A DNA stretch of 64,000 nucleotides, taken from Brevundimonas sp. G8. GTDB lineage: Bacteria > Pseudomonadota > Alphaproteobacteria > Caulobacterales > Caulobacteraceae. Below the pieces are notes generated by a model, which worked only from the letters and a program-made list of their open reading frames with translations, did not search any database and had not been told where the DNA came from. The position numbers were made by a program, and so were the translations under genes. Where the stretch lies: NCBI RefSeq assembly GCF_902506205.1, contig NZ_LR732816.1, positions 2,466,537 through 2,530,536 of the forward strand. The letters are read 5' to 3'. This document shows, in pieces, positions 1-64,000 of the stretch; the stretch's first letter is position 1; each line of letters starts with the position of its first letter.

Positions 1-1197
1 GGACAGCCGTGGTTGGAAAGCCAGGCGACGCGGGCGGTGATGGCGGCGCTGGAGGCGGCGGGCGGTCCGGGCTGTGCGCGGTTCGTCGGCGGCTGCGTGC
101 GCAACAGCGTGCTGGGCCAGTCGGTCGATGACATCGACATCGCCACGCGCTTGCGGCCTGAAGAGACCATCGCGGCGCTGAAGGGGGCGGGGCTGAAGGC
201 CGTGCCGACGGGCGTCGAGCACGGAACGGTGACAGGGGTGTCGGAACGGCGACCTTATGAGATCACGACCCTTCGCCGTGATGTCGAGACGGATGGGCGT
301 CGCGCGGTCGTCGCCTTCACCGAGGACTGGGTCGAGGATGCGGCGCGGCGCGATTTTCGCCTGAACGCCCTCTATGCCGATGCGGCCGGGACGGTGTTCG
401 ACCCGACCGGCGGCGGGTTGGACGACGCAGCGGCGGGGCGGATCGTCTTCGTCGGCGAGGCGGAGACGCGCATCCGCGAGGACTATCTGCGCATCCTGCG
501 CTTCTTCCGGTTTTTCGCCTGGTATGGGCGGGGTGCGCCGGACGCGGTCGGGCTGGCGGCCTGTGCGACGTTGAAGGGAGGCATGGCGCAGTTGTCGGCC
601 GAGCGGGTGTCCAAGGAACTGCTGAAACTGCTGGAGGCGCGCGATCCGCGTGCGGCGGTGCGGGCGATGGCCGAAACGGGCGTGCTGGCTCAGGTGCTGC
701 CGCAGGTGCAGCCCTTGCCGCTGTTCGAGGCGATGTGCGGTCTGACCGACGATCCAGTGATGCGGCTGTCGGCGCTTCTGCCCGCCGATGCGGCGGCAGT
801 GGTCGGGATCGCGAGCGCTCTACGCCTGTCGAACGCGGTGCGGGACCGACTGGCGGCAGCCGTGGGGGACGGGCCGGCTGTGTCGCCGCGCATGAGCGAC
901 GCCGAGGCGCGGGCGGCGATCTATCGGCTGGGGCGCAGGGTGTTCGAGGATCGGCTGACGCGCGCCGAGGCGACAGGCGAGGGCGACGGCGCGCGGCTGC
1001 GTTCGCTGGCCGCCGACTGGACCCCGCCGAAGATGCCGGTCGGCGGGCGCGATCTGGCGCGGCTGGGACTCGCCGCGGGGCCTGAGACCGGCCGCCTAAT
1101 CAAGGCGTTCGAGGACGGCTGGGTCGCCGACGACTTCCCGACCGACGCGCACGAGGCGCGGTTGAAGGCGCTTATCGCGGCGACTGCGCGCGGGTGA
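1..1197 (+). CDS. cca: CCA tRNA nucleotidyltransferase (5' end outside window)
   Basis: Adds or repairs the 3'-terminal CCA of tRNAs in the cytoplasm. The N-terminal class II nucleotidyltransferase fold is clear: FVGGCVRN near residue 25, then DIDIATR carrying the catalytic aspartate pair, then RRDFRLNALY. An RNA- and dimerisation-type helical tail follows. The frame is open to base 1, and the residues read before the first possible start (a TTG at 13) look like the usual N-terminus of this family (PWLESQATRAV). I therefore infer that the true start lies upstream and that the TTG is not used. The 3' end overlaps the convergent phosphatase gene by 26 bases. Family assignment is firm; only the start is unknown. 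Confidence 0.93.
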   Translation, partial: GQPWLESQATRAVMAALEAAGGPGCARFVGGCVRNSVLGQSVDDIDIATRLRPEETIAALKGAGLKAVPTGVEHGTVTGVSERRPYEITTLRRDVETDGRRAVVAFTEDWVEDAARRDFRLNALYADAAGTVFDPTGGGLDDAAAGRIVFVGEAETRIREDYLRILRFFRFFAWYGRGAPDAVGLAACATLKGGMAQLSAERVSKELLKLLEARDPRAAVRAMAETGVLAQVLPQVQPLPLFEAMCGLTDDPVMRLSALLPADAAAVVGIASALRLSNAVRDRLAAAVGDGPAVSPRMSDAEARAAIYRLGRRVFEDRLTRAEATGEGDGARLRSLAADWTPPKMPVGGRDLARLGLAAGPETGRLIKAFEDGWVADDFPTDAHEARLKALIAATARG

Positions 1198-2131
1198 ACT
1201 CTGTGACGACCGGGCGATGGTCGGACCCCGTCGGCTGGCCCAACCGTCGCGTGATCAGGGCCAGGTCGGGCGAGCGATAGACCTGATCGATGGTGATGCC
1301 GGCGAAGGCCGGGGCTTGGCTGGGCCAGGTGGCGGGCCAACCAGGCGCGGGGATCAGGCCCATGTCCGCCTGGATCTGGCGACCGATGCGGGCGGTCGAG
1401 ACGCTGTTGAAATCGCCGGCGGCGATGACGGGGTGGTTCGGCGCGGCCTTGCGACGCGCGGTCAGGGCCATGACTTGGCTGATCTGGCCCCACTGATACT
1501 GATACGGCCAAGGGCGGGTCAGGTGGACGCCGAAGACGTTGATCGGGCCGATGGGCGTCTGGATCGCAGCGCCTACGGCGCTGAGGCCGTCGTTTCGATC
1601 GGGCAGGCGCTGCAGGATCGGGTAGCGCGAGGCGATGATCGAGCGCGCATGGTCGCCGGGGCCGCGCGTCCGGCCGATGGCGGTGCGGTGGGGATAGCTG
1701 GCCAGCAGCTCGTCGATCCGCGCGGCAGGCGCCTCGCCCACCTCGACCAGCACCAGGATGTCGGCGTCGGCGGCGATGATGGACCGGCGCATGGCCGCCA
1801 CGTCCGTGTTGAACACCCACAGATTGGCGGAATAGACTCGTACGATGGGCTGGTCGGGAACAGGGACGCCCTTCGTCGGCGTCCACTGGGGCCAGACTGC
1901 GACAGCGAGCACCAGACAGGTCAGCCCGCCGATGATCGAGGCCGGCCATAGTCGCAAGACGAGGCAAACCACAGTCACGCCGACGGCCGCCAGCAGCACC
2001 GGCGACGTGAACTGGGCCAGGATGTCGGTCCAGCGATGTCCGATCCCGCTGAGTGCCGCCACGCCGAACGTCGCCAGTCCCAGCAGCAGGGCGCCTGCCG
2101 TCACATTCGCCGCCAACTTGATCAGGGTCAT
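1172..2131 (-). CDS. Membrane-anchored endonuclease/exonuclease/phosphatase family protein
   Basis: A 319-residue protein. Roughly the first 85 residues form two or three hydrophobic segments (TAGALLLGLATFGVAAL, VLLAAVGVTVVCLVLRL and a third), so the C-terminal domain is probably held at the membrane. That domain has EEP-superfamily landmarks: YSANLWVFN, ADILVLVEVGE with the metal-binding glutamate, FGVHLTRPW, AAGDFNSV, and a terminal GSDHRPVV histidine motif. Such enzymes cleave phosphodiesters or phosphomonoesters, but the substrate cannot be read from sequence. It starts at an ATG without a strong ribosome binding site. Its last 26 bases overlap the end of cca on the opposite strand. Confidence 0.82.
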   Translation of the reverse strand: MTLIKLAANVTAGALLLGLATFGVAALSGIGHRWTDILAQFTSPVLLAAVGVTVVCLVLRLWPASIIGGLTCLVLAVAVWPQWTPTKGVPVPDQPIVRVYSANLWVFNTDVAAMRRSIIAADADILVLVEVGEAPAARIDELLASYPHRTAIGRTRGPGDHARSIIASRYPILQRLPDRNDGLSAVGAAIQTPIGPINVFGVHLTRPWPYQYQWGQISQVMALTARRKAAPNHPVIAAGDFNSVSTARIGRQIQADMGLIPAPGWPATWPSQAPAFAGITIDQVYRSPDLALITRRLGQPTGSDHRPVVTEFTRAQSPR

Positions 2132-2199
2132 CTAAGACGTGCCTCTCGGATTGAACAGGAAGCGTCGCGCCGCGTTAAGGCGACGCTTTGGAGGGCGAC

Positions 2200-2661
2200 A
2201 TGGCCAGACGGTCCATCCGGGATATCGAGAACATCTGGTCCAATGTCGAGGGCGTCAAGAAGCTGTCCGACCGGGTGATTGGCATCGGCCCGTTCGGCAT
2301 GGGCCTGGACGCCCTGCTGACCTGGGTGCCGGTGGTGGGCACGGTCTATACGGTCGGGACGGGCGGCTGGCTAATGCTTCAGGCCGTGCGGGCCAAGGCG
2401 ACGCCGGCGACCCTGGCGCGGATGGGGGCATACATGGCCTTCGATACGGCGACCGGTACGGTACCCATCGCCGGCGACATCGTGGACACCTTCTTTCCCG
2501 GCCAGCTGATGGCGGCGCGGGCGCTGCAGAAGCACATCGAAAGCACCCACTGGGTCGAGGACACGGAGGCCAATGCGCGCGCCAGCGGCGATCATGAGAT
2601 GCACGAGGCGCGGGTGGAAAACGACCAGACACTGAAGCGGATCGTCTATCTGCACGACTGA
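2200..2661 (+). CDS. DUF4112 domain-containing small membrane protein
   Basis: A 153-residue protein with the DUF4112 pattern: an N-terminal RSIRDIENIWSNVEGVKKLSDRV, then LDALLTWVPVVGTVYTVGTGGW, then a second glycine/proline-rich hydrophobic stretch TGTVPIAGDIVDTFFPG. Two short membrane segments or hairpins are likely. The function of the family is not established. I chose the ATG at 2200 because GGAGGG at 2189-2194 sits six bases before it; the in-frame TTG at 2188 overlaps that ribosome binding site and has none of its own. The gene is separate from the convergent pair upstream and from the DUF2793 gene 144 bases downstream. Confidence 0.85.
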   Translation: MARRSIRDIENIWSNVEGVKKLSDRVIGIGPFGMGLDALLTWVPVVGTVYTVGTGGWLMLQAVRAKATPATLARMGAYMAFDTATGTVPIAGDIVDTFFPGQLMAARALQKHIESTHWVEDTEANARASGDHEMHEARVENDQTLKRIVYLHD

Positions 2662-2805
2662 GATGCGCGGGCTGAGCGGCCCCAGCCATCGCATTCGCCG
2701 AAACGAAATCGCATGAAATCAAAGGCCTGATCGACGGCATCGACCGTCTTCCGGCCTGAGGTAACGCCGCGCCCAAACTGATCTCCGACGACAACGGAGA
2801 GAAGA

Positions 2806-4104
2806 ATGAGCGACGATTTCAGCGCGCGTCTGGCCCTGCCTTATCTGGCGGCGGGGCAGATGCAGAAGCATGTGACCCTGAACACCGCCCTGACTCGGCT
2901 GGACGCCCTGTTGCAGACGGCGGTGGTCAGCCGGACAACGGCGGTTCAGCCGGGCGATGCGTCCGACGGCGACCTCTATATCCTGCCGGACGATGCAGAG
3001 GGCGCGGCCTGGGCCGGGCGGGCGGCTGGAACCTTGATACGGTTCGAGGGTGGCGGCTGGACCGTCGTGCCGACGCCCGACGGCCTGATTGCCGTGGTGC
3101 TGGACGAAGGCGCCGTCGTAGTGCGGGCCGACGCGGGCTGGGTATCGTTAGGCGAACGGCTGGGCGAGGTGCAGGACCTGGCGCGGCTGGGCCTGGGCAC
3201 GACCGCCGATGACGCCAACCCCCTGGCGGCCAAGATCAATGCCGCCCTGTTCACCGCGCGCGGTGTGGAGGAGGGCGGCGACGGCGATCTGCGTCTGACG
3301 CTGAACAAGGAGGCGGCGGGCGATGTCCTGTCGCTGCTGTTCCAGACCGGATACGCCGCCCGCGCCGAACTGGGCCTGATCGGCGAGGACGATCTGGGTC
3401 TCAAGGCCTGTGACGACGCCGGGACGTGGCGACAGGTATTCCGCGTGGACCGCGCGACGGGCCGCATGGCCTTCGACCACGGCGCGGTCAGGCGCGAGAC
3501 GACCCTGTTCACCAGCGACGGTGAGTACGCTACGCCACCTTGGGCGCGCTGGGTCGAGGTCGCCTGCGTGGGCGGTGGAGGAGGGGGCGGCGCCGGTCTG
3601 GCCGGACCGGCTGGAACCGCTCGCTTCGGCGGCGGCGGAGGCGGGGCAGGCGGTCTGACGCACGGCCTCTGGTCCATCGAAGACCTGGACGACGCCCTGG
3701 CGATCACTGTCGGGACGGGCGGCTTAGGCGGTGCCGCGGGTGGCGAGAGCCGGGTCGCGTCGGGCGGGACCGTCCTGTTACGCGCGACGGGCGGGGCCGC
3801 TGGAGCCACGGGAACATCCAGCGCGGGTGTGGGTGGCGCCGGCGGACTGGGCCTACGCGCCGCCAATCCCGGCGGCGGTTCGTCGATCACAACGACGGCG
3901 GCGACGGGTGGCGAAACCGCCTGTGCCGATGGGCCGGGCGGGGGAGGCGGGGGCGGCGTCTGCTGGTCGACCGGCGGGGGCGGCGGGGGAGGCGCGGTTG
4001 GGGCTTGTTGGGCCGTCGCGGCGCCGGCCAGCAACAGCGAGGAGGCCAAGGCGGTCAAGGCGATCTTCATGGGGAAATATCCTTTACGAGAAACGGCGTC
4101 TTGA
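2806..4104 (+). CDS. DUF2793 phage-tail/GTA-type protein with an anomalous C-terminus
   Basis: Residues 1 to about 130 match the DUF2793 module found in gene-transfer-agent and phage tail proteins (start FSARLALPYLAAGQMQKHVT, then the paired NTALTRLDALLQ). A middle region carries LFTSDGEYATPPWARWVEV, followed by a glycine-rich fold (GGGGGGGAG, NPGGGSSITTTAATGG) of the sort seen in tail-fibre tips. A good GGAGAG site precedes the ATG. From about base 3940 on, the reading frame is antisense to what looks like the 5' end of a secreted-protein gene on the minus strand. The last ~50 residues (VCWSTG to the stop) are therefore probably not native sequence. No other phage genes flank it, so this is a lone tail-like gene and not a prophage. 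Confidence 0.7.
   Translation: MSDDFSARLALPYLAAGQMQKHVTLNTALTRLDALLQTAVVSRTTAVQPGDASDGDLYILPDDAEGAAWAGRAAGTLIRFEGGGWTVVPTPDGLIAVVLDEGAVVVRADAGWVSLGERLGEVQDLARLGLGTTADDANPLAAKINAALFTARGVEEGGDGDLRLTLNKEAAGDVLSLLFQTGYAARAELGLIGEDDLGLKACDDAGTWRQVFRVDRATGRMAFDHGAVRRETTLFTSDGEYATPPWARWVEVACVGGGGGGGAGLAGPAGTARFGGGGGGAGGLTHGLWSIEDLDDALAITVGTGGLGGAAGGESRVASGGTVLLRATGGAAGATGTSSAGVGGAGGLGLRAANPGGGSSITTTAATGGETACADGPGGGGGGGVCWSTGGGGGGGAVGACWAVAAPASNSEEAKAVKAIFMGKYPLRETAS
3940..4070 (-). pseudogene. 5' fragment of a proline-rich secreted protein gene
   Basis: On the minus strand an ATG at 4070 with AAAGGA about nine bases upstream opens a textbook signal peptide (MKIALTALASSLLLAGAA, cleavage near TAQQ). 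Proline runs separated by VDQQT follow. Past roughly 3940 the frame merely reads the antisense of the DUF2793 gene, so only the beginning of the gene is left. The minus-strand frame stays open to 2976 only because antisense of GC-rich coding DNA rarely contains stops. It lies downstream of, and in the same direction as, the RcnB-like genes. It could still be expressed as a short secreted fusion, which I think unlikely. Confidence 0.5.
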
Positions 4105-4407
4105 AGGCGTTCGGGCGTCGTCGGGGATGGCGACGACGAGCAAGGTCGGAGCCCAACGAGGCCGTTTTTCGTCCCCGGTCCGTGGAGTAGTTCGGGGGAC
4201 GCGATGCTGGAAATCGTCTTGCGATCATTTGGCAAAACGCGTTCATGTGGGGCGTGGATACATGCCGATGCAGTCGCGCATGAGATCGCGACGCGGCCTT
4301 CCAAGGTCACGGCAGGGCCATGGTTTGGCGTTCGGAGACGCGCCAAAGGTAAGAAAAAGCCCGACGGCCGGGGGCCGTCGGGCTGAAGCTTCTAAATCGT
4401 CAGGCGG
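4105..4407. other. Intergenic region, no gene seen
   Basis: About 300 bases between the DUF2793/secreted-gene junction and the first RcnB-like gene. It contains the minus-strand terminator of the RcnB-like gene and presumably the promoter of the truncated secreted gene. No convincing reading frame with a ribosome binding site is present on either strand. Confidence 0.5.
4353..4384 (-). terminator. Rho-independent terminator of the repeat-containing RcnB-like gene
   Basis: A perfect 12-bp stem (AGCCCGACGGCC, 4358-4369, pairing with 4373-4384) with a 3-base loop. Five adenines at 4353-4357 become a U-tract on the minus strand. It lies just downstream of the minus-strand gene ending at 4408. 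Confidence 0.88.
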
Positions 4408-5466
4408 TCACCAGCGCCAAGCGTCACGGATGACGTCGACAATATAGCCGTCGTATTCGTCGATCAGATAGATGGTGTTGTCGACAGAAACCCAGCGCGT
4501 GCCCTCGGGCGGATAGCCCAGGCCGTAGGTGCGCCAGTCGTTTAGCTGATAACGCCAGAAGGTGTCCGGCAGATACTGGCCGACCGACCATGTGCGGTTC
4601 CAATACGAGCGCGGGACGCTGTAGTAGCCCCAGCCCGGCGCGAAATAGAAGCCGGCGCGGACGCCGCTGTAGCCTCTGAAGCGGTTGTCGTTCCTCCACC
4701 AGTCCGAGCGGTGGTTGCGATAGAAGTCCCGCCGCCACTGATCGCCATTGAAACGCTGGCGGAACTCGCGGTGCTGGCGGTCGCGGTCGCGACCGTTGTT
4801 CCAGCCTGAGCCGGGGCGGTTGGGGCGTTGACCGCCGGCGTTCGGACGGTCGGGGCGGTTCCAGCCATTGCCGGGACGATCCGGGCGTTGGCCGCCGGTG
4901 CTGGGGCGGTCAGGACGATTCCAGCCGCCTTCGGGACGGTCAGGGCGCTGGCCGCCGGTATTGGGACGGTCAGGCCGGTTCCAGCCGCTCTCGGGTCGTT
5001 CGGGACGTTGCCCCCCGGTGTTGGGACGGTCGGGCCGGTTCCAGCCGCCTTCGGGACGGTCTGGGCGTTGGCCCCCGGTGTTGGGACGGTCGGGCCTGCT
5101 TCCGCCGCCTTCGGGACGGTCTGGGCGTTGGCCGCCAGTGTTGGGACGATCAGGCCGGTTCCAGCCGCCTTCGGGACGATCCGGGCGCTGTCCGCCGTTA
5201 CTGGGGCGGTCGGGACGCTCTCCGCCGGACGGCCGTTCGGGGCGGGGCGTGTTGTTTTCCGGTCGGCTGGGGCGTTCAGCACGCGGTTGGCGGGGGGCGT
5301 CCTCGCGGCCCATCTGGGGGCGTTCCGGGCGGTTCATGCCACGGGCGCGGCCTTCGCGACGCGGCTGTTCCTGCTGAGCCTGGTCCTGGGCCAGGGCCTG
5401 AACGGGCGCCGCGAGCGGGCCGGAGACGGCGGCGATGGCGGTGAAAGCCATCAAGAGGCGTTTCAT
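4408..5466 (-). CDS. RcnB-family secreted protein with seven 20-residue repeats
   Basis: A 352-residue protein starting MKRLLMAFTAIAAVSG with a cleavable signal peptide ending near VQALAQ. Residues 84-223 are seven copies of a 20-residue unit (RPDRPNTGGQ then RPDRPEGGWN), basic and proline-rich and probably extended. The last ~110 residues resemble RcnB (nickel/cobalt-efflux accessory) proteins: GVRAGFYFAPGWGYYSVP, then PEGTRWVSVDNTIYLID and a final VDVI segment. The family is periplasmic; metal homeostasis is inferred from the family name only. The ATG at 5466 is preceded by AGGAA; an upstream in-frame start would add 42 residues lacking signal-peptide character. A second RcnB-like gene lies upstream in the same direction, separated by a terminator. 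Confidence 0.82.
   Translation of the reverse strand: MKRLLMAFTAIAAVSGPLAAPVQALAQDQAQQEQPRREGRARGMNRPERPQMGREDAPRQPRAERPSRPENNTPRPERPSGGERPDRPSNGGQRPDRPEGGWNRPDRPNTGGQRPDRPEGGGSRPDRPNTGGQRPDRPEGGWNRPDRPNTGGQRPERPESGWNRPDRPNTGGQRPDRPEGGWNRPDRPSTGGQRPDRPGNGWNRPDRPNAGGQRPNRPGSGWNNGRDRDRQHREFRQRFNGDQWRRDFYRNHRSDWWRNDNRFRGYSGVRAGFYFAPGWGYYSVPRSYWNRTWSVGQYLPDTFWRYQLNDWRTYGLGYPPEGTRWVSVDNTIYLIDEYDGYIVDVIRDAWRW
4798..5217 (-). repeat. Seven tandem 60-bp coding repeats
   Basis: Seven consecutive 60-bp units inside the RcnB-like gene, each encoding two 10-residue halves (RPDRPNTGGQ and RPDRPEGGWN). Copies differ by a few residues (PSN, PNT, PST, PNA; EGGWN, EGGGS, ESGWN, GNGWN, GSGWN). Length is exactly 420 bases with no frame breaks. 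Confidence 0.9.
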
Positions 5467-5570
5467 GGTCTTTGGTTCCTGCACGCCGGTTCTCCGGCGG
5501 CTTGAAACGATGATGCGGGCGTGTCGATGAACCCAGGCTGAACATTGTTCGCAATCAACGGACTGTCCGG

Positions 5571-5604
5571 AAAAACAGAACCCCGCAGACAAGGCCTGCG
5601 GGGT
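5571..5604 (-). terminator. Rho-independent terminator of the second RcnB-like gene
   Basis: Stem ACCCCGCAG (5580-5588) pairs with CTGCGGGGT (5596-5604) across a 7-base loop. The adenine run at 5571-5575 gives a U-tract on the minus strand. It sits 25 bases after the stop of the minus-strand gene ending at 5630. Confidence 0.85.
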
Positions 5605-5629
5605 CCGAAAGGTCGATCTGTGACGGGGG

Positions 5630-6214
5630 TTAGTAGACGCCCGACAGGACGCTGGCGATCAGGCCGCTGGCGACGGCGATCAGCAGGATGTCGTTGCCGG
5701 CGTGGACATAGCGATAGCCGCGCGGGGCTTCGCGTAGGCCATAAACATAGGGGTCGCGCACATAGTAGCTGCGATACTGGTTGGGCAGATAGCCGCCCGT
5801 GCGCCAGCGATAGCTGCTGTAGCGCGGCTCGACCCGGTAATAGCCGTAGCTGGGCGCATACCAGTAGCCCGCGCGCGGACCGTTGTAGCCTCGGAAATCG
5901 GAGCGCCCGCGCCACCAGTCGCGATTGTTGCGGTCCCAGCGGTCGTTGCGCCAGTCGCGGCGATCGTCACGGCGTTCGGCCCGGTAGTCATGACGGTCGT
6001 CGCGGCGGTCCTGACGATAGTCCTGGCGGTTGTCGTAACGGCCGTTGCGCCAGTCGCGGTTATCGTTGCGACGTTCCTGACGGAAATCGCGGCGGTCGTC
6101 GCGACGGTCCTGACGATATTCGCGGCGGTCGCGGTCCTGCGCCTGGACGAGCATCGGCACGGCCGTGGTCGACAGGGCGATGGCGACGACGGCGGCCTTG
6201 GTGAGGCGGTTCAT
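5630..6214 (-). CDS. RcnB-family secreted protein, Arg/Asp-rich
   Basis: A 194-residue protein. Signal peptide MNRLTKAAVVAIALSTTAVP ends near VQAQ. Residues 25-105 are a highly charged tract of repeated RRDDRRD / YRQDRR blocks. The C-terminal domain has the RcnB signature: RGYNGPRAGYWYAPSYGYYR, then PRGYRYVHAGNDILLIAVASGLI ending in a short hydrophobic segment. A periplasmic or envelope location is likely. GGAG lies eight bases before the ATG at 6214. It shares domain architecture with the next gene downstream but has a different low-complexity linker, so the two look like diverged duplicates. The true ligand is unknown. Confidence 0.82.
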   Translation of the reverse strand: MNRLTKAAVVAIALSTTAVPMLVQAQDRDRREYRQDRRDDRRDFRQERRNDNRDWRNGRYDNRQDYRQDRRDDRHDYRAERRDDRRDWRNDRWDRNNRDWWRGRSDFRGYNGPRAGYWYAPSYGYYRVEPRYSSYRWRTGGYLPNQYRSYYVRDPYVYGLREAPRGYRYVHAGNDILLIAVASGLIASVLSGVY

Positions 6215-6540
6215 CTTCGTGCTCCATTCTGGGCCGACGACGGACATGCCGAACCGACCCGTTAATGATGCTGAAGTTCGGTCCGGCCGCCTGAACGCGT
6301 GCTGAACAGCTGTGTCAGGTTCCGAAAGCGGTCTCGACGCTGCGTGGAACGCGCGAGCGAGGTGTGAACGAGAGATTTCGCAGAGATTTCCGAGTGCTGA
6401 ATCGCGCCGGAAGTATTCATCTCTGCTTTACTGAAAAGTCGGTGCGACGGCGTTCGGCGTTAACTTTAACTTCAAACCGGCGGTATTTGATGGCGTCTCA
6501 GAGGCGGGCCCAGAATGGCGCCCGATCAGGAGATACGGTG
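6215..6540. other. Divergent promoter region between RcnB-like and Sel1-like genes
   Basis: A 326-base region without a supported gene. Its only clear structures are a direct repeat AGAGATTTC at 6371-6379 and 6382-6390 (period 11) and an AT-richer stretch with TTAACTTTAAC near 6471. A reading frame through it into the Sel1-like gene exists, but has no ribosome binding site or conserved-looking sequence. Confidence 0.5.
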
Positions 6541-6846
6541 ATGACCGCGCAAGAATTGGCGCACGACCTGCAGGCCCCGCAAGACGGTCTGCCGCTGCCG
6601 ACCCCGGACATGTCCGGCGACGACCTGTTCAAACTGGGCATGATGTATTCGGCCGGTTCGGGCGGTTGCCCGATGGACCGGGTGTCGGCCCATATGATCT
6701 TCAACCTGGCGGCCATGAAGGGCTCGATCGAGGCGCGCGTTTACCGCCGCGAGATGAGCATGGAGATGGAGCGCGAGGAGATCGCCGAGGCCCAGAAGGC
6801 CGCACGGCGCTACATCGACATGGGCGTGGTTCAGCTGGTCGCCTGA
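6541..6846 (+). CDS. Small Sel1-repeat protein
   Basis: A 101-residue cytoplasmic protein with no signal peptide. The centre, DDLFKLGMMYSAGSGGCPMDRVSAHMIFNLAAMKGSIEAR, follows the Sel1/TPR-like spacing (LGxMYxxGxG then AxxxFxLAAxxG). The C-terminus is a charged helix. Such short Sel1 proteins are usually protein-protein adaptors; no partner is evident here. The ATG at 6541 is supported by AGGAGA at 6528-6533; upstream in-frame starts lack a ribosome binding site. It converges on hfsD with ten bases between the stop codons. Confidence 0.75.
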   Translation: MTAQELAHDLQAPQDGLPLPTPDMSGDDLFKLGMMYSAGSGGCPMDRVSAHMIFNLAAMKGSIEARVYRREMSMEMEREEIAEAQKAARRYIDMGVVQLVA

Positions 6847-6856
6847 GCCGACCGGT

Positions 6857-7591
6857 TCAGAACTGTGCGAAGCCGCTGCCGTTCGATCCGTTGATCGAAT
6901 AGCTGAAGCCGATGGGCAGGGCGGCGCGCACCTGGGTGAAGAAGGCCGCCAGTTCGCCCAGCGTCGAGCGCGGCACGAAGATGATGTCGCCCCGGCGCAG
7001 GGAAACGACCTCGCCGCGACGCGGACGCAGGTCAACGACGCGCATCATGCGCGACCCGCCCGGACCGCGACGGATCAGGGCCACGCTGTCCTGGCGTGAC
7101 GTGGGCGCGAAGCCGCCGGCCTGGATGACCGCCTGATAGGCGTCCAGATCGCCGATCATTTCGAAGACGCCCGGCGTGCGGACCTCGCCATCGACCCAGA
7201 CGCGGATCGGGCCGGCCTGGCGCAAGGTCACCTCGACCGTCGGCCGCACCAGTTGCGGCGCATAGGCCGTGGACACCACTGACTGAAGCTGGGGCAGGGT
7301 GCGATCCGCCGCCATGACCGAACCGATCAGGGGCAGGGCGATGCGGCCGTCGGGGCCGATCTTGACCGTGCGCGTCAGTTCCGAGGCCGTAGGGGTGGCC
7401 ACCTCGATCTCGTCGCCGGGGTAGAGCAGATATTCCGGCTCCTGGTCCGTCCAGTCGGCGAAGGGAATGCCGGGGAAGTCTCCGTTCATGGGGCGTTCGA
7501 CGCGCTGCGGACCGCTGGCGCACGCCGCCAACGAGGCGGCGAGGGAGGCTGAACCCAGGGTCAGCAGGAACAGACGGCGATCTGACAGCAT
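6857..7591 (-). CDS. hfsD: Outer-membrane polysaccharide export lipoprotein (HfsD, Wza-like)
   Basis: A 244-residue protein with a lipoprotein signal ending SLAAC, so it is lipidated. It has a polysaccharide-export (Poly_export) domain beginning EYLLYPGDEIEVAT and SLBB-type segments (GPIRVWVDGEVRTPG, then AYQAVIQAGGF). In Caulobacter, HfsD is the outer-membrane channel for holdfast polysaccharide. Divergent placement next to an HfsA-like chain-length protein and an HfsB-like ATPase supports that identity. I start at the ATG at 7591, which gives a normal lipoprotein leader; a TTG 36 bases upstream is the alternative. A CtrA-box-like sequence lies between it and hfsA. Confidence 0.82.
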   Translation of the reverse strand: MLSDRRLFLLTLGSASLAASLAACASGPQRVERPMNGDFPGIPFADWTDQEPEYLLYPGDEIEVATPTASELTRTVKIGPDGRIALPLIGSVMAADRTLPQLQSVVSTAYAPQLVRPTVEVTLRQAGPIRVWVDGEVRTPGVFEMIGDLDAYQAVIQAGGFAPTSRQDSVALIRRGPGGSRMMRVVDLRPRRGEVVSLRRGDIIFVPRSTLGELAAFFTQVRAALPIGFSYSINGSNGSGFAQF

Positions 7592-7642
7592 GAGAATCGG
7601 TCGGCCTCGACGAGAGATTTGAGCCAACGTCGCCGATCATGG

Positions 7643-7658
7643 GTAATCATCGGTTAAC
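7643..7658 (+). promoter_or_regulatory. CtrA-box-like site between hfsD and hfsA
   Basis: GTAA, seven bases, then TTAAC. The Caulobacter CtrA consensus is TTAA-N7-TTAAC, so eight of nine fixed positions match. It sits in the divergent hfsD/hfsA promoter region. Binding is inferred only. Confidence 0.4.
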
Positions 7659-7712
7659 GCCGGTGGGCGAAGGGTGGCTGGAACAAGCCTTTCAAGGGAT
7701 TCGGCCCGCTCG

Positions 7713-9152
7713 ATGCGTTCCACGGCACACGTCACGGCAAGACCACGCTACGGCGTGCTGGACGTCATCGGCCTGCTGTTCCGCGAGCTGTTGCTGATGG
7801 TCGTGGTCTTCGTGGTGATCCTGGCGCTGGGGTTCGCGGCGGCGATGACGCTGAAGAAGAGCTATACCGCCACCGGATCGGTCTTCGCCGGGGTGGGCCA
7901 GGAATACGTCTATCAGCCGCGCGTCGGCACGGCCGAGCGGGGCCAGGCGCCGCAGGGCGACGAGGTCGCCAACTCCGAAGCCGCCATCCTGGGGTCGGGC
8001 GCGGTGCGCCAGAAGGTGGTCGAGGCCCTGGGCCCTGCCGCCATCCTGGGCGAACAGACCAAGGGCGGGCCGCAGAAGGCCGAGGCGGCCGCGCGGCGAG
8101 TGATCGGGACCAGCCTGGCCGTCGCCACGGCGCCGGGCAGTGCGGTGATCCATCTCAGCTACAAGGCCGATGACCCTGAAAGGGCGGCGCGGGTTCTGAA
8201 CGCCGTGATCGAACAGTATCTGGTCTATCGCCGCGAAGTGTTCCGCGACAAGACGCCGGCCATCGCCACCCAGAGGGTCGCCTTCGAGGACGAGTTGGGC
8301 AATGCGGATCGGGCCTACGAGACCTTCCTGTCGTCCAACGACATCGGTGATTTCGCCGCGGCCAAGGCGACGCTGGCGGCGACCTATCAGACGGTCTTCA
8401 CCGACCGGATGTCGACGCAGAGCCTGTTGAACCAGACCGCCCAAAGGCTGAACACCCTGGTGGCGCAGCAGGCGGGGACCCCGGCGGAGGTGGCGCTGCA
8501 ACAGGATCTGAACATTTCGGCCCAGGATCAGGTGCTGCAACTGCGCACCGAACGCGAGCAACTGCTGTCGCGCTATCAGCCCGACGCCCAGCCGGTAAAG
8601 GACATTGAGGCGCGCATCGGCCAGCTTCAGGCCTATGTCTCGACCGGAACCGCCGTGGGACCAAAGGAGGTCCGTACCGGGCCGAACCCCGTCTGGACCG
8701 AGTTGGAGACGACGCGGATCAATACGCGGGCCGAGCGAGATTCGCTGGCGGCGCGCCTGTCGGTCCTGGATCGCCAACTGAACGATATTCGCGCCCGCCA
8801 GACGCGGTTGACCGCGCTGGAATCCGAGAACACGACCCTGGCCGGCAATCGCGAGGTGCTGAGCGCCTCGATCCGCGAGTTCCAGCAGCGCGAGACCCAG
8901 AGCCGGGCCGACAACGCCCTGGTCGCCGCCGGCGCCGACAATGTCACCGTCATCGAACGCGCCCAGCCGCCGTCGACGGGCAAGAGCCTGAAGATCCCGC
9001 TGCTGGCGGCGGTCTTCCTGTTCGCGGGCTTCACCGCCCTGTGCGTGGGCCTGTTGCGGGTGTTCACGCGTCGCGGCTTCACGACGCCGGCCTCGATGAG
9101 CCGGACGCTGGACATGCCGGTTCTGGCCGTCGCGCCCGCCAAGGCGGCGTAG
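7713..9152 (+). CDS. hfsA: Polysaccharide co-polymerase / chain-length protein (HfsA, Wzc-like)
   Basis: A 479-residue inner-membrane protein with Wzz topology: a first membrane helix (LLLMVVVFVVILALGFAAAM), a long periplasmic stretch rich in coiled-coil helices (EREQLLSRYQPDAQPVKDIEARIG and neighbours), and a second helix near the end (IPLLAAVFLFAGFTALCVG). No ATPase domain follows; that role falls to the separate hfsB 47 bases downstream. In holdfast systems HfsA joins HfsD and HfsB in the export complex. I chose the ATG at 7713; a GTG at 7674 would add 13 residues and cannot be excluded, as neither start has ideal Shine-Dalgarno spacing. Confidence 0.8.
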   Translation: MRSTAHVTARPRYGVLDVIGLLFRELLLMVVVFVVILALGFAAAMTLKKSYTATGSVFAGVGQEYVYQPRVGTAERGQAPQGDEVANSEAAILGSGAVRQKVVEALGPAAILGEQTKGGPQKAEAAARRVIGTSLAVATAPGSAVIHLSYKADDPERAARVLNAVIEQYLVYRREVFRDKTPAIATQRVAFEDELGNADRAYETFLSSNDIGDFAAAKATLAATYQTVFTDRMSTQSLLNQTAQRLNTLVAQQAGTPAEVALQQDLNISAQDQVLQLRTEREQLLSRYQPDAQPVKDIEARIGQLQAYVSTGTAVGPKEVRTGPNPVWTELETTRINTRAERDSLAARLSVLDRQLNDIRARQTRLTALESENTTLAGNREVLSASIREFQQRETQSRADNALVAAGADNVTVIERAQPPSTGKSLKIPLLAAVFLFAGFTALCVGLLRVFTRRGFTTPASMSRTLDMPVLAVAPAKAA

Positions 9153-9199
9153 CGACAGTCGTGCTAGGCTGAGGGCTTAGGGAGCGCCTTGGCGATTCG

Positions 9200-9901
9200 A
9201 TGGTCGATCTGACTTCAGAAATGGCGGGCCTTTGGGCGGCGCTGGGACCGGCGCCGGCGCATCGCGCGCGCGTCATCCAGTTCGCGTCGGCCGCGACAGG
9301 CGAGGGCGTCTCAACCGTGGCGCGCGAGTTTGCGCGTCTGGCGGCCGTGCGGGCGAGAAAGCCCGTCTGGCTGATCGACGGCGACCTGGCCCAGCAGGGG
9401 CAGCTGGAGACGGTCTCGGCCGAGCCGGATCGGTTCGGACAGGTCGGCAAGGCGGCCCAGGCCTCGCCCGACGGATCCAGCTTCTACGCCGTGACGCCGC
9501 GCGTGACGGGGCGCGACGGCAAGCCGGTGCCGGATTCGCGACTGTTGACGGCGCGGTCGTGCCTGGGCGGACGGTTGTGGGTGACGCATTTCCATATGGA
9601 GGCGCTGCGGTCCGGACACCGGGTCGAGGCGGTCGGAGAGCCTCGCTATTGGGAGGCGCTGCGGCCTCATGCCGACACCATCGTCATCGACGCCCCTGCA
9701 GCCGACCGCAACGACATGGCGATCATCCTGGCGCCCTTCGTGGACATGACGGTGTTGGTCGTCGCGGCCGAGAGTACGGCGGCCAGCGCCCCGGTCATCC
9801 TACGCGACGAGATCGAGGCCGTGGGCGGTCGGATCGCCGGGGTCGTGATGAACCGCTCGACCTACAAGCCGCCAAGCTTTTTGCAGCGACTGACGGGCTG
9901 A
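9200..9901 (+). CDS. hfsB: HfsB-like ParA/BY-kinase-fold protein with degenerate P-loop
   Basis: A 233-residue cytoplasmic protein with the fold of bacterial tyrosine-kinase ATPase domains. The Walker A position reads ATGEGVSTVARE, so the usual lysine is replaced by valine. Walker A' VWLIDGDLAQQ and Walker B DTIVIDAPAADRND are still recognisable. No C-terminal tyrosine cluster is present. It is the cytoplasmic partner of HfsA in holdfast export, judged by position directly after hfsA. The missing lysine suggests weak or no kinase activity and a structural role. The next gene downstream begins about 120 bases later and is unrelated to polysaccharide synthesis. Confidence 0.75.
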   Translation: MVDLTSEMAGLWAALGPAPAHRARVIQFASAATGEGVSTVAREFARLAAVRARKPVWLIDGDLAQQGQLETVSAEPDRFGQVGKAAQASPDGSSFYAVTPRVTGRDGKPVPDSRLLTARSCLGGRLWVTHFHMEALRSGHRVEAVGEPRYWEALRPHADTIVIDAPAADRNDMAIILAPFVDMTVLVVAAESTAASAPVILRDEIEAVGGRIAGVVMNRSTYKPPSFLQRLTG

Positions 9902-9927
9902 CCCGCTTCCAAATGCGGTGATTTCGC

Positions 9928-9943
9928 TGTCCGATTTCGGACA
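9928..9943. promoter_or_regulatory. Perfect palindrome upstream of the FAD/DUF1543 cassette
   Basis: TGTCCG-ATTT-CGGACA, a perfect 6-bp inverted repeat with a 4-base spacer, 79 bases before the start of the FAD/NAD(P)-binding gene. It could be an operator or the tail of an hfsB terminator; no T-tract follows. Confidence 0.4.
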
Positions 9944-10022
9944 TTCGCTTAGAAAATGAGGGGGTTGAGCTGGAAATGGGCTCAGCTGCGACACCTTTAC
10001 GCACGTCGCGCATTGTGCGGCC

Positions 10023-11687
10023 ATGACAAAGTCAGTCGCATTCGTCGGAGCGGGACCGACAACCCTTTATGCGCTTCATGCCCTTCTCTCGCGAGGCGCC
10101 GGCGCGGCGCAGATCACGGTCTTCGAGGCGAGCCAGACCGCCGGATGCGGCAGCCCCTACAGTTCGGATTGGAACGACAGGGCGATGCTTTCGAACATCG
10201 CCAGCATCGAGATTCCTCCGCTGCGCGAGACGTTGGCGGATTGGCTCGCTACACGGACCACGCCAGAGCTTGAGGCGATGGATGTCGATCGTGCGTCTCT
10301 CGACGAGCGGACCTTCGTTCCACGCATCGCCCTGGGCCGGTACTTCGAAAGCCAGTTCGCGATCATGGTGGACCAGGCCCGCGCCGCCGGTTTGAACATT
10401 GAAGTCAGAACGGGATGCCGCGTCATCGACGCCGCCAACAGAAATGAAGGTTTGGAGCTAACCTTCATGTCGCCGCCGTCGCAGCGCGTGACGAAGGCCG
10501 TGTTCGACCACGTCGTCCTGGCCACCGGTCACCAATGGCCGTCGCGCCAGCAAACCCAGCCCGGCTATCTTCTCAGCCCGTGGCCAGCTTCAGTCCTGGC
10601 GCACATTTCAGCAACGAACGTCGGCATACGGGGTTCGTCGCTGACGGCCATCGACACGGCGGTCGCACTCGCCACGTCACATGGAGCGTTCGTCCAACGT
10701 GACGAGCAACTGGTCTATCAGCCTGGGCCGGATACTGAGGGCTTTCGCATCACCATGATGTCGCGGAAGGGCCTGCTTCCGGAGGCCGACTTCTATTTCC
10801 CGCTGCCGCATCCGCCGCTTGCGTATTGCACTCCGCAGGCGGTCGCCGCCGCCATGGACCGAGGGCGGGTCGGACTGCTGGATGCGGTCTTCGATCTTTT
10901 TCGACGTGAGCTGATTGATCTGGATCCCGACTACGCCGCCGAAACGGGATTGCAGGACGCCACGCTAGAGACCTTCGCCGAGGCCTATTTCGCCCGGCGC
11001 GCAGCGGTCGATCCCTTCGTCTGGGCCGTCGCCAACCTGGAGGAGGCGCGGGCGAACCACGCTGCAAAGGTGACGGTGGCTTGGCGCGACGCCATCCTTC
11101 GGATGCACGAAGTTGTCGCTGCCATCGTGCCCCATTTGGATACAGAGCAGTTCGACCGTTTCAACCGCGCCTTCAAACCGATCTTCGTCGACATCTATGC
11201 CGGCGTGCCGCATGAATCGATCGAGCGAATGCTGGCCTTGCACGCAGCCGGCAAGCTGGAAGTCCTGGCCCTTGGCGACGATTATGAAGTCGACGCCCAT
11301 TGTCCCGAGGGCGGGGCCCGCTTGACGGTCGAGGGCGCGACCAGACATTTCCCGGTCTTTATCGAGGCGACGGGTCAGGCGGCGTTGAGCGGCATTCAGT
11401 TCCCGTTCCTGTCACTGTTGGAACAGGGAATCGTTCGAGACGAAGTCGCGAATGATGCGCCCGATGTCGTCAGGGGGATCGCCGTCGATGACTCGTTTCG
11501 GCCGGTCAACGCACCTCTGCCCATAGACAGGCTGTTCTGTCTGAGCCTGCCGTTTCTCATGGGGCGTCATCCCTTCGCACAGGGGATCACCAGTTCACAC
11601 GAAATGGGTGGGATCGTCGGTCGGCGACTGGCGTTGATCCTGGATACCGCAAAGCCTGCGGTCGATCTCGCCGAAACGGCGGCCTGA
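10023..11687 (+). CDS. FAD/NAD(P)-binding protein (NAD_binding_9 type)
   Basis: A 554-residue protein. Its N-terminus has a Rossmann motif, VAFVGAGPTTLYALHAL, and a dinucleotide-binding context (ITVFEASQTAGCGSPYS). A second nucleotide-binding region follows around DHVVLATGHQWPS and GIRGSSLTAIDTAVAL. This is the layout of PF13454 proteins, predicted flavoprotein oxidoreductases of mostly unknown substrate. The ATG has no strong ribosome binding site. It is followed 11 bases later by a DUF1543 gene in the same direction, so the two form a cassette. Together they occupy the gap between hfsB and the hfsEFG-type genes, where Caulobacter carries hfsC and hfsH. Nothing links them to polysaccharide chemistry. 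Confidence 0.72.
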   Translation: MTKSVAFVGAGPTTLYALHALLSRGAGAAQITVFEASQTAGCGSPYSSDWNDRAMLSNIASIEIPPLRETLADWLATRTTPELEAMDVDRASLDERTFVPRIALGRYFESQFAIMVDQARAAGLNIEVRTGCRVIDAANRNEGLELTFMSPPSQRVTKAVFDHVVLATGHQWPSRQQTQPGYLLSPWPASVLAHISATNVGIRGSSLTAIDTAVALATSHGAFVQRDEQLVYQPGPDTEGFRITMMSRKGLLPEADFYFPLPHPPLAYCTPQAVAAAMDRGRVGLLDAVFDLFRRELIDLDPDYAAETGLQDATLETFAEAYFARRAAVDPFVWAVANLEEARANHAAKVTVAWRDAILRMHEVVAAIVPHLDTEQFDRFNRAFKPIFVDIYAGVPHESIERMLALHAAGKLEVLALGDDYEVDAHCPEGGARLTVEGATRHFPVFIEATGQAALSGIQFPFLSLLEQGIVRDEVANDAPDVVRGIAVDDSFRPVNAPLPIDRLFCLSLPFLMGRHPFAQGITSSHEMGGIVGRRLALILDTAKPAVDLAETAA

Positions 11688-11698
11688 AGTGAGGGTAA

Positions 11699-12202
11699 AT
11701 GAGACTGTTTGCGATCTACATCGGCGGGGAGCATCCGGCCGCGAACATCGAGGTGCATGACATGCGGTTCGTCGCCGCCCCCTCTATCGAGGCGACGCAT
11801 GAGACCTTGCTCGCCCAGTGGTGGGGTCGCGAGGGGACGCTGCACATCGACTGCTGGTCGGAGATTTCGCAAGCGGACGGCTATGAGATCAGCCTTCTGC
11901 CCGAGCCTTACGAGGGCAAGGAAAAACTCTATTACGTAAACCTCGGCGGCTATGATGGCGTGGCCTTCGCCGAGCAGCATCGGAATGTCTTCGTCGTCGC
12001 CGACAGCCTGCCTGCGGCCAAGGCGCGCGCCATCAAACAGGCGACGGGATGGACCGACGCGCATCGCGACGAAATGTATGAGGCAGAGCAGGCCTTTGCG
12101 CTGGACGACGCCGCTCATGCCGTACGCCTACATATTCACCTTAAGCCGAGCCTGCTGATCGGCGATCCAAACTTCGCCTGCCATTACACGCCGATTCACT
12201 GA
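11699..12202 (+). CDS. DUF1543 domain-containing protein
   Basis: A 167-residue soluble protein with the DUF1543 opening MRLFAIYIGGEHPAANIEVHD, then MRFVAAPSIEATHETLLAQWWG and a DGYEISLLPEPY segment. The family has no assigned function. GAGGG lies just before the ATG. It probably shares a transcript with the FAD/NAD(P)-binding gene upstream. Its stop converges with the glycosyltransferase gene on the other strand, with nine bases between them. Codon choice in this and the preceding gene seems less GC-extreme than in the hfs genes on either side (visual impression only). Confidence 0.75.
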   Translation: MRLFAIYIGGEHPAANIEVHDMRFVAAPSIEATHETLLAQWWGREGTLHIDCWSEISQADGYEISLLPEPYEGKEKLYYVNLGGYDGVAFAEQHRNVFVVADSLPAAKARAIKQATGWTDAHRDEMYEAEQAFALDDAAHAVRLHIHLKPSLLIGDPNFACHYTPIH

Positions 12203-12211
12203 GCCACCGGG

Positions 12212-13144
12212 TCAGGCGTCGGTGCGTCTGATCATCGCCGCGCCGTAGAGTTTCGGCTCGAAGCCCTTGGTCCAGAAGACTTTGCCGAGGCCTCGGGCGC
12301 AGCGGTCGTAGGTGTGGGCGCGGTCGGGGCGGCGCAGGAGGGCGGACGCCAGCGACAGGGCGCCCCAGACGCCGGTCTGGGCCAGGCCGACCAGCATCCA
12401 TTTGACGACGCCGGGCCAGTCGCGGCGGGCGGCGGCCATCTGGGTCGGGCTCTGGCCATAGGCGAAGGCGCGGGTCAGGGCGTAGTTCAGGGTGGCGCGG
12501 TGGGGCGGGGCGAACTCGTCCGCCCAGGCCTCGGCGGCCCAGCCGAACCGGCCGCCGCGCGCCGACAGGGCGGTGAACAGCCGGTCGTCCTCGCCGCCCG
12601 TCTCGTTCATGGCGACATCGAAGGGCGCGTCGCCGGGCAGGGCGGTCGCGCGCACCATCAGACTGTTGCCGCAGCCGTGGATGGTTTCGGTCAGGCCGGT
12701 CTCGTTCGGGCCGTCGCGGCCGAAGAATCGCTCCAGATAGGTGGTGGTCCAGCCGGTGTTTTGCGGCACACGCCCGTGAATGGGGCCGAAGACGACATCG
12801 GCGCCGGTCTGGACTTGCGCGTCCAGCAGGGCAGCGAGCCAGCCGGGCGAGGCGGCCTCATCGTCGTCCAGGAAGGCGATCAGGGGCGCGTTGGTTGCAG
12901 ACAAGCCGATGTTGCGCGCCGTCGCCACGCCGGGGACGGGGGCGTGGGCGTAGGTCAGGGAGACGGGCGCCTCGGCGCGCAGGCGCTCTATCAGGACGGC
13001 GGCGGAGCCTTGCGGATCATTGTCCGCGATGACGATGGCGGCGACGCGGTGCAGCGATCCGGTCTGGGCGAAGACGGATCGCAGGGCGCGCTCCAGGCTT
13101 TCGGGGCGACGCAGTGTGGGGATGATGACGGCGACATCGCGCAT
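12212..13144 (-). CDS. Family 2 glycosyltransferase of the holdfast locus
   Basis: A 310-residue GT-A glycosyltransferase: N-terminal VAVIIPTLRRPESLERALRSV, a DNDPQG nucleotide site, LIAFLDDDEAASPGWL with the metal-binding DDD, and an acceptor-side NETGGEDDRLF. The C-terminal third has amphipathic or membrane-associated helices. It should transfer a sugar to a lipid-linked holdfast repeat in the cytoplasm. Its ATG lies two bases after the stop of the upstream hfsG-like gene, so it is the last gene of the hfsE-hfsF-hfsG-type operon. It could correspond to the HfsL-type enzyme located elsewhere in Caulobacter, but I cannot confirm orthology. Confidence 0.8.
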   Translation of the reverse strand: MRDVAVIIPTLRRPESLERALRSVFAQTGSLHRVAAIVIADNDPQGSAAVLIERLRAEAPVSLTYAHAPVPGVATARNIGLSATNAPLIAFLDDDEAASPGWLAALLDAQVQTGADVVFGPIHGRVPQNTGWTTTYLERFFGRDGPNETGLTETIHGCGNSLMVRATALPGDAPFDVAMNETGGEDDRLFTALSARGGRFGWAAEAWADEFAPPHRATLNYALTRAFAYGQSPTQMAAARRDWPGVVKWMLVGLAQTGVWGALSLASALLRRPDRAHTYDRCARGLGKVFWTKGFEPKLYGAAMIRRTDA

Positions 13145-13146
13145 GG

Positions 13147-14079
13147 TCAGACGGCGTCCGCATAGACGGCGGCGCGGTAGAGCCGCAGGGCGAAGGCGCG
13201 GGCCTTGACCGGCAGGACCGTCGTCAGGGCGGCCTGTTTCATCAGGCGGCGCGCCAGGGGCAGGCCGGGCAGGCGTTTCAGGGCGCGCGCGGCCTTGTAG
13301 CTGGGGTAGGTCTGGACGATGGCGGGGTGCAGGGCGACGACGCGGGCGAAGTTGCCGGCGCCCTGGTCGAACTTGCGCGCCAGGTCCTCGACGGTGTCCA
13401 GGCCCATATGGGTGGCCGGATTGTCGATATGGACGACTGGAAACCGGCGCGAGACGCGCATGGCCCACTCTACGTCCTCCCAGCCCCAGCCGCTGAAACC
13501 GGGATCGAAGGATTCGGCGGCGAAGACGTCACGGCGCACCAGGAGGTTGGAGGTGTAGACGTATTTCTCGGGCGTCAGGGCGCGCTGGGACGCCGGCAGG
13601 CATTCCGAGGCGCCGGACAGGGCGCGGTGGACGGCGAAGCGGGCGTCGGTCGGGGCTTGATCGAGAGAGAAGCCGCCGAAGGCCACGGCGGGGGCGTCGT
13701 GGGCGACGAGGCGCAGCCAGGTTTGGAGGAAGACAGGCGTGTCGGGCCGCATGTCGCTGTCTAGGAACAGATAGGCCTCGCCCCGGGCGGCGGTGGTCAG
13801 GCGATTGCGACCCCTGGCCCGACCCTCGTTAGCGGCCAGGCTGATCAGGCGGACGGGCAGTTGCAGGGCGTCGAGGGTCGCCTGAAGGCGCGCCGTCAGA
13901 GCGGCGTCGGCGGTGCCGTCGTCCAGCAGGATCAGCTCGACCGCGCCGGACAGGGCAGGGGCCTCGGTCTCCAGTTGGCGCAGCAGGGCCTGGGGATCGT
14001 CGCGCAGGAAGGGGATCAGGACCGAGATCGTCGGCCTCGCCTGCGACCAGGCGGCGTTGTCGTGGATATGGGCGCTCAT
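13147..14079 (-). CDS. hfsG: Family 2 glycosyltransferase, HfsG-like
   Basis: A 310-residue GT2 enzyme: PTISVLIPFLRDDPQALL at the start, VELILLDDGTAD, GRARGRNRLTTAARG, and LFLDSDMRPD carrying the metal-binding DSD. A galactosyltransferase-like GFSGWGWEDVEW motif provides the catalytic acid region. HfsG extends the lipid-linked intermediate of holdfast polysaccharide. Identity is inferred from position directly after the flippase. Its ATG overlaps the flippase stop (ATGA), indicating translational coupling, and the next gene follows after two bases. Confidence 0.75.
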   Translation of the reverse strand: MSAHIHDNAAWSQARPTISVLIPFLRDDPQALLRQLETEAPALSGAVELILLDDGTADAALTARLQATLDALQLPVRLISLAANEGRARGRNRLTTAARGEAYLFLDSDMRPDTPVFLQTWLRLVAHDAPAVAFGGFSLDQAPTDARFAVHRALSGASECLPASQRALTPEKYVYTSNLLVRRDVFAAESFDPGFSGWGWEDVEWAMRVSRRFPVVHIDNPATHMGLDTVEDLARKFDQGAGNFARVVALHPAIVQTYPSYKAARALKRLPGLPLARRLMKQAALTTVLPVKARAFALRLYRAAVYADAV

Positions 14080-15536
14080 GCCGGCACGCTCCGACGCGCG
14101 CGGATCAAGCGCAGCAGCACGTCACGGACGCCGGCGGCGTTCAGCGTCAGGGCCACGGCCGCATAGACGAGGCCGCCCACGCCGGCGTCCAGCATCAGCT
14201 CCACGAACCCGCCGATGGGGGGCAACATCCAGACGACCCCGGCCATGACGGCCGACGCGATGCCACAGCGGATCAGCGCCTCCCACGGCATGGGCAGGGC
14301 GATGGCGCGGCGGCTGAGCAGGAGGCAGGCGATCAGGCCGATGGCGAAGCTGGCGGTGGTCGAGACGGCCGCTCCGACGACGCCCAGCCGGGGGATCAGA
14401 ACTAGGTTCAAAGCGACGTTGCACAGGGCCGGAATGGCCATGGTGACCAGCAGCAAGCCGGTCTTCTTGCCCAGGGTGAAGCCGAAGCCGAAATAATAGG
14501 CGATCATGCCGGACAGGAAGGACGAGGCCGCGATCCAGGGCGTGACCACGGCGGCGGCGGCGCGCAGGTCCTGGCCGATCATCAGTTCCGCCATCGGCCG
14601 CGCGACCATCGACAGGCCGACGGCGGCGGGCAGGCCGATCAGGATCAGGGTCGAACCCTGCTCCAACGCGGTCTGGCGCAGGGCCTCGCGGCCACCGCGC
14701 TCCAGCGCCATGACCATGGCCGGCGCACCGGCCGCCCCTAGCCAGATGAAGATCACGTCCAGGGTCCGGTTCGCCAGGCTATAGCTGGCGTGATAGGCGC
14801 CGACCGCCCCTGCATCCATGAAGGCGGCCAGCAGGAACCGGTCCGTCGAGGCCAGCACCACGGCCAGCGTCAGCGACGCCGCGATCGGATAGCCGTAGGC
14901 GGCATAGGCCTTGAGCCGCGCCCGATCCACGGCGGCGCCGGTCGCCTGGCGCAACTCGCCGGGCAGGATGAAGGGCAGGGCGAACAGGGGGGCGATGGCC
15001 AGGCCCAGCAGGGGTGAGGCCGCGCCGGCCCCGGCGACGGCGAACCCGGCGCCGACCAGAAAGCCCAGGATGGAGACGCCGATGTCGACGCGGGCCGCTT
15101 TCGACACTTCGCCCGCCGCTCGGAACCGCTCCTGCGCCAGCTTGGCCAGGTTGCGCACCGGCGCGCCGGCCAGGCCGAAGGCGACGGCGATCTTGAGCGC
15201 GGGCGGCAGGGGCGCCAGCCACACCACCAGGGCGGCGATGGGCGTGAAGACGGCGATGATGGCGAAGGAGGTGCGGTACAGGCTGGCGAAATGGGCGGCC
15301 AAGCCCTCGGGCGTGCGTTCGGTCGCCCAGAAGCGGGCCATCGACGCCTCCAGCCAGCTGAAGGTCACGGTGTGGGCCAAGGTGGTGACCGAAAAGGCCA
15401 GGGCGTAGTGGCCGAAGTCGTCGGCGCTGAGCAGGCGCGTGAAGACGAAGATGGTCAGGAAGCCGACCGCGCCCTGAACGATCTGGGCCGGCAGATAGCC
15501 CCAGACGCCGCGCCAGAACATGCGCTTCTCGCTCAA
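14076..15536 (-). CDS. hfsF: Polysaccharide flippase (HfsF, Wzx-like)
   Basis: A 486-residue integral membrane protein with about 12-14 hydrophobic segments and the Polysacc_synt family beginning (WGYLPAQIVQGAVGFLTIFVF then TRLLSADDFGHYALA). HfsF flips the lipid-linked holdfast oligosaccharide across the inner membrane. A TTG at 15536 overlaps the hfsE stop as TTGA, typical of coupled genes; the ATG at 15521, preceded by GAGAAG, is a close alternative giving a protein five residues shorter. It is the second gene of the hfsE-hfsF-hfsG-GT2 block. Confidence 0.82.
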   Translation of the reverse strand: MSEKRMFWRGVWGYLPAQIVQGAVGFLTIFVFTRLLSADDFGHYALAFSVTTLAHTVTFSWLEASMARFWATERTPEGLAAHFASLYRTSFAIIAVFTPIAALVVWLAPLPPALKIAVAFGLAGAPVRNLAKLAQERFRAAGEVSKAARVDIGVSILGFLVGAGFAVAGAGAASPLLGLAIAPLFALPFILPGELRQATGAAVDRARLKAYAAYGYPIAASLTLAVVLASTDRFLLAAFMDAGAVGAYHASYSLANRTLDVIFIWLGAAGAPAMVMALERGGREALRQTALEQGSTLILIGLPAAVGLSMVARPMAELMIGQDLRAAAAVVTPWIAASSFLSGMIAYYFGFGFTLGKKTGLLLVTMAIPALCNVALNLVLIPRLGVVGAAVSTTASFAIGLIACLLLSRRAIALPMPWEALIRCGIASAVMAGVVWMLPPIGGFVELMLDAGVGGLVYAAVALTLNAAGVRDVLLRLIRARRSVPA

Positions 15537-17017
15537 CGCACGGCCGCCCGGTCGCCCAGCAGGACGGGGATGGTGACGGCGATGACCCACAGATCCAGCC
15601 AGAAGGACTGGCGCTCAATGTATTCGATGTCCAGCTGAACGCGCTCTCGCACCTGAGCCTCGGTGTCCACCGGACCGCGCGAGCCCTTGATTGCGGCCCA
15701 GCCGGTCATGCCGGGCTTGATGCGATGGCGGTGGGCGTATTCGGCGACCAGCAGGGCGGATTCGGTCTCGCCGGTCTTCATGCCGATGGCGTGGGGGCGC
15801 GGGCCGACCAGAGACATCTCGCCCGACAGGACGTTGAATATTTGGGGCAACTCATCCAGGCTTGTGGCGCGGATGAAGCGGCCGACGCGGGTGACGCGGT
15901 CGTCGCCGGGACAGACCTGGCGGCTGGCGGTGGCGTCGGCGGCCTCGTGGCGCATCGAGCGGAACTTCCACACCACGATGGTCTCATGGTTGAATCCGTG
16001 GCGACGCTGGCGGAAGAAGACGGGGCCGGGGCTGTCCAGACGCACCGCCAGGGCGACCAGGGCCATGACGGGGGCGGCGACCACCAGGGCGACCGCGCCG
16101 ACCAACAGGTCCTGCATCCGCTTGTTGAAAGCCCGACGATCCGGGTCGACCGGCCCGTCCAGCGACGCCAGAGGCGCATTGCCCAGCCGGTTCAGCACCC
16201 CGTCGCCGCCCAGTTCCGAATCGACCAGCACCGTCAGCGGATTGGGCAGGGCGTTCAGTCTCTGGGTCAGGTCGCGCACCCGCTGGCCCGCGTTGGGATC
16301 GATGGCCAGGACGATCCGGTCCACATAGGGGGTCATGCGATGGGTCAGCAGGGCGTTGGCGTCGCCCAGCACCGGCACGCCGGCGACGCTGTCGGGCGAA
16401 CGGGCCAGACGATCGTCGAACACGCCCAGCACATTCATGTCGCGCCGCTCCAGCGCCCGCTCGATCAGGATCCTGGCGTTCCGGGTGGCGCCGACGAGGA
16501 CGATATTGGGCGACAGGGCGCCCAGACGCCGCCAGCGCGCGATCACCGCCAGCCACAGCCCATGCAGCACAATCAGGGCCGCCGTCGTCGTCAGCGCCCA
16601 GGGTGCGACCACGTCCAGAGCCGGTCGGTCCAGCAGCCATCCCAGGATCAGGGCGACGCCGGCCGAGACCAAGCCGACGCCCGCGACGCCGAACAGATGC
16701 AGGACCCAGGGCGTGTCGCGACCGAATCGATAAAGCTGCAGCGCCCGCATCGACGCGAGAACCAGCACTGCGCCTCCGATTACGGGCGCTGCATCTCCGA
16801 CGGTGATGTCGGCTAAGCCCATCGGCTGGATCGCCAGGATCGCGCCCAGCGCCAGACCGACGACGACCAGCACATCGACCAGCCTGAAATAATGGGCCGA
16901 CAGCCGCACGGCCGAGCGTTCGCGCGCATTCAGCCACACCTCGGGCCGGAACGGGCCACGCGCGGCGCGGCCCTTGGGCGGCGCGTCGGCGGCGAGACTG
17001 GCGGGGCGGTCGAGCAA
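15533..17017 (-). CDS. hfsE: Undecaprenyl-phosphate sugar-1-phosphate transferase (HfsE)
   Basis: A 494-residue polyisoprenyl-phosphate hexose-1-phosphate transferase that starts lipid-linked holdfast assembly. The N-terminal half has about four membrane helices and a CoA_binding_3-like region (NIVLVGATRNARILIERAL). The C-terminal catalytic domain has FNKRMQDLLVGAVALVVAAP, the DSPGPVFFRQRRHG motif, FRSMRHEA, DELPQIFNVLSGEMSLVGPRP and KPGMTGWAAI. The domain order matches WbaP/PssY-type enzymes. The first ATG/GTG/TTG in the frame is a TTG at 17017 without a clear ribosome binding site, so the exact start is uncertain. It heads the minus-strand glycan operon. Confidence 0.82.
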   Translation of the reverse strand: MLDRPASLAADAPPKGRAARGPFRPEVWLNARERSAVRLSAHYFRLVDVLVVVGLALGAILAIQPMGLADITVGDAAPVIGGAVLVLASMRALQLYRFGRDTPWVLHLFGVAGVGLVSAGVALILGWLLDRPALDVVAPWALTTTAALIVLHGLWLAVIARWRRLGALSPNIVLVGATRNARILIERALERRDMNVLGVFDDRLARSPDSVAGVPVLGDANALLTHRMTPYVDRIVLAIDPNAGQRVRDLTQRLNALPNPLTVLVDSELGGDGVLNRLGNAPLASLDGPVDPDRRAFNKRMQDLLVGAVALVVAAPVMALVALAVRLDSPGPVFFRQRRHGFNHETIVVWKFRSMRHEAADATASRQVCPGDDRVTRVGRFIRATSLDELPQIFNVLSGEMSLVGPRPHAIGMKTGETESALLVAEYAHRHRIKPGMTGWAAIKGSRGPVDTEAQVRERVQLDIEYIERQSFWLDLWVIAVTIPVLLGDRAAVR

Positions 17018-17143
17018 AGGGCGATCCAGAGGCGAAGAACGGCCGCGATACTGCCGGTATCGCCTCTATGTCGCGTTAACGTGGACAGTTTCGCCCGAAC
17101 CGGATTGCGCGACGCATCAGCCTCCGCTATCGACGCCGTCGCA

Positions 17144-17235
17144 GGAGACGTGGCCGAGTGGCTGAAGGCAACGGTTTGCTAAATCGTCGTACCCCGTAAG
17201 GGGTACCGAGGGTTCGAATCCCTCCGTCTCCGCCA
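17144..17235 (+). tRNA. tRNA-Ser (anticodon GCU)
   Basis: A 92-base class II tRNA. Acceptor GGAGACG pairs with CGTCTCC, followed by discriminator G and an encoded CCA. The anticodon loop TTGCTAA carries GCT. A long variable arm built on GTACCCC/GGGGTAC and a T-arm GGTTCGAATCC complete the fold. It reads AGC/AGU codons. Confidence 0.96.
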
Positions 17236-17269
17236 CCTTTTCCCGACATTTGACGAAGTCGCCGGTTGA

Positions 17270-18601
17270 TCACCTGAACGCCGCCGGCTTCAAGCCGTGC
17301 CGCTGGAGCTTGTCGTATAGGGTTTTCCTCGGAACCTGCATTTCGGCGAGGACGGCGGTGATGTCGCCGCGGTGGGACTGGAGAGCGTCGCGGAGGAGTT
17401 CGGCCTCGAAGCGGTTGAGGCGGTCCGGCAGGCTGAGGCCGGCGTCGATGGGGCGTATGGTTTCCTCCAGCGACAGGGCCACGCGTTCGGCGAAGTGGGC
17501 CAGTTCGCGGATGTTTCCGGGCCAGTCGGCTTCAATCAGGCGGCGTCGCACGCCGTCGCCGAAGGGCGGCGGTTCGATGCCGTGGCGGTCAGCGGCGCGG
17601 CGCAGGAAGTGGGCGAACAGCAGGGGGATGTCCTCGCGTCGTTCGCGCAAGGGCGGCACGCGTAATCGCACCACGTTCAGCCGGTAATAGAGGTCTTCGC
17701 GGAAGACGCCGGTGCGCGCGGCTTCGCCCAGGTCGATTTTCGACGAGGCCAGTATGCGCAAGTCCAAGGCGCGGGGTTCGTTGGCGCCGATGGGGTGGAC
17801 CTCGCGTTCCTCCAGCACCCGCAGCATCTTGACCTGGACGGCCAGGGGCATGCTCTCGACCTCGTCCAGGAACAGCGAGCCGTTGTGCGCCCGCTCGACA
17901 TGGCCGACGCGGCGACGTAGGGCCCCGGCGAAGGCTCCCAATTCGTGGCCGAACAGTTCGCTTTCGATCAATCCGTCGGGCAGGGCGCCGCAGTTGACCG
18001 CGACGAAGGGGGCCAGCCGGCGTCGGCCGCCATTGTGCAGGGCGCGGGCGACGGCCTCCTTGCCGGTCCCGGTCTCGCCTTCGATCAGCACATCCATGCG
18101 GGCGTCGGCGATCTGGGCGATGGTGGCGCGAAGGGCGGTGATGGCGCGCGAGGATCCTGCTAGCGGCAACTCCTGGCCGCCATCCGAGGCCATGGCCAGC
18201 AGGCGGCGGTTCTCCAGCACCAAGCCGCGTTTCTCCAACGCCCGGTTCAGGCTGTCATGAAGGCGTTCGAACGGGAAGGGCTTGGCCACGAAGTCATAGG
18301 CGCCGTCCTTCATGGCCGCGACGGCGTCCGCGATGTCGCCATGGCCGGTGATCATGATGACCGGCAGGGCGGGGTCCAGCGCCTGAAGCCGGCTGAGCAA
18401 TTGGCGCCCGTCAAGGCCGGGCATGCGCAGGTCAGTGACGACCACGCCGGGGAAGTCGGCGTCGATCGCCTTCAGCGCAGGTTCGGCGCTGGAGAAAGCG
18501 CGCACGTCATAACCTTCCAGTGTCAGCCGTTCGACCAGAGCCTGGCGGAAGTCGGCGTCGTCCTCGATCAGGGCGACGGCGTTGGGGCGGGCGAACTCCA
18601 T
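17270..18601 (-). CDS. dctD: Sigma-54-dependent response regulator (DctD)
   Basis: A 443-residue NtrC-class activator of C4-dicarboxylate uptake. The receiver domain has EDD at 13-15 and the phosphoacceptor D57 in VVVTDLRMPG. The AAA+ domain has Walker A GETGTGKE (175-182) and Walker B LFLDE (243-247). A Fis-type helix-turn-helix ends the protein (RGDITAVLAEMQVPRKTLYDKL). The sigma-54 contact loop reads GAFAGA at 222-227 in place of the usual GAFTGA. The start codon shares one base with the dctB stop (TGATG), so kinase and regulator are co-translated. Assignment as DctD rests on the adjacent dctB and the divergent dctA. Confidence 0.85.
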   Translation of the reverse strand: MEFARPNAVALIEDDADFRQALVERLTLEGYDVRAFSSAEPALKAIDADFPGVVVTDLRMPGLDGRQLLSRLQALDPALPVIMITGHGDIADAVAAMKDGAYDFVAKPFPFERLHDSLNRALEKRGLVLENRRLLAMASDGGQELPLAGSSRAITALRATIAQIADARMDVLIEGETGTGKEAVARALHNGGRRRLAPFVAVNCGALPDGLIESELFGHELGAFAGALRRRVGHVERAHNGSLFLDEVESMPLAVQVKMLRVLEEREVHPIGANEPRALDLRILASSKIDLGEAARTGVFREDLYYRLNVVRLRVPPLRERREDIPLLFAHFLRRAADRHGIEPPPFGDGVRRRLIEADWPGNIRELAHFAERVALSLEETIRPIDAGLSLPDRLNRFEAELLRDALQSHRGDITAVLAEMQVPRKTLYDKLQRHGLKPAAFR

Positions 18602-20430
18602 CAGACAATCCTCAAGGTGGCGACGAAGGTCGCGCCGTCGTCCTCGTCGATCAGGTCAAGCTCGCCGCCGAACCCGGCGATCAAATCGCGGCAGATGACC
18701 AGGCCCAGCCCCAGGCCATTGGCGCGGGTGGTGACGAAGGGGGTGAACAACTGGGCGCGCACAGCGGGCGGCACGCCTGGGCCGTTGTCGGAAACGATAA
18801 GGCGGACACGGTCGCTCTCGCGCGTGACCTTCAGCGTCAGCCGTGGGCGGTCCCGCCCCTCCAGCGCCTCGGCGGCGTTCTTGACCAGGTTGACGATCAC
18901 CTGTTCCAGCCGGAAACGGTCGGCGCGCACCGTGACGTCGGCGTCACCTTCCCGGATCAGCGCGACGCCGCCTTCGTCCAGCCGTCCCCGCGTCAGCAGC
19001 AGGGCGCCGTGGATGGCGTCTTCCAGTCGCACGACGCCGATCTTCGGGTCCGACTTTCGAGAGAAGACCCGCAGGCCTTCGGTGATGGCGCCGATACGCT
19101 GGGTCAGGTCGCCGATGCGCGCCAGTGCGCCCCGCGCCTTGTCCGGGTCTTGGCGGTCCAGCAGGACACCGGCGGTTTCGGCCTGGGTCTGGATGGCGGC
19201 GACGGGTTGGTTGATCTCGTGCGCCACGCTGGCCACGATCTGGCCGAGGGCGGCCAGCTTGCTGGCCTGGACCAGTTCGTCGCGCAGCAGTTCGCGGGCG
19301 GTTTCGGCGCGGCGACGTTCCTCGATCTGGCGGTTCAGGGCGGCGTTGGCGTCGCGCAGTTCGCGGGTGCCTTCGTCGATCCGCCGTTCCAGTTCGTGCC
19401 GCGCCTCCTCTTCGGCGCGCGCGCGGGCCAGGGCCTGTTGGCGACGACGCAGCAGGACGGCGACGACCCCCGCCAACAGGGTGACGATCAGAGCCGCCAG
19501 GGCGCGGGCGGTGGTGACGGCGGCCTCTATGGCGCCGCGTCCGGGTGACAGCAGATGCAACGTCCAGCCGGGCGTTTCGGTCGGGACGGCAGCATGCATC
19601 CAGCGTTGCTCATGGCCGCTCACGGGCGCCTGGACCAGACTGGGGCGGTCGCCGGAGGGGGTGACGAAGGGCAGGGGCCTCAAGGCTTCAGGCTGAAGCG
19701 TTTGGTCTGTGAGGGTCAGGCGTCGCCGCCGTTCGTCCAGCGGCTCGGTGGTGCGGAACCGCCATTCCGGCACGCTGGTGATCAGAACGACGCCGCCGGG
19801 GTCGACGACATATGCCGGCTCCCCCGACGCGCGCCATTCGGCCTCAAGATCTGCAAACTCGACTTTAACGACGACGACGCCAAGAGGCGCACCGTCCGGG
19901 CGATCCACGCGCCGCGCCAGATAAAGGCCGGGGCGACCCGACACGGTGCCAAGGGCGAAGAACTCCGCCTGGCCGCTGCGCATGGCGTTGATGAAATAGG
20001 GTCGAAAACCGTAGTCGGCGCCGACGAAGCTGGTCGGCAGGCGCCAGTTGCTGGCGGCGCGGGTTCGGCCGTTGGCGTCGATGATATAGATGGCGGCGGC
20101 GCGGGTCTGACGCGCCAAGTTTTCCAGCTTGAGGCTGACAGGGCCGCCCTGAACCGTCGGCGGGGCGCCCAGCAAAGCGGCGATGTCGGGATCGCCTGCC
20201 AAGGCCAGCGGTAGGGAGCGATGTTTCTCCAGCTCGCTGCGCAAGACGGCGGCGTGAAGGGCGGCGGCGGCCTCGGCCTGTCGAACCAGTTCGGCTTGGG
20301 CGTCTCGCCGGGCGGCCTCGCCGGCGCCGATAGCCGCGACGACGGCCAGAATGATCCACGCCGCCGCGACGACCAGCCAACTGCGGCGCCAAGGTCTGCG
20401 ATCCGAGTCCGTGAACGATGTCCTGCGCAT
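18601..20430 (-). CDS. dctB: C4-dicarboxylate sensor histidine kinase (DctB)
   Basis: A 609-residue membrane kinase. One helix lies at residues ~18-37, then a ~270-residue periplasmic double-PAS/Cache sensor (AAAIYIIDANGRTRAASNW, then GFRPYFINAMRSGQAEFFALG). A second helix at ~308-327 is followed by a coiled coil and a HisKA core. The phosphoacceptor is H404 in SVAHEINQPV. The ATPase domain has NLVKNAAEAL (N box), DNGPGV (G1) and GLGLGLVI (G2). This is the standard DctB layout. It transcribes away from dctA, and the tandem palindromes start eight bases upstream of its ATG, so activator binding could also affect dctB itself. Confidence 0.85.
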   Translation of the reverse strand: MRRTSFTDSDRRPWRRSWLVVAAAWIILAVVAAIGAGEAARRDAQAELVRQAEAAAALHAAVLRSELEKHRSLPLALAGDPDIAALLGAPPTVQGGPVSLKLENLARQTRAAAIYIIDANGRTRAASNWRLPTSFVGADYGFRPYFINAMRSGQAEFFALGTVSGRPGLYLARRVDRPDGAPLGVVVVKVEFADLEAEWRASGEPAYVVDPGGVVLITSVPEWRFRTTEPLDERRRRLTLTDQTLQPEALRPLPFVTPSGDRPSLVQAPVSGHEQRWMHAAVPTETPGWTLHLLSPGRGAIEAAVTTARALAALIVTLLAGVVAVLLRRRQQALARARAEEEARHELERRIDEGTRELRDANAALNRQIEERRRAETARELLRDELVQASKLAALGQIVASVAHEINQPVAAIQTQAETAGVLLDRQDPDKARGALARIGDLTQRIGAITEGLRVFSRKSDPKIGVVRLEDAIHGALLLTRGRLDEGGVALIREGDADVTVRADRFRLEQVIVNLVKNAAEALEGRDRPRLTLKVTRESDRVRLIVSDNGPGVPPAVRAQLFTPFVTTRANGLGLGLVICRDLIAGFGGELDLIDEDDGATFVATLRIV

Positions 20431-20437
20431 AGGGACA

Positions 20438-20488
20438 TTGTGCGGATAATCGCACTATGCCGATAGATGCTTGCGCGAAAAATCGCAC
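20438..20488. promoter_or_regulatory. Tandem DctD-type upstream activator sites
   Basis: Two related 18-mers: TTGTGCGGATAATCGCAC at 20438-20455 and TTGCGCGAAAAATCGCAC at 20471-20488. They are identical at 15 of 18 positions, the first has GTGCG/CGCAC dyad symmetry, and their starts lie 33 bp apart, about three helical turns. The paired arrangement is the one known for DctD sites upstream of rhizobial dctA. They lie between dctB and dctA, about 185-235 bases before the dctA start. Confidence 0.6.
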
Positions 20489-20670
20489 GATGGTCTCGGG
20501 GTGAGGGTGTGTCGGTAAGAAAAGCGACGTGATTTCATTACGATAGACTGGATGTCGCATTCGCTTTTCAAAGCGACCTTAGTCATCGAAGGTCTGTCGA
20601 ACGGAGCGTGACGAAGATCGCGCCCATCGAGGAGACTGCGAGGATCGCCCTCGCAAATCAGGAGCCTTTC

Positions 20671-22026
20671 GTGATTTCAGTCCCATCAGAGGCCGCGCCG
20701 GTCGTTCGCCGGCCGTTCTATCGCCACCTGTATTTCCAGGTGTTGATCGCCATCGCGCTCGGCGCGTTGATCGGTCATTTCTGGCCTGACTTCGGCGAAA
20801 GCCTGAAGCCGCTGGGCGATGGATTCATCAAGCTGGTGAAGATGGTCATCGCGCCGGTGATCTTCCTGACCATCGTGACCGGCATCGCCGGCATGCGCGA
20901 CCTGGGCAGCGTGGGTCGTGTCGCCGCCAAGGCCTTCGCCTATTTCCTGGTCTTCTCGACTTTGGCTCTGATCGTGGGCCTGATCATCGCCAATATCGTG
21001 CGTCCCGGCGATGGGCTGAACATCGACCCGGCGACGCTGAACGCCGGCGCCGTGGAGCAATACGCCACCGCCGCGCACGAGAGCACCATCGTCGGTTTCC
21101 TGATGGGCGTCATTCCGGACACTCTGGTCAGCGCCTTCTCGACCGGCAACATCCTGCAGGTTCTGTTCGTCTCCATTCTGTTCGGTCTGGCCCTTGCGCT
21201 GGTGGGCGAGCGCGCCCAGCCGGTGGTCGACCTGTTCGAGACCCTCAGCCTGGCCGTCTTCAAGCTGGTGGCCATCGTGATGAAGGCCGCGCCGATCGGC
21301 GCCTTCGGGGCCTTTGCCTTCACCATCGGCGCCTATGGCATCGCCTCCATCGCCAATCTGGCGGCGCTGATCGTGACCTTCTACGTCACCGCCATCATTT
21401 TCGTGGTGGGTGTGCTGGGGCTTGTGGGGATCGCCAACGGCTTCAATATCCTCAAGCTGATCCGCTATCTGAAAGAAGAACTGCTGCTGGTGCTGGGCAC
21501 CTCCAGCTCCGAGGCGGCCCTGCCTAGCCTGATCTCCAAGATGGAGCGCGCGGGCGCCGCCAAGTCGGTGGTCGGCCTGGTCGTGCCGACCGGCTATTCG
21601 TTCAATCTGGACGGCACCAACATCTATATGACGATGGCGGCCCTGTTCATCGCCCAGGCGCTGAACATCGACCTGACGATCTGGCAGCAGATCACGCTTC
21701 TGCTGGTCGCCATGCTCAGCTCCAAGGGCGCGGCCGGCATTACGGGCGCGGGCTTCATCACCCTGGCGGCGACCCTGTCGGTCGTGCCGGACGTGCCGGT
21801 CGCCGGCATGGCGCTGATCCTGGGCATCGACCGCTTCATGAGCGAGTGCCGGGCCCTGACCAACTTCATCGGCAACGCCGTGGCCACCATCGTCGTGGCC
21901 CGCTGGGAAGGTGAGTTGGACCGTGACGCCTTGAAGGCCGCGTTGGATGGACAACCGTTGCCGGTGGTGGCTCTGCCCGATCCGGCGGCAGGACCAGGAG
22001 ATGATCTGATCCTGGCCAAGGACTGA
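20671..22026 (+). CDS. dctA: C4-dicarboxylate:cation symporter (DctA)
   Basis: A 451-residue inner-membrane DAACS/SDF-family symporter for succinate, fumarate and malate. Family landmarks are present: [18 protein letters not shown], the serine-rich re-entrant loop [23 protein letters not shown], and [14 protein letters not shown]. About eight membrane helices plus two hairpins are expected. I place the start at the GTG at 20671, which has AGGAG six bases upstream; a GTG at 20608 in the same frame is too close to its own GGAG. It is divergent from dctBD and likely activated by DctD. The C-terminal tail ([12 protein letters not shown]) is long and poorly conserved. A TonB receptor starts 62 bases later. 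Confidence 0.9.
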
Positions 22027-22088
22027 TCCGCCGAAACTGTTTTTAGCAAGGACCGTCGATCAACGACGGCCTGGGAGAGGAAACCATA

Positions 22089-25000
22089 ATGACCAGACGC
22101 TCGAAATTCGTGTTGTTGGCGACGACCGCTTCGGCGGTTCTGCTCACCGGAGCCGTGCAGGCCCAAGAATCGCTGCCGGCGGCGGCTGAAGACAACTCCA
22201 CCCAGGTCGAGGACATCGTCGTCGTCGGGACCAACATCCGCGGTGCGCGAACTACGACCGCCCTGCCTGTGATCGTCGCCGATCGTGAGCAGATCGACGC
22301 CACCGGCGCCACAACTGGCGATGAGTTACTTCGCACCATTCCACAGATGGGCGATGTCCAGTTCGACAGCTCCAGCGGGGCGCAGACATCCAACTCCGCA
22401 CGTGGCGACGTCAACTCCGTCAATCTTCGTTCACTGGGTGTAGGCAACACGCTCGTGCTGCTGAACGGGCGTCGCGTGATTCAGCACCCGACCAGCCAGG
22501 GTACATCGGATACCGGCACGGTGCCGGTGCTGAGCTATAACTCCAACGCCATCCCCGTTGCGGGTCTGGAGCGGTTGGAAGTCCTGCTGGACGGCGCGGC
22601 GGCCATCTATGGCGCGGACGCCGTGGCGGGTGTGGTCAACACTGTGCTGCGTGACAACATCGACGGCCTGACGATCAGCGCACGCTACGGCGGCGCGGAA
22701 GGCACGCAGATGCGGGATTTCGAGACCAACCTGTTCGCCGGTCGAAACTTCGAACGCGGCAATATCTCGCTGTTCTCCAACTACGCCTCGCGCACCGCCC
22801 TGTGGGCGTCCGATCAGGATTTCACCCGTTCGGACGACATACGTCCGCTGTTCGCCGACGACCCTGATTTCGCCAACGTTCAATCGCTGGATGGTCGCTC
22901 GTCAAATACGCCTTGGGCGCGTCTTTCGGTCGGATCTCGGGGTGTGATCCGCTCCAACGGGGTGGCGGTCACCAATACTGCGGGCGCTTTCCGTTTTCAG
23001 CCGACCAGCTTTGGGTGTGGGGTCAACGTCGGGGGCGACATCTGCATCGCCAGCGGCAACCACAACTTCAACACGACCAACAGGGACATGCGGTACGACA
23101 CCCGTGTGGATACGACGGTGCGGCCGTCGGTTGAACGTGCGAACCTGTTTTTGACGGGCCGTTACGACCTGACGCCGGACATCGAGGCCTTTGGTGAGAT
23201 CGGCTATTACACCGCCCACAGCCGCGCCGTTCAGCCGCCGGTCGTCAATCTGAACCAGATCTGGATTCCAGCCAGCAACTACTACAATCCTTTCGGCCCG
23301 GTCCGCTTTGTAGATGGTTCGCTGAATCCGAACCGCCTGCCCAACCTGACCGGCGTGTCCACGGCCGGCCTGCCTGTCCTGATGACCAACTATCGCTTCG
23401 TCGATGCCGGCTTCCAGGTGGTCAAGGTCGACAACTATCAGGCGCGTCTGCTAGGCGGCCTGCGGGGCGAATGGCGCGGCTTCAACTGGGAGACGGCTGT
23501 CAGCTACTCAGAGGCCGAGGCTGAAGATTCGTCTCCCAACATCAATATGACCGCCTTGCAGCGGCAGCTGGCTCTGTCGACTCCCGACGCCTACAATCCC
23601 TTCAGCGGCGGCTGCGTGGCCACGCCAAGCTTCGGCGACTGCTCGCCCAGCTCCCAGGCGGCGATCGACGCCATCGTGTTCGATATGCGCCGTATATCTC
23701 GCACGACCTTGGCCATGGCGGACCTCAAACTGTCGCGAGGGGACCTGTTCACCTTGCCGGCTGGTCCGGTCGGGGTGGCTTTCGGCCTCGAAGCCCGCCG
23801 TGAAACCCAAAGCGACGACCGCGACGAGAATATAGACGGCACCTTCACCTTCACCGACATGGTGACGGGCGAAAGGAACGCTTCCAACGTTTCGGCCGTC
23901 AGCCCCAACCCGGATACGAAGGGAAGCCGCGAGGTCTTCTCGACCTATCTGGAGTTCGCCGTGCCGCTGGTCTCGCCCGAGATGAACATCCCCTTGGTCA
24001 ATCGCATCGATGTGCAGTTGGCGGGCCGATACGAGCATTATTCGGACTTCGGATCGGTGGCCAAGCCCAAGATCGCGGCGGCCTGGGACATCGTGCCCGG
24101 CGTCAGGGTGCGCGGTTCATACTCCGAAGGCTTCCGTGCGCCGAACCTCGAACAGACCAACGCCACGGAATACGGCCGTCTGGCGACCGGCATCGACTAT
24201 GTGCGGTGCGAGGCCGATCTGCGCGCGGGCAGGATTTCCAACTTCGCGCAATGCTCGCAGAACACGTCCAGTGTGTCGTTGCTGGTGGCGGGCAATCCTG
24301 ATCTGGAGCCGGAAGAAAGCACCAACACCTCCTATGGCCTGGTGCTTCAGCCGCATTTCATTCCTGAACGCTTTGGCTCTTTCACCTTCACGATCGATCG
24401 TTGGCGGATCGAACAGGAGAAGATCGTCGGCCTGTTGGGCTCTCAGACGGCTCTTGCTCTGGATTATCTGAACCGCGTTCAGGGCGGGTCGAACCCGCTG
24501 GTCAATCGTCGCGCGCCGACGCCTGAAGATATCTTGCTGTTCCAAGGCACGGGCCTGACGCCTGCCGGCGAGGTGACGTCGATCAATGATCGCTTCATCA
24601 ACCTGCAGCCTCAGACCGTTTCCGGCCTGGACCTGGCGATGAACTGGTCGCTGCGGCGGACCCGCTATGGCACCTTCACCTTGAACGTGAATGCTTCGAA
24701 GCTGGAAGAATTCACGCGCGATCCGGGCGACATCGTCAACGCGCTGTTTGCGGCGCGTGCGGACGGCACGATCAACGCCGGCACAACCCTGCCGGATCCA
24801 TCGCAGTTGATCGGCCAGAACGGACGTCCTGAATGGCGGGTCAACGCCAGTCTGACGTGGCGCAAGGGGCCGTGGCGATCGGGCCTGTCCAGCCAGTATA
24901 TCAGCGACTTCGAACAACCCGGCCTGCTGGGAGTGTCCGGCAATCCGTTTGTCGTCGATTCTCGTCGCACGATAAACGGCTACATCGACTACGCCTTCCC

Positions 25001-25136
25001 TGACGAAACACGGGTGCGGCTGGGTGGGCGCGATCTGACGAACGAGGGTCCGCCTTTGGCCGACAACGGGTATCGCGGCACGGTCCACAGCCCATGGGGT
25101 CGCTACTGGTACGTCAACGTGTCCAAGACGTTCTGA
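22089..25136 (+). CDS. TonB-dependent receptor downstream of dctA
   Basis: A 1015-residue outer-membrane receptor. Signal peptide through VLLTGAVQAQ, then a TonB-box-like VEDIVVVGTNIRG. The plug domain contains NLRSLGVGNTLVLLNGRR and GAAAIYGADAVAGVVNTVL, and a beta-barrel ends in the aromatic-terminal WYVNVSKTF. The ligand is not readable; it lacks the extra N-terminal signalling domain of FecA types. GAGAGGAA precedes the ATG. It follows dctA by 62 bases and precedes a secreted hydrolase by 13, so all three may share a transcript under DctD, with the receptor bringing in a larger ester- or amide-linked compound. That is inference from order. Confidence 0.9.
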   Translation: MTRRSKFVLLATTASAVLLTGAVQAQESLPAAAEDNSTQVEDIVVVGTNIRGARTTTALPVIVADREQIDATGATTGDELLRTIPQMGDVQFDSSSGAQTSNSARGDVNSVNLRSLGVGNTLVLLNGRRVIQHPTSQGTSDTGTVPVLSYNSNAIPVAGLERLEVLLDGAAAIYGADAVAGVVNTVLRDNIDGLTISARYGGAEGTQMRDFETNLFAGRNFERGNISLFSNYASRTALWASDQDFTRSDDIRPLFADDPDFANVQSLDGRSSNTPWARLSVGSRGVIRSNGVAVTNTAGAFRFQPTSFGCGVNVGGDICIASGNHNFNTTNRDMRYDTRVDTTVRPSVERANLFLTGRYDLTPDIEAFGEIGYYTAHSRAVQPPVVNLNQIWIPASNYYNPFGPVRFVDGSLNPNRLPNLTGVSTAGLPVLMTNYRFVDAGFQVVKVDNYQARLLGGLRGEWRGFNWETAVSYSEAEAEDSSPNINMTALQRQLALSTPDAYNPFSGGCVATPSFGDCSPSSQAAIDAIVFDMRRISRTTLAMADLKLSRGDLFTLPAGPVGVAFGLEARRETQSDDRDENIDGTFTFTDMVTGERNASNVSAVSPNPDTKGSREVFSTYLEFAVPLVSPEMNIPLVNRIDVQLAGRYEHYSDFGSVAKPKIAAAWDIVPGVRVRGSYSEGFRAPNLEQTNATEYGRLATGIDYVRCEADLRAGRISNFAQCSQNTSSVSLLVAGNPDLEPEESTNTSYGLVLQPHFIPERFGSFTFTIDRWRIEQEKIVGLLGSQTALALDYLNRVQGGSNPLVNRRAPTPEDILLFQGTGLTPAGEVTSINDRFINLQPQTVSGLDLAMNWSLRRTRYGTFTLNVNASKLEEFTRDPGDIVNALFAARADGTINAGTTLPDPSQLIGQNGRPEWRVNASLTWRKGPWRSGLSSQYISDFEQPGLLGVSGNPFVVDSRRTINGYIDYAFPDETRVRLGGRDLTNEGPPLADNGYRGTVHSPWGRYWYVNVSKTF

Positions 25137-25149
25137 GAAGGATAGGGCC

Positions 25150-26490
25150 ATGACCGTTCGCTCCGTCGGATGCCTCGCTGTGCTGGTTCTCACGTCCATG
25201 GGGATCGCGCCGCTCGCCCAGGCTCAGGAGGCAAGAACGACGACGGCGGAGGCGCCAGTCGCAGCGGCCTGTCCCGACTATGTGCCGCAGGAGACGCGGT
25301 GCTGGTCGGGCCGGGCGGCCAAGGGCGGCTATTACTGGATCGCCGTGCCCAAGGATTGGAACGGCGCTCTGGTCGTCCACGCGCATGGCGGTCCGCGCAC
25401 CAGCGCGCCTAAGGCTGAAGACCCGCTGGAGGACCTGGAGCGGTTCTCCATGACGGTGCGGGAAGGGTTCGCCTGGGCGGGCTCGACCTATCGCCGCGGC
25501 GGCTATGGCGTGCGGATGGCGGCGCAGGATACGGACGACCTGCGCCGGATTTTCTGGGAGGCGTTCGGAAAGCCCAAGCGCACCTTGGTGCACGGACAGT
25601 CGTGGGGCGGCAATGTCGCGGCGAAGACCGCCGAGTTGTATGGCCGCGACGCCGAGGGGCAGGTGGTGTGGGACGGCGTCGTCCTGACCAACGGCGTCAT
25701 CGGCGGCGGCACGCGGACCTATCAGTTCCGGGCCGATCTGCGGGCCGTCTATCAGTTCTATTGCAACAATCATCCGCGCACGGACGAACCTCAATATCCA
25801 CTGTGGCAGGGCTTGCCGTTGGACAGCCATCTGACCCGCGCGCAACTGACCGAACGTGTCCAGACCTGCACCGGGGCAGGCTTGCCTGAGGCGCGACGCT
25901 CAGCCGAACAGAAGCGCAATCTGGCGGATATCCTGGCTGTGACAGGCGTAAATGAGGAGCAGTTGGCTCCGCACCTAGCCTGGGCGACCTTCCTGTTCCG
26001 CGACATGGTTCAGCGGCGGCTGGACGGGCTGAACCCGTTCGACAACAGCCAGACCGTTTATCAAGGTTCTCACGACGACGCGGCTTTGAATGCAGGCGTT
26101 CAACGCTTCGCCGTCGACCCCATGGGCTTGGCGCGCCTGGCCTATGACGCCGATCTCAGCGGTCTGATCGTGGCGCCGACCTTGACGATCCACGCCAAGA
26201 ACGACGCGACCGCCTTCGTCTCCAACGATGCGCTGTATCGCGAGACGGTCGCCGCCGCTGGACGGTCGGGCCTGCTGGTCCAGACCTTTACGGACGAGTC
26301 TGAGCACAGCCGCCTGTCTCCACCCGAGTATGTGGGGCTGTTCCAGGCCATGATGCGCTGGCTGGACGAGGGCGTGAAACCGACGCCTGGCGACGTGGCG
26401 ACGCTGTGTCAGGCTGCGGCGTCACGCTATGATGACGGCTGTCATTTCGACGAGGATTTCCGACCCTCCATCGATCAGCGCGCCAACTGA
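25150..26490 (+). CDS. Secreted alpha/beta hydrolase
   Basis: A 446-residue protein with signal peptide (cleavage near PLAQAQ). The alpha/beta-hydrolase core has an oxyanion HAHGG motif, a nucleophile elbow GQSWGG with S151, a likely acid in HAKNDATAF and a catalytic histidine in DESEHSRLS, so the triad looks intact. Paired cysteines near the N-terminus (CPDY, RCWSG) fit an exported, disulfide-bonded enzyme. Esterase or peptidase-type activity is plausible, substrate unknown. It begins 13 bases after the TonB receptor, suggesting it processes that receptor's ligand in the periplasm. A strong hairpin follows the stop. Confidence 0.82.
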   Translation: MTVRSVGCLAVLVLTSMGIAPLAQAQEARTTTAEAPVAAACPDYVPQETRCWSGRAAKGGYYWIAVPKDWNGALVVHAHGGPRTSAPKAEDPLEDLERFSMTVREGFAWAGSTYRRGGYGVRMAAQDTDDLRRIFWEAFGKPKRTLVHGQSWGGNVAAKTAELYGRDAEGQVVWDGVVLTNGVIGGGTRTYQFRADLRAVYQFYCNNHPRTDEPQYPLWQGLPLDSHLTRAQLTERVQTCTGAGLPEARRSAEQKRNLADILAVTGVNEEQLAPHLAWATFLFRDMVQRRLDGLNPFDNSQTVYQGSHDDAALNAGVQRFAVDPMGLARLAYDADLSGLIVAPTLTIHAKNDATAFVSNDALYRETVAAAGRSGLLVQTFTDESEHSRLSPPEYVGLFQAMMRWLDEGVKPTPGDVATLCQAAASRYDDGCHFDEDFRPSIDQRAN

Positions 26491-26525
26491 TCGGCGCCAT
26501 CCGTCGGTAGACGGATCAATCGTCG

Positions 26526-26561
26526 CCGCATCGTCTTGGCGTCGTCGTCAAGACGATGCGG
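26526..26561. other. 13-bp perfect inverted repeat after the hydrolase gene
   Basis: CCGCATCGTCTTG at 26526-26538 and its exact complement at 26549-26561, with a 10-base loop made of GTCGTC-type triplets. It lacks a U-tract, so it may be a rho-assisted terminator, an mRNA-stabilising hairpin or an operator for the TonB receptor gene that starts 68 bases later. Confidence 0.65.
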
Positions 26562-26629
26562 GGGTGTCGTCGCCTCGACACCGGTCCGTCGTAGGGCACC
26601 TCCCAGCTTAGTCGAATCTGGGGGATCAG

Positions 26630-29152
26630 ATGTCCAAGACCACATTGAAGACGCGCCTGCTGGCCGCCGCCACCCTAACGGGCGTCATGACGGCCGGATC
26701 GGTCGCCTGGGCGCAGGAACAGGCGCCGGTCAACAGCGTCGAAGACGTCATCGTCACCGCGCAGCTGCGCGAACAGAAGACCATCGACGTGCCGTTCGCC
26801 CTGACGGCCTATTCGGGCCAGTTCCTGGAAGACCTGGGCATTCAGGAGTTCGAACAGCTGTCGGCCTTCGTGCCGGGCTTCCTGGTGCAGAACCAGTCGC
26901 CTAACAATCCGGGCTTCGTGATGCGCGGCATCACCTCCGATTCCGGCGCCGCGACCTCCGAGGCCCGCGTTTCGGTGTTCCAGGACGGGGTGTCGATCTC
27001 CAAGTCGCGCGGTTCCTATGTCGAGTTGTTCGACCTTGAGCGCGTCGAGATCGCCAAGGGGCCGCAATCGACGCTTTACGGGCGCGGCGCCCTGATCGGC
27101 GCGGTCAATCTTGTTCAGAACCGCGCGCGTCCCGGCGAGACCGAAGCCTATGCCAATATCGAGGCGGGCAACGAAGGCTATCGCATGGTTGAGGGCGCGC
27201 TGAACCTGCCGGTCGGCGAGACCGCCGGCCTGCGCCTGGCCACGCGCCTGAAGACCCGCGACGGCTCGGTCGAGAACCTGCTGGGCGGCGAGGATTTCAA
27301 CGCCATCGAGACCCGGGCTTTCCGTCTATCCGGCGCCTGGACACCGTCGGACGCCATGCGGTTCGACGTGATCGGCAACTATCAGAAGGACAACGCCTCG
27401 GGGACGTCGTTCAAGTCGATCGCCTATGCGCCGGCCGATCCGAACACCGGCGCCGTGCTGGGCGGCAAGGAGCCCTGGGAAGGTGCGGCCCTGACGCCGG
27501 GCGCCGCGTTTGACGGCGGCAAGTCGCTGGGTCTGGACCGCGAAGTCTGGGGCGTGACGGGTCTGGCCCGCATCGACCTGAACGCCGCCTGGACGCTGAA
27601 TTCGACCACGGCCTATCGCGAGTTCACCAACTACGAGACCTTTGACGCCGATGGCGTGTCCTTGCCGCTGCTGACGGCCGCCGAGGATACGCATGGCGAA
27701 CAGTGGAGCCAGGACCTGCGTTTGGGCTTCGACAACGGCGGCCGCCTGACGGGCTTCGTCGGCGCGGGTTGGTTCCATGAAGAGGGCTATCAGCGCACCC
27801 CGACCCAGTTCGACGAGCGCCTGATCCTGGCGCAGCTGTCCGGCCTGCTGGACGGTTCGCCTGCGACGGTCAGTGATCGGACCCTGCCGCTGACCGCCTA
27901 TCCGGCCATCGCGCAGCTCGCACTCGGTGGCCTGCTGACGCCGCTCGGCGCCGGCGCCTTCGCTACGCCTATCGCCGCCAATCTGAAGTCGGCGCACATC
28001 GAGACGCCGACCAACAGCTCGGAACTGACGTCCTACGATGTCTTCGCCGACGCCACATATGCCTTCACCGACCGGTTCGAGATGTCGGCGGGCGTGCGCT
28101 ACACTCGCGACGACAAGACCACCGGATACGCCAGTTCGGTACAGAGCCGTTCTGTGCTCGGCGCCCTGCTGGCGCTGCAAGCGGGCGCCATTCCCGCGGC
28201 GCAGGTTCCGACCTTCCTCGGCGCCTTGGCCAACCCCGCCTATCTGGCCATTCCCGCCAGCGCCTTCCCGCTGTTCGGCCTGATCTCGCAGCCGACCGCA
28301 AACAACGGCGACTTCGCCTATTTCGACTCCAAGGATGACGGCGTGACCTGGCGTCTGACCGCGCGCTATGCGCTGACGGACGATACGAACGTCTATGCCA
28401 ACTATGCGCGCGGTCGCCGCCCGGAAGTGATCAGCGCATCGGGCCCGTCGGCGCCGCTGGGCGCGCCCCGGTTCGCCCCGGTGGAAGCCGAGACGGTCGA
28501 CAGCTATGAGGTCGGCGCCAAGTCGTCACTGCTGGACGGCCGCCTGCGCGTCGATGGCGCGGTGTTCCTGTACAACTACGAAAACTTCCAGACGACGATC
28601 CAGCAGGGCACGACCTTCGTCGTCACAAACGCCGGCGAAGCCAAGTCGTATGGCTTCGAGACCCAGGCCAACTTCGCCGTCGCGTCGAACTTCGACCTGT
28701 TCGCCACCTATGCCTACAACCACTCGCGGTTCGAGAACGGCATCTATGACGGCAACCAGTTCCGCCTGTCGCCGGATAACGCCGCCTCGATCGGCGCAAC
28801 CTGGCGTCTGCCGGTCGCTGGGGGCGCGGTCGTGGTGCAGCCGACCTACACCTGGCAGTCCAAGGTCTTCTTCAGCGACGACAACGACCGCCCGGACCTG
28901 CAAACGACGGCGCGTGGCGCGATCGTTGCGGACCTGATCCAAGACGAATCTCAGGACGCCTATGGCCTACTGAACCTGCGCGTCCGCTACATCCCGGACT
29001 CCGGAGCCTGGGGCGTCGAGGCCTTCGGCGAGAACGTGCTGGACGAGGAATATATCAAGGACGCCGGCAATACGGGCGACGGCCTGGGGATGCCGACCTT
29101 CATCGCCGGTCGGCCTGCGTCGTACGGCCTCGTGTTCAAGCTGAAGCTCTGA
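26630..29152 (+). CDS. TonB-dependent receptor paired with PhoD-like phosphatase
   Basis: An 840-residue outer-membrane receptor. Signal peptide through GSVAWAQ, TonB-box-like VEDVIVTAQLREQK, plug motifs (FVMRGITSD, VFQDGVSISKSRGSYVELFDLERVEIAKGPQSTLYGRG read in order), and a beta-barrel ending LVFKLKL. The plug resembles Caulobacterales/sphingomonad receptors for organic nutrients more than siderophore receptors, but this is weak evidence. It has GGGGA before the ATG. The phosphatase gene begins ten bases after its stop, so the pair is almost certainly co-transcribed; uptake of an organophosphate or of its dephosphorylated product is the natural guess. Confidence 0.9.
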   Translation: MSKTTLKTRLLAAATLTGVMTAGSVAWAQEQAPVNSVEDVIVTAQLREQKTIDVPFALTAYSGQFLEDLGIQEFEQLSAFVPGFLVQNQSPNNPGFVMRGITSDSGAATSEARVSVFQDGVSISKSRGSYVELFDLERVEIAKGPQSTLYGRGALIGAVNLVQNRARPGETEAYANIEAGNEGYRMVEGALNLPVGETAGLRLATRLKTRDGSVENLLGGEDFNAIETRAFRLSGAWTPSDAMRFDVIGNYQKDNASGTSFKSIAYAPADPNTGAVLGGKEPWEGAALTPGAAFDGGKSLGLDREVWGVTGLARIDLNAAWTLNSTTAYREFTNYETFDADGVSLPLLTAAEDTHGEQWSQDLRLGFDNGGRLTGFVGAGWFHEEGYQRTPTQFDERLILAQLSGLLDGSPATVSDRTLPLTAYPAIAQLALGGLLTPLGAGAFATPIAANLKSAHIETPTNSSELTSYDVFADATYAFTDRFEMSAGVRYTRDDKTTGYASSVQSRSVLGALLALQAGAIPAAQVPTFLGALANPAYLAIPASAFPLFGLISQPTANNGDFAYFDSKDDGVTWRLTARYALTDDTNVYANYARGRRPEVISASGPSAPLGAPRFAPVEAETVDSYEVGAKSSLLDGRLRVDGAVFLYNYENFQTTIQQGTTFVVTNAGEAKSYGFETQANFAVASNFDLFATYAYNHSRFENGIYDGNQFRLSPDNAASIGATWRLPVAGGAVVVQPTYTWQSKVFFSDDNDRPDLQTTARGAIVADLIQDESQDAYGLLNLRVRYIPDSGAWGVEAFGENVLDEEYIKDAGNTGDGLGMPTFIAGRPASYGLVFKLKL

Positions 29153-29162
29153 GGATCTGACG

Positions 29163-30833
29163 ATGAAAATGGATCGCCGCAGTCTTCTGGGGCTCCTCGG
29201 TGCGGGGGCGGCGTCGCCTGCCGTGGCGCAGGGGACCAACACCGGATCGGTCGCCTTCCTGCACGGGGTGGCCAGCGGCGATCCCGACACGCGCTCGGCC
29301 GTCTTCTGGACCCGCGTCACCCCGGCCGATCCGGCGGTCGGGGACGTCGCGGTGGTGCTGGAAGTCGCACATGACGCCGGGTTCGGCGACATCGTGCGTC
29401 GCTCGACCGGGCTGCGCGCGCGGGCCGAGCGGGACTTCACCGTCAAGCACGACCTGGATGGACAGGGCCTGGAGCCGGGGGGCGAGTATTTCTATCGCTT
29501 CGTCGCCAATGGCGTGACCTCGCCGGTCGGGCGGGTGCGGACCCTGCCCGAGGGCGCGACGGCCGATCTGGCCCTGGCCGTGGTGTCGTGCCAGCTCTAT
29601 CCGGGCGGCCTGTTCAACGCCTATGACGCCCTGTCCAGGCTGGATCGGCTGGACGCCGTCGTTCACCTGGGCGACTACATCTACGAATATGGGGCCGAGC
29701 CGTCCGACTATGGCATGAGCGCGGGCGTGGCCCTGGGGCGCATTCCCCAGCCGCCGCACGAGATCGTCAGCCTGGCTGACTATCGGATGCGTCACGCGCA
29801 ATACAAGATCGATCCCGACCTTCAGGCCGCCCATGCCCGTGCGCCCTTCATCTGCGTGTGGGACGATCACGAGGTGGCCAACGACGCCTGGATGATGGGC
29901 GCCGAAAACCACCAGCCCGAGACCGAGGGCGACTTCGCGACACGCAAGGCGGCAGCCCTGCGCGCCTATTACGAATGGATGCCGATCCGTGAGCCCAAGG
30001 CGGGTGCGCTGAACGAGGCGATCAACCGCAGCTTCGACTTCGGCGACCTGGCCACCCTGACGATGGTCGAGACCCGGCTGCTGGCGCGTGGCGAGCAGAT
30101 GACCTTCGCCGACATCCCCAAGACGGCGGAGGGTGCGCCGGATGTCGCGGCGTTCGAGGCGCTGCGTCAGGCGTCGGATCGCGACCTGCTGGGCGAGCGT
30201 CAGCGTCAGTGGATCGGTGAGACGCTGAGCCGCTCCAAGGCCGCGGGGCGTCCGTGGCAGATCCTGGGCAATCAGGTGGTGATGGCCAAGGTCAAGGGAC
30301 CGGACATCTCACGCATGATGCCGCCGGAGCAGATCCAGCAGATGGTCGCGTCACTGCCGGCCGACGTCCGGCCTCAGGTCGAGGCGGCGATCCAGTTGTT
30401 CAAGCTGGGCCTGCCGTTCAATCTCGACAGCTGGGACGGCTATCCGGCCGGGCGCGAGCGTCTGTACGAAACCTTTGCTGCGGCGGACGTGGCGCCCATC
30501 GTCCTGGCGGGCGACAGCCATGCCTTCTGGGTCAACGAACTGCATGACAAGGCGGGCGCACGCCGGGCGGTGGAGTTCGGCACCTCCTCGATCTCCAGCC
30601 CGTCGCCGGGCGACCATGTCGGCGGCCTGCCGCTGGGCGTGGCGCTGTCGGCGGCCAATCCCGAGGTCAAGTTCTGTGACCAGACGTCCAAGGGGTATGT
30701 GCTGCTGAACGTCACGCGAGACCAAGTCGTCGGCGAGCTGTGGGCCGTGTCGACCATCGCCGCCAAACCCTATGAGCTTAAGAAGGTGAAGACCTTCGCC
30801 GTCTCTCCGCAAGGCGACCTGACGGAAGTCTGA
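29163..30833 (+). CDS. phoD: PhoD-family alkaline phosphatase/phosphodiesterase
   Basis: A 556-residue exported metallophosphatase. A twin-arginine-type leader (MDRRSLLGLLGAGAA, cleavage near AVAQ) indicates folded export. The N-terminal PhoD_N domain (FLHGVASGDPDTRSAVFWTRV) precedes the PhoD core: VVHLGDYIYEYG, ICVWDDHEVANDAWM, and LAGDSHAFW with metal ligands. PhoD enzymes hydrolyse phosphomono- and diesters in the periplasm using iron and calcium. It follows the TonB receptor by ten bases. The operon ends at a strong terminator 25 bases after the stop. No PHO box was recognised. Confidence 0.88.
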   Translation: MKMDRRSLLGLLGAGAASPAVAQGTNTGSVAFLHGVASGDPDTRSAVFWTRVTPADPAVGDVAVVLEVAHDAGFGDIVRRSTGLRARAERDFTVKHDLDGQGLEPGGEYFYRFVANGVTSPVGRVRTLPEGATADLALAVVSCQLYPGGLFNAYDALSRLDRLDAVVHLGDYIYEYGAEPSDYGMSAGVALGRIPQPPHEIVSLADYRMRHAQYKIDPDLQAAHARAPFICVWDDHEVANDAWMMGAENHQPETEGDFATRKAAALRAYYEWMPIREPKAGALNEAINRSFDFGDLATLTMVETRLLARGEQMTFADIPKTAEGAPDVAAFEALRQASDRDLLGERQRQWIGETLSRSKAAGRPWQILGNQVVMAKVKGPDISRMMPPEQIQQMVASLPADVRPQVEAAIQLFKLGLPFNLDSWDGYPAGRERLYETFAAADVAPIVLAGDSHAFWVNELHDKAGARRAVEFGTSSISSPSPGDHVGGLPLGVALSAANPEVKFCDQTSKGYVLLNVTRDQVVGELWAVSTIAAKPYELKKVKTFAVSPQGDLTEV

Positions 30834-30857
30834 AGCGGTCCTAGGTTCAAACGCAAT

Positions 30858-30891
30858 ACGGCCCGCAGGCGACTGCGGGCCGTGTCTTTTT
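30858..30891 (+). terminator. Rho-independent terminator after phoD
   Basis: An 11-bp perfect stem (ACGGCCCGCAG, 30858-30868, with 30873-30883), a GCGA tetraloop and a T-rich tail GTCTTTTT ending at 30891. Confidence 0.9.
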
Positions 30892-30912
30892 GTGTGCGGT
30901 GAATGCGGTGGA

Positions 30913-32265
30913 TCAGACTGGCTTGGCGCGGTCCTTGTCCGAGGAGCTGCGGGCCAGTTCGCGGTTCAGCCACAGGGCCAGCAGGGTGCAGACGGCGCCC
31001 GACAGCAGATAGGCGCCGGCGGCGATCAGGCCGAACTGGCTGGAGATCCACAGGGCCGCCAGCGGGGCGAAGCCTGCGCCGAACAGCCAGGCCAAGTCGG
31101 ATGTCAGAGCCGATGAGGTGTAGCGGTTGGTCAGGCTGAAGCTGGACGCCACCGGCCCCGAGGCTTGGCCGAACGACAGGCCCAGCAGGATGAAGCCGGA
31201 GATCATAAAGGTCAGCTCGCCCGCCGTGCCGCCGTTCAGCAGTTGTGGCGCAAAACCCGAGAAGGCGGCGATGCCGGCGGCAGTGATCGCCAGCAGGGTG
31301 CGGCGGCCGTAGCGGTCGGCCAAAACGCCCGAAGCCAGGATGGCCATCAGGCCGAAGACCGCGCCCACCATCTCGATCAGCAGGAAGCGGACCGGGGTCT
31401 CGTTGGTGAACAGGAAGACCCACGACAGGGGGAAGACCGTGACCATGTGGAACATGGCGAAGCTGGCCAGGGGAGCGAAGGCGCCGATGGCGATCTTGGG
31501 GCCTTCGGCGCGCAGGGCCTGCGACACCGGGGTCGGCTGAAGCTCGCGGGTCTCGAACAGTTTCTGGAAGGCGGGCGTCACCACGATGCGCAGGCGGGCG
31601 AACAGGGCCACCACGTTGATGGCGAAGGCCACGAAGAACGGATAGCGCCAGCCCCAATCGAGGAAGTCGGGCGCCGACAGGGTGTTCAGGAAGAAGGCGA
31701 ACAGGGCCGAGGCGACCAGCAGGCCGATGGGCGCGCCCAGCTGCGGGATCATGGCGTACCAGCCGCGCTTGCCCTCGGGGGCATTCAGCGCCAGCAGCGA
31801 GGCCAGACCATCCCAGGTGCCGCCCAGGGCGACGCCCTGGCCGATGCGGGTGAGGGCCAGCAGCACCGGCGCCCACATGCCGATGCTTTCGAAACCGGGG
31901 ATGAAGGCGACGGAGACGGTCGAGGTGCCCAGCAGCAACAGGGCGGTCGTCAGCTTGGCGCCCCGTCCGAACTTGCGGTCGATGGCGATGAACAGGACCG
32001 TGCCCAGCGGGCGGAACAGGAAGGCGAGGGCGAAGATCGCAAACGACAGCAGTGTGCCGCCGACAGCGCCCGCATAGGGGAAGATCAGTTGCGGGAAGAC
32101 GACCACCGAGGCGATGGCGTAAACAAAGAAGTCGAAAAACTCGGAAGTTCGGCCGATAATGACGCCGATGGCGATTTCGCCGGCGTCAACCTTGCCATGC
32201 CCCTTATGAAGAGCGGCGGCGTCGCGTTCCAGCGACTCTGACGAAGGGGTCGTCGAGGCGGACAT
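30913..32265 (-). CDS. MFS transporter, MHS (metabolite:H+ symporter) type
   Basis: A 450-residue, ~12-helix transporter. MHS-type marks: IGRTSEFFDFFVYAIASVVVFP in the first helix, RPLGTVLFIAIDRKFGR between helices 2 and 3, and ADRYGRRTLLAITAAG between helices 8 and 9. Substrate unknown; relatives move small organic acids, proline betaine or shikimate. It diverges from cyoA across 113 bases, and from recollection a transporter of this kind commonly sits next to cyo in alphaproteobacteria, which hints at a link with respiration. The ATG at 32265 lacks a strong ribosome binding site. It converges on the phoD operon. Confidence 0.85.
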   Translation of the reverse strand: MSASTTPSSESLERDAAALHKGHGKVDAGEIAIGVIIGRTSEFFDFFVYAIASVVVFPQLIFPYAGAVGGTLLSFAIFALAFLFRPLGTVLFIAIDRKFGRGAKLTTALLLLGTSTVSVAFIPGFESIGMWAPVLLALTRIGQGVALGGTWDGLASLLALNAPEGKRGWYAMIPQLGAPIGLLVASALFAFFLNTLSAPDFLDWGWRYPFFVAFAINVVALFARLRIVVTPAFQKLFETRELQPTPVSQALRAEGPKIAIGAFAPLASFAMFHMVTVFPLSWVFLFTNETPVRFLLIEMVGAVFGLMAILASGVLADRYGRRTLLAITAAGIAAFSGFAPQLLNGGTAGELTFMISGFILLGLSFGQASGPVASSFSLTNRYTSSALTSDLAWLFGAGFAPLAALWISSQFGLIAAGAYLLSGAVCTLLALWLNRELARSSSDKDRAKPV

Positions 32266-32378
32266 GGGCTAGGTCGCTCCGTGTGAGATGGTAATCTGGG
32301 CGTACGGCAGGTCGCCGCATTATGACCGGGCGCCCTTTGCGATGAAAGCGGCCTCAAGAGGATAGGACAGATTGTCCA

Positions 32379-33701
32379 ATGTCGTTCCAGATCGAAGCTG
32401 ACTATCCCGCCGCCTACGAACGCCAACCGTCGCGGCGCCTCCCCCTTGCCCGACGCTTTTCGATTGGATCCGCTTTGCGCCGTCTGCGCCTACTCCTGCT
32501 CGCGCCCCTCGTGGCCCTGCTGTCGGCCTGCAATCTGGTCGTGCTGAACCCTGCCGGCGACGTCGCCGCCCAGCAGGGCGACCTGCTGATGATCTCCACG
32601 CTGTTGATGCTGATCATCATCGTGCCGGTGATGGCGCTGATCGTCTTCTTCGCCTGGAAGTACCGGGCGTCGAACAAGGAGGCCGAGGCCGAATATCAGC
32701 CAGACTGGGACCACTCCACGTCGCTGGAACTGGTCATCTGGGCCGCGCCGCTGATGATCATCATCTGCCTGGGCGCGCTGACCTGGGCGGGCACCCACCT
32801 GCTGGACCCCTATCGTCCGATCGACCGGATCAAGCCAGGACAGGCTGTCGAGGAGGGCGTCGAACCACTTCAGGTCAATGTGGTCGCGCTCGACTGGAAG
32901 TGGATGTTCATCTACCCGCAGTACGGTATCGCCACAGTCAATGAACTGGCGGCGCCGGTCGATCGTCCGATCCGCTTCCACATCACCTCGTCCTCGGTGA
33001 TGAACAGCTTCTACATTCCCGCCCTGGCCGGTCAGATTTACGCCATGCCGGGCATGGAGACGAAGCTGCACGCCGTGATCAACCGTCCGGGCGAATACGA
33101 AGGCTTCTCGGCCAACTATTCCGGCGACGGCTTCTCCAACATGCGCTTCGCCTTCCACGGTCTGGATCAGGCCGGCTTCGACCAGTGGGTGTCGGGCGTG
33201 CGTCAGGGCGGCCAGACGCTGGATCGCGATCAGTATCTGGAGCTGGAAAAGCCCAGCGAGAAGGTGCCGGTCCTGCACTTCGGCGCTGTCGACGGCGCGC
33301 TGTGGGACGCGATCCTGAATATGTGCGTCGAGCCGGGCAAGATGTGCATGGGCGAGATGATGGCCATCGACAAACAGGGCGGCCTGTCCATGGCGTCGAT
33401 ACGCAACACCATGCCGCTGGTTTACGACAAATACGCCGGGCGCGGTAAGTCGCCGGCCTATTTCGGCTCCAACGAAAGCTACGTCATGACCATCTGCACG
33501 CCGTTGCAGGCCGAGGCGCGCGCCGCCGACCGGATGCGTCAGGCCGAGCTGGATGTCGTCGCCGGCCCCACCAGCCTGGAGCGCCTGACGGGGCAGGGAC
33601 TGTCGCCCAAGCGCACGCCCATGGCCTCGCTGACGACCCTCGCCAATCCCTTCGCTACGGGGCCGGTTCCGACCGACATCCGTTCCGCCCCCAACGCCTG
33701 A
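32379..33701 (+). CDS. cyoA: Quinol oxidase subunit II (CyoA)
   Basis: A 440-residue lipoprotein subunit of the cytochrome bo3-type ubiquinol oxidase. The lipobox LLSAC follows a hydrophobic leader. Two membrane helices come next ([21 protein letters not shown] and [21 protein letters not shown]), then a periplasmic cupredoxin fold without the CuA ligands, as expected for a quinol oxidase. The ATG at 32379 puts ~30 extra basic residues before the leader; a TTG at 32475 would give a more ordinary lipoprotein signal ([19 protein letters not shown]), so the start is open. The ~70-residue C-terminal extension is longer than in E. coli CyoA. Confidence 0.92.
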
Positions 33702-33714
33702 GCGAACACAGTCG

Positions 33715-35718
33715 ATGAACGCTGACCAACTCATTCCGCTTATCTTCGGGCGCCTCACGTGGGAGGCCCTGCCTCTGCACGAGCCGATCCTGGTCGTGAC
33801 CATGTGCGTGGTGCTGCTGGGCGGTCTCGCCCTGTTCGGCGCCCTGACCTATTTCAAGCTGTGGGGATATCTCTGGAAGGAGTGGTTCACCACCGTGGAC
33901 CACAAGAAGATCGGGATCATGTACATGATCCTGGGTCTGATCATGTTCGTGCGCGGGTTCGCCGACGCCATCATGATGCGCATCCAGCAGGCCATGGCCT
34001 TCGGCGGGTCCGAGGGCTATCTGAACGCCCACCACTACGACCAGATATTCACCGCCCACGGCGTGATCATGATCTTCTTCGTGGCCATGCCGCTGGTGAC
34101 GGGGATCATGAACTATGTCGTGCCGCTGCAGATCGGCGCGCGCGACGTGTCCTTCCCCTTCCTGAACAACTTCAGCTTCTGGATGACCACGGCCGGCGCC
34201 ATCATCGTCATGGCCTCGCTGTTCGTGGGCGAGTTCGCGCGCACCGGCTGGCTGGCGTATCCGCCGCTGTCGGGCATCGGATACAGCCCCGGCGTCGGGG
34301 TCGACTATTACATATGGGCGCTGCAGATCGCGGGGGTGGGGACGACGCTGTCCGGCATCAACCTGATCGCGACCATCGTGAAGATGCGCGCGCCCGGCAT
34401 GGGCATGATGAAGATGCCGGTCTTCACCTGGACCTCGCTGTGCACCAACGTGCTGATCGTGGCGTCCTTCCCGGTTCTGACCGCCGTCCTGGCCCTGCTG
34501 ACGCTGGACCGTTACGTCGGCACCAACTTCTTCACGAACGACTTCGGCGGCAACCCGATGATGTACGTGAACCTGATCTGGATCTGGGGTCACCCCGAGG
34601 TCTACATCCTGATCCTGCCGCTGTTCGGCGTCTTTTCGGAGATCGCCTCGACCTTCTCGGGCAAGAAGCTGTTCGGCTATACCTCCATGGTCTACGCCAC
34701 GGTCGTCATTACGGTCCTGTCGTACCTGGTTTGGCTGCACCACTTCTTCACCATGGGCTCTGGCGCCTCGGTCAACAGCTTCTTCGGCATCACCACGATG
34801 ATCATCTCGATCCCGACCGGGGCCAAGATCTTCAACTGGCTGTTCACGATGTACCGCGGACGCATCCGGTTCGAACTGCCGATGATGTGGCTGATCGCCT
34901 TCATGCTGACCTTCGTGATCGGCGGGATGACGGGCGTGCTGCTGGCGGTGCCGCCGGCCGATTTCGTGCTGCACAACTCGCTGTTCCTGGTGGCCCACTT
35001 CCACAACGTCATCATCGGCGGCGTGCTGTTCGGCCTGTTCGCGGCCATCAACTTCTGGTGGCCCAAGGCCTTCGGTTTCAAGCTGGACAAGAAGTGGGGC
35101 CTGATCAGCTTCTGGTGCTGGGTGCCCGGCTTCTGGCTGGCCTTCCTGCCGCTGTACGTGCTCGGCCTGATGGGCGTGACGCGCCGGATGCGGGTGTTCG
35201 ACGATCCGTCCTTGCAGATCTGGTTCGTGATCGCCGCCATTGGTGCGGGCGTGATCGCCCTGGGCATCGCGGCCATGTTCATCCAGTTCGCCGTGTCGAT
35301 CATCAACCGCGACAAGCTGCGCGACACCACGGGCGATCCGTGGGGAGGCCGCACGCTGGAGTGGGCGACGTCCTCGCCGCCGCCGGCCTACAACTTCGCC
35401 GCCACGCCGGTCATCCATGACGCCGACGCCTGGTGGGACATGAAGAAGAAGAACTATCAGCGCCCGCTGACCGGCTACAAGGCGATCCACATGCCGTCGA
35501 ACACCGGAACGGGCGTCATCATCTCGGGCCTGTGCCTGGTGATGGGTCTGGCGCTGATCTGGTACATCTGGTGGCTGGCTGCGATCAGCTTCATCGGGGT
35601 GCTGGCCGTCTCGATCGGGCACACCTTCAACTACAAGCGCGACTACTACATCCCCGAGGATGAGGTGCGTGCGACCGAAGAGGCGCGCACGCGCGCCCTG
35701 GCCGGAACGGAGGCCTGA
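33715..35718 (+). CDS. cyoB: Quinol oxidase subunit I (CyoB)
   Basis: A 667-residue heme-copper oxidase catalytic subunit with about 15 membrane helices. Signature segments: [19 protein letters not shown] (heme ligand histidine), [14 protein letters not shown] with the cross-linked His-Tyr and CuB ligand, [10 protein letters not shown] with the two further CuB histidines, and HFHNVIIGG with the remaining heme ligands. It reduces oxygen to water with ubiquinol electrons and pumps protons. It starts 13 bases after cyoA and ends three bases before cyoC, as the core of a tight operon. Confidence 0.96.
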
Positions 35719-35721
35719 TCC

Positions 35722-36348
35722 ATGAGCGCGACCACGATCAAGCTCGACGACCCGACCGTCTTCCACCTGGAAGAGGAGCCGCACCACGAGGAAGGCTCCA
35801 GCACCATGCTGGGCTTCTGGCTCTATCTGATGAGCGACTGCCTCATCTTCGCGATGCTGTTCGCCGTGTTCGGCGTGCTGGGCGGCAACTACGCCGCCGG
35901 GCCTGGACCCAAGGAACTGTTCGATCTGGAGCTGGTGGCGATCAACACCGCCATGCTGCTGTTCTCGTCGATCACCTACGGCTTCGCCATGCTGGCGATG
36001 GACAAGAACAACCAGCGTCAGACCCTGATCTGGCTGGCGGTCACGGGCCTGTTCGGCCTGGCCTTCCTGGGGATCGAACTCTACGAGTTCGCGCACCTGA
36101 TCCACGAGGGCGCGACGCCGCAACGCAGCGCCTTCCTGTCGGCCTTCTTCACCCTGGTGGGCACCCACGGGCTGCACGTCACCTTCGGCATCATCTGGTT
36201 GGTGACGCTGATGGTTCAGGTCAGCATGAAGGGCCTGATCCCCGCCAACAAACGCCGCCTGATGTGCCTGTCGATGTTCTGGCACTTCCTGGACGTCATC
36301 TGGATCGGCGTCTTCACCTTCGTCTATCTGCTGGGCATGCTGCGATGA
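35722..36348 (+). CDS. cyoC: Quinol oxidase subunit III (CyoC)
   Basis: A 208-residue subunit with five membrane helices. Family marks: MLGFWLYLMSDCLIFAMLFAVF, LLFSSITYGFAMLAMD, THGLHVTFGIIWLVTL and FWHFLDVIWIGVFTFVYLLG. It stabilises subunit I and its proton uptake. Its stop overlaps the cyoD start as ATGA. Confidence 0.95.
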   Translation: MSATTIKLDDPTVFHLEEEPHHEEGSSTMLGFWLYLMSDCLIFAMLFAVFGVLGGNYAAGPGPKELFDLELVAINTAMLLFSSITYGFAMLAMDKNNQRQTLIWLAVTGLFGLAFLGIELYEFAHLIHEGATPQRSAFLSAFFTLVGTHGLHVTFGIIWLVTLMVQVSMKGLIPANKRRLMCLSMFWHFLDVIWIGVFTFVYLLGMLR

Positions 36349-36740
36349 GCGCCGACAAGAACGACCATTCGCCTGAGTCCCACGAGACCGACGACCTGGG
36401 CCACGAGGCGCACAATCACGGCTCCTACAAGAGCTATATGATCGGGTTCGTGCTGTCGGTGATCCTGACGGCGATCCCGTTCGCCCTGGTGATGACCGGC
36501 GTCCTGCCGACCCAGGCGACGGCCTTGATCGTCATGGGCTTCGCCGTGGTGCAGATCGTGGTCCACATGATCTACTTCCTGCACATGAACTCCAAGTCGG
36601 AGGGCGGCTGGATCATGCTGGCGCTGATCTTCACCATCATCGTCGTCGTCATCGCCCTGTCGGGTTCGCTGTGGGTCATGTACCACCTGAACACCAACAT
36701 GATGCCCATGACACACGACATGACGAACATGGGCGGCTGA
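36345..36740 (+). CDS. cyoD: Quinol oxidase subunit IV (CyoD)
   Basis: A 131-residue small subunit: an N-terminal histidine/acid-rich cytoplasmic tail (HSPESHETDDLGHEAHNHG), then three membrane helices (SYMIGFVLSVILTAIPFALV, VMGFAVVQIVVHMIYFLHM, ALIFTIIVVVIALSGSLWVM). The length is slightly above the E. coli protein because of the His-rich tail and a methionine-rich C-terminus (NTNMMPMTHDMTNMGG). The start overlaps the cyoC stop. The His/Met-rich ends could bind copper, but this is speculation. Confidence 0.93.
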   Translation: MSADKNDHSPESHETDDLGHEAHNHGSYKSYMIGFVLSVILTAIPFALVMTGVLPTQATALIVMGFAVVQIVVHMIYFLHMNSKSEGGWIMLALIFTIIVVVIALSGSLWVMYHLNTNMMPMTHDMTNMGG

Positions 36741-36816
36741 GGTCGAGATCACGGACACGTCTCCAGCCCCGGATAAGGCCAAGCCCTCGCGACCGATCCG
36801 CATCGTCGTATCGGTC

Positions 36817-37500
36817 GTGGGGGTGGCGCTGTTCGTCGGCTTTCTGGCCTTGGGCGGCTGGCAGATTCAGCGCCTGGCCTGGAAGACCGACCTGATCGCC
36901 CAGGTCGACGCCCGCGTCCATGCGCCGGCTGAACCCGGGCCGGGGCCGAGACAATGGCCGACCGTCACACGACAGGACGACCAGTATCGTCGCATGGTCG
37001 TGCAGGGGGTCTTCGAGCACGACAAGGAAACCCTGGTTCAGGCCGTGACCGATGCGGGCGGCGGCTTCTGGGTCATGACGCCGCTGGTCGATGCGCGCGG
37101 CTTCACCGTCCTGATCAACCGCGGCTTCGTGCCTGCCGGACGGCGCGATCCGGCCGCGCGCGCAGATGGACAGGTCATGGGGCCGCAGACCGTCGTGGGC
37201 CTGCTCAGGATCACGGAACCCAAGGGCGGCTTTCTGCGCGCCAACGACGCCGCTGGCGACCGCTGGCGGTCGCGCGACGTGGCGGCGATCGCGGCGCGGC
37301 GCGGCCTGACGAACGTCGCGCCCTATTTCATCGATGCGGACGCGACGCCCAATCCGGGGGGCTGGCCGCTGGGCGGACTGACCGTGATCCGGTTCGCCAA
37401 CAGTCATCTGGTTTATGCCCTGACCTGGTTCGGCATGGCGTTGCTGACGCTGGTCGGCCTTTGGCTGTTCCTGCGAGACGGCCGGCGCAGGCGGCCATGA
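36817..37500 (+). CDS. SURF1-family oxidase assembly protein
   Basis: A ~227-residue membrane protein with SURF1 landmarks: LGGWQIQRLAWKTDLIA after the first helix, a periplasmic domain with VLINRGFVPAGRRDP and NPGGWPLGGLTVIRFANSHLVYALTWFGMA running into the second helix. SURF1 helps insert heme a/o into oxidase subunit I. Placement right after cyoD indicates a quinol-oxidase-specific SURF1. The listed start is the first GTG, but it cuts into the first helix. The frame runs back to 36724 with natural-looking residues (TDTSPAPDK...) and no ATG, GTG or TTG; an ATC at 36748 with GAGG five bases before is the best-placed start. Its stop overlaps regB (ATGA). Confidence 0.85.
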   Translation: MGVALFVGFLALGGWQIQRLAWKTDLIAQVDARVHAPAEPGPGPRQWPTVTRQDDQYRRMVVQGVFEHDKETLVQAVTDAGGGFWVMTPLVDARGFTVLINRGFVPAGRRDPAARADGQVMGPQTVVGLLRITEPKGGFLRANDAAGDRWRSRDVAAIAARRGLTNVAPYFIDADATPNPGGWPLGGLTVIRFANSHLVYALTWFGMALLTLVGLWLFLRDGRRRRP

Positions 37501-38822
37501 CCTCGGGCCTTCAAAGGCTGCTGGGGCTGGGCGGGCTCAGCGGCGGCGTCGCCTCGCACGGCGGGGCCAACCGGCGCAACATGCTGCTGCTGATCCAGCT
37601 GCGCTGGCTGGCCGTCGCCGGGCAGATGGCGACGATCCTGCTGGTTCAGTATGTGATGCGTATCCCGCTGCCGGTGCTGTGGCTGCTGGCCGCGCCCGTG
37701 GGACTGGTGCTGGTCAATCTGATCAGCGCGCCGCTGACCGCACGCCGCGAGGAGGTCGAGGATCAGGCGCTGATGATCGCCCTGCTGGCGGATGTGGCGG
37801 CCTTGACCTGGCTGCTGTTCCTGACGGGGGGTGCGGCCAATCCCTTCGTGGCGCTTTATCTGCTTCAGGTGGTGCTGGGGGCCGTGCTGCTGGCGCCGGT
37901 CTATGCCTGGGCTCTGATCGCCATCACCAGCCTGTGTTTCGCCGGGCTGGGCCTGCATTCACAGCCGTTGAATCTGCCGCCGGCGCGAGAGGATTCGCTG
38001 CTCGGCCTTTATCTGCAAGGCAGTTTGATATGTTTCGTCCTGATGGCGGTGCTGCTGGTGCTGTTCGTCACCCGGATCAGCCAGAACCTGCGCGAGCGCG
38101 ACGCCTCCGTCGCCGCCATGCGTCAGCAGACCGCCGAGCACGATCACATCGTCCGCATGGGCCTGCTGGCGTCGGGGGCCGCGCATGAACTGGGCACGCC
38201 GCTGGCGTCACTGTCCGTGATCCTCAGCGACTGGAAGCGGATGCCGGCCCTGACCCAGGATCCCGATCTGGCGCAGGACATGACGGTGATGCGGGCCGAG
38301 GTCGAGCGCTGCAAGGCCATCGTCACCGGCATCCTGATGTCGGCCGGCGAGGCGAGGGGACAGGCGCCCGAGCGCACCACCCTGCGGGCCTTCGTCGCCG
38401 ATGTCGTCGCCAGTTGGAATGGCGACGGCGTTGCCGTGCAGATCCATGACGAACTGGCCCAGAACCCGTCCATCATCGCCGACCCGGCCCTGCGTCAGGT
38501 GCTGGGCGTGCTGTTCGACAATGCGGTCGAGGCCGGCGCTGGGCGCATCGTCGTCACCACGACGCGGACGGATGACACGCTCGGCATCGCCGTGAGAGAC
38601 GACGGACCGGGGTTCCCAGCCGCCATCCTTCAGGCCTGGGGTAAGCCCTACAACTCGACCAAGCCCCGCGCGGGCGCCGGCCTGGGGCTGTTCCTGCTGA
38701 TGAACGTGATCCGGTCGCTGGGCGGCCGGGTCGAGGCTTCCAATCCCCCGGCCGGGGGCGCAGAGGTGCGGCTGACGTTGCCGCTGTCGGCGCTGGCGCC
38801 CAAGGACGAGATCGCTCCATGA
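37497..38822 (+). CDS. regB: Redox sensor histidine kinase (RegB/PrrB/ActS)
   Basis: A 441-residue kinase with six membrane helices. The ubiquinone-sensing heptad GGAANPF is at residues 111-117 in the transmembrane domain. The phosphoacceptor is H230 in SGAAHELGTPLASLS, the exact RegB H-box style. A cysteine at 272 (ERCKAIV) corresponds by position to the redox-active cysteine known in Rhodobacter RegB. ATPase motifs VLFDNAVEAGA and DDGPGF/GLGLFLL follow. It phosphorylates RegA in response to the quinone pool and oxygen. Its start overlaps the SURF1 stop and its stop overlaps regA, so it is translated with the oxidase genes. Confidence 0.92.
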   Translation: MTSGLQRLLGLGGLSGGVASHGGANRRNMLLLIQLRWLAVAGQMATILLVQYVMRIPLPVLWLLAAPVGLVLVNLISAPLTARREEVEDQALMIALLADVAALTWLLFLTGGAANPFVALYLLQVVLGAVLLAPVYAWALIAITSLCFAGLGLHSQPLNLPPAREDSLLGLYLQGSLICFVLMAVLLVLFVTRISQNLRERDASVAAMRQQTAEHDHIVRMGLLASGAAHELGTPLASLSVILSDWKRMPALTQDPDLAQDMTVMRAEVERCKAIVTGILMSAGEARGQAPERTTLRAFVADVVASWNGDGVAVQIHDELAQNPSIIADPALRQVLGVLFDNAVEAGAGRIVVTTTRTDDTLGIAVRDDGPGFPAAILQAWGKPYNSTKPRAGAGLGLFLLMNVIRSLGGRVEASNPPAGGAEVRLTLPLSALAPKDEIAP

Positions 38823-39355
38823 TCGATGAGGCCAGACTGCTGCTGATCGTCGAGGACGACGAATCTTTCTCGACCACCCTTCGCCGGTCGTTCGAACGGC
38901 GCGGTTATGCCGTCGTCAGCGCCGCCAGTCCCGACCAGATGACCGAGGTGCTGAAGACGCATCGTCCCGGCTATGCGGTCGTGGACCTGAAGCTGGGCGG
39001 TCACTCCGGCCTGACCTGCGTGGAGGCCCTGCACGCCTTCGATCCCGAGATGAACATCGTCGTCCTGACCGGCTTCGCCAGCATCGCCACGGCGGTCGAG
39101 GCCATCAAGCTGGGCGCGCGACACTATCTGGCCAAGCCCGCCAGTTCAGACGACATCGAGACCGCGTTCGGGCGGGCGGACGGCGACGCCGAGACGCCGC
39201 TGGGCACGCGCCCGACCTCGATCAAGACGCTGGAGTGGGAGCGGATCCACGAGACGCTGGTGGAGACCGACTTCAACATCTCCGAGGCCGCGCGGCGCCT
39301 GGGCATGCACCGTCGCACCCTGGCGCGAAAGCTGGAAAAGCGGCGCGTGACCTAA
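38819..39355 (+). CDS. regA: Redox response regulator (RegA/PrrA/ActR)
   Basis: A 178-residue regulator: receiver domain with EDDE near residue 12 and phosphoacceptor D56 in VVDLKLGG, then a short linker and a Fis-type helix-turn-helix (FNISEAARRLGMHRRTLARKLEKR), nearly the invariant RegA recognition helix. It controls respiration, and in other alphaproteobacteria carbon and nitrogen fixation, with RegB. The start overlaps the regB stop (ATGA). The gene converges on the HIT-family gene with a four-base overlap. Confidence 0.93.
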   Translation: MIDEARLLLIVEDDESFSTTLRRSFERRGYAVVSAASPDQMTEVLKTHRPGYAVVDLKLGGHSGLTCVEALHAFDPEMNIVVLTGFASIATAVEAIKLGARHYLAKPASSDDIETAFGRADGDAETPLGTRPTSIKTLEWERIHETLVETDFNISEAARRLGMHRRTLARKLEKRRVT

Positions 39356-39789
39356 TCCAGCGCGGCCGCGATCCGGTCGGCCAGAGCCTGCAAGGTCGCC
39401 GTGTCGGCCATCGGCGCATGGCCGTGACCCTTCATCTCACGATCGGCCCAACGCGGCACGATGTGGAAATGCAGGTGGAACACCGTCTGTCCGCCCGCGT
39501 CGCCGTTGAACTGAAGGATCGCCAGACCCTCGGGCTGCAGCGCCTTCTCGACCGCCTTGGCCGTGCGTTGAAGGGCGGCGGTCATGCGGGCCAGAACCTC
39601 CGGCTCGACCTCCAGCAGATTGCGGGCCTGTGACTGTTTGGCGATGATCAGGACGTGGCCTTCCGACTGCGGAAACACGTCCATGAAGGCCAGGACGTGA
39701 TCGTCCTCCCATATTTTTACCGAGGGGATTTCGCCGCGCAGGATCTTGGCGAAGATGTTGTTCGGGTCATAGGCGCCGTGCAGGCTCAT
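39352..39789 (-). CDS. HIT-family nucleotide hydrolase
   Basis: A 145-residue HIT protein with IFAKILRGEIPSVKI at the start, AFMDVFPQSEGHVLII, FNGDAGGQTVFHLHFHIVPR and the catalytic histidine triad HLHFHIV. Members hydrolyse adenosine 5'-monophosphoramidate-type or dinucleoside polyphosphate substrates. The ATG at 39789 is preceded by GGAG; an upstream start in the same frame adds 33 unlikely residues. Its stop overlaps regA on the opposite strand. Confidence 0.9.
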   Translation of the reverse strand: MSLHGAYDPNNIFAKILRGEIPSVKIWEDDHVLAFMDVFPQSEGHVLIIAKQSQARNLLEVEPEVLARMTAALQRTAKAVEKALQPEGLAILQFNGDAGGQTVFHLHFHIVPRWADREMKGHGHAPMADTATLQALADRIAAALD

Positions 39790-39899
39790 GGGCGGTCTCC
39801 GTGCGGTGTCGGCCTTGGGAATAGCAGCGGCGAGCGCGAAGGGGGAGCCTTCGCCCGCGCGATGCATTATGGTCACGCTTGAACGCAACGAGGCACGAC

Positions 39900-40259
39900 A
39901 TGATCCGTTTCATCATCCAGGCGCTGGTCACCATGGCGGGCCTGTGGCTGTCCGCCCGTTTCGTGCCGGGCGTCGACTTCACCAGCACGGGATCGCTGAT
40001 CGCGGCGGCCATCATCCTGGGGTTGGTCAACGCCTTCGTGCGGCCGATCCTGGTGGTGCTGACCTTCCCGATCACCGTGGTGACCCTGGGCCTGTTCCTG
40101 CTGGTGGTGAACGCCGCCATGATCGGGCTGACGTCCATCTTCCTGGATGGATTCCGGGTCGAGGACCTGTGGGCCGGCATCGGCGCAGCCATCGTGACCG
40201 GCGTGGTCAGCTGGATCGCCGGGGCCTTCATCGGCGGCGGCGAAGAGGCGCGACGCTAG
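39900..40259 (+). CDS. Four-helix membrane protein, phage_holin_4_2 family
   Basis: A 119-residue protein with four predicted membrane helices: MIRFIIQALVTMAGLWLSA, GSLIAAAIILGLVNAFVRPILVVLTFPITVVTLGLFLLVVNAAM (two helices), and the terminal AIVTGVVSWIAGAFIGGG. The NAFVRPILVVLTFPITVVTLG segment is diagnostic of PF04020. Despite the family name, chromosomal members are ordinary inner-membrane proteins with no lysis role shown. GAGG before the ATG at 39900 supports that start over an upstream TTG. It overlaps the convergent hybrid kinase by four bases. Confidence 0.85.
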   Translation: MIRFIIQALVTMAGLWLSARFVPGVDFTSTGSLIAAAIILGLVNAFVRPILVVLTFPITVVTLGLFLLVVNAAMIGLTSIFLDGFRVEDLWAGIGAAIVTGVVSWIAGAFIGGGEEARR

Positions 40260-42022
40260 GCGTCAACCGCCACGGCGTCCATGATGACGCTTTGAAGGGC
40301 GGCGATCTCGATCGGTTTCTTCAGCACCCCGTCGGCGCCGGCCGCTCTGTAGCGCGCGACATCCTCGTCGAAGACATTGGCCGTCAGCATGTGGATCGGC
40401 GTGGGAGGGCGACCGGATGCGGCCTGTTCGGCGCGGATGGCGATCAAGGCTTCCACGCCATCCATGACCGGCATCATCACGTCCATCAGCACCAGGTCGA
40501 ACGTTTGGTCGCGCACGGCGGCGACCGCCTCCTGTCCGTTCTCGACCAGGGTCAGATCGACGCCGAACGGTTCGAGCAGCAGGGTCAGCAGCTTGCGATT
40601 GGCGGGGTGGTCTTCGGCGGCCAGAATCCGAGGGGCCTGATCAGGTGCGATCAGCGCGGGGGCGATGGAAAACGACGGTATCGACGCCGGCGCCGCGCGG
40701 TCGGCGGTGAAGCGGAACCAGAAGACGGCGCCTTGCGGCCGCGCCGACCGAACGCCCAGCGCGCCGCCCAGCGCCTCGACACTGGCGCGGCACAGGGCCA
40801 GACCCAGTCCCGAGCCGCCGGCTGCACGTCCGGCGTCAAGCTGTTCGAAGGGCTGGAATATGCGCTCGCGTTGATCCTCCGGCACGCCCGGCCCCTGGTC
40901 GTGGACCTCGAAGTCCAGATCGATGCGGCCATCGGAGGCGGGCAGGGCGCGGGCCATTATGCGGATCGTGCCGTTTGGCGTCAGCTTCAAGGCGTTGGAC
41001 AGATAGTTGATCAGCACCTGTTCGACCCGCGCCTCATCGGTCATGACGACGAAGTGCTCGGGCGCGCCCTGGCGTTCGATCTCCAGCGTCAGGCCCAGTT
41101 CCTCGACGCGCGAGCGCCAGACGCGGGCGACGGCGTCCAGCCGTTCGGCGAGATCGACGGGGGCGAGTTGGAGGTCGGTTTGGCCGGATTCGATCTTCGA
41201 GATGTCCAGGGCGCCGTTCAACAGCCGCAGCAACATGCCGCCCGCGTCCGCCATGTCGGCGACGACAACCGCTTCAGATTCTGGTCGTGGACGTCCGCGC
41301 AGCACCTCGGTCAGGCCCAGGATGACGTTCAGAGGCGTGCGGACCTCATGGCTGATCATGGCCAGGAACCGGGACTTGGCCTGGTTGGCGCGTTCGGCGG
41401 CGGCGCGGTCGGTCTCAGCCTGGGCCAGGGCGGTGTGGATCTCGCGTGAACGCTCGGTCACCGCCACCATCAGTTCCACGGTCTCGCGGTCGCTGCGCCA
41501 TTGACGCCATGCCGTGCCGATCACAGCCAGAACGAAGACGCAGACGCTGACCTGAAGCGCCTTGTCCCAACTGGCTTCGGCGAATGTGATGATGCCCATG
41601 GCGATGGAGGGCGGCAGGACCGCGGCGATGAAGCCTTTGCGACTGGCGTGGACCTGTAGGGCCCCGACCATGAGATTGCCCGCGAGCAGCAGCAGAAGGT
41701 GCTTTAGATAGTTGGGCTCGATCCGCCAGACCACTAATACGTAGAGAGCGTTGTGCGTCGCCAGAGCCAGGGTGATCAGTTCGGTCCAGCGGTGCAGACG
41801 CCAGACTGCATCCGGTGCTTCTGAATGATCGCGGGCCGTCTGCACCACCCGCCACAGCAGCATGTACAGACCGAACTGGAAGAAGGCGAAGTTGGCGGCC
41901 CAGGCCCAACCTAAAATCCACCAGGCGACAAGGACGATGGCGGCGATGCTCGCCAGCCGCACCGGGAACATGTCCCGGTACCGATCCGCATACGCCCGCA
42001 CATAATCAGCGTTCTGGATCAC
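40256..42022 (-). CDS. Hybrid sensor histidine kinase/response regulator
   Basis: A 588-residue protein with about six hydrophobic helices in residues 20-172 and no periplasmic domain, so it probably senses a membrane-associated signal. A coiled coil precedes HisKA with H225 in MISHEVRTPLNVILG. The ATPase domain has NYLSNALKLTP, DQGPGVPEDQ and GSGLGLAL. A C-terminal receiver carries D514 in LVLMDVMMPVMDG. No Hpt or output domain is attached, so it needs a separate phosphotransfer partner. The N-box shows NALKLTP where NAxKFTP is usual, a mild variant. The signal is unknown. Confidence 0.88.
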   Translation of the reverse strand: MIQNADYVRAYADRYRDMFPVRLASIAAIVLVAWWILGWAWAANFAFFQFGLYMLLWRVVQTARDHSEAPDAVWRLHRWTELITLALATHNALYVLVVWRIEPNYLKHLLLLLAGNLMVGALQVHASRKGFIAAVLPPSIAMGIITFAEASWDKALQVSVCVFVLAVIGTAWRQWRSDRETVELMVAVTERSREIHTALAQAETDRAAAERANQAKSRFLAMISHEVRTPLNVILGLTEVLRGRPRPESEAVVVADMADAGGMLLRLLNGALDISKIESGQTDLQLAPVDLAERLDAVARVWRSRVEELGLTLEIERQGAPEHFVVMTDEARVEQVLINYLSNALKLTPNGTIRIMARALPASDGRIDLDFEVHDQGPGVPEDQRERIFQPFEQLDAGRAAGGSGLGLALCRASVEALGGALGVRSARPQGAVFWFRFTADRAAPASIPSFSIAPALIAPDQAPRILAAEDHPANRKLLTLLLEPFGVDLTLVENGQEAVAAVRDQTFDLVLMDVMMPVMDGVEALIAIRAEQAASGRPPTPIHMLTANVFDEDVARYRAAGADGVLKKPIEIAALQSVIMDAVAVDA

Positions 42023-42095
42023 GCAAAGCCGTCCCTACTCACCTAGCTTGGCCATACATGGCGAAGCTTAATGAGCCCTCAATCGGAGCGTGTCG

Positions 42096-43100
42096 TCAGC
42101 CGACCTTCACCCGCGTCGCCGCTTCGGGCAGGTCTTCACCGAACGCGCGTTGGTAGAATTCGGCGATGCTCGGGCGTTCGAGTTCGTCGCACTTGTTCAG
42201 GAAGGTCAGGCGGAAGCTGAGCGCCAGGTCGCCGTTGAAGATGATTGCGTTCTGGGCCCAGGTGATGACCGTGCGGGGCGACATGACGGTGGAGATGTCG
42301 CCGTTCATGAAGGCGTTGCGGGTCATGTCGGCGACGCGGACCATGGCGGCGATCTGACGCCGGCCTTCCGCCGTGGCGTACTCGGGCGCCTTGGCGGCGA
42401 CGATCTCGGCCTCCACGTCGTGGTCGAGGTAGTTCAGCGTCGTGACGATGTTCCAGCGGTCCAACTGGGCCTGATTGATCTGTTGCGCGCCATGATACAG
42501 GCCCGTGGTGTCGCCCAGACCAATGGTGTTGGTGGTGGCGAACAGGCGGAAATGCTTGTTGGGGCGGATGACGCGGTTCTGGTCCAGCAGGGTCAGACGC
42601 CCCTGGGCCTCCAGCACGCGTTGGATGACGAACATCACATCGGGACGGCCGGCGTCGTATTCGTCGAACACCAGGGCGATGGGGCGTTGCAGCGACCAGG
42701 GCAGGATGCCCTCGCGGAACTCGGTGATCTGCTTGCCGTCCTTAAGGACGATGGCGTCCTTGCCGATCAGGTCGATGCGGCTGACGTGGCTGTCCAGGTT
42801 CACGCGCACCAGGGGCCAGTTCAGGCGGGCGGCTACCTGTTCGATGTGGGTCGACTTGCCGGTGCCGTGATAGCCCTGGACCATGACGCGACGGTCAAAG
42901 GCGAAGCCGGCGCAGATGGCGATCGTGGTCTGCGGATCGAATCGATAGGCCTCGTCGATCTCGGGCACATGGCTGTCGCGCTCGGCAAAGCATGGCACGG
43001 TCATGTCGCTGTCCACGCCGAACGCCTCGCGCAGGGTCACGCGGCGGTGCGGTTCGAGCGTCAGCAGGGGATCGGGGGAGGCGTCGAGCGGGGAGGTCAT
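42096..43100 (-). CDS. cobS: CobS-type AAA+ ATPase (cobaltochelatase subunit)
   Basis: A 334-residue MoxR/CobS AAA+ protein. The N-terminus resembles the CobS lead ([20 protein letters not shown]), followed by Walker [10 protein letters not shown], Walker [17 protein letters not shown], sensor 1 [19 protein letters not shown] and an arginine-rich C-terminal region. In aerobic cobalamin synthesis CobS with CobT and CobN inserts cobalt; neither partner is beside it here, and many alphaproteobacteria keep CobS/CobT without the full pathway. The length equals classical CobS. Eleven bases separate it from the monooxygenase gene upstream, so they may be co-transcribed. Confidence 0.87.
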
Positions 43101-43110
43101 GGCAGTGCGA

Positions 43111-44211
43111 TTAGCGCAGGCTGACCGGGTGGTCGAGACCCATGCCGATACGAAGCGCGCGGTTCCTCAAAAGCGGCAGGCGGGCGGCGATCGGCGGAAG
43201 CGTTCGCTTGGCCAGATCGGCGACCGGGCCGGTGTTGCGTACGAAGCGGGTCAGGGTGCGAACATTGCGGACGACGGCGGCGTCCACACGATGTCGCAGG
43301 CGATGATAGTCGTCGAGGCGGCCAGTCTCGCCGGCCAGGAAATCAGCAGCGCAGGCGGCGAAGACATAGGCGTCCTCAATGCCCAGGTTCATGCCGCGCG
43401 CGCCGACCGGCGAGTGGATGTGAGCGGCGTCTCCACCCAGGGCGATGCGTCCGACCGACAGGCGTTCGGCGATGCGATGTGAGACCTTGAAGTCGCTTTG
43501 CCAGCGCACGGCGCCGATGCGCCAGTCGGCTGGAATCCGTTCCAACAGAGGGCGGCCAAAGGAGAACAGGCGGAAAGTCTGGCCCGAGAAGGGCAGACAG
43601 ATGAAGCCGCCGTCCGGCTGAAAGTCGATCCAGCCCTCGTCCCCAGGCGGGCCGTCCAGATCGACGTCCATCAGATGCCACGGTTCGGGCCAGCCGTCGC
43701 CGGTGAAGGCGACGCCGAGAGCGTGGCGGGCGATGGAATGGGCGCCGTCGGCGGCGAAGATCAATGGGGCGGTCAGGGTCTCGCCGTCCGCCAGAACGAC
43801 CGACGCCGTTGTCTTGGTCTGGCTGACGGAGGCTGCTGACCGGTCGCGTTCGATGTGAATGCCCAGCGCAGTCAGCGCTTTGGTCAGGTGGGCCTCGGAT
43901 CGTGCCTGAGGCAGGATGACCATGGGATGAGCGCCGCCAAGGGCGGCCGTATCGAGAGGAATTTTCGCCAGCGGCCTGCCGTGGTGATGCAAGCTGAGGG
44001 CGCGGATCGGCTGGGCCTCGGCCAGAATCGCGGCGGTGACGCCAGTCTCTTCCAGAAGCGACAGGGTGCGCGGGTTGACGCCAAGCGCACGCGACGTCTG
44101 GCGCGGCGCGGGATCGGCGTCGAGGATCCGCACATCGACCCCGCGACGGGTCATGAACAGCGCAGCGGCCAGTCCGACCGGCCCTGCGCCTATGATCAGA
44201 ACGGGTTCCAT
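43111..44211 (-). CDS. FAD-dependent monooxygenase (PF01494 type)
   Basis: A 366-residue flavoprotein hydroxylase. It has N-terminal [17 protein letters not shown] with a GxGxxG fingerprint, the DG motif [17 protein letters not shown], and the GD motif [30 protein letters not shown] that binds the FAD ribityl chain. Relatives hydroxylate aromatic rings or act in ubiquinone synthesis (UbiH/Coq6). Sequence outside the FAD motifs does not settle which. Position next to cobS gives no substrate hint. Both families of motif are intact, so it should be active. Confidence 0.82.
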
Positions 44212-44262
44212 GGCGAGCTTCCGTTCATCCGACAGGCGCCGGATGAACGGAATGGGCCAGGA

Positions 44263-44691
44263 TCAGTTCGCCGCCAATCGCACATCCACGTTGCCGCGCG
44301 TGGCGTTGGAGTAGGGGCAGACCTGATGAGCCTTTTCGATCAGGTCGTCGATGACGGCCTGGTCCAGACCGTGGTCGGTGACGGTCAGGTCCACGTCGAG
44401 GTTGAAGCCCTCGCCCTTGGTGTTCTTGCCGAAGCCGACGCCGGCCGTGACCTTGGTGTCGGGGCCGACGGGCGTGCCGGCCTTGCCGCTGACCAGGCGC
44501 AACGCGCCGAGGTAGCAGGCGGCGTATCCGGTGGCGAAGAGTTGCTCGGGGTTGGTGCCGTCGCCGCCCTTGCCGCCCATTTCCTTGGGCGTGGACAGTT
44601 TGACGTCGATCTTGCCGTCGTCGGTGGCCGAGCGGCCGTCTTCGCGGCCTCCGCCGGAGGCGGTGGACTGGGCGCGATACAGAACTTCCAT
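44263..44691 (-). CDS. ohr: Organic hydroperoxide resistance protein (Ohr)
   Basis: A 142-residue OsmC/Ohr-family thiol peroxidase. The two catalytic cysteines are present: C59 in FATGYAACYLGAL and C125 in HQVCPYSNATRGN; the NPEQLFA motif precedes the first. Ohr reduces lipid and organic hydroperoxides using lipoylated proteins. It stands alone, divergent from the PBP1A gene. No OhrR gene is adjacent. Confidence 0.93.
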   Translation of the reverse strand: MEVLYRAQSTASGGGREDGRSATDDGKIDVKLSTPKEMGGKGGDGTNPEQLFATGYAACYLGALRLVSGKAGTPVGPDTKVTAGVGFGKNTKGEGFNLDVDLTVTDHGLDQAVIDDLIEKAHQVCPYSNATRGNVDVRLAAN

Positions 44692-44828
44692 GGCAGGCTC
44701 CTTGGGTTGGGAATGCTTGAGATGGGGGCTTAACGGAAGACGGGAAGGGGACGTTGCATCCTCGCTCTAGCAATCGACCGGCGACGCGGGCTAAAGCACC
44801 TGTTCGGGGCGCGTCGTCGGAGTACGCA

Positions 44829-47243
44829 GTGAAGATTGCCGAACGCTGGTTCGTGTGGGCGGGCATGGTTCTGCTGGGCGGCATCGCCCTAGCGGGGCTT
44901 GTGGTCGCCGTCTATGCGGCGTGGCTGTTCCACGACCTGCCCGATGCGTCGGAGCTGGCGGACTATCGTCCGCCGACCGCGACGCGCGTCTATGCCGGCG
45001 ACGGCACTCTGATCGGCGAGTTCTCGGACGAGCGCCGAATCTATGTCTCCTACGACCAGATCCCGACGACGGTCGTGCAGGCCTTCCTGGCCGCCGAGGA
45101 TCGCAACTTCTTCCAGCACGGCGGCATCGACGTGGGCGGCATCGGTCGCGCGTCGATCAAGAACGTCTTCAACCTGGCGCAGGGTCGCCGGCTGGAGGGC
45201 GGCTCGACCATCACTCAGCAGGTCGCCAAGAACGTCCTGCTGACCAACGAATCCAGCCTGAACCGCAAGCTGAAGGAAGCCATCCTGGCCAATCGCCTGG
45301 AGGCGACCCTGTCCAAGGAGCAGATCCTCGAACTGTATCTGAACGAGATCTTCCTGGGCTATCGTTCGTTCGGCATCGCCTCGGCGGCCTACAACTATTT
45401 CGGCAAGTCGCTGGGCCAGTTGACGCCGGACGAGGCGGCCTTCCTGGCGTCCCTGCCCAAGGGGCCGAACAACTATCACCCCAAACGCCACCCCGGCGCG
45501 GCCAAGGGCCGTCGGGACTGGGTACTGGGCGAGATGGAACAGAGCGGCTGGCTGACGCCGGAACAACTGGTCCAGGCGCGGGCCAAGCCCTTGGTCACGC
45601 GCGATGCGCCCCAGCGTTCGGACTACAAGGACGCGGACTTCTTCGTGGAGGAGGCGCGTCGTCAGGCCGCCGCCAATCCCCAGTTCGGCGAGCAACTCCG
45701 CGCCGGCGGCTTCTACATGCGCACGACGCTAGACCCGACCTTGCAGACGGCGGCCCGTCAGGCGCTGATGCAGGGGCTGGAGAACTATGATCGACGTCAC
45801 GGCTGGCGTGGCGGCTGGGGCACCACCGACTTCGCTGACGGCTGGCAGGCGGTCGCTCTGAAGGGGCAGGTTCCGCCCGAACGGCGCAGCTGGCAGTCGG
45901 CCGCCATCGAAAGCGTCAGCGGCAATACCGTCCGTATCCGCACGGCCCGCGACGACAAGACCGGCACGCTGCTGGCGGCGGACGCGGCCTGGGCCAACGC
46001 CAACCGTCAATTGAAGCGCGGCGAACTGATCTTCGTGGAGCCCAAGGGCGGCCAGTACGCCCTGAAACAGGTGCCGCGCGTCAACGGCGCTCTGGTGGCC
46101 ATCGAGCCGCAGTCCGGGCGCGTGCTGGCCATGGTCGGCGGCTACTCCTATGCCCTGTCCAGCTTCAATCGCGCCACCCAGGCGCGGCGTCAGCCCGGCT
46201 CGGCGTTCAAGCCCTTCGTCTATGCGACGGCGCTGGAAGGCGACTTCACCCCGGCCTCCATCGTGCTGGATGCGCCGATCAGCTTCGCCGGCGGGGCCAA
46301 TGGTCAACGCTGGACGCCCGAGAACTACAGCCGCCAGTATTATGGTCCGCAGACGCTGCGACGCGGGCTGGAACTGTCGCGCAACGTCATGACGGTGCGG
46401 CTGGCCCAGTCGGTCGGCATGAAGAAGATCGTGGATCAGTCGGCCAGGATGGGCATTCCCGGCCTTACGCCGAACCTGTCGGTGTCGCTGGGCGCCGGCG
46501 AGGTGACGCCGCTGGAGATCACGGCCGCCTATTCCGCCTTCGCCAACGGCGGGCGGCGGGTGACGCCCTATCTGATCGACTACGTCCAGGACCGCGACGG
46601 CGAGACCATCTTCCGCGCCGACGGCCGCAACTGCCGCGAATGCGGACGCGGTTTCTCGGGCCAGGAATCGCCCCGCCTGCAACAGCGCGGAACCCAGGTC
46701 ATCGACCCGATCACCGCCTATCAGATGAGCTCGATGCTGGAAGGCGTCGTCCAGCGCGGCACCGCCGCCAGCGCTCGGGGCCTGGGTCCGTGGGTCGCCG
46801 GCAAGACCGGCACGACCAACGAGTATCGCTCGGCCTGGTTCGTGGGCTTCACCACTGACATCGTGGTCGGCGTCTTCATCGGCTTCGATGACAACCGTTC
46901 TCTGGGTTCCGGCGAGGCGGGGGCCTCGGCCGCCGTGCCGGTCTTCACGGAGTTCATGCAGACGGCGCTGAAGGAACGGCCCGCTCGTCCGTTCGTGCGG
47001 CCCAAGAACGCCATTTTCCGCACCGTGAATGGCATCGAAGAAGCCTTCCGTCCCGGCACCGAGCGTCAGGCCCCGCCGCCTGCGCCGACCGGGCCGGCTC
47101 AGCCTGTCGGGCCGCAGAACTACTACGAGGTCATCCGACGCGAGCAGGAGGCCGCCAGCGGCGCCCCCGCCGCCGCGCCGGCGCCAACAGCACCGCCGCC
47201 GCCCAAGAAGGCGCCGGCCGAGGACTTGAGCGGATTGTACTGA
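44829..47243 (+). CDS. mrcA: Class A penicillin-binding protein (PBP1A)
   Basis: An 804-residue bifunctional murein synthase. One membrane anchor (residues 8-30) is followed by a GT51 glycosyltransferase domain with catalytic E90 in AAEDRNFFQHGG and GGSTITQQVAKN at 124-135. An OB-like insert and a transpeptidase domain follow, with S458 in QPGSAFKPF, SRN, and K659-T-G in GKTGTTNEYRS. A proline/alanine-rich tail ends the protein. The GTG at 44829 is preceded by GGAG and gives the expected short cytoplasmic start VKIAERWF; a TTG at 44754 would add 25 residues without support. It builds peptidoglycan at the outer face of the inner membrane. Confidence 0.93.
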   Translation: MKIAERWFVWAGMVLLGGIALAGLVVAVYAAWLFHDLPDASELADYRPPTATRVYAGDGTLIGEFSDERRIYVSYDQIPTTVVQAFLAAEDRNFFQHGGIDVGGIGRASIKNVFNLAQGRRLEGGSTITQQVAKNVLLTNESSLNRKLKEAILANRLEATLSKEQILELYLNEIFLGYRSFGIASAAYNYFGKSLGQLTPDEAAFLASLPKGPNNYHPKRHPGAAKGRRDWVLGEMEQSGWLTPEQLVQARAKPLVTRDAPQRSDYKDADFFVEEARRQAAANPQFGEQLRAGGFYMRTTLDPTLQTAARQALMQGLENYDRRHGWRGGWGTTDFADGWQAVALKGQVPPERRSWQSAAIESVSGNTVRIRTARDDKTGTLLAADAAWANANRQLKRGELIFVEPKGGQYALKQVPRVNGALVAIEPQSGRVLAMVGGYSYALSSFNRATQARRQPGSAFKPFVYATALEGDFTPASIVLDAPISFAGGANGQRWTPENYSRQYYGPQTLRRGLELSRNVMTVRLAQSVGMKKIVDQSARMGIPGLTPNLSVSLGAGEVTPLEITAAYSAFANGGRRVTPYLIDYVQDRDGETIFRADGRNCRECGRGFSGQESPRLQQRGTQVIDPITAYQMSSMLEGVVQRGTAASARGLGPWVAGKTGTTNEYRSAWFVGFTTDIVVGVFIGFDDNRSLGSGEAGASAAVPVFTEFMQTALKERPARPFVRPKNAIFRTVNGIEEAFRPGTERQAPPPAPTGPAQPVGPQNYYEVIRREQEAASGAPAAAPAPTAPPPPKKAPAEDLSGLY

Positions 47244-47263
47244 GGCTCTAGGTAGACCTTTCG

Positions 47264-47292
47264 AACGGCACGTCCTCGTGGCGCGCCGTTTT
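47264..47292 (+). terminator. Weak terminator after mrcA
   Basis: AACGGC (47264-47269) pairs with GCCGTT (47285-47290) around an inner ACG/CGT pairing; the run continues TTTTCC. The stem is interrupted, so efficiency is doubtful. Confidence 0.4.
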
Positions 47293-47363
47293 CCTTTAAT
47301 CCTGCCCTATCGCGCGGCCTGCGGGCCTCGCTACTTGAGGGCGTTGTGTCGCTGGAGAATGCG

Positions 47364-48486
47364 ATGAGACCGGATGTCGAGGCCATGAAGGCCGACATCG
47401 AGCAGAGCGTCGCTCTGCTCAGGAGGCGTCTTTGACTGGGATGTCGCTCTAAGAAAGCTCGATGAGCTGAACGCGCGGGTCGAGGACCCGACGCTGTGGG
47501 ACAAACCCGAACAGGCCCAGGCCGTCAGCCGCGATCGCTCGCAGCTGGAAGCCAAGATCAATACCGTCAAGGCCATGGAGCAGGACCTCGACGACGGGGT
47601 GATGCTGGCCGAGATGGCGGACGAGGAAGGCGACGAGGGCGCGCTGGAAGACGCGCGCGCGTCGCTGCGCGGCATCAAGGAACGGGCCGCGCGCGCCGAG
47701 CTGGAAGCCCTGCTGTCCGGCGAGGCCGACGGCAATGACGCCTACCTGGAAGTGAACTCCGGCGCGGGCGGCACCGAGTCGAACGACTGGGCTGGTATGC
47801 TGCTGCGGATGTATTCGCGCTGGGCCAAGGCGCACAGCTACGAGGTCACGATCGAGGCGCACGAAGAGGGCGAACAGGCGGGGGTCAAGTCGGCCACCAT
47901 CCTGATCTCCGGCCCGAACGCCTATGGCTGGCTGAAATCGGAATCGGGCGTTCACCGGCTGGTGCGCATCAGCCCCTATGACGCGGCGGCCAAGCGGCAC
48001 ACCAGCTTCGCTTCCATCGGGGTGTCGCCGGTCGTCGACGACGCCATCGAGATCGACATCAATCCGTCGGACGTGCGCACCGACACCTATCGGGCCTCGG
48101 GCGCGGGCGGTCAGCACATCAACAAGACCGACTCGGCCGTGCGCCTGACCCACGTGCCGACCAACACCGTCGTGGCCTGCCAGGCCGGCCGGTCGCAGCA
48201 CCAGAACCGCGAACAGGCGTGGAAGATGCTGCGGGCGCGCCTGTACGAACTGGAACTGCAGAAGCGCGAGGCCGTGGCCCAGGCCCTGGCCGACGCCAAG
48301 ACGGACATCGGCTGGGGTCACCAGATCCGGTCCTATGTCCTGCAGCCGTATCAGATGGTGAAGGACCTGCGGACCGAGGTGGAGACGTCGGACACGCAAG
48401 GGGTTCTGGACGGCGACCTGGACGCCTTCATGGGCGCGGCCCTGGCCCAGCGTGTCGGCGAAACGCGCGGGTCCAGCACGGACTAA
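47364..48486 (+). CDS. prfB: Peptide chain release factor 2, with programmed +1 frameshift
   Basis: Release factor RF2 (373 residues after frameshift), recognising UGA and UAA. Frame 0 runs from ATG 47364 for 23 codons to TGA at 47433-47435; the remaining 350 codons lie in the +1 frame from 47434. The product has the codon-recognition region [17 protein letters not shown] (SPY where E. coli RF2 has SPF) and the peptidyl-hydrolysis motif [19 protein letters not shown] with GGQ. The reading-frame change is the standard prfB autoregulation: low RF2 causes slipping at CTT TGA. GGAGA precedes the ATG. It is followed by a strong two-way terminator. Confidence 0.95.
47421..47436 (+). promoter_or_regulatory. 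prfB +1 programmed frameshift site
   Basis: AGGAGG (47421-47426), three bases (CGT), then CTT TGA C (47430-47436). The internal Shine-Dalgarno, its 3-base spacing, the slippery CTT and the UGAC stop context all match the E. coli arrangement. Ribosomes slip from CTT to TTT to continue in +1. Confidence 0.95.
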
Positions 48487-48490
48487 GAAA

Positions 48491-48517
48491 AAGGGGCGGC
48501 CCGCTGGGCCGCCCCTT
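48491..48517. terminator. Bidirectional terminator between prfB and bactofilin
   Basis: A 12-bp perfect stem (AAGGGGCGGCCC, 48491-48502, with 48506-48517) and a 3-base loop. It is flanked by an A-run on the left and TGTTTGTT on the right, so it can stop transcription from both converging genes. Confidence 0.9.
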
Positions 48518-48550
48518 TGTTTGTTGGGTATCGGCCTTCCGGCCTGCCTG

Positions 48551-49090
48551 TCAGGCCGGGGTCTTGGCCTCGGGCTTGTCCGCCTTGGCGGGCTTCTCGG
48601 GGGCTTCCAGCATGGCGGCGCCGGGGGTGTCGCGCTTGGCCTGGTTGCAGCGACCCTGGAACCAGGCGCCTTGGTCGATGGACAGCTGCTCCTGGGTGAT
48701 GTCGCCCTCGACGCGGGCGGTGGCGTAGAGCTTGACCTGTTTGGCCACGATAGCGCCCGTGATGCGGCCGCGCACGTCCAGCACGTCGGCGTGGACGGTG
48801 CCTTCGACCGCGCCGCCTTCGCCGATGACGACGCGGGCCACGCGGACGTCGCCCTTCAGATTGCCTTCGACCTGAAGCTCGCCGGCGCCGGAGATATTGC
48901 CTTCGTATTTCACCCCGGCCGCCAGGGTGGACAGGTTGCTGGACCGGGTCGCCGGGCGGGCCGGTTCAGGCGCGCGGGCGGCGGGCGTCGCCGCCGGCAG
49001 GTTGGGGGTCGGCGACGGCGTCGGTTCAGGCGCAGGCGGAATGCCCAGCCCGGTCGATCCGCTGTCGTAGGATTTGCTCTTGGTGAACAT
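48551..49090 (-). CDS. Bactofilin
   Basis: A 179-residue polymer-forming cytoskeletal protein. A disordered proline/alanine-rich N-terminus (residues 1-50) leads into the bactofilin beta-helix (NLSTLAAGVKYEGNISGAGELQVEGNLKGDVR, repeated G-x-V/I steps to about residue 145) and a charged, lysine-rich tail. Bactofilins self-assemble without nucleotides and recruit cell-wall enzymes; in Caulobacter BacA directs PbpC to the stalk. Whether this is the BacA or BacB ortholog cannot be settled. It lies close to, but convergent with, prfB and 1.3 kb from the PBP1A gene. Confidence 0.9.
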   Translation of the reverse strand: MFTKSKSYDSGSTGLGIPPAPEPTPSPTPNLPAATPAARAPEPARPATRSSNLSTLAAGVKYEGNISGAGELQVEGNLKGDVRVARVVIGEGGAVEGTVHADVLDVRGRITGAIVAKQVKLYATARVEGDITQEQLSIDQGAWFQGRCNQAKRDTPGAAMLEAPEKPAKADKPEAKTPA

Positions 49091-49204
49091 GGTGCGCTCC
49101 GCATCTGCCAGCCAAGGCCGGCCAAGCCCCTAGTAGCCCTGAAGGCCACTAGGCCGTGGGCGAGGGCCTGAGGTCAAGCACGGCTTCCGAACCGTGGTCG
49201 TCGA

Positions 49205-49669
49205 TCACAAAACCTTCACCGCCTCCAGCACGGCGGCGGCGTGGTTCGCTACCTTCACGTTGCGCCAGGCGCGGGCGATGCGGCCCTGGGCGTCGATCAG
49301 GAAGGTGGCGCGTTCGATGCCCATATATTCGCGGCCGTAGAGCTTCTTCTGCACCCAGACGCCCCAGGCCTCGCAGGCCGCGCCGTCCTCGTCCGAGGCC
49401 AGGGTGACGGCCAGGTCGTATTTGGCCTTGAACCGGTCGTGCTTCTTCACCGTGTCCCTGGACACGCCGATGACCGGCACGCCCAGGGCGGCGAAGTCGG
49501 GCGCGAGGGCGGTGAAGTCCTGGGCCTCGCGCGTGCAGCCGGTGGTGTCGTCCTTGGGGTAGAAATAGACGACGGCGGGCTTGCCCTTGAGGGCGGCGAG
49601 GGTGATGCGGCCGCCACCGTCCGTGGGCAGGTCTAGGGCAGGGGCGGGCTGGCCTTCCGTTGCGGACAT
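49205..49669 (-). CDS. bcp: Peroxiredoxin, Bcp/PrxQ type
   Basis: A 154-residue thioredoxin-fold peroxidase with the peroxidatic C45 in YFYPKDDTTGCTREAQDF. The usual resolving cysteine five residues later (E. coli C50) is Q50 here, so it must work as a 1-Cys enzyme or use the cysteine in DGAACEAWGV. The rest (PVIGVSRDTVKKHDRFKAKYDL, YMGIERATFLIDAQGRI) is normal. The ATG at 49669 has AGGAG eight bases upstream; an ATG six bases earlier is too close. A palindromic repeat separates it from tyrS upstream. Confidence 0.9.
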   Translation of the reverse strand: MSATEGQPAPALDLPTDGGGRITLAALKGKPAVVYFYPKDDTTGCTREAQDFTALAPDFAALGVPVIGVSRDTVKKHDRFKAKYDLAVTLASDEDGAACEAWGVWVQKKLYGREYMGIERATFLIDAQGRIARAWRNVKVANHAAAVLEAVKVL

Positions 49670-49684
49670 GGGCATTTCTCCTGC

Positions 49685-49792
49685 CGTCATCCTCGGGCTC
49701 GACCCGAGGATCGGATGGTGGTCGTGCAGCGCGCCGCCCGTTCGCACGAGCGGCGGAAGGTCCGGCCCTCGGATCAAGTCCGAGGGTGACGG
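49685..49792. repeat. Intergenic palindromic repeat element, copy 1
   Basis: About 108 bases with outer inverted arms, GTCATCCTCGGGCTCGACCC on the left and the near-complement ending CCGAGGGTGAC on the right. Each arm is itself a small hairpin (CCTCGGG/CCCGAGG). It lies between tyrS and bcp. Related elements are at 52467 and 53860. Confidence 0.8.
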
Positions 49793-49796
49793 GGTG

Positions 49797-51050
49797 CTAT
49801 ATGGGGCGAACCAGAACGATCTTCTTCTTGCCGGCGGCCAGCTTGATCACGCCGTCCTTGAGGTCGGCCTCGGTCAGCAGCTGGGCGCCGTCGGACACGG
49901 CGGCGTCGTTCAGGCGAAGGCCGCCGCCCTGGGCCAGGCGCCGGGCCTCGCCGTTGGAGGCGGTCAGGCCGGCCTTGGTGACGACGGCGGCGATCATGGC
50001 GCCGTAAACCTCGGCCGAGGGCAGTTCAACGGTCGGCAGGTCGGCGGAGACCTGACCCTTTTCGAAGGCGGTCTCGGCGGCGGCGCGTGCCTTGGCGGCT
50101 TCGTCTGCGCCGTGCAGCATTGTCGTGGCGGCGTCGGCGAGGGCCTTCTTGGCGTCGTTGATGGCGGCGCCTTCCAGCGCTTCGTAGCCGGCGATCTCGT
50201 CCAGCGAGAGGTCGGTGAACAGGCGCATGAAGCGGCCGACATCCGCGTCCTCGGCGTTGCGCCAGAACTGCCAGTAGTCATAGGGCGACAGTTGTTCGGC
50301 GTTCAGCCAGATCGCGCCTTGGGCCGTCTTGCCCATCTTGCCGCCCGAGGCCGTGGTCAGCAGCGGCGTGGTCAGGCCGAAGGCGGCCTTTTGATCGACG
50401 CGACGCACCAGATCGACGCCCGAGGTGATGTTGCCCCACTGGTCCGACCCGCCCATCTGAAGGGTGACCTTGTGGCTGCGGTTCAGCTCCAGGAAGTCCA
50501 CCGACTGCATCAGCATGTAGTTGAATTCAAGGAAGGTCATCGGCTGCTCACGCTCAAGGCGCAGCTTGACCGAGTCGAAGCTCAGCATGCGGTTGATGGT
50601 GAAGTGCGTGCCGAAGTCGTGCAGGAACTGGATGTAGCCGTAGCCCGACAGCCAGTCGTCGTTGTTGACCATGACCGCATCGGTCGGGCCGTCGCCGAAG
50701 GTCAGGAATTTGGCGAAGACCGTCTTGATCGTATCGATGTTCGACTGGATGGTTCCTTCGGTCAGCTGCGGACGCGAGGTGTCCTTGCCGGTCGGGTCGC
50801 CGACCTTGGTCGTACCGCCGCCCATCAGGACGATGGGCTTGCCGCCGGCCTGCTGGAGGCGGCGCAGCATCATGATCTGGATCAGGCTGCCGACGTGCAG
50901 CGACGGCGCCGTGGCGTCGAAGCCGATATAGCCCGGCACCACGCCCGTGGCGGCCGCCTCGTCGAGTTCGACGGGGTGGGTGATCTGATGAATGTAGCCG
51001 CGCGCCTGAAGCGTGCGGAGGAAGTCGGACTTGTATGCGTGTTCGGTCAT
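49797..51050 (-). CDS. tyrS: Tyrosyl-tRNA synthetase
   Basis: A 417-residue class I aminoacyl-tRNA synthetase charging tRNA-Tyr. It has [22 protein letters not shown] with the HIGH-like [18 protein letters not shown] for tyrosine binding, KMGKTAQGA as the KMSKS loop, and a C-terminal S4 RNA-binding domain ([40 protein letters not shown]). Length and order are typical of the bacterial TyrRS. The ATG at 51050 has a purine-rich GGAG stretch upstream. Confidence 0.96.
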
Positions 51051-51395
51051 GGCGGAGGCTCCGTTAGCAGGGATGCCGACGGTCGTCTTCCCCTTCTAGG
51101 CTGGCGGTTGGGGCGGGAGGCGATTCAGACGGTCAGGGGCGAAAACAGAGTCTCAATCGTCTGAAACGTCTGAAATCGCGTCGGGGCGAAGTTGCACTGC
51201 ACGCGTGAAAACAGTGCAAGGTGCAAGAAAGTGCAATTGGGCGAGCCTCCTCCAGATGTGTTGGCCGCCATTATAAGGCCGTTTGGAGGGGTGTTAGGTA
51301 AGTCGGTCGTGCGTTGGCTTTAGGCGTTGTTTGCAAAGGACAACGCATCTTGAAATATGGTCGATGTGGACGGTAACCGCAGCCCGACCCTTGAT
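51051..51395. other. Intergenic region upstream of tyrS with GTGCAA repeats
   Basis: A 345-base stretch without a supported gene. It holds an 8-bp perfect inverted repeat TTGCACTG (51192-51199) / CAGTGCAA (51212-51219). Two further GTGCAA copies follow at 51221 and 51231. The tyrS promoter should be here on the minus strand. Confidence 0.55.
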
Positions 51396-51587
51396 CTAGA
51401 GCGTGGGCGTTCGACGCGTGTTTCGCTCGATCAGCCAGCGGGTGAGATTCGCCAGCGACGCCCCGACGGCGCCGCATAAGGCCACCGTCAGCAGGTGCGG
51501 CCAGGGCAGGGTCACCCCTTCCGCCAACATCAGAAGGATGAAGACGTAGACAAACGTCAGTCCAGAATACGCAATGATCTTCTTCAT
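51396..51587 (-). CDS. Small two-helix membrane protein
   Basis: A 63-residue predicted protein, MKKIIAYSGLTFVYVFILLM, with two hydrophobic helices (residues ~6-24 and ~31-50) and a basic C-terminus (ERNTRRTPTL). The positive-inside rule places the C-terminus in the cytoplasm. No family recognised. No clear Shine-Dalgarno precedes the ATG, but amino-acid composition and codon use look coding. It lies 40 bases downstream of another small membrane-protein frame in the same direction. Confidence 0.5.
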   Translation of the reverse strand: MKKIIAYSGLTFVYVFILLMLAEGVTLPWPHLLTVALCGAVGASLANLTRWLIERNTRRTPTL

Positions 51588-51627
51588 CTAGAGTGTAGCC
51601 CCGACATGGCTGATGCTTGGAGGGTCA

Positions 51628-51831
51628 TCACGGGATGATGCGATTGATCGTCAGGCCAGCGAACAGAGCGCCTGCGACCCAAGTCAGGGCGACGGACGAG
51701 GGTTCGGATGACGCGGCGCTGACGCTCAGGACGAGCAGCATCGGCCCGACGATAAGATAATAGCGGTCTTTCAACGTCTGACGTCTTTCGCGCCATGTCA
51801 TTTGCGGACCATACGGGGACGACTGGGGCAT
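51628..51831 (-). CDS. Small membrane protein, unknown
   Basis: A 67-residue frame from an ATG at 51831 (MPQSSPYGPQMTWRERRQTL): a charged start followed by two hydrophobic stretches (YYLIVGPMLLVLSVSAASS and SVALTWVAGALFAGLTI). An ATG at 51801 giving MTWRERRQ is equally possible; neither has a strong ribosome binding site. No recognised domain. Together with the next small gene it may form an orphan two-gene membrane unit. Confidence 0.42.
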   Translation of the reverse strand: MPQSSPYGPQMTWRERRQTLKDRYYLIVGPMLLVLSVSAASSEPSSVALTWVAGALFAGLTINRIIP

Positions 51832-51959
51832 GCGCCGATGATGTCGGAGGTGCTGAGCACATGCAACGGTTGAATGGGGGCTGCGCATTTCGCAACCCCG
51901 CCATTCAGGTTGTTGCTGACGCGCGTTGACCGGCGCGGGGCGTGCGATACGAAGGCGGG

Positions 51960-52463
51960 ATGCGTCTGCCCTTGATCCCGCACCCGACCTCGCCCCACGC
52001 CGGGCTGACGCTGGAGGTCGAGACGCGGCGGGCGGGGCGGGTGCTGAGCCTGGAATATGTGCTGACAGGACCGGTCGAGATGGTGCGTTGGCCTGATGCA
52101 GCGGCGCGGGCGCGGACGGACGACCTATGGCGGGCGACCTGTTTTGAGGCCTTCGTGCAGACGGCGGGCGGCTATGTCGAATATAATCTGTCGCCGTCGG
52201 GGGCGTGGGCGGCCTATCGGTTCGACGGCTATCGCGAGGGGATGCGGGTGCTGGACATCGCGCCGCCCTTCATCGTCACGCGGGCGGCGCCTGGACAGTT
52301 CGTGCTGACGCTCGATGTGGAACTGCCGGAGGATGCGACGGGCGGCGTCGGGCTGACGGCGGTGATCGAGGGGCTGGACGGGGCGATCGCCTATTGGGCG
52401 CTGGTGCATCCATCGGATAAGCCGGACTTTCATCATCCCGACTCGTTCGCGCTCATGCTTTAG
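51960..52463 (+). CDS. DOMON-like domain protein
   Basis: A 167-residue protein beginning MRLPLIPHPTSPHAGLTLEVE. It has the DOMON-like beta-sandwich pattern known from alphaproteobacterial orphan proteins: LSLEYVLTGPVEMVRWP, DLWRATCFEAFVQTAGG-YVEYNLSPSGAWAAYRFDGYR, and a terminal WALVHPSDKPDFHHPDSF. DOMON-type domains bind heme or sugar in other contexts; no ligand is established here. There is no signal peptide. GAAGGCGGG precedes the ATG at 51960, better than an upstream GTG. Confidence 0.75.
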   Translation: MRLPLIPHPTSPHAGLTLEVETRRAGRVLSLEYVLTGPVEMVRWPDAAARARTDDLWRATCFEAFVQTAGGYVEYNLSPSGAWAAYRFDGYREGMRVLDIAPPFIVTRAAPGQFVLTLDVELPEDATGGVGLTAVIEGLDGAIAYWALVHPSDKPDFHHPDSFALML

Positions 52464-52466
52464 GTC

Positions 52467-52570
52467 GTCATCCTAGGCCTTGTGCCCAGGATCCATACGC
52501 TCGGTGTCAGCAGGTCGCCCACGGCCCTTAAACCTGGATTCTGGATCCTAGGCACAAGGCCTAGGATGAC
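52467..52570. repeat. Intergenic palindromic repeat element, copy 2 (variant)
   Basis: About 104 bases with near-perfect inverted arms: GTCATCCTAGGCCTTGTGCC on the left, complement ending CCTAGGATGAC on the right. It has the same outer GTCATCCT and layout as copies 1 and 3 but different inner letters. It lies between the DOMON-like and DUF1343 genes. Confidence 0.8.
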
Positions 52571-52648
52571 GGGGAGAGAAGAGCTGGGGCGGGTTGTGAG
52601 CGGCGCTGTCGTCGGGCATGGCTGCGTCGAAAGTCTCAGGAGCCGCAC

Positions 52649-53848
52649 ATGAACTTCGGTCTCGACCGCCTGCTGTCCGACGACGCCCTGAGGGCGCAGC
52701 TGAAGGGGCGGCGCGTGGCGCTTCTGGCGCATCCGGCGTCGGTGACCAAGGATCTGCGCCATGCGGTGGATGCGCTGGCCGCCTGTCCCGAGATCACGCT
52801 GACCGCCGCCTTCGGGCCGCAGCACGGGATGAAGGGCGACCTTCAGGACAATATGATGGAGAGCCCGGATTATCGCGATCCGGTGCACGGCTTCCCGGTC
52901 TTCAGCCTGTACGGCGAGGTGCGGCGGCCAAGGGACGAATGGATGGAGACGTTCGACGTCGTCCTGATCGACCTGCAGGACTTGGGCTGCCGCATCTACA
53001 CCTATGTGACGACGCTTCTGTACGTGCTGGAGGCGGCGGCGAAACACGGCAAGTCGGTGTGGGTGCTGGACCGGCCCAATCCGGCGGGACGACCGGTCGA
53101 GGGGCAGACGCTGAAGCCCGGCTGGGAGAGTTTCGTCGGGGCGGGGCCGATACCGATGCGGCACGGAATGACCATGGGCGAACTGGGCCTGTGGTTCATC
53201 GACCAGTTCAAGCTGGATGTGGATTATCGGGTGCTGGAGATGCAGGGCTGGGCGCCCGAACAGGGGCCGGGCTTCGGCTGGCCGCTGGGCGAACGGGCGT
53301 GGATCAACCCCAGCCCTAATGCGCCGAACCTGTCGATGGCGCGGGCCTATGCCGGCACGGTGATGCTGGAGGGGACGACCCTGTCGGAGGGGCGCGGCAC
53401 GACCCGGCCGCTGGAGCTGTTCGGGGCGCCCGACATCGACGCGCGGGCGGTGATTGCCGAGATGCGTGCGCTGGCGCCGCAGTGGCTGGAGGGCTGCATC
53501 CTGCGCGACATGTGGTTCGAGCCGACCTTCCATAAGCATGTCGGACAGCTGTGCAGCGGCGTGCAGATCCATATGGACCACCCGGCCTATGACCATGCAG
53601 CCTTCAGGCCGTGGCGGGTGCAGGCGCTGGGGTTCAAGGCGATCCGTCGGTTGTATCCCGACTACGACCTGTGGCGTGATTTTCCGTATGAGTATGCGTT
53701 CGGCAAGCTGCCCATCGACGTGATCAACGGCGGGCAGGGGTTGCGCGAATGGGTGGATGTGGGTGCGACGCCGGCCGATCTGGATGCGGCGACGACGCCG
53801 GACGAGGCGGCGTGGGAAGAGACCCGACGGCCGTTCCTGCTGTATTGA
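52649..53848 (+). CDS. DUF1343/NamZ-family protein (predicted exo-N-acetylmuramidase)
   Basis: A 399-residue protein. It opens FGLDRLLSDDALRAQLKGRRVALLAHPASV, then AAFGPQHGMKGDLQDNM and VVLIDLQDLGCRIYTYVTTLLYVLEAA, the diagnostic DUF1343 block, and ends with SEGRGTTRPLELFGAP and QIHMDHPAYD. The B. subtilis member NamZ removes N-acetylmuramic acid from the non-reducing ends of peptidoglycan fragments, so a role in wall recycling is likely. No signal peptide is visible, unlike secreted relatives, suggesting cytoplasmic turnover. Palindromic repeats flank it on both sides. AGGAG precedes the ATG. Confidence 0.85.
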   Translation: MNFGLDRLLSDDALRAQLKGRRVALLAHPASVTKDLRHAVDALAACPEITLTAAFGPQHGMKGDLQDNMMESPDYRDPVHGFPVFSLYGEVRRPRDEWMETFDVVLIDLQDLGCRIYTYVTTLLYVLEAAAKHGKSVWVLDRPNPAGRPVEGQTLKPGWESFVGAGPIPMRHGMTMGELGLWFIDQFKLDVDYRVLEMQGWAPEQGPGFGWPLGERAWINPSPNAPNLSMARAYAGTVMLEGTTLSEGRGTTRPLELFGAPDIDARAVIAEMRALAPQWLEGCILRDMWFEPTFHKHVGQLCSGVQIHMDHPAYDHAAFRPWRVQALGFKAIRRLYPDYDLWRDFPYEYAFGKLPIDVINGGQGLREWVDVGATPADLDAATTPDEAAWEETRRPFLLY

Positions 53849-53859
53849 CGTGGGTTTTC

Positions 53860-53964
53860 GTCATCCTCGGGCTTGACCCGAGGATCGGATGCGACAGCGA
53901 TGGTGCGCCTGATCGGATGCAAAGCGGCGGATAGTCCGGTCCTCGGGTCAAGCCCGAGGATGAC
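53860..53964. repeat. Intergenic palindromic repeat element, copy 3
   Basis: About 105 bases. The left arm GTCATCCTCGGGCTTGACCC and the right arm ending AAGCCCGAGGATGAC are near-perfect complements, and each arm holds a CCTCGGG/CCCGAGG mini-hairpin. It lies between the DUF1343 gene and the ahpC promoter. It is closest in sequence to copy 1. Confidence 0.82.
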
Positions 53965-54010
53965 GGGGGGTGGACGTGCGATTGGTATAACCAAAATCTA
54001 TTGTGCATCT

Positions 54011-54036
54011 GCAAATAAGTGATTGGGCTTATTTGT
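54011..54036. promoter_or_regulatory. AT-rich palindrome upstream of ahpC
   Basis: GCAAATAAG (54011-54019), 8 bases, CTTATTTGT (54028-54036): eight of nine positions pair. It stands out in this GC-rich DNA and ends 52 bases before the ahpC ATG, a likely place for a peroxide-responsive regulator such as OxyR. The regulator is not identified. Confidence 0.45.
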
Positions 54037-54088
54037 TGCGGTGCGGTAGGGAGAGCGTCTCCCAACCACCCTGCATTGGATTTTCCGC

Positions 54089-54652
54089 ATGGCCCTGATC
54101 AACACGACCATCAAACCCTTCACGGCCGAGGCCTACAAGAACGGCAAGTTCCTGACGGTCACGGACGCCGATGTCGCGGGCAAGTGGGCGATCTTCTTCT
54201 TCTATCCGGCCGACTTCACCTTCGTGTGCCCGACCGAGCTGGAAGACCTGGCCGATCACTATGACGCGTTCCAGAAGCTGGGCGTCGAGATCTATTCGGT
54301 GTCGACCGACACCCACTTCTCGCACAAGGCTTGGCACGACTCGTCGCCGGCCATCGGCAAGATCAACTACACCATGCTGGGCGACCCCTCGGGCCAGGTG
54401 ACCAACAACTTCGACGCCATGCGTCCGGGCGTTGGCCTGGCCGACCGTTCGACCTTCCTGGTCGATCCGGACGGCGTGATCCAGTTCACCGAAACCACGT
54501 CGGAAGGCATCGGCCGCAACGCCGCCGAGCTGCTGCGCAAGGTCAAGGCCGCCCAGTATGTGCGTTCGCACCCGGGTGAAGTCTGCCCGGCCAAGTGGGA
54601 AGAAGGCGAAGCCACCCTGGCGCCGTCGCTCGACCTCGTCGGCAAGATCTAA
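54089..54652 (+). CDS. ahpC: Alkyl hydroperoxide reductase, peroxidase subunit
   Basis: A 187-residue 2-Cys peroxiredoxin. Peroxidatic C47 is in [17 protein letters not shown] and resolving C166 in [13 protein letters not shown], with the YF-less C-terminus typical of AhpC (DLVGKI). It reduces hydrogen peroxide, organic hydroperoxides and peroxynitrite, with electrons from AhpF. It is followed 142 bases later by ahpF, with a stable hairpin in the gap. An AT-rich palindrome lies in its promoter region. Confidence 0.96.
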
Positions 54653-54666
54653 GACTGACGCCTATC

Positions 54667-54690
54667 GGGTCCGGCCTTCGGGTCGGACCC
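54667..54690 (+). other. UUCG-tetraloop hairpin between ahpC and ahpF
   Basis: GGGTCCGGCC-TTCG-GGTCGGACCC: ten base pairs (one G-U) closed by a C(UUCG)G tetraloop, 14 bases after the ahpC stop and without a U-tract. It probably stabilises the ahpC transcript or reduces read-through into ahpF. Confidence 0.75.
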
Positions 54691-54794
54691 ACCCGGCCGC
54701 CTCCCTGTCTCGTGGGGGCCGGATGCTATTGCGCAAGCCTCGCCGGGATCGGCTCGAAGGCGGCGCGCCACCCCCGAAATTCGAGGACTGCCCC

Positions 54795-56381
54795 ATGCTG
54801 GACGCCAATCTGAAATCTCAGCTTGAGGGCTACCTCAAGAACATCGTCCATCCCGTCGAACTGGTCGCCTCGCTGGGCGCGGGCCCCAAGTCGATCGAGC
54901 TGAAGACCCTGCTGGAGGAGATCGTCTCGGTCTCGCATGGCAAGGTCGAGATGGGCCGCGACTATGACGACGAGCGCCAGCCCAGCTTCCTGATTCGCAG
55001 GAAGGGCACCGACATCGGCGTGCGGTTCGCGGGCATTCCGCTGGGCCACGAGTTCACCTCGCTGGTGCTGGCCCTGCTGCACGTCGGCGGCCATCCGTCC
55101 AAGGCGGCGCAGGAGGTGATCCAGCAGATCAAGGACCTGGACGGCGACTATGTGTTCGAGACCTATTTCTCGCTGTCGTGCCAGAACTGCCCCGACGTGG
55201 TCCAGGCCCTGAACCTGATGAGCGTCATCAACCCGCGCATCAAACACGTCGCCATCGAGGGCGGCCTGTTCAAGGACGAGGTGGATGAACGCAAGATCAT
55301 GGCCGTGCCGACGGTCTTCCTGAACGGCGAACTGTTCGGCCAGGGCCGGATGGAGCTGGAGCAGATCGTCGCCAAGATCGACAGCGGCGCCGAGGCCCGC
55401 GCAGCCGAGAAGATCAGGACCAAGGCGCCGTTCGACGTGCTGGTGATCGGCGGCGGCCCGGCCGGCGCGGCGGCGGCCATCTATACCGCGCGCAAGGGCA
55501 TTCGCACCGGCATCGCGGCCGAGCGGTTCGGCGGCCAGGTGCTGGACACCATGTCGATCGAGAACTTCATCTCGGTGCGGCATACAGAAGGGCCGAAACT
55601 GGCGGCCCACCTGGAACAGCATGTCCGCGAATACGAGGTGGACCTGATGAACCTGCAGAAAGCCGTCAAGCTGGCGCCGTCCAGGGTTCCGGGCGGTCTG
55701 CATGAGGTTGTGCTGGAGAATGGCGCGTCGCTGAAGTCGCGCACCGTCATCCTGTCCACCGGCGCGCGTTGGCGCCAGATGAACGTGCCGGGCGAGGAGC
55801 AGTACAAGAACAAGGGCGTGGCCTATTGCCCGCACTGCGACGGGCCGCTGTTCAAGGGTAAGCGGGTCGCGGTGATCGGCGGCGGCAACTCGGGCGTCGA
55901 GGCGGCCATCGACCTGGCGGGCATCGTGGCCCATGTGACCCTGATCGAATACGACAGCGAACTGCGGGCCGATGCGGTGCTGCAAAGGAAGCTGGCGACC
56001 CTGCCCAACGTACGGATCGTCACCTCGGCCCTGACGACCCAGGTCCGCGGCGACGGCGAGAAGGTGACGGGCCTGTCCTACAAGGATCGCAACTCAGACG
56101 CCCATCACGACGTCGATCTGGAAGGCATCTTCGTCCAGATCGGCCTGGTGCCGAACACCGAATGGCTGCGCGGCGCGGTCGGCCTGACCCAGCGCGGCGA
56201 GATCGAGGTGGATCATCGCGGCGAGACCTCGCAGCCGGGCATCTTCGCCGCCGGCGACGTGACCACCGTGCCGTTCAAACAGATCGTCATCGCCATGGGC
56301 GAGGGGTCGAAGGCGGGTCTGTCGGCCTTCGACTACATGATCCGCACGGTCCCGGCGGAAGAGGTTGTCGAGGCGGCGTAA
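54795..56381 (+). CDS. ahpF: Alkyl hydroperoxide reductase, flavoprotein subunit
   Basis: A 528-residue NADH-dependent disulfide reductase that recharges AhpC. The N-terminal tandem thioredoxin-like domain has the CxxC in SLSCQNCPD. The flavoprotein part has [19 protein letters not shown] (FAD), the redox CxxC in [27 protein letters not shown] (NADH) and GIFAAGDVT. The ATG at 54795 carries GAGGA upstream; earlier in-frame starts read through the ahpC end and are rejected. It is in the same direction as ahpC. Confidence 0.96.
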
Positions 56382-56382
56382 G

Positions 56383-56661
56383 CTATCTGGGCCGTGCGAC
56401 CGCGCTTCGCACGGCCCGCACGATCTCGACCAGGATCGCCCAGGCCAGGGTGACGACGAAATAGACCCAGCGCGCCGCGAGCACCACCAGCAGCGGAATC
56501 GCCCACAGTAAGGCCCAGACGTAATAGGGCAGGTCGGAATGGGTGACGGCGCGCAGACCAAGTGCGATCCCGAACATCGGCAAGGTCAGCAGCAGATAGT
56601 TCCACAGCGTGATCCTGCGCTTGAGCCAAGGCAGGATGCGACCGGTCTTTCCCGTCGTCAT
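56383..56661 (-). CDS. Small two-helix membrane protein
   Basis: A 92-residue protein with a basic N-terminus (MTTGKTGRILPWLKRRITLW), a helix NYLLLTLPMFGIALGLRAV, then PYYVWALLWAIPLLVVLAARWVYFVVTLAWAILVEIV and a basic tail. Two or three membrane spans with the charged ends cytoplasmic. No family recognised. It ends one base from the ahpF stop on the opposite strand and starts nine bases after the next minus-strand gene, so it belongs to that small operon. Confidence 0.6.
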   Translation of the reverse strand: MTTGKTGRILPWLKRRITLWNYLLLTLPMFGIALGLRAVTHSDLPYYVWALLWAIPLLVVLAARWVYFVVTLAWAILVEIVRAVRSAVARPR

Positions 56662-56670
56662 GGATGGTCG

Positions 56671-57108
56671 TCAGCGGGCGCGGAGGGCGGCGGCGAACCG
56701 GTCGTCGATCGCCTGTTCGCCCTGCGCCAGATCGGTGATCACACCGGGATGAGCTTGGGCGAACTGGCGGCACAACTGTTTGGCGTCGGACGCCAGCCGC
56801 GTGGCATGGAATGGAAGCTCGTCGGCGGGCAGGTCCGTAATCGGCTCCGAGAACGGCAGGCTCGCCTGCTCCAGATCGACGCCGGCCTGAATGACTTGAA
56901 TGATCGCGTCCTGATCCCAGCCTGCCGTGGCGGCCTGTCGGGCGAAACGGTTCGCCGCGTCCTCGGCGATCAGTTCATCGACGGGATAGCCAAGCCGTCT
57001 GCACACCGCCGTCCGCTCACCCAGACGGCCCACGGTCTCGCCTCCGGCGACCAGGTCGGATTTGGAAAGGGTCTGGATGATGAGGGCGGCGAGGATTGCA
57101 GAAACCAT
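56671..57108 (-). CDS. Hypothetical protein with N-terminal hydrophobic leader
   Basis: A 145-residue protein. The first ~16 residues (MVSAILAALIIQTLSK) could be a short signal or membrane anchor. The rest is mostly helical and acidic (ERTAVCRRLGYPVDELIAEDAANRFARQAATAG, SDAKQLCRQFAQAHPG) with two cysteines that might pair after export. No known domain recognised. It is followed nine bases later by the small membrane protein, indicating a two-gene unit. The upstream gap to the porin-like gene is about 60 bases. Confidence 0.55.
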   Translation of the reverse strand: MVSAILAALIIQTLSKSDLVAGGETVGRLGERTAVCRRLGYPVDELIAEDAANRFARQAATAGWDQDAIIQVIQAGVDLEQASLPFSEPITDLPADELPFHATRLASDAKQLCRQFAQAHPGVITDLAQGEQAIDDRFAAALRAR

Positions 57109-57169
57109 GGGATCGGGCCGCTCCTTCGAGAGATTATCCGTCGTGACAATGTTCGCCTGAGCGAACGGT

Positions 57170-57991
57170 TCAGAACCGCCGCGCGACGCCGACGCCGAAC
57201 TCTACATCCGGGCTGTCGTCGTTCAGGCCGAAGTTGAGGCCGAAGTCGAGCTGGGCGTTGGGCATTGAGGGCGGCGACCAGACGGCGGTCAGGTCGAAGG
57301 TGGACTGGGTGGTCGCCTCGACGGGGTCGTCGTCGCGGCTGATCCAAAGTTCGGCGCCCAGATCCCATTGGCCGAAGCCGCGCCCGATGCCGGCGACCAT
57401 CGTATAGGCGGCGTGGCGGCCGTCGCCGTCGGCGTTCGAGACCCAGTCGACCTCTGGCGACAGGCTGAAGCTCCAGTCGTCGTTCAGGGGGATGGAGACG
57501 GGCAGGATGATCCCGCCCTCGAAGCCGTCGGCGCGAATGGCGCGGGCGCCGGTCGGGGCGGTGACGAAGCCCGAAATGGCGACCGACAAGCCGGAACCAT
57601 CGGGGTTCTTCAGCGAATGACGCAGGCCGAGGCTGAGGTCGCCGACACCTTCGGCCGTGTCGCGGTCGCCGGTCACGCGATCGGTGGTGCGTTCGCGGTT
57701 CCAGGTCGTGAGGCCCAGTTGAAGCTCGGTTAGGCCGGTCAGGCCATAGCGGACGAACAGGTCGCCGGCGTCCCAGGTTTCGGTTTTGGTCGCGCCGTCG
57801 GTCTGGCGCGCGCCATCGAACAGGCCCAGTTCGACCTGCCAGCGGCCTTGGTCGAGGACGCAGGTCGGCGTCCCCTTGCCGGGTCGGTCGGCGCAGAAGT
57901 CGCGCGGGGCTGAAGACGCATCCTGGGCCAGGACCGGCGCGGTGACGGCGAGGGTCGAGGCGATCAGGACGGCGGAAAGGAGCAGGCGCAT
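57170..57991 (-). CDS. Outer-membrane transporter-like beta-barrel (MetA-pathway phenol degradation family)
   Basis: A 273-residue exported protein. Signal peptide MRLLLSAVLIASTLAVTAPV with cleavage near VLAQ. The mature part has alternating beta-strand patterns (TWDAGDLFVRYGLTGLTELQLGLT, GDLSLGLRHSLKNPD, GLNFGLNDDSPDVEFGVGVARRF) and ends in phenylalanine, as outer-membrane barrels do. It fits PF13557 proteins, annotated as phenol-degradation-pathway transporters though most have unknown roles. Two cysteines near the start (DFCAD, PTCVL) may form a disulfide. The start at 57991 gives a normal leader; an upstream one adds 11 residues. Confidence 0.75.
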   Translation of the reverse strand: MRLLLSAVLIASTLAVTAPVLAQDASSAPRDFCADRPGKGTPTCVLDQGRWQVELGLFDGARQTDGATKTETWDAGDLFVRYGLTGLTELQLGLTTWNRERTTDRVTGDRDTAEGVGDLSLGLRHSLKNPDGSGLSVAISGFVTAPTGARAIRADGFEGGIILPVSIPLNDDWSFSLSPEVDWVSNADGDGRHAAYTMVAGIGRGFGQWDLGAELWISRDDDPVEATTQSTFDLTAVWSPPSMPNAQLDFGLNFGLNDDSPDVEFGVGVARRF

Positions 57992-58049
57992 GGGGTGTCT
58001 CGGGATCAAATGTCGCCCGATCATGCCGCCCAGGCCTTAATCGCGGGTG

Positions 58050-59324
58050 TCAGTGTAGTTTGAGCCGCCCGGAGACGCGGCGGTGCAGCAGGCGCGACAG
58101 GGCCAGCAGCCCGGTGCGGCGCACGCCCAGGATCGCGCGGTGGTGATCCAGGTGCAGCGCCATATAGGCCCATTTGGCGATCAGGCCCTCGATCAGAAAG
58201 TTGGGACCGCCCAGCCCGCCCATCAGCGAGCCGACGCCCTTGTCGCCGCCCAGGGACACCAGCGATCCCTTGTCGTGATAGACATAGGGCCCGTGATCGC
58301 GCGTCGGGTCCGATAAGGCCTTGGCCAGATAGGCCGCCTGTTGCGCCGCCGCCTGGGCGCGGGCCGGGACGGGGCGACCCTCGGGACCGGGCGCCTCGGC
58401 GCAGTCGCCCATGGCGTAGATGTGGGGCGCCGAAGTGCGCAGATGGTCGTCCACCACGAACTGATTGATGCGGCCGGTGGTCAGGCCCAGGTCGCGATTG
58501 GTGTCGGCCGCCTTCACGCCCGCCGCCCAGACGATGAGGTCGGCGGGGACTTCGCCCCTGGATGTGTCGAGGCGGTCGGCGTGGACGGCGTTGACCTTGG
58601 CGTCGGTCAGCAGGCGCACGCCCTTGGCCTCCAAGGCCTTGGCCGCCTTGGCCGAGACGCGCTCGGGCAGGCCGCCCAGGATGCGTGGCGCGGCCTCGAC
58701 GATGGTGACGGCGAGGTCGAAACGCTGGTCCGGCGACAGGCCGGCGGACAGTTCGTCGTGACCCTCGATCAGTTCGGTGGACAGTTCGACGCCAGTCGCG
58801 CCCGCGCCGACGATGGCGATGTTCAGAGTGCGCTCGTCCGAATAGGCGGCGGCGAGGAAGGCCGAGGTCAGGCGCTTGTTGAAACTTTCCGCATCGGCGA
58901 CGTCTTCCAGAAGACGGGCGTGCTCGGCCGCGCCCGGCGTGCCGAACAGGTTGGAGCCGCTGCCGATGGCCAAGATCAAGGTGTTGAACGACAGGGTACG
59001 TGGCGCGACGAGAACGGCGCCGTCCTGATCTCGGATTTCGCCGAGGGTCAGGGTCTTGTTGGCCGGGGCGAGGCCTGTCAGATCGCCGAAGGCGAAGCTG
59101 AAATGATTGCGCCGCGCCAGCACCGGATAGGACAGGCCCTCCTGATGGCTGTCTAGCGACCCGGCCGCGACCTCGTGCAGGCTGGGCTTCCAAAGGTGGA
59201 AGATCGACCGATCGATCAGCAGGACGCGCCGACGCCCCTCGCGCGGCCCGAACCGACGCCCCAGGCGGGCGGCGAGCTCAAGCCCGCCGGCGCCGCCGCC
59301 GATGATGACGATGTCGTGCTGCAT
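58050..59324 (-). CDS. ndh: Type II NADH dehydrogenase-like FAD/NAD oxidoreductase
   Basis: A 424-residue flavoprotein. FAD site IVIIGGGAGGLELAARLGRRFG, NDH-2-like FHLWKPSLHEVAAGSLD, NADH site IAIVGAGATGVELSTELIEG, and the second FAD motif IYAMGDCAEAP. The C-terminal helices (KWAYMALHLDHHRAILGVRRTGLLALSRLLHRR) are amphipathic and fit membrane association. NDH-2 passes electrons from NADH to quinone without proton pumping, which would feed the quinol oxidase and the pool read by RegB. CAGGAG precedes the ATG. It stands alone. Confidence 0.88.
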   Translation of the reverse strand: MQHDIVIIGGGAGGLELAARLGRRFGPREGRRRVLLIDRSIFHLWKPSLHEVAAGSLDSHQEGLSYPVLARRNHFSFAFGDLTGLAPANKTLTLGEIRDQDGAVLVAPRTLSFNTLILAIGSGSNLFGTPGAAEHARLLEDVADAESFNKRLTSAFLAAAYSDERTLNIAIVGAGATGVELSTELIEGHDELSAGLSPDQRFDLAVTIVEAAPRILGGLPERVSAKAAKALEAKGVRLLTDAKVNAVHADRLDTSRGEVPADLIVWAAGVKAADTNRDLGLTTGRINQFVVDDHLRTSAPHIYAMGDCAEAPGPEGRPVPARAQAAAQQAAYLAKALSDPTRDHGPYVYHDKGSLVSLGGDKGVGSLMGGLGGPNFLIEGLIAKWAYMALHLDHHRAILGVRRTGLLALSRLLHRRVSGRLKLH

Positions 59325-59356
59325 CCGGGTCTCCTGAAGGCGACCCGAATCTAGGG

Positions 59357-60007
59357 TCAGGCCGGCTTTTCTTCCAGACGCTTGTCCAGATAGGCGCCGA
59401 CGCGGCGGTCGACGGCGCTCATGTGGTCCTGCCAGAAGTGGCTCGCGCCTTCTTCCAGTTCGTAGTCGATGATGATGCCCTTCTGGGTGCGCAGCTTGTT
59501 GACCACGCGCTCGACCTCGACCGGCGGCACGACGGTGTCGGCCGTGCCGTGCAGGAACAGGCCCGACGCCGGGCAGGGGGCCAGGAAGGAGAAGTCGTAC
59601 ATGTTCGACGGCGGCGAGACCGAGATGAAGCCGTCCGTTTCCGGGCGGCGCATCAGGAGCTGCATGCCGATGTAGGCGCCGAACTGATAGCCGCCGACCC
59701 AGGTCTGGCTGGCGCCGGGGTTGTTCGACTGGAGCCAGTCGAGGGCGGTGGCGGCATCAGCCAGCTCGCCGATGCCCGAATCGAACTCGCCCTGCGACTT
59801 GCCGACGCCGCGCGAGTTGTAACGCAGGGTGGCGAAGCCGCGCTGCTGGAACAGCTGGTGCAGGGTGACCGTGACCGGGTTGTTCATGTGCCCGCCCGCC
59901 TTGGGGTGCGGGTGCAGGATCAGGGCGATCGGTGCGTTCGGGCGCTTGCCCGGGGAATAGCGGCCTTCGATGCGACCGGAGGCGCCGGGCAGGATGACTT
60001 CAGGCAT
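59357..60007 (-). CDS. Alpha/beta-hydrolase-fold protein, nucleophile serine replaced
   Basis: A 216-residue protein of the small alphaproteobacterial hydrolase group: ALILHPHPKAGGHMNNPVT, LRYNSRGVGKSQGEFD, then the elbow GGYQFGAYIGMQLLMRRPE, LHGTADTVVPP and GASHFWQDHM. The acid and histidine of the triad are there, but the position of the serine in GxSxG is Q108 (codon CAG). It may be non-hydrolytic, or use an unusual nucleophile. It diverges from the Rrf2/suf operon across 157 bases, a conserved-looking neighbour of iron-sulfur assembly. Confidence 0.82.
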   Translation of the reverse strand: MPEVILPGASGRIEGRYSPGKRPNAPIALILHPHPKAGGHMNNPVTVTLHQLFQQRGFATLRYNSRGVGKSQGEFDSGIGELADAATALDWLQSNNPGASQTWVGGYQFGAYIGMQLLMRRPETDGFISVSPPSNMYDFSFLAPCPASGLFLHGTADTVVPPVEVERVVNKLRTQKGIIIDYELEEGASHFWQDHMSAVDRRVGAYLDKRLEEKPA

Positions 60008-60054
60008 AGGGGCTCTGGAATCCGTTCAACTGTCATTTCGCGAGTGCGTAATAC

Positions 60055-60084
60055 TTGACCGCAGAGGTAGGACTTTCTAAGTCC
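60055..60084 (+). promoter_or_regulatory. Predicted suf operon promoter with overlapping operator
   Basis: TTGACC (-35, 60055-60060), a 17-base spacer, and TAAGTC (-10, 60078-60083). A perfect palindrome GGACTT-TCT-AAGTCC (60070-60084) covers the -10 box, and ACTTGACC at the -35 resembles Rrf2/IscR-type boxes. Placed 81-110 bases before the Rrf2 regulator gene, it could allow autoregulation. Confidence 0.55.
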
Positions 60085-60164
60085 CACGCAAGCGGGCCGC
60101 CTTCGCGAAGGCGCGGGTTCTAGCACAAGAGACCCGAAAAGCGCGCAATTTTTGAAGGTGCGAT

Positions 60165-60647
60165 ATGCGTCTGTCGACCAAGGGACGATACGCCGTGATG
60201 GCGATGGCCGATCTGGCGAAAAACGGACGCGGCGAGAGCGGTGAAATCCGGGCGGTTTCGCTGGCCGAGATCGCTGCGCGCCAGGAGATTTCGCTGAGTT
60301 ATCTGGAGCAGTTGTTCGCCCGGTTGCGCAAGAGCGAGCTGGTCAAGAGTGTGCGTGGACCCGGTGGCGGATACCGTCTGGCCAAGGGGGCGCACGAGAC
60401 GGTGGTGGCCGAGATCGTGCTGGCGGTGGACGAGCCGATTCGCGCGACGCGGTGCGTGGCGCACGGGTCGCCCAAGGGCTGCATGCTGGCCGGCGAACGC
60501 TGCATCACCCATAACCTGTGGGAAGACCTGGGCGACGAGATTCATCGCTATCTGGCTGGGGTTTCGCTGGAAGACGTGGTGATGAACCGCACGGGCCAGC
60601 GTCGTCGCAATGTCGAACAGCCGCAAGCTGTCGGGGTGGCGGCATGA
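60165..60647 (+). CDS. Rrf2-family iron-sulfur regulator, IscR-like
   Basis: A 160-residue winged-helix regulator. It opens MRLSTKGRYAVMAMADLAKN with the recognition helix around SLSYLEQLFARLRKSELVKSVRGPGGGYRL. Three cysteines, C97, C106 and C113, with H116 in ERCITHNLW match the [2Fe-2S] ligand set of IscR, although spacing is wider than in E. coli. It should repress the operon when clusters are plentiful. Its stop overlaps the next start (ATGA). The neighbouring desulfurase and sufB genes support an iron-sulfur role. Confidence 0.88.
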   Translation: MRLSTKGRYAVMAMADLAKNGRGESGEIRAVSLAEIAARQEISLSYLEQLFARLRKSELVKSVRGPGGGYRLAKGAHETVVAEIVLAVDEPIRATRCVAHGSPKGCMLAGERCITHNLWEDLGDEIHRYLAGVSLEDVVMNRTGQRRRNVEQPQAVGVAA

Positions 60648-61782
60648 GCGGTATCTATCTGGATTACAACGCGTCGGGCCTGGTGCGGCCGGAAGTGCTG
60701 GAGATCATGACGCGGGCTTTGGCCGACAACGGCAATCCGTCGGCGGTCCATGCGGCCGGGCGGCGGGCGCGGGCGCGGGTCGAGACGGCCCGGGCTCAGG
60801 TCGGGGATCTGGTCGGGGCCGATCCGACGGCGGTGGTGTTCAACAGTGGCGGGACGGAAGCCAATGCGCAGGGCATCGCCAGCGCCCTGGCCGCCGGGTG
60901 CGACCGACTGATCGTCTCGGCGACCGAACATCCGTGCGTGGCCGAGACGGCGGCGAATGCGGGTGCGCCGGTCGAGGTGCTGCCGGTCGATGCGAACGGC
61001 GTGGTCGATCTGGAGTGGCTGGCGGAGGCGCTGAGCCGTCCGGGGCGGGCCGTGGTCGCCATCCATCATGCGAACAACGAAAGCGGCGTGATCCAGCCCG
61101 TGGTCGAGGCGGCGAAGCTGGTGCGCGCGGCCGGCGGCTGGCTGCACGTCGATGCGATCCAGTCGGCGGGCAAGATCCCGGTCGATATGCGTGTGCTGGA
61201 CGCGGACAGTCTGACCCTGTCGGCGCACAAGATGGGCGGGCCGCAGGGCGTCGGGGCCTTGATCTTCAAGGAAGGTGTGTCGGGCGTGCGCATCCTGCAC
61301 GGCGCGGGGCAGGAGCGTGGTCTGCGCGCTGGGACCGAGAACGTGCCGGGCATCGCCGGATTTGGCGTTGCGGCCGACAGCGCCGCGCGGGATCTGGAGA
61401 CGATGGCCTCGCACGTCGGCTGGCGTGACGCCGTCGAGGCCAGGGTGAAGGCCGCCGGGGCGACCATCATCGGCGGCGCTGTGGCGCGTTTGCCCAACAC
61501 CCTGTTCATGGCGGTCGAGGGCTGGGACAGTCCGCAGCAGCTGATTACCCTCGATCTGGCCGGGGTCATGGTGTCGGCGGGCTCGGCCTGTTCGTCGGGC
61601 AAGGTCAAGCCGTCCAAGACCATCAGCGCGATGGGGCTGAATACGCTGGCGACCGGGGGCGTGCGCGTTTCCGGCGGCTGGGGCACGATCGAAGGCGATT
61701 GGGTGCGGTTCGCCGACGCCTGGGTCGCCGCCTACAACAAGCATAAGACACGCGCCGCCGAGCGCGTGAGAGAGGTCGCCTG

Positions 61783-61783
<1 letters not shown>
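60644..61783 (+). CDS. Cysteine desulfurase (NifS/IscS-like)
   Basis: A 379-residue class V aminotransferase. It has [28 protein letters not shown], the pyridoxal-phosphate lysine in [17 protein letters not shown], and the catalytic cysteine loop [14 protein letters not shown]. It supplies sulfur for cluster assembly. It resembles the IscS/NifS group more than SufS; alphaproteobacterial suf operons often carry this type plus a later SufS. The ATG overlaps the Rrf2 stop, and its own stop overlaps sufB (TGATG). Confidence 0.92.
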
Positions 61784-63249
<1,466 letters not shown>

Positions 63250-63257
63250 GCGAAATC

Positions 63258-63515
63258 ATGGAAACGATTTCTGTCCCTCTGGAAGCCGATGCCGCCGATC
63301 GACTCAAGCGAGCCGCTGCGGAAATCGGCATGCCTTTGGCGGAGTTCATCGCTTCGGCTGCTGAGCAGTTCGTGACCGATATCGAGAACGCGAGCGCTGC
63401 ACTTTCGGCTGATCAAAAGGCGTCCATTGAGCGCGGTCTGCAGGACGCCGCAGCGGGGCGGACATTCAGCCACGATGACGTTTTCACCGAGCTTAAAGCT
63501 CGCTTCAAGCGGTGA
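63258..63515 (+). CDS. Type II antitoxin, ribbon-helix-helix-like
   Basis: An 85-residue protein METISVPLEADAADRLKRAA, with an N-terminal beta-strand and helices (PLAEFIASAAEQFVTDIENA) like short RHH antitoxins, then a C-terminal ADQKASIERGLQDAAAGRTFSHDDVFTELKARF toxin-binding tail characteristic of ParD/RelB-type antitoxins. Its stop overlaps the toxin's GTG start. An ATG at 63258 is used here; a TTG at 63246 overlapping the sufB stop is possible and would couple it to sufB. It sits inside the suf operon between sufB and sufC. Confidence 0.82.
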   Translation: METISVPLEADAADRLKRAAAEIGMPLAEFIASAAEQFVTDIENASAALSADQKASIERGLQDAAAGRTFSHDDVFTELKARFKR

Positions 63516-63817
63516 GGCAGGTCCGATGGTCGAAAGAAGCGCGCGACGCGCAGCGGGACTGGTTGGATCATCTGGAAGGGATCGATCCGCGTTTGACCGA
63601 TCGCGCATTGGCGGAAAGCGAGGCGTTGTCATCACGCGCCGGTGCAGGCCCGTTTCGCTTTCGACCGTCGCGATGGCGCGGTCTGCGCGAAGCAAGCCTC
63701 GTCCGATGGCGCAAGATCATCGTGTTTCAAGTGCTCGGTGACGAAGTGATTATCATCTCATTCTACGACGCCCGCCAGGATTTGGCCGGCGTCCAACCTG
63801 TTCCCGAGTCCAACTGA
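63512..63817 (+). CDS. Type II toxin, RelE/ParE family
   Basis: A 101-residue toxin with the RelE/ParE pattern: VRWSKEARDAQRDWLDHLEGIDPRLTDRALAESEAL, a glycine/proline turn, RGLREASLVRWRKIIVFQVLGDEVIIISFYDARQDL. It resembles ParE-type gyrase poisons more than RelE mRNases, because the catalytic set of RelE is not obvious. The GTG start overlaps the antitoxin stop (GTGA); the stop overlaps the sufC start (TGATG). Tight coupling on both sides makes it part of the suf transcript. Confidence 0.85.
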   Translation: MRQVRWSKEARDAQRDWLDHLEGIDPRLTDRALAESEALSSRAGAGPFRFRPSRWRGLREASLVRWRKIIVFQVLGDEVIIISFYDARQDLAGVQPVPESN

Positions 63818-64000
63818 TGCTCTCCATTTCCAACCTCCACGTCTCCGTCGGCGAAAAGCCGATCCTCAAGGGGCTGACGCTCGACGTTCCCGCCGGCGAG
63901 GTGCACGCCATCATGGGGCCGAACGGGGCCGGGAAGTCGACGCTGGGTTATGCTCTGTCGGGGCGGCCGGGCTATGAAGCGACGGAAGGGTCGGTCGAAT
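63817..64000 (+). CDS. sufC: Fe-S assembly ATPase SufC (3' end outside window)
   Basis: The first 61 codons of an ABC ATPase: MLSISNLHVSVGEKPILKGL, LDVPAGEVHAIMGPNGAGKSTLGYAL with the Walker A motif GPNGAGKST, and SGRPGYEATEGSVE. It drives SufBCD cluster assembly. Its ATG shares a base with the toxin stop, so its translation now depends on the toxin gene in front of it. The remainder lies beyond the window. Confidence 0.94.
   Translation, partial: MLSISNLHVSVGEKPILKGLTLDVPAGEVHAIMGPNGAGKSTLGYALSGRPGYEATEGSVE

Follow-up and report, generated by a model that had tools for sequence, protein, structure and literature searches.

In the part of the SkewIT study used here, the "complete" genome of Escherichia coli O121 RM8352 is described as containing a multi-Mb inversion whose ends no reads cover (PMC7717575). 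Among natural bacterial translocations and inversions, mobile elements are named as the main drivers in the portion of a survey that we draw on (PMC12863080). DUF2793, according to the section of the literature on alphaproteobacterial gene transfer agents that concerns it, is the tail fibre of RcGTA (PMC10883770). Here we describe a Brevundimonas genome assembly in which a DUF2793 gene is interrupted by a block of about 82 kb, and in which a second gene is split in the pattern of a large inversion. A literature search found no published record of this misassembly or rearrangement.

Results

A DUF2793 frame that runs into the antisense of another gene

The window analysed here is the whole 64,000-nucleotide stretch from 2,466,537 to 2,530,536 of a Brevundimonas assembly held as a single sequence of 3,321,310 bp. 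This genome is called G000 below, and G019, G009, G100 and similar handles denote relatives, the nearest being Brevundimonas intermedia B-10 (G019; NZ_SPVH01000001.1). The open reading frame listing has, at 2806-4104 on the + strand, a frame of 432 aa that is open throughout. Its residues 26-113 match PF10983 (DUF2793) with 75.2 bits against a Pfam cut-off of 27 (E 3.8e-21), and its N-terminal part also matches Gly_rich_2, under the cut-off. A complete DUF2793 gene would have the glycine-rich C-terminus of the relatives and about 450-500 aa; the end of this frame is instead antisense, since the minus strand from the ATG at 4070 translates to MKIALTALASSLLLAGAATAQQAPTAPPPPPPPVDQQTP..., by eye a signal peptide followed by poly-Pro. 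The features of the junction, called J1, are as follows.

2806..3953, + strand: N-terminal part of the DUF2793 gene, about 380 codons (PF10983; 84% identity to G019 over residues 1-408; collinear with relatives)
3958 (genome 2470494), + strand: end of the collinearity of DUF2793 with contig C1 of G019 (nucleotide comparison)
3931-3953 (genome 2470467-2470489): quadruplex-like motif at J1 (motif scan)
3937..3962, no strand: seam J1, G-rich; the DUF2793 matches (to query 183) overlap the proline-rich-gene matches (from query 158)
3954..4070, - strand: start of a proline-rich secreted protein gene (signal peptide and poly-Pro), truncated at the seam (orthologue comparison)
3954..64000, + strand: within-window part of a misplaced block of ~82.2 kb (genome 2470489-2552706), which extends 22170 bp past the window

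The sequence-only reading had described a DUF2793 frame passing into the antisense of a minus-strand signal-peptide gene, and the frame, the Pfam match and the G019 orthologue bear this out. The G-rich tracts that it took as the switch region are verified at 3934-3957 and 3973-3993, and since the two homologies overlap at 3937-3962 the switch point can be placed there. Likewise, comparison with the full-length genes of relatives agrees with its view that both genes lack their 3' ends at this seam. Both halves are orthologous coding sequence, so the 432-aa frame is no chance frame. Also in the window, at 4408-5592 on the minus strand, lies an RcnB-domain gene with a long RPDRP-type repeat array, whose frame has 394 aa, against 422 aa in G019, where the gene lies about 0.8 kb from the end of gatB.

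When the 432-aa frame was used in a translated search, 58 of 61 genomes (60 relatives and its own) were matched, and in the eight top-scoring relatives the match stops at residues 398-408. The 331-bp junction was matched end to end by G000 only among 131 Brevundimonas genomes, its own included, and the junction pattern had 0 matches in viral contigs. Both halves lie at separate places in at least five relatives among the matches listed (G009, G100, G107, G149, G151), and in G019 they are on different contigs. In contig coordinates of the one-contig genomes, the DUF2793 gene and the proline-rich gene are about 0.62 (G009), 0.31 (G100) and 0.85 Mb (G151) apart, so the parts joined in G000 are far from each other in relatives, as an assembly mis-join predicts. 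Complete orthologues of the proline-rich gene have 107 aa in G019, 107 aa in G100 and 106 aa in G151; in G009 the gene pattern was unmatched, yet DNA similarity is present.

Furthermore, 53 DUF2793 loci could be named in relatives, 35 of them with closed frames and 18 running off a contig end. The usual full-length glycine-rich tail, with the downstream gene 73-205 bp on, is found in 34 of the 35 closed frames, and 15 of the 18 run-off loci end in the glycine-rich part, past residue 260. None of the 35 has the fused tail: 34 differ from it by the usual tail, the reverse of the sister strains with the same C-terminus after the glycine tract that the sequence-only reading named as evidence against itself. 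In the 35th, Brevundimonas nasdae JCM 11415, the frame is closed but broken: DUF2793 stops within its first glycine tract and continues into a downstream gene. This is a draft genome, and the break may be a different deletion or, once more, an assembly fault at a like tract. In the one-contig genome G151 (C1:2447500-2453000), DUF2793 closes after 316 aa through an apparent frame shift past the poly-glycine tract, either a sequencing error or slippage.

Both missing 3' ends are elsewhere in the genome

A search of G000 with a relative's DUF2793 C-terminus as query gave a match at 2,552,747-2,552,992 (+) with E 2.7e-12, the runners-up having E 0.126 and 0.626. At genome 2552755-2552995 the frame reads ...RAAGGVPGAAGQAAAKASLSMVGGGGGGG...GAVRITAVG up to a stop codon, and the gene that normally comes next follows it. 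The proline-rich gene has its 3' end at genome ~50,064-50,175, beside gatB, in a segment (50,064-51,810, minus strand) with 94% identity to G019. Both ends are still in G000, 82 kb and about 0.9 Mb off when measured on the circle.

Comparison with G019 yields three collinear runs around the block. G000 up to 2,470,494 corresponds to G019 C1 down to 235,595; then 2,470,489-2,552,703 corresponds to C6 1,372,170-1,449,462, with small gaps; and from 2,552,815 onwards G000 returns to C1, from 235,476 downward. In G019 the neighbours of the block are, on its left, the proline-gene end with gatB and, on its right, a gene run that in G000 is joined to that pair at about 49943-50064: G000 up to 49,943 corresponds to C6 from 1,449,951, and 50,064 then corresponds to C6 1,372,091. 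Compared with G019, an ~82-kb block is inside DUF2793 in G000 and absent from its gatB-side home, with three seams, namely DUF2793 N-part to proline-gene start, block end to DUF2793 C-part (2552706-2552815), and former neighbour to proline-gene end and gatB (49943-50064). Little sequence is unmatched at the ends of the alignments with G019: about 118 bp of DUF2793, 78 bp of the proline gene, 24 bp of a GTA_TIM gene (see below) and about 490 bp of an intergenic stretch.

We considered the block as a mobile island, which its collinearity with G019 save for small gaps does not support, and a simple inversion across DUF2793, which we reject because the C-part retains the + orientation 82 kb downstream. 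A further break of collinearity, at G000 28,295 (G019 C6 1,471,191), lies outside any G-rich tract, 1428 of 2088 random intervals being equally G-rich. In G002 a single contig carries both gatB and the far block end, equally oriented and separated by about 104 kb; in G009, G012, G020 and G035 their distances or orientations differ, so gene order varies in the genus, and this counts in favour of natural rearrangement.

Repeats and an inverted copy at the seams

The right end of the block falls inside a dispersed repeat of ~240 bp (G000 2552464-2552706), whose copy is cut at the seam. There are four further copies in G000, with 96-99% identity, and several in G019, G002 and G020. A break at the exact repeat edge was rejected, because the four other G000 copies and the G019 copy continue past the break point. 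Another dispersed repeat, about 150 bp long, has some thirty copies in G000, mostly of about 80-89% identity.

At the 2,552,707 seam there is, moreover, a 46-bp inverted copy of the start of DUF2793-C (arms 2,552,707-2,552,752 and 2,552,780-2,552,825), with a fold z-score of -13.3. Such a copy would be expected from fold-back break repair, and likewise could arise from chimeric reads where a contig ends. Perfect inverted repeats of at least 25 bp with a loop below 100 bases number 8 in 1.57 Mb of G000, so the copy at the right seam is rare, not unique. J1 shows the G-rich overlap only as shared sequence. On inspection, no mobile element was seen at the seams.

An apparent 1.52-Mb inversion

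In G019 the GTA_TIM gene (gene 15 of the GTA cluster) is an unbroken frame of 1232 codons; in G000 it is split, with its N-part at 556,301 and the remainder from 2,080,704; the homologies end at G019 C2 133,323 and 133,298. Each part faces part of a second gene: on one side a signal peptide and passenger with a proline-rich linker (2,079,101-~2,080,700, +), on the other a beta-barrel-like part (555,282-~556,300, -). Together these read as an autotransporter-like gene. Two split genes joined crosswise give the pattern of an apparent 1.52-Mb inversion, with ends in G- or C-rich coding DNA, that contains dnaA. Compared with G019, the GTA_TIM gene of G000 also has a 1041-bp in-frame internal deletion (G000 2082656), for which contig order gives no explanation.

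Runs of N and G-rich tracts

Runs of N were surveyed in 1.57 Mb of the 3.32-Mb genome (1.17 Mb, then 0.40 Mb more). There are three, of 100 (557,633-557,732), 99 (843,876-843,974) and 100 (1,352,006-1,352,105), along with one isolated N at 409,104, and there are 0 N in 421,504 bases of G019. G000 is by these three runs of about 100 N a gapped assembly, as a mis-join would lead one to expect. The place of the first run, which lies 1.3 kb from the inversion end at 556301, is taken in G019 by about 15 bp; these 100 N thus resemble a placeholder and not withheld bases. None of the three block seams has an N. In one-strand G/C content the flanks of the first two runs are in the top 1.4% (60 of 4192 background points), and those of the third (1,352,006) are ordinary, with 2005 of 4192 background points as high; read from the sequence, a proline tract with C runs directly adjoins this third run.

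Random intervals of equal span with one-strand G content as high as at the seams are few for DUF2793 (18/2085), the proline gene (32/2085) and the GTA_TIM gene (58/2107), and for the two sides of the autotransporter-like gene 0.03% and 2.7% of windows are as extreme. The block's right end, on the repeat side, is ordinary, with 524 of 2039 random intervals as G-rich. Quadruplex-like motifs number 79 in 770,000 bases of G000 and 47 in 421,504 bases of G019; they are not depleted in G000, so G-rich tracts are no general failure of this assembly. In G000 such a motif lies on the seam at J1 and within about 60 bp of both inversion ends, and there is none at the other two block seams or at the 28,295 break; in G019, among the places examined, only GTA_TIM has one within 120 bp. 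A strict quadruplex motif at every break was rejected on these grounds, and we accordingly restrict the claim to G-rich tracts.

Selection, frames and replication

Compared with G019, the DUF2793 N-part has a dN/dS of 0.161, lower than in any other of the 36 pairs that nine sequences give (range 0.161-0.311), and both halves of the gene in G000 are open frames with no sign of decay. Such a low value in a broken gene means that the break is very young or not there; the relaxed constraint that an old translocation would leave was not found. A frameshift survey of 240 ORFs gave 132 full matches, 28 without match and 80 not full, many of these being spurious antisense frames; three frameshift candidates, once aligned, were by eye intergenic or near gene starts. 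Ku is present in G000.

dnaA is at 855 kb and the best skew switch near 3.2 Mb. With the origin set at dnaA, the replichores are about 2.34/0.98 Mb as assembled and would be about 1.42/1.90 Mb once the inversion is reversed. A skew fit without a fixed origin places the origin near 1.24-1.28 Mb, with assembled arms of fairly similar length, so the argument from replichores depends on dnaA marking the origin, and their imbalance is weak support for a misassembly. The skew signal is itself weak, with 44 of 59 samples in line with the best fit. GC skew could not judge between the arrangements, since the polarity of the block fits its new place and its old place alike and the inversion includes the origin, leaving the fit unchanged. 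A seam at the replication terminus was set aside, the wider sample having put the skew switch near 3.2 Mb. A scan for dif with an E. coli site as query found none; a 16S search had no match in a test that missed the Caulobacter control too, and rRNA motifs were unmatched in the stretches examined.

Discussion

Errors of contig order and orientation at hard-to-sequence G-rich tracts probably explain both the fused frame and the apparent inversion. A piece of ~82 kb with ends in hard-to-sequence or repeated DNA, the proline-rich gene on one side and the dispersed repeat on the other, would have been inserted in DUF2793, within the glycine-rich region, and the flanks left at the piece's home beside gatB would have been joined to each other; the apparent 1.52-Mb inversion would be a like error, of orientation. 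The N runs would be scaffold placeholders and the N-free seams mis-joins, and the cell itself would carry the ordinary arrangement with an intact DUF2793 gene. This explanation draws on the three seams, which account for the broken ends, on runs of ~100 N within a "single contig", one of them so close to an inversion end, on the extreme one-strand G content of most seam tracts, on other drafts that break here, as the run-offs inside the glycine-rich part do, on a dN/dS that is not raised in the DUF2793 N-part, and on the SkewIT precedent in a "complete" E. coli genome. The sequence-only reading was right to suspect genome decay or assembly collapse; of the two, the assembly is favoured as the cause, in the form of a misplaced block and not of a collapse. 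Several observations count against an assembly cause, namely the block seams without N, the repeat cut inside, the 46-bp inverted copy and the presence of Ku, as well as the ordinary flanks of the third N run and the ordinary G content at the block's right end. The two broken genes may, in addition, belong to one dispensable system (GTA), which also counts against it, as do the undepleted quadruplex-like motifs, the skew of the block, which suits either place, and the 1041-bp deletion in the GTA_TIM gene.

The rival reading is a real and very recent rearrangement, in which breaks at G-rich coding tracts and at the dispersed repeat would have been mis-repaired through Ku end joining or fold-back replication, 82 kb being captured and the 1.52-Mb arc inverted. 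We regard this as unlikely. The ends are accounted for under it, little sequence is missing at the breaks, one seam has an inverted templated copy, Ku is at hand and the block seams have no N; the independent deletion in the GTA_TIM gene and the separate one in B. nasdae, starting from the first glycine tract, also speak for it. However, the N runs point to a gapped assembly, two of the three lying in similar tracts, neither half of DUF2793 shows decay (low dN/dS, open frames), the B. nasdae case is likewise a draft, and the seams, on inspection, show no mobile element. Also unlikely is the broader idea that glycine- and proline-coding G-tracts are natural fragile sites in GC-rich Caulobacterales, where rejoining by Ku or fold-back would have moved 82 kb and inverted 1.5 Mb while GTA and surface-protein genes tolerated the break points. 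A genuine lineage-specific C-terminus, recruited from antisense, could appeal to a frame open for 432 codons; it is very improbable, given that the normal C-terminus and the usual downstream gene are intact 82 kb away and that no closed-frame relative has the fused tail (34 of 35 usual, 1 with a different deletion). As for a deletion between the G-rich tracts of two convergent neighbours, which the sequence-only reading proposed, the switch of both genes in such tracts agrees with it, and we give it practically no credence: in none of the six relatives with both halves placed are the genes adjacent (different contigs in G019, 0.31-0.85 Mb apart in G009, G100 and G151), and the 3' ends supposed to have been deleted are located at distant places in G000 (2,552,755-2,552,995 and ~50,064-50,175), which refutes it. 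Whether the junction is a misassembly or a real rearrangement, it is improbable that the 432-aa fusion functions as a gene.

The analysis suggests that the single sequence representing a species is a scaffold with gaps and with two probable large-scale errors of order, at places where proline- and glycine-rich genes resist assembly. If so, work on synteny, gene fusions or pseudogene numbers that uses this genome would yield false fusions (DUF2793 with antisense, autotransporter with GTA_TIM), and a false loss of GTA genes would also be deduced. If the rearrangement were real, G-rich coding tracts would be rearrangement hot spots in GC-rich bacteria.

As in the RcGTA tail fibre, the broken gene of G000 has a DUF2793 domain, and the genome has a GTA_TIM gene; unlike that fibre, the Brevundimonas protein is cut in two and is known here from sequence alone (PMC10883770). 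The relocation of a block of core genes and the inversion of an arc are shared with natural translocations and inversions as the consulted part of the survey treats them, whereas the mobile elements that mainly drive those cases were not seen at the G000 seams on inspection (PMC12863080). A further parallel is the E. coli O121 RM8352 genome, as covered in the relevant part of the SkewIT paper: in both, a single-sequence assembly has a large inversion relative to its relatives, found by comparison with a sister genome (PMC7717575). There the verdict could use gaps in read coverage at the ends, whereas ours is reached from sequence comparison only; and, in contrast to that case, the inversion in G000 contains dnaA, so that the skew fit is not altered by it, and it is accompanied by a displaced 82-kb block (PMC7717575).
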